Of a stretch of 29,205 bases of DNA, positions 1-29,205 are shown piece by piece. The notes below the pieces were generated by a model, which did no database searches, had not been told where the DNA came from, and was given only the letters and a program-made list of their open reading frames with translations. Position numbers and translations under genes: made by a program. Numbering within the stretch: position 1 is the stretch's first letter; the number at the start of each line of letters is the position of its first letter. This DNA is from a virus: positions 1 through 29,205 of the IMG/VR virus record IMGVR_UViG_3300024520_000367; one strand, written 5' to 3'.

Positions 1-1
1 C

Positions 2-1291
2 ATAGTTCACGTATTAAAGGAGGCCGACGGGCTGAGCGAGGAGATCACGCGGCCAATAGTCGAGAAAGTTCTCGCGAGGGCTGAGATTTCTCAAAATAAC
101 AAGCTTTCGAAAATTGAGAGCCTTGAGATTTTTATTAATTCGAATTACCGACTTAAGCGAAACGAGATAACCAGAGCGATCGAGAGCGGCTCCGAGGAGC
201 TTGATTCGAAATTTTTCAACACGGTGTACATTCGAGCGCGAAAAGAAGTCGATGATAAAATCAAATACGAGGAAATCGACAGGTTAATCGGCTCCGATTT
301 TATAGAGTCGTATAATCCTATAATCGAGTTTTTCGAGAAGAACGCCCACGAGCAGCCGAAAGGCATGATAAAAAAGCTTTGTGACTCAATAGACAGCCCT
401 AATGAATACAAGGATTTATTTATTAAAAAATGGCTCGTCGGAGCTATCTCGGCGGCTCACGGAGTACATTCGCCGCTAATGTTGGCACTAACTGGAGGGC
501 AAAATACGGGTAAAACTCAATTTTTTAGGCGATTAATGCCTGACGAATTAAAATCCTATTACGCCGAGTCGAAGCTCGACGCGGGAAAAGATGACGAAAT
601 ACTCATGTGTCAAAAATGGTTTATTTGCGACGATGAATTCGGAGGAAAGTCGAAAAACGAGGCGAAAAGATTAAAGGAATTGACATCAAAGGACTTTTTT
701 ACGCTTCGTGAGCCGTACGGGCGAAACAATGTCAGATTGAAACGTTTCTCGGTTCTTTGCGGAACGTCTAACGATGAGAAAATCCTAAACGATCCGACAG
801 GAAATCGAAGGATTATTCCCGTAAGCGTGAGAAGTATTGATTTTGATCTGTACAATTCAATCGATAAAAAACTCCTATTAATTGAGGCTTATCATCTGTA
901 CAAAAACGGATTTAAATGGGAAACCTCAGCAGCCGATATTTTAGCACTTTCTGAGGGTACGGATCAATTCGAGCAGGTGGTCATCGAGAAAGAAATGATT
1001 ATGCAATTTTTCAAGCTTCCGAGCCTCTCAAGCGACACCGATCCGGAGGGTATAGTCTACCTTCAAGCGAGCGAAATAAAGTCCGAGATAGAGCGAAAAT
1101 CCTTGCAAAGAATTAACATTTTCAAGCTAACCGCCGAGCTTCTGAGGCTCGGATTTGTCGAGGAGTCTCGAAAAGTTTTCGGAAACACGCTCCGAGTTTA
1201 TCAAATGATACGACTAAACGAAGGCTCTCAGGGTGAGCGCGGGGTGGGTGGTGATGACAACATCAAGCCGATAGATTTGGGAATGTTTTAA
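2..1291 (+). CDS. VapE-like replication NTPase, 5' end outside the window
   Basis: The reading frame is open from the first bases of the window, so the protein is N-terminally truncated; about 429 residues are visible. A P-loop GGQNTGKT lies at 494-517. It is followed by a Walker B-like FICDDEF, then LREPYGRNNVR and the GTSND...LNDPTGNRR block. That order is diagnostic of the virulence-associated E (VapE/VirE) family of helicase-like P-loop NTPases found in phage and island replication modules. The segment before it (FINSNYRLKRNEITRAIE) resembles the linker that joins this domain to an N-terminal primase-like part in Bacteroidota homologues; that part, if present, is upstream of the window. 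A GTG at 224 is an internal codon and not the start. The likely role is origin unwinding or replication initiation in the host cytoplasm. Family assignment is firm; biochemical role is inferred from the family. Confidence 0.9.
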   Translation: MVHVLKEADGLSEEITRPIVEKVLARAEISQNNKLSKIESLEIFINSNYRLKRNEITRAIESGSEELDSKFFNTVYIRARKEVDDKIKYEEIDRLIGSDFIESYNPIIEFFEKNAHEQPKGMIKKLCDSIDSPNEYKDLFIKKWLVGAISAAHGVHSPLMLALTGGQNTGKTQFFRRLMPDELKSYYAESKLDAGKDDEILMCQKWFICDDEFGGKSKNEAKRLKELTSKDFFTLREPYGRNNVRLKRFSVLCGTSNDEKILNDPTGNRRIIPVSVRSIDFDLYNSIDKKLLLIEAYHLYKNGFKWETSAADILALSEGTDQFEQVVIEKEMIMQFFKLPSLSSDTDPEGIVYLQASEIKSEIERKSLQRINIFKLTAELLRLGFVEESRKVFGNTLRVYQMIRLNEGSQGERGVGGDDNIKPIDLGMF

Positions 1292-1317
1292 AAAAACGAC
1301 CTCAAGTAGCTGAGTAT

Positions 1318-1348
1318 AAGCCCCTTAATTGATTTTAAGGGGCTTTTT
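1318..1348 (+). terminator. Intrinsic terminator after the VapE-like gene
   Basis: An 11-bp perfect stem (AAGCCCCTTAA at 1318-1328 with TTAAGGGGCTT at 1335-1345) encloses a 6-base loop and runs into a T tract. It lies 26 bases after the stop codon and ends the upstream replication operon. Confidence 0.88.
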
Positions 1349-1714
1349 ATTGCCTAATATCTTAATGTGGTTTAACTACATACTAAACCCTATATTAACC
1401 CTATATTAACCCTATTTAATAAATATCTTAACTCTATCTTATTATTATTAATTAATACACTTCACAGCTCTTGAGGCAATAAAAGTCTATTTAATAATAT
1501 TTAGATAGAGTACATATTTGAGCATTATAAAAACATAATGTTTTTTATTTTTTTTTCATATTCACTATTTTTTTTTTTACTAATTACAGAAACTAATCAG
1601 ACTTTGATTTCACGAATATGAACACCTATGTAATTATTTATAATTAAGTTACTGATTAACAGCAAGTTATGAAAAAAGTCTCTTTTACTTACATGGTATT
1701 AACAACGGTTTAAG
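1349..1714. other. AT-rich intergenic region, possible origin or control region
   Basis: About 370 bases without a convincing gene on either strand. The stretch is far richer in A+T than the flanking genes. It holds an 11-bp direct repeat (1386-1418), T tracts around 1541-1556 and 1567-1578, a short dyad AAAAACAT/ATGTTTTT around 1529-1545, and the pair ACTCTATCT (1431-1439) and AGATAGAGT (1503-1511). Its position next to the VapE-like replication gene makes a replication origin or a regulatory region plausible, but nothing here proves either. Confidence 0.45.
1386..1418. repeat. Three 11-bp direct repeats (AACCCTATATT type)
   Basis: AACCCTATATT occurs at 1386-1396 and again at 1397-1407 without spacing; a third, partly diverged copy AACCCTATTTA follows at 1408-1418. 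A period of 11 bp, close to one helical turn, would put a bound protein on the same face of the DNA. Iteron-like binding sites are possible. Slippage in AT-rich DNA is the simpler alternative. Confidence 0.7.
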
Positions 1715-1745
1715 TTGTGTTTACATATTTTAAATAGTATATTTG
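1715..1745 (+). promoter_or_regulatory. Bacteroidota-type promoter giving a probably leaderless mRNA
   Basis: TTG at 1715-1717 and TATATTTG at 1738-1745 match the Bacteroidota -33 and -7 (TAnnTTTG) elements with 20 bases between them. The ATG of the next gene is at 1749, only 3 bases after the -7 box, so transcription should begin at or beside the start codon. The spacing and both elements fit the known consensus; activity is inferred. Confidence 0.7.
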
Positions 1746-1748
1746 ATT

Positions 1749-2105
1749 ATGGACAAAAAAGAAAACTCAAGAATAGAAGTTATTGAGCTAAAATTAAAAC
1801 TCTTGGAATTGGATTTTAAGAGTTTTAAAGAGCTAATAACAAGCAAAAAAGAACCTAGAAAAAGGCTGATTGAAAACTCTCATAAATTTAGCGAATATGT
1901 GGAGGCTACGGAGGCTATAATAATAGAAAAAGAGGGGTTTAAACTTATAACCGCAAAAGAAGTGAGCGAAAAACTTAAAGAGATTTTTAATTACGAAATG
2001 AGCCCCAGAATTTGCGGCAAGGTCATGAAAAGCATCTACTCTAAGTACTCGGTAAAAATTGAGGGAAAGCCATTTTATAAATTAACCCTCAAAAATGAAA
2101 TATAA
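1749..2105 (+). CDS. Small protein with a possible winged-helix C-terminus
   Basis: A 118-residue protein that I do not recognise. The first third is Lys/Glu-rich and looks helical. Residues from about 65 (GFKLITAKEVSEKLKEIF) to the end read like helix, helix and beta-hairpin, as in a winged-helix domain; this is a guess from pattern only. A TTG at 1743 is in frame but forms part of the -7 promoter box, so ATG at 1749 is taken as the start. It overlaps the nuclease gene by 11 bases and is first in a four-gene operon. Its codon choice (AGA for arginine, few TCG or CGA) and higher A+T differ from most of the window, which may mark a recently acquired segment. An operon-linked accessory DNA-binding protein is one possibility. 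Confidence 0.75.
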   Translation: MDKKENSRIEVIELKLKLLELDFKSFKELITSKKEPRKRLIENSHKFSEYVEATEAIIIEKEGFKLITAKEVSEKLKEIFNYEMSPRICGKVMKSIYSKYSVKIEGKPFYKLTLKNEI

Positions 2106-2472
2106 ATCAGAACTACAATTACAGGCTATAATTTGGCAATGGTTCTACAACTCATTTCCAGAGTTTAGACTCCCGAAAGTGGGCAATAATCCAAGATGTT
2201 TGCTAATTCACAACTTATTGAACGCTAAATCTCACATAGAAGCCGCTAAGCTGAGCGGTGCGGGGTTAACTAAGGGGTTTCCAGACCTGACACTGTTTGT
2301 ACCTAGTAAAGGCTTTCACGGGCTTCATATTGAGTTGAAATTACAGGGGCAAAAACCGAGAAAGGAACAAATCGAAGTTTTAGAAGCTTTGAAAGCTCAA
2401 AATTATCAAACTTGCGTATGTGATAATCACGAAGACGCTCAGAAAATCATTAAAGAATATTTAGCATTATGA
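2095..2472 (+). CDS. VRR-NUC domain nuclease
   Basis: A 125-residue single-domain protein of the VRR-NUC family, a PD-(D/E)xK nuclease branch common in phages and related to FAN1-type and Holliday-junction-resolving enzymes. The core is visible: GAGLTKGFPDLTLFVP (catalytic Asp64), then HGLHIELKL (Glu80, Lys82), then a conserved Gln at residue 92 in KEQIEVLEAL. The length is that of the stand-alone phage form. The start overlaps the end of the preceding gene by 11 bases, and the stop overlaps the next ATG (ATGA at 2469-2472), so translation is probably coupled. The likely role is branched-DNA processing during replication, recombination or before packaging; the substrate cannot be read from the sequence. 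Confidence 0.88.
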   Translation: MKYKSELQLQAIIWQWFYNSFPEFRLPKVGNNPRCLLIHNLLNAKSHIEAAKLSGAGLTKGFPDLTLFVPSKGFHGLHIELKLQGQKPRKEQIEVLEALKAQNYQTCVCDNHEDAQKIIKEYLAL

Positions 2473-2642
2473 AGTACTTTATAACATTCTCAACAGGTGA
2501 CAGATTCGAAATAAACAAACCTTTAGCCTCTGGTGAGGTCGTTTTCTTCTTAGACATAGCAGGCGTAAAAACATCCGAAACGGTAACAGCGACCATTGAA
2601 ACGGACGTGTTAAACAATCGAATCGAATATACATCCGTATGA
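2469..2642 (+). CDS. 57-residue hypothetical protein
   Basis: A short gene that starts in the ATGA stop/start overlap with the VRR-NUC gene and ends in another ATGA at 2639-2642. The product (MKYFITFSTGDRFEINKPLA...) alternates polar and beta-branched residues and looks like a small beta-rich fold; it has no signal peptide and no cysteines. I do not recognise it. The coupling at its start and its clean reading frame between two replication genes support its being real. A possible role as a small partner of the neighbouring nuclease or exonuclease rests only on position. Confidence 0.7.
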   Translation: MKYFITFSTGDRFEINKPLASGEVVFFLDIAGVKTSETVTATIETDVLNNRIEYTSV

Positions 2643-2651
2643 TTTCTCATA

Positions 2652-2676
2652 CTTGGCTACCAAGGGCCGACGGTCC
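2652..2676 (+). promoter_or_regulatory. Two adjacent dyads in the leader of the exonuclease gene
   Basis: CTTGG-CTA-CCAAG (2652-2664) can fold into a small hairpin, and GGGCCG-A-CGGTCC (2664-2676) is an almost perfect dyad with one G:T pair. Both are GC-rich, unlike the A-rich stretch that follows up to ATG 2717. They may be an RNA structure or operator in the exonuclease leader. If translation instead starts at 2639 they are coding sequence. Confidence 0.35.
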
Positions 2677-2716
2677 AGACATAGAAAATAATCACAACAA
2701 AAAAACCAGTAAATAC

Positions 2717-3292
2717 ATGAAATATCTAATAATTGACATTGAAACGGGAGGATTCTCGAAGTATAAAAACGGAATATGTGAGATCGCTATCGAAGTTCTA
2801 AACGATGAGTTGAAAACCGTCGCATCGTATCAAACATTAATAAAACCGTATGAAAGGAGTGAAAGCGTACTTGAGTATGTCGGTCAGTTGGTGTCGTACA
2901 AAGATGACGCTATGGCGATTCACGGGATCACAATGGAGGAACTTGAATCGGAGGGGGTCACAAAGGAGCAAGTCATAAAAGAAGTGGCGCTACTAATAGA
3001 ATCGATGAGTGATAACATCATAATTGTCGGCCATAACCTCGAAGGCTTCGATTACCCTTGGCTTGTCGAATTCTTCAAAGCGGGCGGCGAGGATATGTTG
3101 AGCCCAATGATAGAATCAAAGATCGACACTTTAAAGCTTTTCAGAGAGTGGAGGGGCAAAGGATCAAAGAACTCCCTTTCTGATTTATCCAGAGAATTCG
3201 GAATAACTAACGAGTCAGAACACCGAGCCGCTGGAGACGTCGGAGCGACCGCCGAACTGCTAAGAATACTAGAAAAAAACGGATTAATTTAG
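2717..3292 (+). CDS. DEDDh 3'-5' exonuclease (DnaQ/RNase T-like)
   Basis: A 191-residue DEDDh exonuclease. Exo I is IDIETGG (Asp7, Glu9), Exo II is GHNLEGFDYPWL (Asp112), and Exo III is EHRAAGDVGAT (His169, Asp174), so all five catalytic residues of the DnaQ-like superfamily are present. Such enzymes remove nucleotides from 3' ends using two metal ions; in phages they act as stand-alone proofreading or DNA-degrading factors. The start is uncertain. ATG 2717 begins directly at the conserved MKYLIIDIETGG and has an A-rich leader typical of this genome. ATG 2639, in an ATGA overlap with the previous gene, would add 26 residues that do not look like part of the family. I prefer 2717. This is the last gene of the operon. 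Confidence 0.88.
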   Translation: MKYLIIDIETGGFSKYKNGICEIAIEVLNDELKTVASYQTLIKPYERSESVLEYVGQLVSYKDDAMAIHGITMEELESEGVTKEQVIKEVALLIESMSDNIIIVGHNLEGFDYPWLVEFFKAGGEDMLSPMIESKIDTLKLFREWRGKGSKNSLSDLSREFGITNESEHRAAGDVGATAELLRILEKNGLI

Positions 3293-3314
3293 TACGACGT
3301 TTTTCGATGTCCTT

Positions 3315-3366
3315 AAAAACCCCTATATTTGGCGAAAAAATCAAAGTCATTTATAGGGCTTTTTCT
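3315..3366 (+). terminator. Intrinsic terminator before the late genes
   Basis: CCCTATA (3321-3327) pairs with TATAGGG (3352-3358). An outer A5/T5 pairing (3315-3319 with 3360-3364) sits across one C-C mismatch, and a T-rich run follows. The loop of 24 bases is long for a terminator, so efficiency may be moderate. It ends the nuclease/exonuclease operon. Confidence 0.65.
3324..3331 (+). promoter_or_regulatory. TAnnTTTG -7 box of a candidate late promoter
   Basis: TATATTTG matches the Bacteroidota -7 consensus exactly. The -33 element is poor (TTTC around 3302). Initiation about 5-8 bases downstream would give a leader of about 60 bases before the small terminase ATG at 3395. The box overlaps the 5' arm of the terminator hairpin, so RNA begun here lacks that arm and cannot form the hairpin. 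Confidence 0.5.
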
Positions 3367-3394
3367 TGTTAATTCTTTTTACTAAATTGGAAGC

Positions 3395-3844
3395 ATGGGA
3401 GGAGGACATAAAAACATTAAACCAGAGGACGGAGTCCCATTTGAAAAAGGGAATCAAGCCGCTGCAAAATGGACCGAGGAGTCAGCGAACCAGCTCGCCG
3501 ACGAAATGCTCGAATGGATAAAGAGCGGCGGACATAGGCAGATTTTTTTTAACGAGTTTTTGCTGATAAACAAGGGCTTATACACTGATTTACCCGCGTA
3601 TTTATCAAGAAAGTACGACAGCTTTCGAAAAAAAATGGACATAGCCAACGAAACTCAGCGCGTTAAACTGCTAAAATACGGCGTCGAGGATACTCTAAAT
3701 CAAGGAATGACAAAATTCGCCTTAATGAATATTCACGGAATGAGTGAAAAAGTATCCACTGACAACAAAAACACCGAGGTAAAAATGACCGGCGCCGAGA
3801 GAAAAGCAAGAAAGGCCGAACTGATCAAAAAACTCAAAAAGTGA
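3395..3844 (+). CDS. Terminase small subunit (putative)
   Basis: A 149-residue, mostly helical, charged protein directly before the large terminase, as expected for the DNA-recognition subunit of the packaging motor. The N-terminus (MGGGHKNIKPEDG, then PFEKGNQAAAKWTEE) and the middle part (GHRQIFFNEFLLINKG, later IHGMSEK) resemble the small terminases of Bacteroidota phages; the C-terminus is very basic (KARKAELIKKLKK). The stop codon overlaps the GTG start of the large subunit by 4 bases, so the two are probably made in a fixed ratio. The role rests on position and general likeness rather than a diagnostic motif. Confidence 0.78.
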   Translation: MGGGHKNIKPEDGVPFEKGNQAAAKWTEESANQLADEMLEWIKSGGHRQIFFNEFLLINKGLYTDLPAYLSRKYDSFRKKMDIANETQRVKLLKYGVEDTLNQGMTKFALMNIHGMSEKVSTDNKNTEVKMTGAERKARKAELIKKLKK

Positions 3845-5310
3845 TAACTGACGAGGAGATCGAGGAGCTTGAGCACTTGCAGCGCCTCGACGATATCGAC
3901 AGCGCTCGCGCCTCTCTTTTGGGGTTTACTGAGTTGACTCTCGAAGGATTCGACCCCTCGGATTTTCACAAAAAATATTACGGAGTACTAGACCAGTTTT
4001 GCGAGGGCAAGATCAAGCGGCTTATTATATCGGTCCCGCCTCAACACGGCAAAAGTGAGGGCTCCTCGCGTCGTTTACCTGCTTACTTATTAGGCATTAA
4101 TCCCGACCTATCGATCGCGCTCGCCTCTTATAATGCCACTTTTGCAAAGAAATTCAATAGGCAAATTCAACGAATAATTGATTCGAAGGAATATGGAGAA
4201 ATTTTTCCAGAAACTTATTTAAACGAGTCAAATGTCGTCGCTGTCTCTGGAAGTTGGCTCAGAAACTCCGAGGAGTTCGAAATCGTTGATAAAAAGGGCT
4301 CGTTTAAGGCTGTAGGCGTCGGAGGCGGCTTAACGGGTAATAAGGTCGACATTATGATAATGGACGATCTTTACAAAGATTATCAAGACGCGACCAGCTC
4401 AACGATAAGCGAATCGGTTTGGGATTGGTACACGACCGTAGTACGAACCCGTTATCACAACGATTCGCAAGAGTTAATAGTGTTTACTCGTTGGGATGAA
4501 AACGACCTCGTAGGGCGTTTAGAAAAAAAAGGGCTCGTAGTTGATTACAACGGAGACGCGAAAACGATCGAAAAATTAGAGTCTAATCAGTTCCTAAAAA
4601 TCAATTTCGAAGCGATCAAAGAATCGGAGCCGACAGAGTTCGACGATAGAAAAAAAGGCAAGCCTCTTTGGGGTAAGCGTCACAGCGTCGAAAAATTAGA
4701 GGAAACAAGAGCGCTCGACCCTTCAAAATTTTCTGCTCTTTTCCAAGGTAATCCAAGGACAAAGGAGGGTCTAATGTACCGAGATTTTGACACATACGAA
4801 CAATTACCCAAGATTAAAATCGTAAAATCGTATACTGATACGGCTGACCAAGGCAAAGACTCGCTATGTTCAATCGTTTACGGCGTACCTCTGGACAAGG
4901 AAGATAAAAAGCTGTATTTAATCGACGTACTTTTCACTCAGAAAGGGATGGAAACGACCGAGCCGCTAACCGCTCAGATGCTGGAGCGTAACGGATCGCG
5001 TCAGAATATGATAGAATCAAATAACGGCGGGCGAGGATTCGCTCGAAATATTGACCGATTAACAAGTCCAGCCGTGAACATAAAGTGGTTTCATCAAAGC
5101 CAGAACAAATTCGCGAGGATTTTCTCGAATAGCGCGAGCGTAAACAGTACTTTCGTTATGCCTAAAGAATGGGCGGTAAAATATAAGGATTTTTACGACT
5201 CGATAAGCGATTACAAAAAGGACGGATCGACCAAACACGACGACGGGCCCGACTGTTTAACGGGTTGTTACGAAGTAGAATTCGCAAAAAGAAAATTTTT
5301 TGTACATTGA
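3841..5310 (+). CDS. terL: Terminase large subunit (packaging ATPase/nuclease)
   Basis: A 489-residue TerL. ATPase motifs: Walker A SVPPQHGKSE (about residues 64-73), Walker B IMIMDD (171-176) and coupling motif VFTRWDENDL (214-223). The C-terminal RNase H-like nuclease shows YTDTADQGKD (Asp333, Asp336), a middle IESNNGGRGFA, and HDDGPDCLTG near the end. Length and motif order are complete for this family. The start is GTG, overlapping the stop of the small subunit (GTGA). The enzyme drives DNA into the prohead and cuts it at the end of packaging; whether by headful or at fixed ends cannot be told from the sequence. Confidence 0.95.
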   Translation: MITDEEIEELEHLQRLDDIDSARASLLGFTELTLEGFDPSDFHKKYYGVLDQFCEGKIKRLIISVPPQHGKSEGSSRRLPAYLLGINPDLSIALASYNATFAKKFNRQIQRIIDSKEYGEIFPETYLNESNVVAVSGSWLRNSEEFEIVDKKGSFKAVGVGGGLTGNKVDIMIMDDLYKDYQDATSSTISESVWDWYTTVVRTRYHNDSQELIVFTRWDENDLVGRLEKKGLVVDYNGDAKTIEKLESNQFLKINFEAIKESEPTEFDDRKKGKPLWGKRHSVEKLEETRALDPSKFSALFQGNPRTKEGLMYRDFDTYEQLPKIKIVKSYTDTADQGKDSLCSIVYGVPLDKEDKKLYLIDVLFTQKGMETTEPLTAQMLERNGSRQNMIESNNGGRGFARNIDRLTSPAVNIKWFHQSQNKFARIFSNSASVNSTFVMPKEWAVKYKDFYDSISDYKKDGSTKHDDGPDCLTGCYEVEFAKRKFFVH

Positions 5311-5321
5311 TATGCAAGCCT

Positions 5322-5354
5322 TTTGTCGTTTATTTTTCGTATTATTGATATTTG
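5322..5354 (+). promoter_or_regulatory. Candidate promoter upstream of the portal gene
   Basis: TTTG at 5322-5325 and GATATTTG at 5347-5354 (7 of 8 to TAnnTTTG) are separated by 21 bases in the 63-base gap between terL and portal. A second partial box, CACATTTG, lies at 5360-5367. The gap is AT-rich and one of the few sizeable ones in the late region. Confidence 0.45.
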
Positions 5355-5373
5355 TTGAACACATTTGTAATTA

Positions 5374-6603
5374 ATGGGCGTATTTACTAAAATCGGCGAT
5401 TTGCTTAAAAGCACTCAAAAAGAAGTGATCGACCAAAAGAACACTTTTAAAAACGATTTACCTCGCGATTATTTACCGTCGAATTGGCATTTTAAGCGAA
5501 TAACCGACGAATTACTCGCGTCTTATGGTTTCGCTACGAATGCAGATGTTTACGCGATGATTTCGATGATCGCTTTTAAGTCGTCAGAAATTCCAATAAA
5601 TTTTTTAAGGCCAAATTATAAAGGCGAGCAAGTTATCGACACTAGCTCGGACGCTTACGGACTACTTTACGAGGATAAAGAGCAGGGCTATAAGTCCAAA
5701 ATCATCGAAATGATGACAAACATCCTGACAACGGGCGATTTATACATCGAGAAAGTGAATTCATTCTCAGGAAGTACTCCAGAGCGGCTGAGCGTTCTAA
5801 GGTCCGCAAGCGTTAAAACAGAGTTAAACGCGAACGGAGACACTATAGCACTAATGTACTGCGAAAATAGCAAGTATAGACGTATTGATTACGATAATGT
5901 TATACATATTGAACTATACGACCCTCTTTATAACCCGTACAACAAAGGTTTAAGCCCGTTGCAAGCGGGCTATCAAGTTTTAACGGCTTCAAATGACTTG
6001 CAGCTCGCGGCGTCTTCTCTTTACAAAAATCAAGGGTCGAGCGTTTTACTCAGCGACAACTCTGGAAGCATGAACGGCGATGATGAGTCCAAAGATTTAC
6101 AGAGAGCTTTAAACTCAAGAATCGGAGGCGCTGGAAAGGCTGGACAAGTTACCGTAACAAGCGCCGATGTTGCGCTCCATAATTTGGGCATGAGTTCGCG
6201 AGATTTGGAACTGATAAAGTCACAGCCTATTAAATTGCGCCAAATGTGCAATATTTACGGGGTCGATTCATCTTTTTTCAATGATCCGGACAATAAAACG
6301 TATAATAACAGGAAAACAGCCGAAAAAGCGCTTATTAATAACGGCGTAAAACCAAAATTTGAGCTAATAATCGAAGGTATCGAGCGAGATTTCAGAAAGG
6401 CCGAGAATGTATCTCTGGAATTCGACTATAGCGGCCTTGATTGCTTACAAGAGGACCAACGAGAGAGAGCCGAGAAAGATGTCATCGTATCGAATGGTAT
6501 TATAGGCGTTTTACAGTCGGGACTTTTACCCGCTCAACAAATACAAGTTTTGGTCGATGTTTGGGGCTATACTATTGAGGACGCTAAAAAAATCGTATTT
6601 TAG
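5374..6603 (+). CDS. Portal protein, HK97 type
   Basis: A 409-residue protein, typical in length for HK97-like portals. Characteristic parts are the early helix VYAMISMIAFKSSEIPINFL, the central strand-rich region that includes GDLYIEKV, NVIHIELYDPLYNPY followed by KGLSPLQAGYQVLTASNDLQ (the clip/stem region), and SFFNDPDNKTYNNRKTAEKA near the C-terminus. The portal forms the dodecameric ring at the head vertex through which TerL packages DNA and to which the tail joins. Neighbours on both sides (terL, then prohead protease and capsid) are in the canonical order. A small gene starts 3 bases after its stop. Confidence 0.92.
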   Translation: MGVFTKIGDLLKSTQKEVIDQKNTFKNDLPRDYLPSNWHFKRITDELLASYGFATNADVYAMISMIAFKSSEIPINFLRPNYKGEQVIDTSSDAYGLLYEDKEQGYKSKIIEMMTNILTTGDLYIEKVNSFSGSTPERLSVLRSASVKTELNANGDTIALMYCENSKYRRIDYDNVIHIELYDPLYNPYNKGLSPLQAGYQVLTASNDLQLAASSLYKNQGSSVLLSDNSGSMNGDDESKDLQRALNSRIGGAGKAGQVTVTSADVALHNLGMSSRDLELIKSQPIKLRQMCNIYGVDSSFFNDPDNKTYNNRKTAEKALINNGVKPKFELIIEGIERDFRKAENVSLEFDYSGLDCLQEDQRERAEKDVIVSNGIIGVLQSGLLPAQQIQVLVDVWGYTIEDAKKIVF

Positions 6604-6606
6604 AGT

Positions 6607-6711
6607 ATGGAAACCGTTAAAACGAAAAATATTGACCCCAAAAAAGTGAATGTTAAATCCTTAGAGGATTCAATAAAGCAGAAAAGCAGCGATAAACCCG
6701 TGAAAAAATGA
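6607..6711 (+). CDS. 34-residue peptide between portal and protease
   Basis: A short frame, METVKTKNIDPKKVNVK..., beginning with ATG 3 bases after the portal stop and ending in an ATGA overlap with the protease start at 6708. The product is lysine-rich with no hydrophobic segment. I do not recognise it. Tight coupling on both sides argues that it is translated. It may serve only to carry ribosomes across to the protease gene, or be a small head-assembly peptide. Confidence 0.5.
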   Translation: METVKTKNIDPKKVNVKSLEDSIKQKSSDKPVKK

Positions 6712-7514
6712 AAAGTATCGAATTCGGAAATTATGATTTTGGTAGTAAAAAGGAGCTTTTTAAATCTCTTTTTGAGAAACAAGATCTAATAATCGACCTC
6801 AAAAAATCGCAGGTTTACAAATCTTGTGATAAGGGCGGGCTCAAAATTCTGCACTCCAAAACATTGAACTCGGAGAAATCTATCGACGGGGCAAAAGAGG
6901 GGTTTATTTATCCGATAATTTCGACTACTAGGTTTTTAGACAGTCACAAAGACGTTCATTTCGACGGGTGTTTCAATAAGACAATTAAGGATCAACAGGG
7001 TAAAATAAAATATATCCTTGATCATCAGCTCAATTATGACAGCGTGATCGCGTGGCAAAAGGACGTGAAACTCGTAAAGCAGTTGATCGACTGGTCGACA
7101 GTCGGAAAGGATTTCGACGGACAAACCGAGGCGCTGATCTTTGAGATTTCAAAGGACAACATAAAGCGAAAGGACGTCCTTTTAGACATCGAGAATAAGG
7201 TCGAGGAGTTCGAGAATTCGATAAGAATGGTTTATCACAAAATCGTTTTAGGAATGAATTCGGACCATAAGGAACACAAAAAAAACAAGACTTATTTCGA
7301 TAAAAAAATCGATAGTATCGCTAACAAAGACGAGGTTCTCGAAGACGGGTATTTTTGGGGGGTCGAGGAGTTAGGGATACATAAAGAAGGGAGTTTAGTT
7401 GTTGCTGGAGGTTCTAACTCAGCAACTTCTATTTTTGAAGCCGTCGGAGACACTTCGAAGAAAATCGAGCCGTCGAGAGACACTCAAAAAGTTAAGAGAA
7501 AAAGATATTTATAA
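6708..7514 (+). CDS. Prohead protease (HK97 / S78-like, putative)
   Basis: A 268-residue protein in the expected place between portal and major capsid. The pattern fits the S78 herpesvirus-type assemblin fold: GFIYPIISTTRFLDSHKDVH followed by FDGCFNKTI matches the family's N-terminal strand and D/V..GCF block. His106 (ILDHQLN) is a candidate catalytic His and Ser171 (ENSIRMVY) a candidate nucleophile. GYFWGVEELGIHKEGSLVVA resembles the late E-x-S-x-V strand. About 60 residues precede the domain and a basic tail follows. It would cleave the delta domain of the capsid protein and then itself during head maturation. Catalytic residues are assigned by pattern and spacing. Confidence 0.78.
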   Translation: MKSIEFGNYDFGSKKELFKSLFEKQDLIIDLKKSQVYKSCDKGGLKILHSKTLNSEKSIDGAKEGFIYPIISTTRFLDSHKDVHFDGCFNKTIKDQQGKIKYILDHQLNYDSVIAWQKDVKLVKQLIDWSTVGKDFDGQTEALIFEISKDNIKRKDVLLDIENKVEEFENSIRMVYHKIVLGMNSDHKEHKKNKTYFDKKIDSIANKDEVLEDGYFWGVEELGIHKEGSLVVAGGSNSATSIFEAVGDTSKKIEPSRDTQKVKRKRYL

Positions 7515-7531
7515 TTTCAAAAATTAAGAAA

Positions 7532-8836
7532 ATGAAAAAAGAATGGATTAACGCCGACGGTATGTTCCAATACCTAAAAGCGCAACAGTTAGAGGATTTA
7601 GCCGAGGAGCTACACGCCGAGTACAAAGAAGCTGAGGCGGCTCACATTAACAGCCGAATCAAAGCACTTGAGGGCGCTGATTCTAACGATCACACAAAAG
7701 AGATCGAAGAACTAAAGCAAAGCCTTTTTAAGCTTCAAACAGAGCAATTTGACACGATGAAAAACAACATCGTAGCAATGGGCAAAGAGTTGGCATCGAT
7801 CAAAGAAGCTGGAAAAGAGGTCGATATGACTCCTTTTAAAACTGCTATTGTAGGATTCGAAGACAGCTTGAAAGCGTTAAAAACTGGCGGCTCGTCTGTC
7901 GAGTTTGAGATAAAGGCAGATGTGACCTACGCAGATTTAACGCATACGGGTCAACTTGATCAAGTGGCGGCTGGAATTTCTGACGCTCCAAAAAAGAGAG
8001 TGCGTTTATTCGAGCTATTCAGAAAGATTCCGATGACTACGGAAACTTATTCCTATCTATCGCAGAAAGATAGCGTTTTACGTGATGCTCAAGGCGTGGC
8101 AAAGTGCGCGAAAGGTTTTAGCTCAACAACTAAAGAGGAGATCGAAATCGTACGTATCAACGACGTAAAAATCAAGGACGACGTCGATTTGTGTCGCGAT
8201 TACATGGACGATTTCTCATGGGTCGAAGCTCGATACCGTTTGTTATTGTCTGACTCTGTAATGTTCGAAATGGACCGCCAACTCCTTTTAGGATTGAACA
8301 CGGGGACATCAATGAATTCGATCGACGCTGTATCCTCTGAATTTTCAGCGCTTAACGTTGACGCGCCAGTCGGAGCGACTATCGAAAAAGCAAACATGGC
8401 CGATTTAATCCTAGCTATGGCTACTCAAGTAGATGTACTGGGTAAATTAGCATCTTTCAATGTTAATTCCGCGGTAGTTAACAAGCTTAATTGGTTCATA
8501 TTAGTTGAATCTAAAAAGGACACTCAAGGGCGTTATCTTGATCCTCGTATATCGAAGATCAACGGAAATTACTACGTAGGTGATATTTTGGTGATTCCAT
8601 TGCCTGACGTAGCTGAGAATACGCTTTATGTGATGGACTCGACGAAAGGATCTATCTTAGATAGAAAGAAGCAAACTTTGAGGATCTCAACTGAGAACGG
8701 GACAAACTTTGCAGATGAATTCATCACAATGATGAGTACAGTCCGCGCTCAGTTCTTAGTCGAGCAGAATCACGCGAATGCGTTTATGAAGTGTAGCGAT
8801 GTTGCAACAGCAGTTTCAGCGATTAACAAACCATAA
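7532..8836 (+). CDS. Major capsid protein, HK97 fold
   Basis: A 434-residue protein after the protease. Residues 1 to about 110 are Glu/Lys/Ala-rich and predicted coiled coil, as in the delta domain that scaffolds HK97-type proheads and is later removed. The rest has the major-capsid pattern: E-loop region around KKRVRLFELFRKIPMTTETY, spine helix SWVEARYRLLLSDSVMFEMD followed by RQLLLGLNTG, A-domain VVNKLNWFILVESKKDTQGR, then ILVIPLPDVAENTLYVMD and a C-terminal FLVEQNHANAFMKC. An A-rich leader (TTTCAAAAATTAAGAAA) precedes the ATG without any Shine-Dalgarno sequence, as expected for a highly expressed gene in Bacteroidota. No decoration protein gene is obvious next to it apart from the small Cys-cluster protein. 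Confidence 0.92.
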   Translation: MKKEWINADGMFQYLKAQQLEDLAEELHAEYKEAEAAHINSRIKALEGADSNDHTKEIEELKQSLFKLQTEQFDTMKNNIVAMGKELASIKEAGKEVDMTPFKTAIVGFEDSLKALKTGGSSVEFEIKADVTYADLTHTGQLDQVAAGISDAPKKRVRLFELFRKIPMTTETYSYLSQKDSVLRDAQGVAKCAKGFSSTTKEEIEIVRINDVKIKDDVDLCRDYMDDFSWVEARYRLLLSDSVMFEMDRQLLLGLNTGTSMNSIDAVSSEFSALNVDAPVGATIEKANMADLILAMATQVDVLGKLASFNVNSAVVNKLNWFILVESKKDTQGRYLDPRISKINGNYYVGDILVIPLPDVAENTLYVMDSTKGSILDRKKQTLRISTENGTNFADEFITMMSTVRAQFLVEQNHANAFMKCSDVATAVSAINKP

Positions 8837-8847
8837 TTTTAGAAATA

Positions 8848-9129
8848 ATGAAATACCTAAAATTTAAAAAGGATTATTTGGTTTATTCAAAGGGCGAAAT
8901 GCTATGTGTCGAAAAATCGAATCTTGACAGGCTCGTTGCTATTGACGTAGCCGAGGAGATCAAGAAGGATGAATTCGACAAAGCGAATAACGCCAAAATA
9001 GTGGCCAAATTGAAAGCTTTAAAAGAGGCGAAAAAATCCGATTGCTCAGGCGATTGTGATGAGTTCGCCGATTGCGAAAGCTGCAAAGAGGCGGCAAAGA
9101 AAAAAGCTAAAAAAATCCGTGTTAAATAA
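8848..9129 (+). CDS. Small head-region protein with a four-cysteine cluster
   Basis: A 93-residue protein directly after the capsid gene. The N-terminal half (MKYLKFKKDYLVYSKGEML, then VEKSNLDRLVAIDVAEEI) resembles the short beta-barrel-like proteins often found after phage capsid genes. The C-terminal part carries Cys66, Cys70, Cys76 and Cys79 (C-x3-C-x5-C-x2-C) between lysine-rich segments, a plausible metal site. The stop and the next ATG overlap by one base (TAATG). I do not recognise the family; a head decoration or head-completion role is suggested only by position. Confidence 0.72.
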   Translation: MKYLKFKKDYLVYSKGEMLCVEKSNLDRLVAIDVAEEIKKDEFDKANNAKIVAKLKALKEAKKSDCSGDCDEFADCESCKEAAKKKAKKIRVK

Positions 9130-9647
9130 TGGGGTTTCCACTTACTAAATTATCAGACTTTGAGGTGGGGCGCTTTGCCCTCCCTCAAAGTTCTATTACT
9201 TCAAAAAACTTAATTTCTATCATCGGAGACGTTGAGGAGGTCGAGCTTTGCAATTTATTGGGCTTCGAATTGTCGGAGCTTTTAATCTCAGATTTAGACG
9301 GGACTAATACTCCAGTAAATCAGAGATTCACGAAAATATTTTACAAATTCTTTGAGAAATCGAGTATTTGCAGCGAAAAAATGGTGAGCGCTGGAATTGT
9401 CGACATGCTCAAAGGTTTTGTTTTTTTCTATTACGGTAGAACGTTAAACGTTAGGCTCTCAATGAATGGAGCCATAACAGCCGAAAGCGAGAACGCCGAA
9501 AGTAGGCCAGCTAATCATAGCCAATTACGGGCGAATTATAATAAATCAGTAAAAACTTTTAAGGCTATTCAGGCTTATGTCAAAGAAAACGAGGACATTT
9601 ATCCCGAATTTGACGGTATTGAAAAGGACTATTTAACGATCATTTAA
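9129..9647 (+). CDS. Head-tail connector-like protein
   Basis: A 172-residue, mainly helical protein. It occupies the place of the gp6/gp15-type adaptor that joins the portal ring, just after the capsid genes. Features such as EVELCNLLGFELSELLISDL, GIVDMLKGFVFFYYGRTL, and the C-terminal RANYNKSVKTFKAIQAYVKE and FDGIEKDYLTII resemble connector proteins of Bacteroidota phages (I recall a DUF6712-type family; a profile search is needed to confirm). It overlaps the previous stop by one base. A structural role in the neck is likely; the exact ring is not determined. Confidence 0.68.
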   Translation: MGFPLTKLSDFEVGRFALPQSSITSKNLISIIGDVEEVELCNLLGFELSELLISDLDGTNTPVNQRFTKIFYKFFEKSSICSEKMVSAGIVDMLKGFVFFYYGRTLNVRLSMNGAITAESENAESRPANHSQLRANYNKSVKTFKAIQAYVKENEDIYPEFDGIEKDYLTII

Positions 9648-9648
9648 G

Positions 9649-10191
9649 GTGTTTGATTTATCGATTTTAGACAATTATCTGTATATCACTAATTCATTCA
9701 GCGATAACTTGACTGATAGATCGGCGTCTTTAATCGAGATCGTAAAAAAAAACGCCTCAAGTACAACGTATAATGTCAGGTACAACGGAGACACAATCGA
9801 CCAGCTTTGCGATGTCCCTTGGACCGACTTCACTCTCGACGGCGTACCCTTCGCCAATCAACAGGCTTTTGAAGACTGGAAAAACCTGAATACAGGCATT
9901 AATTCAGGCGAATCTTTGCAAGGACTACTAACTGAGGAGAACGTCACGCAGCCGCTATCCAACGGCGTAAATACTAGTGTTCCCGCTGGATTTAGAACGG
10001 TATTAATAACCTCTTTGTCAGGTATTAACGTGATAAATTTCGGTAACCCTTCAAATTTCCAGATCGGAAACGGGAGAAGGCCAGACGGGACCGTATTGTC
10101 AGGCGAACAAATGAATTATAAAAACGGGATTTTGCCAGCCATAACGATAACGGGCGGAACTTGGCAGTGGATAGGATTATCTCCTCTTTAA
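9649..10191 (+). CDS. Hypothetical structural protein
   Basis: A 180-residue protein starting with GTG one base after the connector stop; no ATG lies near the N-terminus in this frame. The sequence is beta-rich (SLIEIVKKNASSTTYNVRYN, WTDFTLDGVPFANQQAFEDW) and ends in short strands rich in Gly, Asn and Thr (GINVINFGNPSNFQIGNGRR). That composition is typical of fibre or decoration proteins rather than of enzymes. It forms a pair with the next, fibre-like gene. I do not recognise the family. It could be a neck or head appendage protein. Confidence 0.65.
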   Translation: MFDLSILDNYLYITNSFSDNLTDRSASLIEIVKKNASSTTYNVRYNGDTIDQLCDVPWTDFTLDGVPFANQQAFEDWKNLNTGINSGESLQGLLTEENVTQPLSNGVNTSVPAGFRTVLITSLSGINVINFGNPSNFQIGNGRRPDGTVLSGEQMNYKNGILPAITITGGTWQWIGLSPL

Positions 10192-10194
10192 AAT

Positions 10195-11196
10195 ATGGCT
10201 TTAGGATTCACAAGCGGACAATCAGACGCGGCAGCCGATTATCAATACGACACGAGAGCCGAGGCGCTGCTCAATACCTCAGATTTTGAGGTAAACGACG
10301 TAATCGTAATAAATAATTCGACAGGAGTTTGGCCTTTCAACTATTTGGCTGGCGATTATCGTTGGAACGGACTCGAATTAGTCGCGTACAATAAAGATCT
10401 AAAAGATAGGGTAATAGCTATCGAGTCGACTGTCGACGGGCTGAGCTCAGCCTCTCACGGTCACCCAAACAAATCTATTTTAGATGCTATCACTCAGCCT
10501 ATTGTCGACTCTTGGAACGCCGCCGCTCTTTGGGTAACCACTAACGGCGCGAACGTTCTCACCTCTTTAGCTGAAAAATTAGACAAAGGAGGGTATGCTG
10601 GGAACGCTCAAGATCTGAAGGATGAAATCGACGCTATCCAGACGGGCGGCAATAGCGGCCCCGTTGACATACATGATGATGTTGATTTATATCAAGGAGC
10701 GATTCCCAAAAACGGATGGATAGCCAAATATGTTGGCGGTCAGCTAACCCTTTGTATGAGTGAGTTTTTTTTCTACAAAGGGCCTCCAGTTATAAACGTA
10801 CTTGAGGATATACCATTACCCTCTACGCCGATAACATCTTCGTTTTTCTTTCAGAGGGTGGGCGTTTACAAGATCACTATAAATGTATCTTACTCAATAG
10901 ATTCTAAAAAAGAAAGCGTCGTAATAGTACCCAAAATTAGCGGCTTAGTATTAGCTAATATTGCAGGGGGCGAAATGCTAAGGCACGAACACTCGAACGA
11001 CAAAGGGAATGACAATGACGGGCGGGGGACTGATCAGAAAAACACCGCGACCAAAATATACTATTTTAACAACACGACCATATCAAACAAAAATATAAAA
11101 GTCGATCATTTCGGAACAAAAAACGGAAAAGAAGCGGCTTTGTGGGATGTTTTCATCTCAGTTGAGGAAATATTTACGCCAATTATTGTAACTTAA
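10195..11196 (+). CDS. Fibre-like appendage protein
   Basis: A 333-residue protein. Residues 88-99 read HGHPNKSILDAI, a motif seen in phage fibre proteins, followed about 35 residues later by LDKGGYAGNAQDLKDEIDAI, another fibre-linker type sequence. The N-terminus holds FEVNDVIVINNSTGVWPFNY and YRWNGLELV, like a small receptor or carbohydrate-binding module. The C-terminal half (about 165-333) is beta-rich with a His/Asp/Asn-rich loop (HEHSNDKGNDNDGRGTDQ) and resembles a C1q/TNF-like head domain in general pattern. It lies in the neck/head region rather than with the distal tail genes, so a head or collar fibre is possible. Family placement is tentative. Confidence 0.7.
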   Translation: MALGFTSGQSDAAADYQYDTRAEALLNTSDFEVNDVIVINNSTGVWPFNYLAGDYRWNGLELVAYNKDLKDRVIAIESTVDGLSSASHGHPNKSILDAITQPIVDSWNAAALWVTTNGANVLTSLAEKLDKGGYAGNAQDLKDEIDAIQTGGNSGPVDIHDDVDLYQGAIPKNGWIAKYVGGQLTLCMSEFFFYKGPPVINVLEDIPLPSTPITSSFFFQRVGVYKITINVSYSIDSKKESVVIVPKISGLVLANIAGGEMLRHEHSNDKGNDNDGRGTDQKNTATKIYYFNNTTISNKNIKVDHFGTKNGKEAALWDVFISVEEIFTPIIVT

Positions 11197-11203
11197 AGGA
11201 ATT

Positions 11204-11731
11204 ATGTACGCTGAAATCTATACACCGTCAATTCATTTCACTAGCTCCGGAGGAGCTGTAAATTATGAAGCTCTGAGAATTGAGATTCTAGCAAGCGCCG
11301 TCGACGGATTAGTCGCGGTCAAAGGATTCGACGGCGATGTTTACATCAAATTAACAACAAAACTCGATGCGACTGATAAAACGGCTCTCGATGATATCAT
11401 CGCAGCTCACGACGGATTACCCGCGAGGACTACGAAGTCTTTACAAGAAAAAAGGACTAGCATACTCGATGATCTGGTTTTATCTGCTCACTTTCACCCT
11501 GTTTTAAAAAATTTTCCAGACGAAATAACTGCGTACCTCACGTACATCGACGACGCCTTGAACGCGTGGAGACGAGATGGAAATCATAATATTTTAGTCG
11601 CTCGGATTGCTGAGAACGCGGTTGATGTAAACGATCCGAATTACACGTATTTAAATAGAGTCGTAAACACTGACGGCGTAAAAACGTACGAATATTTGAT
11701 TGCTGGAATACCTACAACCCCTTATATCTAA
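11204..11731 (+). CDS. Hypothetical structural protein
   Basis: A 175-residue soluble protein between the fibre-like gene and three small membrane proteins. The first half has strands (MYAEIYTPSIHFTSSGGAVN, GLVAVKGFDGDVYIKL); the second half is helical with YLTYIDDALNAWRRDGNHNI. No cysteines and no signal peptide. The stop overlaps the next ATG (TAATG at 11729-11733). I do not recognise it. By position it is a neck or tail-completion candidate. Confidence 0.65.
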   Translation: MYAEIYTPSIHFTSSGGAVNYEALRIEILASAVDGLVAVKGFDGDVYIKLTTKLDATDKTALDDIIAAHDGLPARTTKSLQEKRTSILDDLVLSAHFHPVLKNFPDEITAYLTYIDDALNAWRRDGNHNILVARIAENAVDVNDPNYTYLNRVVNTDGVKTYEYLIAGIPTTPYI

Positions 11732-11961
11732 TGAGAAGTACTGTGTTAGGATCGATTATGATAGTAATAGGAATAGCGCTGTTTTGTTATTCCTATTTCT
11801 TCATGCATAAAGACATTGAGAATATGTCGTTTGAATCCTTCTTCATTGGAGGTTTTGCGGTGGTAGGCATTATCTTCGTCGCGGGCAAGGATAAATGGTT
11901 GGACAAAGTTGTAAATCATTATTTCCACAAAGACAAAAAGGATCAGAATGGAGGGAATTAA
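11731..11961 (+). CDS. Small protein with two membrane segments (holin-like)
   Basis: A 76-residue protein with hydrophobic helices at about residues 5-24 and 36-52, a short polar turn between them, and a highly charged, lysine-rich tail (GKDKWLDKVVNHYFHKDKKD). That is the size and layout of class II (two-segment) holins. It overlaps the previous gene by one base and the next by 14 bases. The lysis enzyme genes are 14 kb downstream, so assignment as holin rests on topology alone; a membrane protein acting in DNA entry or superinfection exclusion is also possible. Confidence 0.68.
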   Translation: MRSTVLGSIMIVIGIALFCYSYFFMHKDIENMSFESFFIGGFAVVGIIFVAGKDKWLDKVVNHYFHKDKKDQNGGN

Positions 11962-12247
11962 ACAGGTGTTGATAATCCCTATACTCGCTATCTTCTCAAT
12001 ACTCGATGAATTTATCGAGGCGATGACATCAAGCGCCGCCACTGTGGAGACTATCGGATTTATAGAGAGGATCAAGGGCTTTTTGACTTGGGAGGAGTTC
12101 GCGCTCGAAGTTGTAATATTTCCGATTATGGGATTTTTTACCATTCGATTACTTACAAGATTGAGGAAAAAAAATAAAAGCGTCGAGGATTTGAGGCAGA
12201 CAATCGACGAGGCAAACGAGGCGCTAAAAAAATTGGAAAAAAAATGA
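11948..12247 (+). CDS. Membrane protein with a C-terminal coiled coil
   Basis: A 99-residue protein with a hydrophobic stretch at residues 7-18 (VLIIPILAIFSI), a second at about 53-70 (LEVVIFPIMGFFTIRLLT), then a basic patch and a heptad-like tail (SVEDLRQTIDEANEALKKLE). It overlaps the genes on both sides (14 bases before, ATGA after). I do not recognise the family. Together with the preceding and following genes it forms a coupled set of three membrane proteins. A two-component holin/antiholin system is one explanation. Confidence 0.65.
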   Translation: MEGIKQVLIIPILAIFSILDEFIEAMTSSAATVETIGFIERIKGFLTWEEFALEVVIFPIMGFFTIRLLTRLRKKNKSVEDLRQTIDEANEALKKLEKK

Positions 12248-12738
12248 TAAGACTTTTAAAATGGTCCCTATTAGCAGCGATTGCGACGGTTGTTTTTGTT
12301 ATCACTGGAGCTCTCGGCTTTGTAATTGGTCAGGTCAAATATTTGACAATGAGAGGCAGTAAGGGGTATATCAGATACTTGATCGATATGATCAACGGCG
12401 TTTTTACTGGAGCCTCTTATATTATCGAGGGTTACGCTTTAGGGATAGACATCACAGCAAACGGCGCCGGCGGCGAGGGGCTGGAATGGCTGTTAACCAA
12501 AAACAGGAAACAAGATACGATCACATTAATGGGATCGCCTGACGCGACGATCAGCGCGGGAATTGGAGACATGAAAGCAAAGGGATTTTTAAACAGTCGA
12601 TTCGGACGAATGATTAACAAAGCTTTGAATATTTCATTTAATCAAAAGGATCACGGGGCCTACGCACTCCAGTACTACAAAGCGAGAAAAAAAATTCGGG
12701 CCTCAATGGAGCCCTTTTTCAAAAAGAGAAAAAAATGA
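12244..12738 (+). CDS. Single-pass membrane protein, unknown
   Basis: A 164-residue protein with a long hydrophobic segment at about residues 7-30 (WSLLAAIATVVFVITGALGF) near the N-terminus and no lipobox or clear cleavage site, so it is probably membrane-anchored. The rest is soluble and basic, with GAGGEGLEWLLTKNRKQDTI and a strongly basic C-terminus (KARKKIRASMEPFFKKRKK). It is coupled by ATGA junctions to the genes on both sides. I do not recognise it. It may act with the two membrane proteins before it. Confidence 0.65.
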   Translation: MIRLLKWSLLAAIATVVFVITGALGFVIGQVKYLTMRGSKGYIRYLIDMINGVFTGASYIIEGYALGIDITANGAGGEGLEWLLTKNRKQDTITLMGSPDATISAGIGDMKAKGFLNSRFGRMINKALNISFNQKDHGAYALQYYKARKKIRASMEPFFKKRKK

Positions 12739-13418
12739 TAAGAGAGTACGATATCGTCGGGATTTTGAGGAAGCTGATAAGCGAAATGCAGCTCGTTATC
12801 GAGGTTAAAAGCTCGGTCGATAATACAGACGGTACTTTCACTATTCAAACTTGTAATACTCAGTATTTAAATGAGTGCTCTATTTTGAGCATAAACGGAA
12901 ACGATTATTTTGTCAGTTCCATCGAAAAAGATTCGGAGGTAACTCTCACGGGCTCGCCAGTGTTAACAGATGATTTCATTTTACCCGCTCCTCTTTTCAT
13001 TCCTGACACGCCTCAAGGCGCGAATAGTCAATTGATAGACAGAAAAACAGAAATAAATCGACATCCTTTCGTATGGCTGCTCGAAAATTTCCCTACTAAC
13101 TACGATTTTAGCGGGGCCGCCAATGTTGCTGAGCCGAGAATCAGACTCTTTTTTCTTAACGCAGCAATCGAAACCGAATGGCTGGAGGACGAACACCGCA
13201 AAAATTGCATTGATCCTATGATCAATTTAACGGACGCTTTTCTCTTGGATTTAGTTAAAAAAGTTTCTGGAAAACTGGAAAAATTCACGATTACTAATCG
13301 GATTAGGTTCGGGACAATCAAAGGTGACAAAAAAATATTAAACGAGGATTTATCGGGCGTCGAGCTGGATATCGTTATCCCTGTAAAAAAATGGTCGATT
13401 AAGTGCGTTGAATGTTAG
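12735..13418 (+). CDS. Putative tail completion/terminator protein
   Basis: A 227-residue soluble protein between the neck/membrane genes and the tail tube candidate. The N-terminal part is a small beta domain (DNTDGTFTIQTCNTQYLNE, SILSINGNDYFVSSIEKD). A helical and beta middle section follows (HPFVWLLENFPTNYDFSG, RIRLFFLNAAIETEWLEDEH), and the C-terminus ends with a Cys pair in IKCVEC. Size and location fit a tail terminator or neck protein that caps the tail tube. I see no diagnostic motif, so the role is positional. It starts in an ATGA overlap and is followed by the largest gap in the tail cluster so far (56 bases). Confidence 0.65.
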   Translation: MIREYDIVGILRKLISEMQLVIEVKSSVDNTDGTFTIQTCNTQYLNECSILSINGNDYFVSSIEKDSEVTLTGSPVLTDDFILPAPLFIPDTPQGANSQLIDRKTEINRHPFVWLLENFPTNYDFSGAANVAEPRIRLFFLNAAIETEWLEDEHRKNCIDPMINLTDAFLLDLVKKVSGKLEKFTITNRIRFGTIKGDKKILNEDLSGVELDIVIPVKKWSIKCVEC

Positions 13419-13474
13419 CACTCAAATGATTATATTACAATCAAAATTATTTCACTAAATAAAATCAAAATAAA

Positions 13475-14446
13475 ATGGCAGTAAAGAATTTCGCATGTTT
13501 ATGCGGTGGGGGTATCGGTAACATCGGACTTCCTTCATGTGTCGAGCGTCCCGCGTTAATTGTAAAAGATATTTTCATGAACACTTACGCGGCTGACGGA
13601 ACAAGAAACAGCATTAAATCGACTGATTTAGTCGGCGGTGTTTTACCCTCAGCTTTCCTATTAGGAAAATTCACGGAAGCAGACCCAACAAAACGTTGGT
13701 ATATCACGCCCGACACTTACGAGGAGGCTGAACCAACTAGAACGGACCGAACAACTCAAGAGAGCGCGACGGGTACGATCAAAACGCTTAGAAACGGACA
13801 AATACAACGATCATTTCAGTTGTGGGATGTGCCTCACTCGTGGGCTTCAAAATTGAACACGGCTACTTGTAACGAAGTCAGCGTATTTTCTGTAGATGAA
13901 AGCGGAAAATTAGTCGGAGAAACCAACAAAGACGGGTCTGAGTTTTTCGGTTTAATAATCCAAAAAGGAACATTAAACGCCGAGGCTTTCGAAGCATCGC
14001 CAACGGTTGACGCTTATACGTCTATAACTTATCAAATCTCACGCGCATCTGTCGAGGGGTCATTCTTGACGCTTTCAGCCGATCAATTGGAAGATGACTT
14101 GAGAACAGCTAGGAGTTTAATCGAGGTCGATTTGACTCAAGGGTCTGGAGCTAATACGAATACTAAAATATTCGTTGACGCTTTCAACGGTACACTCGGA
14201 TCATTTGGGAATTACCACCCTTTACAGGGTGCGGTTCTTATCGCTGATTGGAAAGTTTTCACAAGCGCGGGTACTTTAGGAGCTGAGATCGTTATAACTA
14301 ACGTAACAGAAAACGCAGCGGGTCAGTATGAAATCGATTTAACAGCGGACGCAGCGACAGAGGTTTTTGTCTCATTCGTGAAAGTGAAAACTTCAATTTC
14401 CGACTTTGGATACGTAGCTGATCAAGTTTCCATAACTAAACCGTAA
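13475..14446 (+). CDS. Major tail tube protein (putative)
   Basis: A 323-residue protein with its own A-rich leader (AAATAAAATCAAAATAAA before the ATG), which suggests high expression. It is beta-rich with regular polar strands, e.g. YITPDTYEEAEPTRTDRTTQ, TIKTLRNGQIQRSFQLW, GSEFFGLIIQKGTLNAEAF and AAGQYEIDLTADAATEVF. An Ala/Thr-rich C-terminal domain resembles the immunoglobulin-like or repeat additions of tail tube proteins. The N-terminus is unusual (NFACLCGGGIGNIGLPSC, three cysteines). It sits before the assembly and tape-measure genes, and a terminator follows after one small gene, so its transcript can be abundant. The role is inferred from size, position and fold pattern. Confidence 0.72.
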   Translation: MAVKNFACLCGGGIGNIGLPSCVERPALIVKDIFMNTYAADGTRNSIKSTDLVGGVLPSAFLLGKFTEADPTKRWYITPDTYEEAEPTRTDRTTQESATGTIKTLRNGQIQRSFQLWDVPHSWASKLNTATCNEVSVFSVDESGKLVGETNKDGSEFFGLIIQKGTLNAEAFEASPTVDAYTSITYQISRASVEGSFLTLSADQLEDDLRTARSLIEVDLTQGSGANTNTKIFVDAFNGTLGSFGNYHPLQGAVLIADWKVFTSAGTLGAEIVITNVTENAAGQYEIDLTADAATEVFVSFVKVKTSISDFGYVADQVSITKP

Positions 14447-14450
14447 TCCT

Positions 14451-14597
14451 ATGAAAATCAACGAATCGACAGGAGTAAACCCCGAATATTGGGGTGAGAA
14501 AACTCAAAAGGAATTCCTTGATAAATTCAAGGGGAAAGCAAGCAAAGAGAAGTTGATCGAGGTATACAAAGCCTGTAGGAAATCAGCTCGTAAGTAA
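14451..14597 (+). CDS. 48-residue basic protein after the tail tube gene
   Basis: A short gene starting with ATG 4 bases after the tail tube stop and ending just before an intrinsic terminator. The product begins MKINESTGVNPEYWGEK and is lysine-rich and helical in its second half (KEKLIEVYKACRKSARK). I do not recognise it. The short spacing, good start codon and the terminator placed right after its stop support its being a real gene co-expressed with the tail tube protein. A small tail chaperone or DNA-binding peptide is possible. Confidence 0.68.
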   Translation: MKINESTGVNPEYWGEKTQKEFLDKFKGKASKEKLIEVYKACRKSARK

Positions 14598-14607
14598 TTG
14601 CTAAATA

Positions 14608-14637
14608 AAAAGCCTGACTAAATAGTCGGGCTTTTTT
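14608..14637 (+). terminator. Intrinsic terminator inside the tail gene cluster
   Basis: AAAAGCCTGACT (14608-14619) pairs with AGTCGGGCTTTT (14624-14635) through one T:G pair, with a 4-base loop and a run of six Ts. It separates the tail tube and 48-residue genes from the tape-measure group and may limit read-through. Confidence 0.85.
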
Positions 14638-14651
14638 GGTATATTGGAGGG

Positions 14652-15095
14652 GTGAACGCCGATGTAATAGACATAGCCGAGTATTTAGAGGGTAACACCT
14701 CGGACCAACTGATCAACAAAGCAGTAAGCGACGGCGCGGTCGAGGGGGCTATAGTTCAATTAAACACGTTTGGACAACTCGGACGCTTTGAGGATTCGAC
14801 AGGCGAAAAGCTCGCCGACATTGGCGGCGAATATTCGACATTTACACAAGAGGCGAAAGGGCTCGGACCGCGAGAGGTTAATCTCGAAGACACTGGCGAT
14901 TACTGGGAGAGCTTCGAAGTTAATCCGATTAACGGGGACGGCTATGAGATCAGCTCGGACCCAATTAAAACGGGCGGCGATAACCTCGAAAATCGTTGGG
15001 GTAAAAATTTGGAGGGTTTAAATAAGGAAAATATTAAAAAGGCTAATGATATTATCGAGGCTAAAATCTGGGCTCAAGCGGAAAAAGCATTATAA
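14652..15095 (+). CDS. Putative tail assembly protein
   Basis: A 147-residue acidic protein beginning with GTG, 15 bases after the terminator T run; no ATG is available in frame near the N-terminus. Recognisable parts are EDTGDYWESFEVNPINGDGY, DPIKTGGDNLENRWGKN, and EGLNKENIKKANDIIEAKIW, the last two typical of small phage structural proteins that carry an L-T/N-x-E-N helix. The bases GGAGGGG directly before the start are too close to serve as a normal Shine-Dalgarno site. It lies where tail assembly chaperones or minor tail proteins are found. Function unproven. Confidence 0.68.
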   Translation: MNADVIDIAEYLEGNTSDQLINKAVSDGAVEGAIVQLNTFGQLGRFEDSTGEKLADIGGEYSTFTQEAKGLGPREVNLEDTGDYWESFEVNPINGDGYEISSDPIKTGGDNLENRWGKNLEGLNKENIKKANDIIEAKIWAQAEKAL

Positions 15096-15108
15096 TTCGC
15101 TTTACAAA

Positions 15109-15558
15109 ATGCCTATTTATAATTGGTTTAAAATGAGATTGAAAAAAGATTTTTCTTATCTCATTAAAGACTCCTCGAAACACGATGAACCGTTATCAGA
15201 GGAGCAAAGCGCATATTTCGAGTCTATTTACTTGGATATGTTAACCGAATTTATAGAGGAATTCGGGCAAAGTAAATCATTAAAAAACGAGTTAGAGACT
15301 AAATCGAAGATAATAGACCTAAATCTCGAATTCTTGGAGACTGGCGATAAATTTATCCTGAATTCAATCGAGAATTTAACTTTTAAGATGCTCAAAAAAC
15401 AGACGGACGAGGTAAACAAGTCGCTCGGAATTGACGAAAAGAAAGAGATGAAAAAAGAGATCGCGACAGTGAGTAAAACACTCGGAAAGCCTATTGATAT
15501 TAAAGCTTTCCCAGTAATCCCTTTTTACACTCAGTTAACGATACAAGACGCTTTATAA
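15109..15558 (+). CDS. Putative tail assembly chaperone
   Basis: A 149-residue, mostly helical, charged protein directly before the tape-measure gene, the usual place of the tail assembly chaperone. Residues such as MPIYNWFKMRLKKDFSYLI, FESIYLDMLTEFIEEFG, and a lysine/glutamate-rich middle region fit a soluble chaperone-like fold. An upstream in-frame ATG at 15046 would extend it into the preceding gene; 15109 avoids this and leaves a 13-base gap. Its stop is 1 base from the tape-measure ATG. The two genes are in frames that do not fit the usual -1 slippage arrangement. Assignment is from position only. Confidence 0.68.
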   Translation: MPIYNWFKMRLKKDFSYLIKDSSKHDEPLSEEQSAYFESIYLDMLTEFIEEFGQSKSLKNELETKSKIIDLNLEFLETGDKFILNSIENLTFKMLKKQTDEVNKSLGIDEKKEMKKEIATVSKTLGKPIDIKAFPVIPFYTQLTIQDAL

Positions 15559-15559
15559 A

Positions 15560-18500
15560 ATGGCTAAGAGAATCACAACCGTAGAATTAAACAAAGGGCT
15601 CAAGGAGGCAAAAGAGGAGGCTCAGGGGCTTTTGCTTGCTTTCGACGGTGCTCTGAAAAATATCCAAGATTTGGCCGCTATTCTTAAAGCGAATAAGGGC
15701 GGGCTAAATTTAGCAGATGCGAAAGACATCGAGAAATTAAATAACGTTTTCAACGAGTCGAACCAGTTAGTAAAACAGCGACAGAAAGCCGACAGCGAAA
15801 GCGCTAAATTAAAGAAGCAATTAAACGCGCTGAGTGACGAGGAGGTCAAGGGGAAAATAAGATTTCAGAAAGCAGCGAGAGAACAAAAAAAGCTTTTAGA
15901 GGCTCAGATTGTACTCGAAAAAAAGCAAATAAAATCACTAAACGATTTAGTCGAGCAAAACAAAGCGCTTAAAACGGTACGCGACAGCCTAGATACTGAA
16001 AAAGAGGCGAAAGAAATCAAGCGTTTAAGCGATCAGATAGATGATAATACGCGAACCCTTGACGAAAACAAGAAAGCGAAAAGAGATCAGAAAGCACTCG
16101 ACGAGGCAATACTCACTCTTGCAGATAGGCAGATAAAAAGCCTCAAAGATTTGAGGGCTCAAAATAAGGCGCTAAAAATCGCCCGTGATAGCTTAGACAT
16201 TGAGGCTGACGCCGACGAGATAAAGAGATTTAATGATCAGATAGACGCCAATACCGAGAAATTAGAGGGGAATTCTGACGCTCAGGCTCAGCTAAAATTC
16301 AGAATCGGTAATTATCGAGAGGAAGTAAGCGCCGCAATTAAGGACAATGTAAATTTCGGCGAATCTTTCGGCGCTATTGGTGCGTTAATCCAAGGGCTCG
16401 CGACCAAGGTTGGGAATTTACGACAGGAACAAAAGGAACAAGAGGACCAAACCGATCAGAACGCTAAAGGGCTGAGGAAATTCGGAAACGCTGCCAAGGT
16501 AGCTGGGAAAGCCTTAATCGCCAGCGGGATTGGTGCTCTCGTTTTAGTCCTCGGTACGCTTTTAAATCAGTTTAGGAGTACGCGAGAGGGTGCGAAACTG
16601 TTCCAGCAAGAGACGGCAAAAGCCTTAACAGCCGTTAAGGTTGTCGGAGGTTTTGCGATTGATTTTATCAGAAATAAATTCAATCAACTGGAGGCGAATA
16701 TGAAAATATTTAGTTTCAATATAACGAAGGCACAAAAAGAACTGCAAATACTTTTTGCAACGATAACAAGGTCGGACACTGGACAGCTAGAAAAAGAAGT
16801 AACAGCCATAAACAAGCTTATCGAGGCTCAAGGAATCGCCGCCACTACAGCGGACGAGAACCTCCTCAAGCTGGAAAAAAGAAGTTTAAGCGACGAACTA
16901 GCCAGCGCTCAGGAGGCCAGTTCGAAGCTAGTCGATAACCAATTCGCCCTTGGAGATGCTACAGCGGTAGCAAATATAGAGATAGCCAAACAGAAAGCTT
17001 TAGAGGAGGCACTCCTCACAATTGCAGACGATGACACAAGAGGATTCAACGAGCGAAACGAGGCAAAACAAAAGCTTTTAAAAATTCAGGCATCAGAAAA
17101 TAGCGCGGGCGCTCTGGCGGTTAAATTAGCTGAGGAGCAACTAAAATTGCAACGAGATACGGTGGCGCTACAGCTACAAGAGTCGGCGGTCGACCCCGCT
17201 ATCGTGGCGAGCCTCAAAGATCAGAGCAGTCTAACGCGGGCCCTAATAGCTGATCAAGAGAGCCTCAAGAAGATAGCCCCCGACGCGCTCACGGCACTAA
17301 GCGACGCCGAGGTCGCTCTGATCGACGCGAGAGGAGAAAGGGCTCAACAACTCCTCGACAATAACGAGAAATTAAGGAAACTATTATTTGACGAGGTTGA
17401 ACAGACTGTCGATTTTTTAATCGATGGAAACGAGCAAATAAAAGTTTCAAATGAAAAGCTAATAAACGACGAGAAAAAGAATCTAGCAACTAGGCGAGCT
17501 CTTTTGCTTGAGACTCAAGAGCTGATCAGAGAATCAAATATCAAAGTTCAAAACGAGATAGCGAAAACGGTCGACGGGGTAACGGGTAAAGATATCGCCA
17601 GCGCTTTCGACGAGGCTCTCAGCGTTGAGGATTTAAACGAGAGGCTCAAAGCGCTGGGCAATGCTGAGATACCTATCACTAGATTATTAGATCTATTCAA
17701 AGAAACGAAAGCACAGGCGAGAGATTTCGAAGATCTAAACAAAACGCTCGACGAGGCAGACGCGAAAGCCGCCGAGGTGAGCGCCGACATAGAAGCACAA
17801 AGAAAAGTACTTTCAAAAGGACGATTTGAAAGTGAGGAGGATTTAAACAAGTCAATCGAAGCGCTGGAGCGTGAAAGGCTCGACAACAAAATCGACCTAT
17901 TAGAGAGGGAAATCTCAGCGCTGGAGGACAATTCGACCGCTCAACTTGAGAAACAGCAAGAGCTCAACGATTTATTAATCGAGGACCAGAAAAAGCATTT
18001 CGCCGATAAACAGGAACTCGAAAAAAAGGACGCCGAGGAAACGAAGAAAAAGCGCGAGGAAACCGAGGAGTTTCTCCGAGATTTAGGAGATCAGACGGCC
18101 GAGGCGTTTTTCAATGCTCAGATACAAAAATCGCAAGCGAGGGAAAAAGAAATTGCCGACGATATCGCGCAAGCTAGATCGAGAAATTCGGAGCTGTTAA
18201 GCCTCAGCGCGAGCGCCGACTCGGTAACATCTCAAAATGCAGCCGATTCGTTAGCGAGACAGAGAGAAATCGAGAGAGAGAAAACGCAAGAGCTGGAGCG
18301 AGAGAAAAAGAAGCAAATCAGATTGGAATTCATTCTCGCGGGATTGAAAGCTTTTAGCAACAACGCAGGGAAACCGAATGCGACAGGTAAAACGGTCGCT
18401 GATTTAGGTGTTTTAATCGCTGGACTCGGAGCGGTAAAAATCAACGCTTTCGACGGGCTCGACAGAATCAACGAGCGCGGCGAGGGTATCGATAATAAAG

Positions 18501-18826
18501 GAGGTATGCTGGCGATAAATCACCCGAATGAGATGATAGTCGAGGAAAAGCTCAATAAAAAAATGGGCTTTCCCTCTCGTTACGATGTAGCGGACGTATT
18601 TACGCGATATAAGGACGGCGAACTGATAGACAGGAACGGAGCCTCTCAGCAATTGCAGCAGGTAATCGTACAGGGGGCCGATAACAGCGCGTTAATTTCG
18701 AAAATGGATGAGATGATAAAGGAGTACAAAAACACCTCTCAGATCAAAGCTATCGTGGACACTCAAAAGGGGTTAATGAAATTAAAAGAGCGCAAAGGAA
18801 ATAGGATAAACGTTTACATTGATTAA
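15560..18826 (+). CDS. Tail tape-measure protein
   Basis: A 1088-residue, predominantly helical and coiled-coil protein, the longest in the window. Residues 1-240 are heptad-rich with an internal duplication. QLKFRIGNYREEVSAAI (245-261) is a motif common in Bacteroidota tape measures. A hydrophobic segment at about 317-337 (ALIASGIGALVLVLGTLLNQ) is of the kind these proteins use to enter the host membrane. Residues 340-930 are long helices rich in Glu, Lys, Ala and Leu. The C-terminal part has short hydrophobic helices and a globular end (AINHPNEMIVEEKLNKKMGF). The protein sets tail length and is ejected ahead of the DNA; at about 0.15 nm per residue, the usual relation, the tail would be near 160 nm. 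No lysozyme or peptidase domain is evident. Confidence 0.93.
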   Translation: MAKRITTVELNKGLKEAKEEAQGLLLAFDGALKNIQDLAAILKANKGGLNLADAKDIEKLNNVFNESNQLVKQRQKADSESAKLKKQLNALSDEEVKGKIRFQKAAREQKKLLEAQIVLEKKQIKSLNDLVEQNKALKTVRDSLDTEKEAKEIKRLSDQIDDNTRTLDENKKAKRDQKALDEAILTLADRQIKSLKDLRAQNKALKIARDSLDIEADADEIKRFNDQIDANTEKLEGNSDAQAQLKFRIGNYREEVSAAIKDNVNFGESFGAIGALIQGLATKVGNLRQEQKEQEDQTDQNAKGLRKFGNAAKVAGKALIASGIGALVLVLGTLLNQFRSTREGAKLFQQETAKALTAVKVVGGFAIDFIRNKFNQLEANMKIFSFNITKAQKELQILFATITRSDTGQLEKEVTAINKLIEAQGIAATTADENLLKLEKRSLSDELASAQEASSKLVDNQFALGDATAVANIEIAKQKALEEALLTIADDDTRGFNERNEAKQKLLKIQASENSAGALAVKLAEEQLKLQRDTVALQLQESAVDPAIVASLKDQSSLTRALIADQESLKKIAPDALTALSDAEVALIDARGERAQQLLDNNEKLRKLLFDEVEQTVDFLIDGNEQIKVSNEKLINDEKKNLATRRALLLETQELIRESNIKVQNEIAKTVDGVTGKDIASAFDEALSVEDLNERLKALGNAEIPITRLLDLFKETKAQARDFEDLNKTLDEADAKAAEVSADIEAQRKVLSKGRFESEEDLNKSIEALERERLDNKIDLLEREISALEDNSTAQLEKQQELNDLLIEDQKKHFADKQELEKKDAEETKKKREETEEFLRDLGDQTAEAFFNAQIQKSQAREKEIADDIAQARSRNSELLSLSASADSVTSQNAADSLARQREIEREKTQELEREKKKQIRLEFILAGLKAFSNNAGKPNATGKTVADLGVLIAGLGAVKINAFDGLDRINERGEGIDNKGGMLAINHPNEMIVEEKLNKKMGFPSRYDVADVFTRYKDGELIDRNGASQQLQQVIVQGADNSALISKMDEMIKEYKNTSQIKAIVDTQKGLMKLKERKGNRINVYID
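15926..16273 (+). repeat. Internal duplication within the tape-measure gene
   Basis: Residues 123-170 and 191-238 of the tape measure are clearly related, e.g. QIKSLNDLVEQNKALKTVRD against QIKSLKDLRAQNKALKIARD, and EIKRLSDQIDDNT against EIKRFNDQIDANT. The period is 68 residues (204 bases). Confidence 0.85.
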
Positions 18827-18827
18827 G

Positions 18828-20495
18828 ATGCTGGAGAATTGGAAGATTGATAATAAGAGCGTTACGCCGCCGTTAGAAAGTGAGAATTTAACGATAGACC
18901 TCTCTTTTAAAAAGGGTACTCTGTCAGAGTCTCAGCCCGTCCTATCGTTTGACTCAATAGTCCTGACTAACAGCTCCAAAAATGCGTATATTTGCGCGAG
19001 AGAAAAAAATGGGCCTTATCAAGAGATACCCGTCAGCTTTTCCTTTCAAAATAAAGACCTGTTTAACGGCTATTTAACCGAGCCGAATTTCTTACTACAG
19101 CTCGATCAGATAGAAGTTAAACCAGTTTCAAAAGAAAGCACTGACGGACTAGTCGAAAAACTGAGCGCTATCGAATCGAGCTTGCTCAAAGACTTGTATA
19201 ATTATCAAGAACTGGAGTTTTTAGTCGAAAAAGTAGATATTAAACCCGAATTACTGCAGTTACAATTAAGCTCTCTCTTTTACGCTTACGTTTTGTATAC
19301 TCAGATCAAGGAACTAAACGTATTAATCAGCGAGGCCGTTGAGGCTACTGTAAACGCCGCGCCACCGGGGCTTTCGTTCGGTTCGATAGTCGCTTTAGTT
19401 TTAAAAATATTGATTCAGGCCGTATTCGTAGCGATTACAGTCATCCAATTAATAAAGTATGCGAAACAGGCGAAAGAGTTATTGATCCCTAAAAAGAAAC
19501 TAACGAAAGTAATCAGCCTTTTTGAGCTTGCTCGCGCTCCTCTCGCTTACATCGGCTATGATCTAGTGACCGATATCGACGACATGCACAGGATAGGACA
19601 CTGGGCGTCTGGAAACGTAGACAAAGACGAGTATTATCCACGATCTAGCGATCGATGTGGATCAGCTCTCGGCGCTCTTAATTTCATAGTGGAAAAATTC
19701 TCGGCGAGGGTGTTTGTACGCGGTAATACTGTTTTTATAGTCAATTATTACAGCCCTCTCTTTTTCAATAGTTCGGGGTATGTTTTGGATGATTTCCCGC
19801 GCGGCGATTACGAGGAGAATCTCGACGATATGGTCGGAACTCGCGAGCATATTTATTCGGTAGATTTCGAGGATCAATGGACCCTCGAAAATTTCAAGGG
19901 GACTGAGTATAAAATCAGAGCGAATATATCAGACCCTAAAAAATCAACTATCAAGGGATTGAGCCAGAAAAACTATCAAGTGGCTTTGTGCAATCGAAAA
20001 GATGAATTAAACGCGCTCGAAAAGTTGTGGATGCAGTTCGTCAGCCTAGTAAAATTAACCGTCGACGCGCTAGGAGGAAATTCTGGAAATCTGAAAATAC
20101 CGAATCGAATAGGAATGGCTAAAGTGTCAACGGAGAATTTAGGGATTGCCAAAATTGTTTGGTTTAACGCTAAGAGATTGCCGTCGAATCATCGCGAGCA
20201 ACTCAGCGCGAAATCTGACGAGGAAAAATTCCATTTTATAGAGTCTCACGTCAGAAATCCAAGGGCAAAAACTCGTATTTATGGAGCGAAAACCGAGATG
20301 ATCCAAAAGTATAATTTTAATTCGCTAAATTGTAACCTAAACAACAATATCGTTTTTACTCCAGAGGGGACGGCGGGAACGTTAAACAGTGTAAAATGGA
20401 AAAAGTCCAAAGATAACGCTGCTTTAATTTTCGAAATTGAGGACGTAAACAGGCCGACAAAATTAATCGAAACTTTTGACGAACCAGAGAAATGA
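18828..20495 (+). CDS. Putative tail hub / distal tail protein
   Basis: A 555-residue protein directly after the tape measure, the position of distal-tail and hub (gp27/gpD-like) proteins. The N-terminus (MLENWKIDNKSVTPPLESE) starts beta-rich. Residues 140-175 are helical, and 183-209 form a strikingly hydrophobic stretch (FGSIVALVLKILIQAVFVAI). Beta-rich domains follow, with FSARVFVRGNTVFIVNYYSP and DMVGTREHIYSVDFEDQW. An in-frame TTG at 18819 lies within the tape-measure gene; ATG 18828 is one base after that stop and is preferred. The next gene starts in an ATGA overlap. The hub role is inferred from order and general pattern. Confidence 0.72.
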   Translation: MLENWKIDNKSVTPPLESENLTIDLSFKKGTLSESQPVLSFDSIVLTNSSKNAYICAREKNGPYQEIPVSFSFQNKDLFNGYLTEPNFLLQLDQIEVKPVSKESTDGLVEKLSAIESSLLKDLYNYQELEFLVEKVDIKPELLQLQLSSLFYAYVLYTQIKELNVLISEAVEATVNAAPPGLSFGSIVALVLKILIQAVFVAITVIQLIKYAKQAKELLIPKKKLTKVISLFELARAPLAYIGYDLVTDIDDMHRIGHWASGNVDKDEYYPRSSDRCGSALGALNFIVEKFSARVFVRGNTVFIVNYYSPLFFNSSGYVLDDFPRGDYEENLDDMVGTREHIYSVDFEDQWTLENFKGTEYKIRANISDPKKSTIKGLSQKNYQVALCNRKDELNALEKLWMQFVSLVKLTVDALGGNSGNLKIPNRIGMAKVSTENLGIAKIVWFNAKRLPSNHREQLSAKSDEEKFHFIESHVRNPRAKTRIYGAKTEMIQKYNFNSLNCNLNNNIVFTPEGTAGTLNSVKWKKSKDNAALIFEIEDVNRPTKLIETFDEPEK

Positions 20496-20695
20496 CACTA
20501 CCTGACTTAGGCCCTTTATTAGAGGCTATGAAAGCGAACTTAAAAAAAACTCACTCAGAGCTAATGTCTGGAATGACTCCAGAGCAAAGAGAGGATACTC
20601 AGCAAAAAATCGACGCCGAGGTCGACAAGTTCAACGACGAACACGGGAGCGCTGGAGGCATGAATGATTTTATATCCGAAATTTACAGTAAATAA
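20492..20695 (+). CDS. 67-residue hypothetical protein
   Basis: A small acidic helical protein that starts in the ATGA overlap with the hub-like gene and ends in a TAATG overlap with the next gene. It holds two short helices around MTPEQREDTQQKIDAEVDKF and no cysteines or membrane segment. Unrecognised; coupling on both sides supports its reality. It may be a chaperone for one of the large tail-tip proteins beside it. Confidence 0.68.
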   Translation: MTLPDLGPLLEAMKANLKKTHSELMSGMTPEQREDTQQKIDAEVDKFNDEHGSAGGMNDFISEIYSK

Positions 20696-22644
20696 TGGCT
20701 ATCAGAGCGCAATTTCAGAGCAGAAAATTTTTTACTCAAACGAGGAACGGCGAGGATTTATCACTAAATCAAAGCGAGTTTACTAATAATTTAAGAGCTA
20801 ACCCTTTAGAAAAAATCAAATTCTTAGGCGAGGTAATAATATACCAAGTTATCCAGCTAAGCGATTATTTTATCAATTTTGCGGGCGCTGGCGGTTACGG
20901 AGATCCGACATTTGTTGTGGGTCCAATTAATGACGATTTTACCATACAAAGCGAATCATCGGATTTCTCGAAGCTGTCTGTCGGCGATGAGATCAAGGTA
21001 GTTTGGCAAGCTGGAAACGAGCTTAACGGGACTATTACCTCGGTAGATAAAGATTTAATTTTCTGCACTAATGTAAGCGGAAGCCCTTTAATAGACGCGG
21101 ACCAGAATTTAAATAACGGGCTTACTCATGGTGGTGTCGATTATTTGGTGGTTACAAACACTATCAATTACTTGAAGTATAAATGGGGATTTTCAGACCA
21201 GAGCGGCGAGAAGAATACGGCCTCAAGGCTCGACGGGAGGACAAACTCCTTTGAGCTTCCAAACATCGGCGCGGCCTTTCAAGATGCAACGAAGGCGCTA
21301 AAAAACGCCAACGACGACACGCTGAGAATCCGACGCCTTTCGAATGCTCCAATACCTGAAAACAAGTATTTAAATACTAAACTTTTAGCTCAGCGTTTCG
21401 AGATTGAGCACATATTTACGGTCGACGATTACTCGGAGGATGATATCTCAGCCATTGAAAACGGGATAATTCCAGACCGATATCTCGGAGATATTACCGA
21501 GAATTATTTCGCGGCGCTGGAATTCAGAGTCATTGAATCAGCTCCAGAAACGGCGAAACTTTTCGAATATCAAGACGATTCTGATATCGGATATTTCTCG
21601 GAAAAATTCAACGAGGGAAAAAACGATTTTACCGTTTCGGATGTAGTCATAACTAGACTATCGAACGGCGATCCTATGGAGGAAATCAGCTCGACAGAGC
21701 CGTCGAAAGTATCGCTGAGAGTATCCTCTGATATCGACGTTTTCGGCGGGTCGATTAATTATAATGTAGTACACAAAACATTATTAACGGCTGACAATTA
21801 CGAATTTAAAGACGAGAATTACGTCGACTTATTCGATTTCGATAGCGTTTACACTTTCGACACAGTACTAGCTAACGGGGTAGTTTTAAAGAATGTTCAA
21901 GCCTCTGGAATTTCACCCGTTGAGGCCGTTATCGAGTTTGAGGTCCACGTCGGGAAAAATTACGACGATACCAAATATTTAACGGCCTTAATAATTAGCG
22001 ACCCGCGAGAGTTGAACGTCTCCAGAAAAACGGTAACGATACCAATTAAAACGGGTATTTATCAAAATGATTTTGATATCGAGGGATTACTCGATAATGT
22101 ATCGATCGAACTTTTTCAGCGAAATTGTGACCCGTACACGGAAAGCGGATTTAGTTCTTTTCCAGTCATACAGGGCGATTTTATTTATACACGCCTTGAG
22201 TTTGAGGTTTTAGGCGGTTTAATTGAATCGATTGAATTACAGACTATTAACAGTGATTTAGACGAGGTCGAAACGCTTACTATTGACGTCTCAGAGATCG
22301 TCGAGATCTCAGGCGAGCAAGAGATAAACACGGTTTTACCTACTCCATACAGTCACGGCCTCGATGGCATCGTGAGAAAAGTATCGTCTGGAGTTTACGA
22401 AGTAATTCACGCCTATAGAGTGCCCTTTGAGAAATTAAACGGGGTTTCTGGATTGAGTGATGTTTTATTCGATCAAACAGAGCCGAATCAAGGGTTTAAC
22501 GAAAGCGTATTTTATCAGCAATCGAAAGGGCTGGGGGTTCACGTAGCGTTTAAAATTGGCATGTTCGCAGAAAATAGATTAACTTACTACAGATATCGAA
22601 CGCCTAATTTAACGGTAATCGATTTTGAGACAAATTTAGGATAA
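20695..22644 (+). CDS. Large tail-tip/baseplate protein, unknown
   Basis: A 649-residue, beta-rich acidic protein (many Asp, Glu, Ser, Tyr and Phe), with no signal peptide or membrane segment. The first third includes SVGDEIKVVWQAGNELNG, which looks like a small beta-barrel, and LTHGGVDYLVVTNTINYLKY. The middle section has IENGIIPDRYLGDITENYF, and the C-terminal third has repeated strand-turn patterns (GVYEVIHAYRVPFEKLNGVS). I do not recognise any enzymatic motif. By place and size it is a baseplate or tail-fibre base protein. It is contiguous with the beta-helix gene that follows (the next ATG comes directly after its stop). Confidence 0.7.
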   Translation: MAIRAQFQSRKFFTQTRNGEDLSLNQSEFTNNLRANPLEKIKFLGEVIIYQVIQLSDYFINFAGAGGYGDPTFVVGPINDDFTIQSESSDFSKLSVGDEIKVVWQAGNELNGTITSVDKDLIFCTNVSGSPLIDADQNLNNGLTHGGVDYLVVTNTINYLKYKWGFSDQSGEKNTASRLDGRTNSFELPNIGAAFQDATKALKNANDDTLRIRRLSNAPIPENKYLNTKLLAQRFEIEHIFTVDDYSEDDISAIENGIIPDRYLGDITENYFAALEFRVIESAPETAKLFEYQDDSDIGYFSEKFNEGKNDFTVSDVVITRLSNGDPMEEISSTEPSKVSLRVSSDIDVFGGSINYNVVHKTLLTADNYEFKDENYVDLFDFDSVYTFDTVLANGVVLKNVQASGISPVEAVIEFEVHVGKNYDDTKYLTALIISDPRELNVSRKTVTIPIKTGIYQNDFDIEGLLDNVSIELFQRNCDPYTESGFSSFPVIQGDFIYTRLEFEVLGGLIESIELQTINSDLDEVETLTIDVSEIVEISGEQEINTVLPTPYSHGLDGIVRKVSSGVYEVIHAYRVPFEKLNGVSGLSDVLFDQTEPNQGFNESVFYQQSKGLGVHVAFKIGMFAENRLTYYRYRTPNLTVIDFETNLG

Positions 22645-23916
22645 ATGGCAAGCTTTAATTTCAGTAATAGATACAGAAAATTTGACGGGAACGGCTTAGA
22701 TGATCACATTTTTTGTGATTTCGGTTGTTTTAACAGGACAGGCGGCGACGATACCACGGGCGACGGTTCTGTCGGAAACCCGTATAAAACGCCCGCCTTT
22801 GCTTTTGCTCAGGCTATAGCTGGCGACACGGTCGTATTTGCTCCAGCTGATATGCAGAATGAGCTCGGTGGCGTTGGTGCTGCCATTGATTTGACGATAG
22901 ATATTACTCTCGCTGGCGATAGCAAAAACCGCGACGTTATATTCAGAGACACCGTAGGTGATAAGGATCTGTTTAACCTGACAAACGGAGCAATCGAAAA
23001 CCTAACCATTATCGGTTACAAAACGCCGTTGGTATTCACCACCTCACAACAGTCCGTGAATGGCTGTACTTTTATTGATAGCGTTGACGGGTTCGTCAAT
23101 TTAACAGGCGGGAACGGGGCGCCAATAGTTTCGAATGTGTTCATAAACAACGACGTTAAATCTCACAGCGAATCAGATTTCACGGGGTTCTCTTTCTTTA
23201 ATTCGAATATAGTCAATGAGATGGCTCAATCGTTTAGAAAGTGCCAATTAAGGCGCTGCTATTTCGACGAGAACTCGATACACATCGAAGGTTCTGGGGC
23301 TGGAGTGAACGAGCTTATTGAGTGTCATGTTTTCGACTTGACAACTTTCGACGGCGGTTTCCCCTTAAGGCTAATACTCGACCCCTCAACAATTGACGAG
23401 CAAGGTTCTCCAGCTTTATTTGTTAGTCCTTCGTTTCTTGATTTCGCAGTGCAAACAGGTAGCCCACTATTACAGACCGTCGATTTTAATATCGGAGACG
23501 TTTATCGGGGTATGTCATTTAGTCCAGATCAAGCGGGTTTCGTAGCTACTGTATTAGCTAATCCTGACATCGAGATCGTCGGGTCAGAATTAAGGCTCGT
23601 CGCGTCCGTCCCGACTGGCGAGAGTAGAACGGTCGAGGGCTTCGAAATAACTGCAAGCGGGATAAATAGACTCTCGACAGCTTACCAAATCGGCGTATCT
23701 AGTAAATGCGATTATGTTTTCGAGGTTCGCGTCGCTGACGTAGCCGCGAATATTGGCGCGGCTATTTGGCAGCCTTGGAAACCCTATCGACTAGGTGAGC
23801 GCATGACTCAAAACCTCGACGGTACGTCTACAGGCGAGGCCGCATATTCTTGGATAGATAACAATAATGTAAATTATAAATTTGCTCAGGGGCGTCTCGT
23901 TTTAACTCAATTGTAA
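22645..23916 (+). CDS. Beta-helix tail protein (putative receptor-binding or tailspike-like)
   Basis: A 423-residue protein. Residues about 34-66 (DDTTGDGSVGNPYKTPAFAF with AIAGDTVVF) are the entry signature of right-handed parallel beta-helix proteins of the pectate-lyase/DUF1565 type. Coils with short repeats follow: DLTIDITLAGDSKNRDVIF, LFNLTNGAIENLTIIGYKT, and VNGCTFIDSVDGFVNLTGG. After about residue 260 the helix gives way to a C-terminal domain ending YKFAQGRLVLTQL, likely a trimerisation or binding part. Such proteins in phages bind or cleave surface glycans, but no catalytic residues can be read here, so binding is the safer statement. It is one of the host-range candidates. Confidence 0.75.
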   Translation: MASFNFSNRYRKFDGNGLDDHIFCDFGCFNRTGGDDTTGDGSVGNPYKTPAFAFAQAIAGDTVVFAPADMQNELGGVGAAIDLTIDITLAGDSKNRDVIFRDTVGDKDLFNLTNGAIENLTIIGYKTPLVFTTSQQSVNGCTFIDSVDGFVNLTGGNGAPIVSNVFINNDVKSHSESDFTGFSFFNSNIVNEMAQSFRKCQLRRCYFDENSIHIEGSGAGVNELIECHVFDLTTFDGGFPLRLILDPSTIDEQGSPALFVSPSFLDFAVQTGSPLLQTVDFNIGDVYRGMSFSPDQAGFVATVLANPDIEIVGSELRLVASVPTGESRTVEGFEITASGINRLSTAYQIGVSSKCDYVFEVRVADVAANIGAAIWQPWKPYRLGERMTQNLDGTSTGEAAYSWIDNNNVNYKFAQGRLVLTQL

Positions 23917-23917
23917 T

Positions 23918-24610
23918 ATGATCACATTGACCGATTATAGTGGGATTAGTTTATTATCAGAATCAATAAAGGTCGTTACTCGATACTCTGGATTATCGAT
24001 CCTATCCGAGCCCGTCAAAGTGTTGACCGATTACTCTGGGGTTTCAATAATTCAAGAATGGACCCTCAGAGTCAGAGTGATAGACACATCTACGACTCAG
24101 GTAATAAGCTCTTTTTTTAATTTGGTGAACACTTCGAACGTTGTCGATCCTTACAGTAATTTCGATACATCGAGTTTTTTAGAGCACTATCTCACAATTG
24201 ATAACCCCTCGAACCTGACTTTTACCGTCAATATTTCGGGGTATATTTTAAAAGTCGAGAATTACATGTATTCAAGCGGCGTCGAATTTCTCGATATTTT
24301 CGTCGATCCCGTTCCGAGCGTTCTATTTACTTGCTCAACGATTTTTAAAAATCAATTTGGTTCGACTGTCACCAGACCATTAACCGACGGTTACGTCGAG
24401 GTAACTTTCCAAGGGAACACAGATTTTAACATAGTAGATTATTCAGTATTATTTGAAGCGATACCCGCCGGATCGTCGAAATATAACTCGATACTTTTGG
24501 ATTCGGAGTTGATAGCATCGACGACGAATTCGGTCACTTACAAAGTGGCGGTAGTTCAAAGCGCGGGCGACTACTGCTATTTGTCAAACATAACGAAGGC
24601 AGAATGTTAG
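23918..24610 (+). CDS. Tail protein with a triplicated N-terminal 16-residue repeat
   Basis: A 230-residue protein that starts one base after the beta-helix gene. Residues 5-20, 21-36 and 37-48 are three units of one motif: TDYSGISLLSESIKVV, TRYSGLSILSEPVKVL and TDYSGVSIIQEW. The remainder is beta-rich, Ser/Thr/Asn/Val-rich and lacks enzymatic motifs, like receptor-binding or spike-tip proteins. The next gene starts 7 bases before its end. I do not recognise the family. It is likely part of the tail-tip appendage. Confidence 0.7.
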   Translation: MITLTDYSGISLLSESIKVVTRYSGLSILSEPVKVLTDYSGVSIIQEWTLRVRVIDTSTTQVISSFFNLVNTSNVVDPYSNFDTSSFLEHYLTIDNPSNLTFTVNISGYILKVENYMYSSGVEFLDIFVDPVPSVLFTCSTIFKNQFGSTVTRPLTDGYVEVTFQGNTDFNIVDYSVLFEAIPAGSSKYNSILLDSELIASTTNSVTYKVAVVQSAGDYCYLSNITKAEC

Positions 24611-25479
24611 AATTTGAAATATCAGACAGCAATATCACGACCCGCGAGGGAATAACGTGTTTGAAATGCGACTCCTCGATCACGGTCGAGCCTCCAGTCG
24701 AAAAGGTCGATTTTTGTTTCTGTAATCTCGAGTGTGAGAGCCCTTTATTAGTATTCGCTGGTGACACTGACCGAGAAAAAGATTTTTTCACTCTTTACCA
24801 TAAAAGCAAAGACGAGAGCGCGATAATTCAGTTTTTTATCAATAAGATCGAACTCGTCGACGTTACTCACGGGAAATCGATTCCGAACGGCTTCGAGGTC
24901 GATTTTACCAAAATATTTAACACTCTCGGCGGCGGCGATTATACCCTCAAGAAAGTAGTTACTGAGTGGGCTGTTGAAACGGTTACTGAGTGGGGGCTTT
25001 TTCGGGTTGCTCCCTTTGATTTGTCAAGGGCTGACGGTACTGTCAAAATTGAGGCTTTCCAGACTGGGAATTTCGAGAACGGTTTCGATTTTGAAAACGA
25101 GAATGTTAAATTCTCGCTAAGGATAGACGGAACTCTGACAAATAAAAACGAGGTTTTAGAGCTGCTCGACACTCCAGACGGGCGGCGAAATGATATCCAA
25201 GTACATGATAGGTTTTGGAATGAATACGATTTAATATTCGATTCGAACAAGTATGGATTTATGAAGCTATTACTTAAAAACATGTTATTCGGTACTCAAT
25301 TATTCGTGAGCGATTACAGCCTGAGCAACCAACACAAAGAAATACCTTTTAATAGAGTGCCTTTAAGACTTGTCGAGACTGATTCGGACCACATCAAGGG
25401 GACGAATACGACGAGTTATTCAGTTAAGCTGAGGGATTCACTCAGAAACGGAGTGAAACACCCTTTTATTGATTGTTAA
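24604..25479 (+). CDS. Structural protein with an N-terminal cysteine cluster
   Basis: A 291-residue protein with Cys19, Cys22, Cys38, Cys40 and Cys44 in its first 45 residues (GITCLKCDSS and FCFCNLEC), then a beta-rich acidic body (FENGFDFENENVKFSLRIDG). The C-terminal region contains NKYGFMKLLLKNMLFG. The last residue is also Cys. It overlaps the preceding gene by 7 bases and is the last gene before the amidase. Unrecognised; the cluster could bind a metal ion. Its place suggests a tail-tip or fibre-associated structural protein. Confidence 0.68.
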   Translation: MLEFEISDSNITTREGITCLKCDSSITVEPPVEKVDFCFCNLECESPLLVFAGDTDREKDFFTLYHKSKDESAIIQFFINKIELVDVTHGKSIPNGFEVDFTKIFNTLGGGDYTLKKVVTEWAVETVTEWGLFRVAPFDLSRADGTVKIEAFQTGNFENGFDFENENVKFSLRIDGTLTNKNEVLELLDTPDGRRNDIQVHDRFWNEYDLIFDSNKYGFMKLLLKNMLFGTQLFVSDYSLSNQHKEIPFNRVPLRLVETDSDHIKGTNTTSYSVKLRDSLRNGVKHPFIDC

Positions 25480-25490
25480 AAACTGATAGA

Positions 25491-25907
25491 ATGAGAGAGC
25501 TAAATAAAATAATCGTTCATTGTGCAGATACTAGAATCGACCAAAATTTCAGTATTCACGACGTTAGGAGATGGCACACCGACCCAAAGCCGAACGGGCG
25601 AGGATGGTCGGACGTTGGATATCATTATTATATTCGATTAAACGGAGAAATCGAGGTCGGGAGGTCTATCGAAAAACAGGGCGCTCACTGCTCGGGGCAA
25701 AATAAAGACAGTATCGGAATATGTTTCGAAGGCGGCAAAGAGTCGGACGGTTCAAAATGGTCAAAGCCCTTCGATTGTCAAATTGAGAGCTTCAAAAACT
25801 TGAGTAACTCGCTCGATTTAGTTGTCGGAGATACGCTCGATATTTGTGGGCACTACGAATTCAGCTCGAAAACGTGCCCGAATTTCAACGTGAAAATATT
25901 ATTTTAA
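25491..25907 (+). CDS. N-acetylmuramoyl-L-alanine amidase (endolysin)
   Basis: A 138-residue Amidase_2/PGRP-type enzyme with the T7-lysozyme arrangement. Zinc ligands are His10 (IIVHCA), His121 (CGHYEF) and Cys129 (KTCPNF). Lys127 lies two residues before the Cys as in T7, and GWSDVGYHYYI supplies the conserved tyrosine. GAHCSGQNKDSIGICFEGG is the central block usual in Bacteroidota phage amidases. It cleaves the bond between N-acetylmuramic acid and L-alanine in peptidoglycan. It has no signal peptide, so it should need a holin. A TTG at 25473 lies within the previous gene; ATG 25491 precedes the conserved MRELNKIIVHC. The stop overlaps the next start (TAATG). Confidence 0.93.
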   Translation: MRELNKIIVHCADTRIDQNFSIHDVRRWHTDPKPNGRGWSDVGYHYYIRLNGEIEVGRSIEKQGAHCSGQNKDSIGICFEGGKESDGSKWSKPFDCQIESFKNLSNSLDLVVGDTLDICGHYEFSSKTCPNFNVKILF

Positions 25908-26338
25908 TGAAGTACCTATTGATAATTTTATCGCTTTTGACGCTCCAATCTTGCGCGCTGACAAAAAAGAACCGAGCAGATCGAAAGATCAGAAAGGCCA
26001 TGTTTCTTGACCCTCAGCGATTCGAGAATGAAACGGTAACCATTCACGACACCGTAATCATTAAGGTGCATTCAGTGGACACTATCACGCAAATAGTAAG
26101 CCATGACACGGTAACCGTAATAAATAATGACCGCGTTAAATTGAAATATTTCTACGACACGACGCGCCTCGAAATATGGCACGAAGTAGAATGTAAAGGG
26201 GACACGGTGTATATTGAGAATGAGGTAATAATCGAAAAAGTAAGCGCAAGCAGCAGAGGAGATTTCCCTCTATGGATTTACATCGTCGGCGCTCTCGTTG
26301 TTATCGTTTTGGCTTTTTACTTGATTAAACCTCAATAA
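25907..26338 (+). CDS. Unimolecular spanin candidate (lipoprotein with C-terminal membrane anchor)
   Basis: A 143-residue protein that begins with a lipoprotein signal peptide: MKYLLIILSLLTLQSC, where Cys16 is the lipidated residue (lipobox LQSC). Residues about 122-140 (PLWIYIVGALVVIVLAFYLI) form a C-terminal transmembrane helix followed by a short basic end. The region between is beta-strand-like with repeated HDTV/DTV/DT motifs. An outer-membrane lipid anchor plus an inner-membrane helix in one chain is the layout of u-spanins such as T1 gp11, which fuse outer and inner membranes at the end of lysis. Residue +2 is Ala, not Asp, which fits outer-membrane sorting by the E. coli rule. It is coupled to the amidase by TAATG. 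Role inferred from topology and place. Confidence 0.8.
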   Translation: MKYLLIILSLLTLQSCALTKKNRADRKIRKAMFLDPQRFENETVTIHDTVIIKVHSVDTITQIVSHDTVTVINNDRVKLKYFYDTTRLEIWHEVECKGDTVYIENEVIIEKVSASSRGDFPLWIYIVGALVVIVLAFYLIKPQ

Positions 26339-26522
26339 ATTTAATTTTCACGGTCGCTAAATTCCTGACCATATCGAGCGACGTCCTTTTCACTTTGAAA
26401 ACTGGCGTAAATCCTTTTAGCTCCTCTCTTTTTCCAATTCTTTTTGATATACCATCGATTGAGGCTCCCAATTTTTCGGGCTGATTCAGTTTTCTATGGT
26501 GAAATTTGAGTTTAAATATCAT
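26325..26522 (-). CDS. 65-residue basic protein, minus strand
   Basis: A small basic protein (MIFKLKFHHRKLNQPEKLG...) encoded opposite to all the late genes. Its start overlaps the stop of the HTH gene by 4 bases (ATGA on the minus strand), so it is translated as the second gene of a two-gene operon. Its 3' end overlaps the end of the spanin gene by 14 bases, convergently. The sequence has basic and beta-like parts (FTPVFKVKRTSLDMVRNLAT). I do not recognise it. A role in phage regulation together with the HTH protein is possible by linkage only. Confidence 0.62.
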   Translation of the reverse strand: MIFKLKFHHRKLNQPEKLGASIDGISKRIGKREELKGFTPVFKVKRTSLDMVRNLATVKIKFIEV

Positions 26523-26698
26523 CTTTTTTTTCTATTTACGTGAGGATTCGCGAAAAGTGAGAGATTCATCTCGTCAACTACGACGAACCATTTACCGCCG
26601 TGAATTTGTTTGTTTAATTTCGGCTTTAGCGCTGTAATTCGCGACGGGTGAACGCCTACATGATCAGCGAACTTTGACGGGCTTAATATTTTTTCCAT
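26519..26698 (-). CDS. Small helix-turn-helix DNA-binding protein
   Basis: A 59-residue minus-strand protein. SPSKFADHVGVHPSRITALK (6-25) is a helix-turn-helix (LSPSKFADHVGV, turn, HPSRITALKPKL), followed by GGKWFVVVDEMNLSLF, which looks like the short wing of MerR-like and excisionase-type domains. The ATG at 26698 lies 3 bases after a -7 box; a TTG upstream belongs to that box. As the only regulator-like gene here, it could control the divergent early promoter 60-100 bases away or its own promoter. Family naming beyond HTH/excisionase-like is not possible by eye. Confidence 0.8.
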   Translation of the reverse strand: MEKILSPSKFADHVGVHPSRITALKPKLNKQIHGGKWFVVVDEMNLSLFANPHVNRKKR

Positions 26699-26701
26699 GC
26701 T

Positions 26702-26709
26702 CAAATATA
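26702..26709 (-). promoter_or_regulatory. Minus-strand -7 box, near-leaderless HTH gene promoter
   Basis: On the minus strand TATATTTG matches TAnnTTTG and is followed after 3 bases by the HTH gene ATG, the same arrangement as at 1738-1751. A clear TTG at the -33 position is missing. Transcription should start close to the start codon. Confidence 0.6.
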
Positions 26710-26755
26710 GTAAAAAAATAATTAAGTAAAATATTTTTATGTCAAATCTTTTTAC

Positions 26756-26763
26756 TACATTTG
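26756..26763 (+). promoter_or_regulatory. Plus-strand -7 box of the early (SSB-like) promoter
   Basis: TACATTTG matches TAnnTTTG. The start codon is at 26788, preceded by an A-rich leader of about 20 bases (AAGAAACAAAAACAATTTAA). The -33 region (around 26733-26736) is T-rich without a clear TTTG. It is divergent to the minus-strand box 47 bases away. Confidence 0.6.
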
Positions 26764-26787
26764 AAGAAACAAAAACAATTTAAAATT

Positions 26788-27483
26788 ATGCCAAGAGGAT
26801 TAAGCAACAACGAAAACAGCGGCAAGACTTACGTTTCATGCGCTAACGGTGTATTTATTCAGAGAATGAGCGAAGCAACAAAGGACACTATCGAGAGGGA
26901 GCTGACAAAAGGGCCGAACGCGGGAACTATGGTTAACGAGCTGCATTTCCAAAGGATCGAGGGTCAGCTAGTGAAAGCCGAAAAGCGAACACATGAGGAG
27001 TACGGTACGTCATGGAATTTTACGATTGATGTATCGCAGACGCCAGAGGAAAAAGAGGAGTTGATCCTCGGAGTAAAGGGTAGTTACGCAAAGCAAATTT
27101 TAATGAGGTTACCGAATGCAGACCTAAAGCACGACATCGTTTTGACTTCTTACTGCTTCACGCCGACAGGTGAGAGCAAGGAGCGCAAAGGGATTAGCAT
27201 GTCTCAAGGTATGGGTAAAGTGATGCCTGCGTACACGAAGGACGAACCGAACGGACTTCCTGAAATGACTCACGTTATGTTAAAAGGGAAAAAAGTTTGG
27301 GATGATCACGCTCAAGTGCTTTTTCTTGAAGCAATGATGGATTCGGATATCATTCCGCAATTGAGGGACTCGAAACCAGCCGAGGAGGCGCCAACGAGCG
27401 CCGAGAGAATAGAGAGATTCGAGGAAAACGAGGAGCCGAGCGAGCAGCCTAAAGCGGCTAAATCGGATAAATTACCTTTCTAA
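26788..27483 (+). CDS. SSB-like ssDNA-binding protein with an acidic C-terminal tail
   Basis: A 231-residue protein. The first 180 residues are a beta-rich domain (KTYVSCANGVFIQRMSEATK, MVNELHFQRIEGQLVKAEKR) that may be an OB-fold variant. The last 45 are acidic and disordered, ending EQPKAAKSDKLPF. The terminal D-x-L-P-F resembles the D-x-I/L-P-F tip of bacterial SSB, which recruits replication and repair proteins. Similar proteins lie next to SMC/RecF-type ATPases in Bacteroidota phages. Frame extends upstream to a TTG at 26761, but that is part of the promoter box; ATG 26788 starts after the A-rich leader. Single-stranded DNA binding during replication or recombination is inferred. Confidence 0.72.
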   Translation: MPRGLSNNENSGKTYVSCANGVFIQRMSEATKDTIERELTKGPNAGTMVNELHFQRIEGQLVKAEKRTHEEYGTSWNFTIDVSQTPEEKEELILGVKGSYAKQILMRLPNADLKHDIVLTSYCFTPTGESKERKGISMSQGMGKVMPAYTKDEPNGLPEMTHVMLKGKKVWDDHAQVLFLEAMMDSDIIPQLRDSKPAEEAPTSAERIERFEENEEPSEQPKAAKSDKLPF

Positions 27484-27488
27484 AAAAT

Positions 27489-27526
27489 AAAGGGGTTTCG
27501 GAACCAGTAACCGAAACCCCTTTTTA
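27489..27526. terminator. Strong, bidirectional-looking terminator after the SSB-like gene
   Basis: A perfect 13-bp stem (AAAGGGGTTTCGG at 27489-27501 with CCGAAACCCCTTT at 27511-27523), a 9-base loop and T/A runs on both sides. It lies 6 bases after the stop codon and would limit transcription into the ATPase gene. Confidence 0.9.
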
Positions 27527-27562
27527 AAAAACGAAGTAAGAATTCTAAAATACTAAAAAACC

Positions 27563-28738
27563 ATGACACAAAAAATTCAATCAGTAGAAATACAGAATTT
27601 CAAAGGGATAGATTTTCAGAAAATAGACATTTCAGGAAATCACGTCTATCTAATCGCTAAAAATGGAGGGGGTAAAACTTCATTTATTGACGCCGCTTTC
27701 GGTAGTGTTAAGAACGCTAAGCCATTAAAGGAGGGCGCAAAAAAGGGACATGTCTCGATTAATATCGACGATTATCTCGTCGAGTTTAAATTCTCAGAGA
27801 AAAACCAAAAGCCTAAATTAAATATATTCGACAAAAGCGGCGCGGCCCAAAGTTCACCCGCTGCACTATTCGAGAAGCTTTTCGGCGTCCAGAATTTCGA
27901 TATCGACGAATTTCTCAGCCGATCAGCATCGAAGAAAGTCGATTTTATCAAAAATATAATAGGCATCGACTGGAGCGACGCCGACGCGAAATATAAAACG
28001 CTATACGAAGAAAGGACTTTTTTAAATCGGATAATCAAAGAATTCGACGCGAAAATCGGAGACTCAATTCTCATGAGGAACACCGAGGAGATCGACACCT
28101 CTGTTTTAATGGCTAAATCAAAGGAGGTAAACGAAAGCAACTCGACGAGGTTTACAATTAAAAACGGGGTCGATGATCGAATCGTCAGAATAGAGTATCT
28201 AAAAAAAGAGCTTTCAAAACTTGAAAAAGAAGTCGAGGACGGCTCCGAGTGGTTAGATAAAAATCCTATTATTGAAACCGAATCGATCGATTCGGCTATC
28301 GAGGAGGCCATCGAGCACAATCAAAAACTCGCCGTATTTAATCAACAACAGAAAGGGCGAAAAGAGGCCGACGAGGCGGTCGAGAAAGTCGAGGCTATTC
28401 AAAAAGAGATGGACCAAATCAACGAGGCGAAACGCTCAGAGCTTGAAGCGGCTGATATGCCCGTCAAGGGGTTAACGTTTGACGATGATCAGCTTTATCT
28501 CGACGGCTTACCCTTTGAGTCTAATCAGATAAACAGCGCTAGGAGGATCGTCGCAGGGCTTGAGATTCAATACGCATTGAAAGGAGATGTTTCGATCGCT
28601 CGCCTTGAGGGTTCAATGCTGGATAAGGATTCAATGAATGAGGTCATTGACTGGGCTGATAAAAAAGGAGTTCAACTATTTGTCGAAAAGGTCGACTACG
28701 ACGGCGAGGAGTTGAAAATAGAAATTTCAGAATCTTGA
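27563..28738 (+). CDS. SMC/RecF-like ATPase
   Basis: A 391-residue P-loop ATPase of the SbcC/RecF/SMC kind. Walker A is IAKNGGGKTS (residues 31-40) after the family-typical IQSVEIQNFKGIDF. Residues about 130-310 are a short coiled coil, far shorter than in SbcC or SMC (EYLKKELSKLEKEVEDGSEW, EKVEAIQKEMDQINEAKRSE). A C-terminal ATPase lobe follows, with NQINSARRIVAGLEIQYAL in place of the signature, and SIARLEGSMLDKDSMNEVID near Walker B. Phage relatives show this shortened Walker B. The likely role is DNA end processing, recombination or genome maintenance. No nuclease subunit (SbcD-like) follows in the window. Confidence 0.82.
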   Translation: MTQKIQSVEIQNFKGIDFQKIDISGNHVYLIAKNGGGKTSFIDAAFGSVKNAKPLKEGAKKGHVSINIDDYLVEFKFSEKNQKPKLNIFDKSGAAQSSPAALFEKLFGVQNFDIDEFLSRSASKKVDFIKNIIGIDWSDADAKYKTLYEERTFLNRIIKEFDAKIGDSILMRNTEEIDTSVLMAKSKEVNESNSTRFTIKNGVDDRIVRIEYLKKELSKLEKEVEDGSEWLDKNPIIETESIDSAIEEAIEHNQKLAVFNQQQKGRKEADEAVEKVEAIQKEMDQINEAKRSELEAADMPVKGLTFDDDQLYLDGLPFESNQINSARRIVAGLEIQYALKGDVSIARLEGSMLDKDSMNEVIDWADKKGVQLFVEKVDYDGEELKIEISES

Positions 28739-29046
28739 TATTTGACCCGAAAGAATACGAGGCCGTTGTCGAGTGGTTAACCGCTAACACTGGGAAAATT
28801 TTCAGTGTTAGCGAGCCGCCTCTCGCTAGGTCGTATACTGATTCGAAAGGGCGTACTCGTAGACTGGAGAAAAGCCAATTTAAAAACGAGGCGAAACTAT
28901 TGGCATACATTAAACACCACATCGATTCTGGAGATTCTCCAGAAGTCGAATTCTCAGACGATTATTTTCGGATGTTTAAAATCTGGGAAAAAGAAAGTAA
29001 TTTTTTTAATTACCCGTTAATTATTCAGGAACAAAAAAATATTTAG
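28735..29046 (+). CDS. 103-residue hypothetical protein
   Basis: An acidic, helical protein whose TTG start overlaps the ATPase stop (TTGA at 28735-28738); no ATG lies near. It includes MIFDPKEYEAVVEWLTANTG and NEAKLLAYIKHHIDSGDSPE, and no recognisable motif. Its coupling to the ATPase suggests a functional partner. Unrecognised. Confidence 0.62.
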   Translation: MIFDPKEYEAVVEWLTANTGKIFSVSEPPLARSYTDSKGRTRRLEKSQFKNEAKLLAYIKHHIDSGDSPEVEFSDDYFRMFKIWEKESNFFNYPLIIQEQKNI

Positions 29047-29048
29047 TT

Positions 29049-29205
29049 ATGGAAGATTTAAAAATTGGTGACGTGTTCGAGAGTGTGATCTCAAAAGACA
29101 GGGTCGTTATTCAAGCGATAAAAGGCGATATTATCGAGGGAGAAGACGATAGCGGGGGATTCAAATCGATAACGAGGGAGGTTTTAAAATATAATTTCTT
29201 TAGAG
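29049..29205 (+). CDS. Partial gene running off the right end
   Basis: A frame open from ATG 29049 to the window end (52 codons visible) beginning MEDLKIGDVFESVISKDRVV. It starts 2 bases after the previous stop and belongs to the same operon. Its fragment contains IIEGEDDSGGFKSITREVL. Too short to identify; the C-terminus lies outside the window. Confidence 0.7.
   Translation, partial: MEDLKIGDVFESVISKDRVVIQAIKGDIIEGEDDSGGFKSITREVLKYNFFR

Follow-up and report, generated by a model that had tools for sequence, protein, structure and literature searches.

The window, that is the whole stretch of DNA analysed here, comprises the 29,205 bases of a virus record, both ends of which interrupt open frames. 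Its terminase is nearest to those of phages of Porphyromonas, Bacteroides, Parabacteroides, Alistipes and Elizabethkingia (phage records; 42-49% identity among the matches listed), which indicates that the host very probably belongs to Bacteroidota; the phage itself is a siphophage. A second record, IMGVR_UViG_3300024518_002247 (L002), is 99.99% identical to window positions 3356-15306 over 11,952 bases. Two promoter-like regions of the window place a candidate -7 box three bases before an ATG start codon: one is directed rightward into ORF A, the other leftward into ORF B, and their features are collected in Table 1. In what follows, N3, N4 and so on give the number of bases between the box and the start codon.

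Table 1. Coordinates of the genes and candidate control elements at the two sites
Feature	Position	Strand	Remarks
ORF A	1749-2105	+	118 aa plus stop; homologue in contig L003 (35%)
Candidate -33 element TTG	1715-1717	+	20 nt 5' of the -7 box; equal TTG-N20 spacing in L003 (2080-2082)
Candidate -7 box TATATTTG	1738-1745	+	exact TAHHTTTG match; the sole exact plus-strand box within 1292-1748
Predicted transcription start	1749 (A of ATG)	+	T at -1; a pyrimidine there is common to the N3 and N4 classes
Terminator-like hairpin	1318-1345	+	3' of the primase/helicase gene, 5' of the first promoter
ORF B	26519-26698	-	59 aa plus stop; modelled winged helix, MerR/excisionase type
ORF B2	26325-26522	-	65 aa plus stop; start overlaps the stop of B (ATGA)
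Candidate -7 box TATATTTG of leftward operon	26709-26702	-	exact TAHHTTTG match
Predicted transcription start	26698 (A of ATG)	-	AGC before ATG, pyrimidine at -1
Candidate -7 box TACATTTG of divergent SSB-like gene	26756-26763	+	N24 to ATG 26788; leadered comparison

Genes and promoter-like elements at the two sites

The earlier note had described the first site as a box ending 3 bases before ATG with TTG 20 bases upstream of the box, and both letters and coordinates bear this out: positions 1715-1751 read TTG, 20 nt, TATATTTG, ATT and then the ATG of ORF A. Its claim that the same arrangement recurs on the minus strand holds for the box and its spacing, since 26709-26696 reads TATATTTG, AGC and then ATG (26698-26696), but not for the upstream element, as TTG is absent at 17-23 nt from this second box. 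Of the leadered genes with which the note contrasts these sites, the SSB-like gene alone has an exact box within 80 nt, at N24; the capsid and tail-tube genes show no such box even when one mismatch is allowed.

The layout is rare in the window. The pattern TATATTTGNNNATG (TATATTTG-N3-ATG) gives 2 matches in the whole window vs 0.02 expected, and TAHHTTTGNNNATG gives the identical 2 matches vs 0.15 expected, with none of 100 shuffles reaching 2 in either case; both patterns were picked after the sites were known. The other three of the five occurrences of TATATTTG lie away from any start codon: one is inside a gene (18987), one is antisense to a gene (minus strand, 16978), and the one at 3324-3331 overlaps the stem of a terminator-like fold (3315-3365; z -3.0, 2 of 200 shuffles equally good). 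The last is consequently a doubtful promoter for the terminase small-subunit gene, and the fold that it overlaps is absent from the list of the consensus terminator scan. A hairpin and T run also precede the terminase small-subunit gene of L003. Two further layouts in the window each come right after a hairpin and T run: TAAATTGG-N4-ATG at 3383-3395, ahead of the terminase small-subunit gene, and at 14640-14652, ahead of another gene, TATATTGG-N4-GTG. They may represent a variant form of leaderless promoter in this phage. The idea that TTTG is generally replaced by TTGG in an N4 variant was discarded, the four sets surveyed below giving 1 case, which is expected from the window's own site.

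The primase/helicase gene ends at 1291 and is separated from ORF A by a gap of 457 bases (1292-1748), within which the terminator-like hairpin lies. The fold of 1310-1360 has a free energy of -18.3 kcal/mol (z -4.4); the consensus terminator scan of 1-5500 is by itself not above chance, because it returns 3 sites vs 5.4 in shuffles. Besides being AT-rich, the gap harbours two tandem copies of AACCCTATATT and an inverted repeat of 88%; it is possibly an origin or operator region. In L003, a gap of 472 bases occupies the matching position. Further downstream, ORF A carries in-frame TTG at codons 19 and 21.

At the second site, leftward ORF B adjoins the rightward SSB-like gene. Both divergent boxes fall inside an imperfect inverted repeat at 26685-26780, with 35-nt arms that are 74% complementary, and the divergent promoters may be mutually exclusive.

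In the model of ORF A (mean pLDDT 67), a long helix forms the N-terminal part and a winged helix the C-terminal part; its top Foldseek matches are Fur-like winged helices, all of them weak (best E 0.07). For ORF B (mean pLDDT 71), the best matches are BldC (E 0.08) and a mycobacteriophage Xis (E 0.18), both likewise weak. In family scans covering 10 of the window's proteins and the L003 homologue of A, neither ORF A, ORF B nor this homologue matched a family above the curated cut-offs. Weak matches linked A to PHROG 23306 (E 0.005), B to PHROG 57 (E 0.07) and the homologue in L003 to DDRGK, at an E of 0.002 that is below cut-off. ORF B2 has no family match, and a test against the lambda repressor HTH family gave none for A or B, with lambda Cro ranking 25th among the fold matches of B (TM 0.27). 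Neither the single-protein scan of viral contigs nor the phages yielded a homologue of ORF A, and the alignment scan of viral contigs gave one match, the L003 contig. Scans with the primase in genome contigs and with the SSB-like protein in viral contigs returned no additional homologues. A and B are probably small DNA-binding proteins, for which a regulatory role is proposed; confidence in the folds is moderate, and every fold match is weak (E of at least 0.07).

The L003 homologue of ORF A is preceded by TTG-N20-TATTATTG-N3-ATG, a box with 1 mismatch relative to TATATTTG. In shuffles of the L003 upstream region, the chance of TTG at N20 together with a box of at most one mismatch at N3 is 0.00045, a figure that concerns one homologue only and a mismatched box. 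When the two upstream regions are aligned, an alternative shift is nearly equal (22 vs 24 of 45).

Spacing between box and start codon in Bacteroidota phages and hosts

According to a study of F. johnsoniae, the Bacteroidota primary sigma recognizes a -7 box of the form TAnnTTTG, refined in that species to TAHHTTTG (PMC6847099). Distances between exact TAHHTTTG matches and the ATG start of called ORFs were surveyed in five sets of Bacteroidota phage and host DNA: 55 IMG/VR loci (863 ORFs), 20 cultured Bacteroidota phages (1444), a genome set made of the best 80 of 177 terminase loci (1925 ORFs; some contigs come from bins assigned to other phyla) and two samples of host chromosomes (1096 and 1120 ORFs). 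ORFs were called crudely, with ATG starts only and at least 45 aa, and the calls were compared with the depositors' starts in two phages: in P12024S and P2559S, the N4/N5 starts called at 19644, 12432 and 4961 match the deposited ones. ORFs with fewer than 80 bases upstream and duplicates by identical flanks were left out of the counts. Pooled counts over the five sets retain one ORF per identical first 12 residues and take N0-2 and N8-12 as background; per-family counts, made over four sets, retain one per family and distance, with N0-2 and N7-12 as background. Counting the patterns in 13 host genomes with no filtering by ORF gave too much noise, and these numbers were discarded.

The pooled counts from N0 to N14 are 0, 4, 4, 11, 49, 18, 14, 13, 7, 4, 6, 2, 3, 8 and 7, with a background of 3.75 per distance; bins and tests were chosen post hoc, and homologues that differ in their first residues count separately. 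A sharp peak is evident at N4 (49 vs 3.75 expected). Counted per family in the first four sets, N4 gives 14, 7, 6 and 12, and N3 gives 3, 1, 1 and 3; the genome terminase loci, taken by themselves, show a weak N4 excess (6 vs 2.0, P 0.017). None of six scrambled or reversed control motifs produced an N4 peak in the first four sets. N3 is a minor class, with 11 vs 3.75 (P 0.0017), or 9 without the window (P 0.015), a count in which one gene, yicC by our assumption, enters twice. This is the gene that in two Pedobacter genomes keeps TATCTTTGCACATG at N3 despite differing DNA upstream. Several host ORFs with the N4 layout were also noted in the host chromosome loci L213-L272; from their protein starts, we take them to resemble PanD, LpxD, RuvB, MnmE and UvrB.

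A pyrimidine stands at -1 in 11/11 N3 genes (P 0.001) and in 39/49 N4 genes (P 0.00009), vs 52.1% of 5327 ORFs; a slight excess is found at N15-30 too (155/262, P 0.026). Bacterial RNA polymerase commonly begins at a pyrimidine-purine step, so that +1 is most naturally placed on the A. The N4 spacing agrees with the published 4-5 nt and fits a leaderless start because 4 nt put +1 on the A of ATG; given a peak that is absent with the control motifs, leaderless geometry is, at the level of these sequence counts, a real class in both phages and hosts, consistent with the mapped minorities in F. psychrophilum and B. thetaiotaomicron given below.

Among the relatives, the layout is distributed over genes of diverse function. 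TAACTTTG-N4-ATG precedes all 7 terminase small-subunit homologues of at least 87% identity, which represent about three distinct upstream sequences; of the distant homologues, 5 have no box and one more is truncated. The N3 box before the terminase small-subunit gene of L120 is not kept, none of its 9 other homologues having an exact box within 60 nt. The layout also occurs before a 60-aa family (4/4), a baseplate hub family (3/9), the head maturation protease family (N4 or N5 in 2/16), the NinG/Rap nuclease and methyltransferase genes of L111, and an adaptor gene. In a head-tail family, N4-N6 is found in 3/6 members and N18 in the other 3/6, which indicates that a leader is easily gained and lost. 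The suggestion of the earlier note that leaderless and leadered genes may form two expression classes is thus not supported beyond the window and is rejected as a rule: relatives carry the layout ahead of genes as different as those for terminase, protease, baseplate, adaptor, methyltransferase and nuclease, one family has members of both kinds, and with leaders so readily exchanged a functional split does not follow.

Counted once per family and distance, spacings of N3-N6 make up 21/71 box-gene pairs in the IMG/VR relatives (19/68 without the window), compared with 21/207 in the first host sample, 15/140 in cultured phages and 13/168 in the genome terminase loci (Fisher P 0.0002, 0.0009 and 0.00003, respectively). 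By these counts, the N3-N6 enrichment is specific to this group of relatives and is not a trait of the phylum's phages in general. It is conceivable, though we advance it only tentatively, that the related phages have made leaderless initiation a regular promoter architecture; if so, phages of hosts without Shine-Dalgarno signals could drive major genes without a 5' leader. Compensation by A-rich codons after the leaderless ATG was considered and dropped: A content at +4 to +21 shows no consistent difference between N3-6 and N15-40 genes in four sets; no P value falls below 0.054, and the two smallest belong to differences of opposite sign.

Interpretation of the N3 sites

The explanation that we favor, and regard as reasonably probable, is that both sites are Bacteroidota primary-sigma promoters starting RNA on the A of the start codon. 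The primary sigma would read the TAnnTTTG -7 boxes and RNA polymerase would begin at the A of ATG, so that the resulting mRNAs would carry a 5'-terminal AUG. Ribosomes would engage this AUG in the manner of leaderless mRNAs elsewhere, no A-rich leader being needed. Each promoter would head a short unit: to the right, ORF A and, after it, a gene for a VRR-NUC nuclease; to the left, B with B2. Promoter activity, the exact start base and translation from the terminal AUG are all inferred from sequence, and +1 is likely to lie on A at N3 sites. The earlier note's reading of the geometry as leaderless is thus supported in kind, by the N4 peak with its lesser N3 class, the pyrimidine at -1 and the layout in L003, but N3 is not the modal spacing.

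It is this spacing that gives rise to the first alternative. In the F. johnsoniae report, 4-5 nt separate box and start, and the -33 element is weak (PMC6847099). N3 adjoins the modal N4 and is mildly enriched (11 vs 3.75), yet it falls below the published spacing by one base, and initiation on A requires the shortest workable distance; with 4-5 nt, +1 would fall on the U or G of AUG, the first codon would be lost, and a real promoter would act for genes further along or for a start inside the gene, such as the in-frame TTG codons of ORF A. The N4 peak fits this reading to the extent that it places +1 on A at 4 nt. On the other side, the N3 counts exceed background, all 11 N3 genes have a pyrimidine before A, as expected if A is +1, and the presumed yicC gene retains N3 in both Pedobacter genomes. 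A start on U or G is considered unlikely.

A second alternative, which we also judge improbable, is that transcription of the genes begins at promoters lying further upstream, the N3 boxes being due to chance or having another role in an AT-rich control region, such as an operator or replication origin. The repeats and inverted repeats in 1292-1748 are compatible with it, as are three one-mismatch boxes 175-228 nt 5' of ORF A. None of these three, however, has TTG at 17-23 nt, and no exact box occurs from 1738 back to 1292; the hairpin after the preceding gene, the chance expectation of 0.02 and the L003 layout also speak against it. Before ORF B, a one-mismatch box, TATTTTTT, lies 14 nt 5' of the ATG with TTG 22 nt further up, and two further one-mismatch boxes lie at 71 and 82 nt. 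The first of these boxes, together with the boxless homologues of the L120 gene, strengthens the upstream-promoter reading and weakens the explanation by starts on A. Finally, it is very unlikely that ORF B is not a gene and the minus-strand match merely a promoter-like box: its 59 aa, with no family match at E 0.001 and no homologue in viral contigs or phages, would permit this, but the winged-helix model is plausible, the ATGA overlap links B to B2, and an exact box stands at start distance.

Relation to known leaderless systems

Shine-Dalgarno pairing is little used in Bacteroidota, and the way in which their ribosomes select start codons is still being worked out. Compact, testable promoters for leaderless translation in Bacteroidota would be provided by phage genes predicted to begin with a 5'-terminal AUG, and the rule TAHHTTTG, 3-6 bases, ATG could aid in placing start codons and promoters in unannotated phages. 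A literature search at title and abstract level, from which subscription journals were mostly missing, found, among the papers listed, no report of leaderless mRNAs in Bacteroidota phages. Leaderless mRNAs are already known in Bacteroidota as a minority, and the present sites would be a phage case.

The mapped leaderless share in F. psychrophilum is 5.5%, with the box at -12 to -5 (PMC9723704), and about 3.7% of the 5' UTRs of B. thetaiotaomicron are under 10 nt (PMC7366714). The two sites resemble the leaderless mRNAs of Flavobacterium psychrophilum and Bacteroides thetaiotaomicron in the TAnnTTTG box, in a predicted start at or near the start codon and in belonging to a minority class. They differ in being sequence predictions, whereas the bacterial starts were mapped by RNA-seq, in lying in a phage, and in showing N3 rather than the modal N4.

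Lambda cI is a classic leaderless phage mRNA. In phage PY54, cI and cro are reported as leaderless, both starts having been mapped by RACE (PMC4488713). As in PY54 cI/cro and lambda cI, small genes for predicted DNA-binding regulators would be read from AUG near a divergent promoter; PY54, however, is a lambda-related phage with its own promoters, and A and B have winged-helix models and no cI/Cro family match.

A broader survey detected leaderless genes in 1/37 Bacteroidetes/Chlorobi genomes using Pribnow-like boxes, and gives averages of 19.2% of genes for Actinobacteria and 39.4% for Deinococcus-Thermus, again with such boxes (PMC3160421). As in those groups, a box close to the start codon, which is ATG at both sites, would replace the leader (PMC3160421). 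Unlike in Actinobacteria and Deinococcus-Thermus, the leaderless share of Bacteroidota amounts to a few percent, and the box is TAnnTTTG instead of Pribnow-like.
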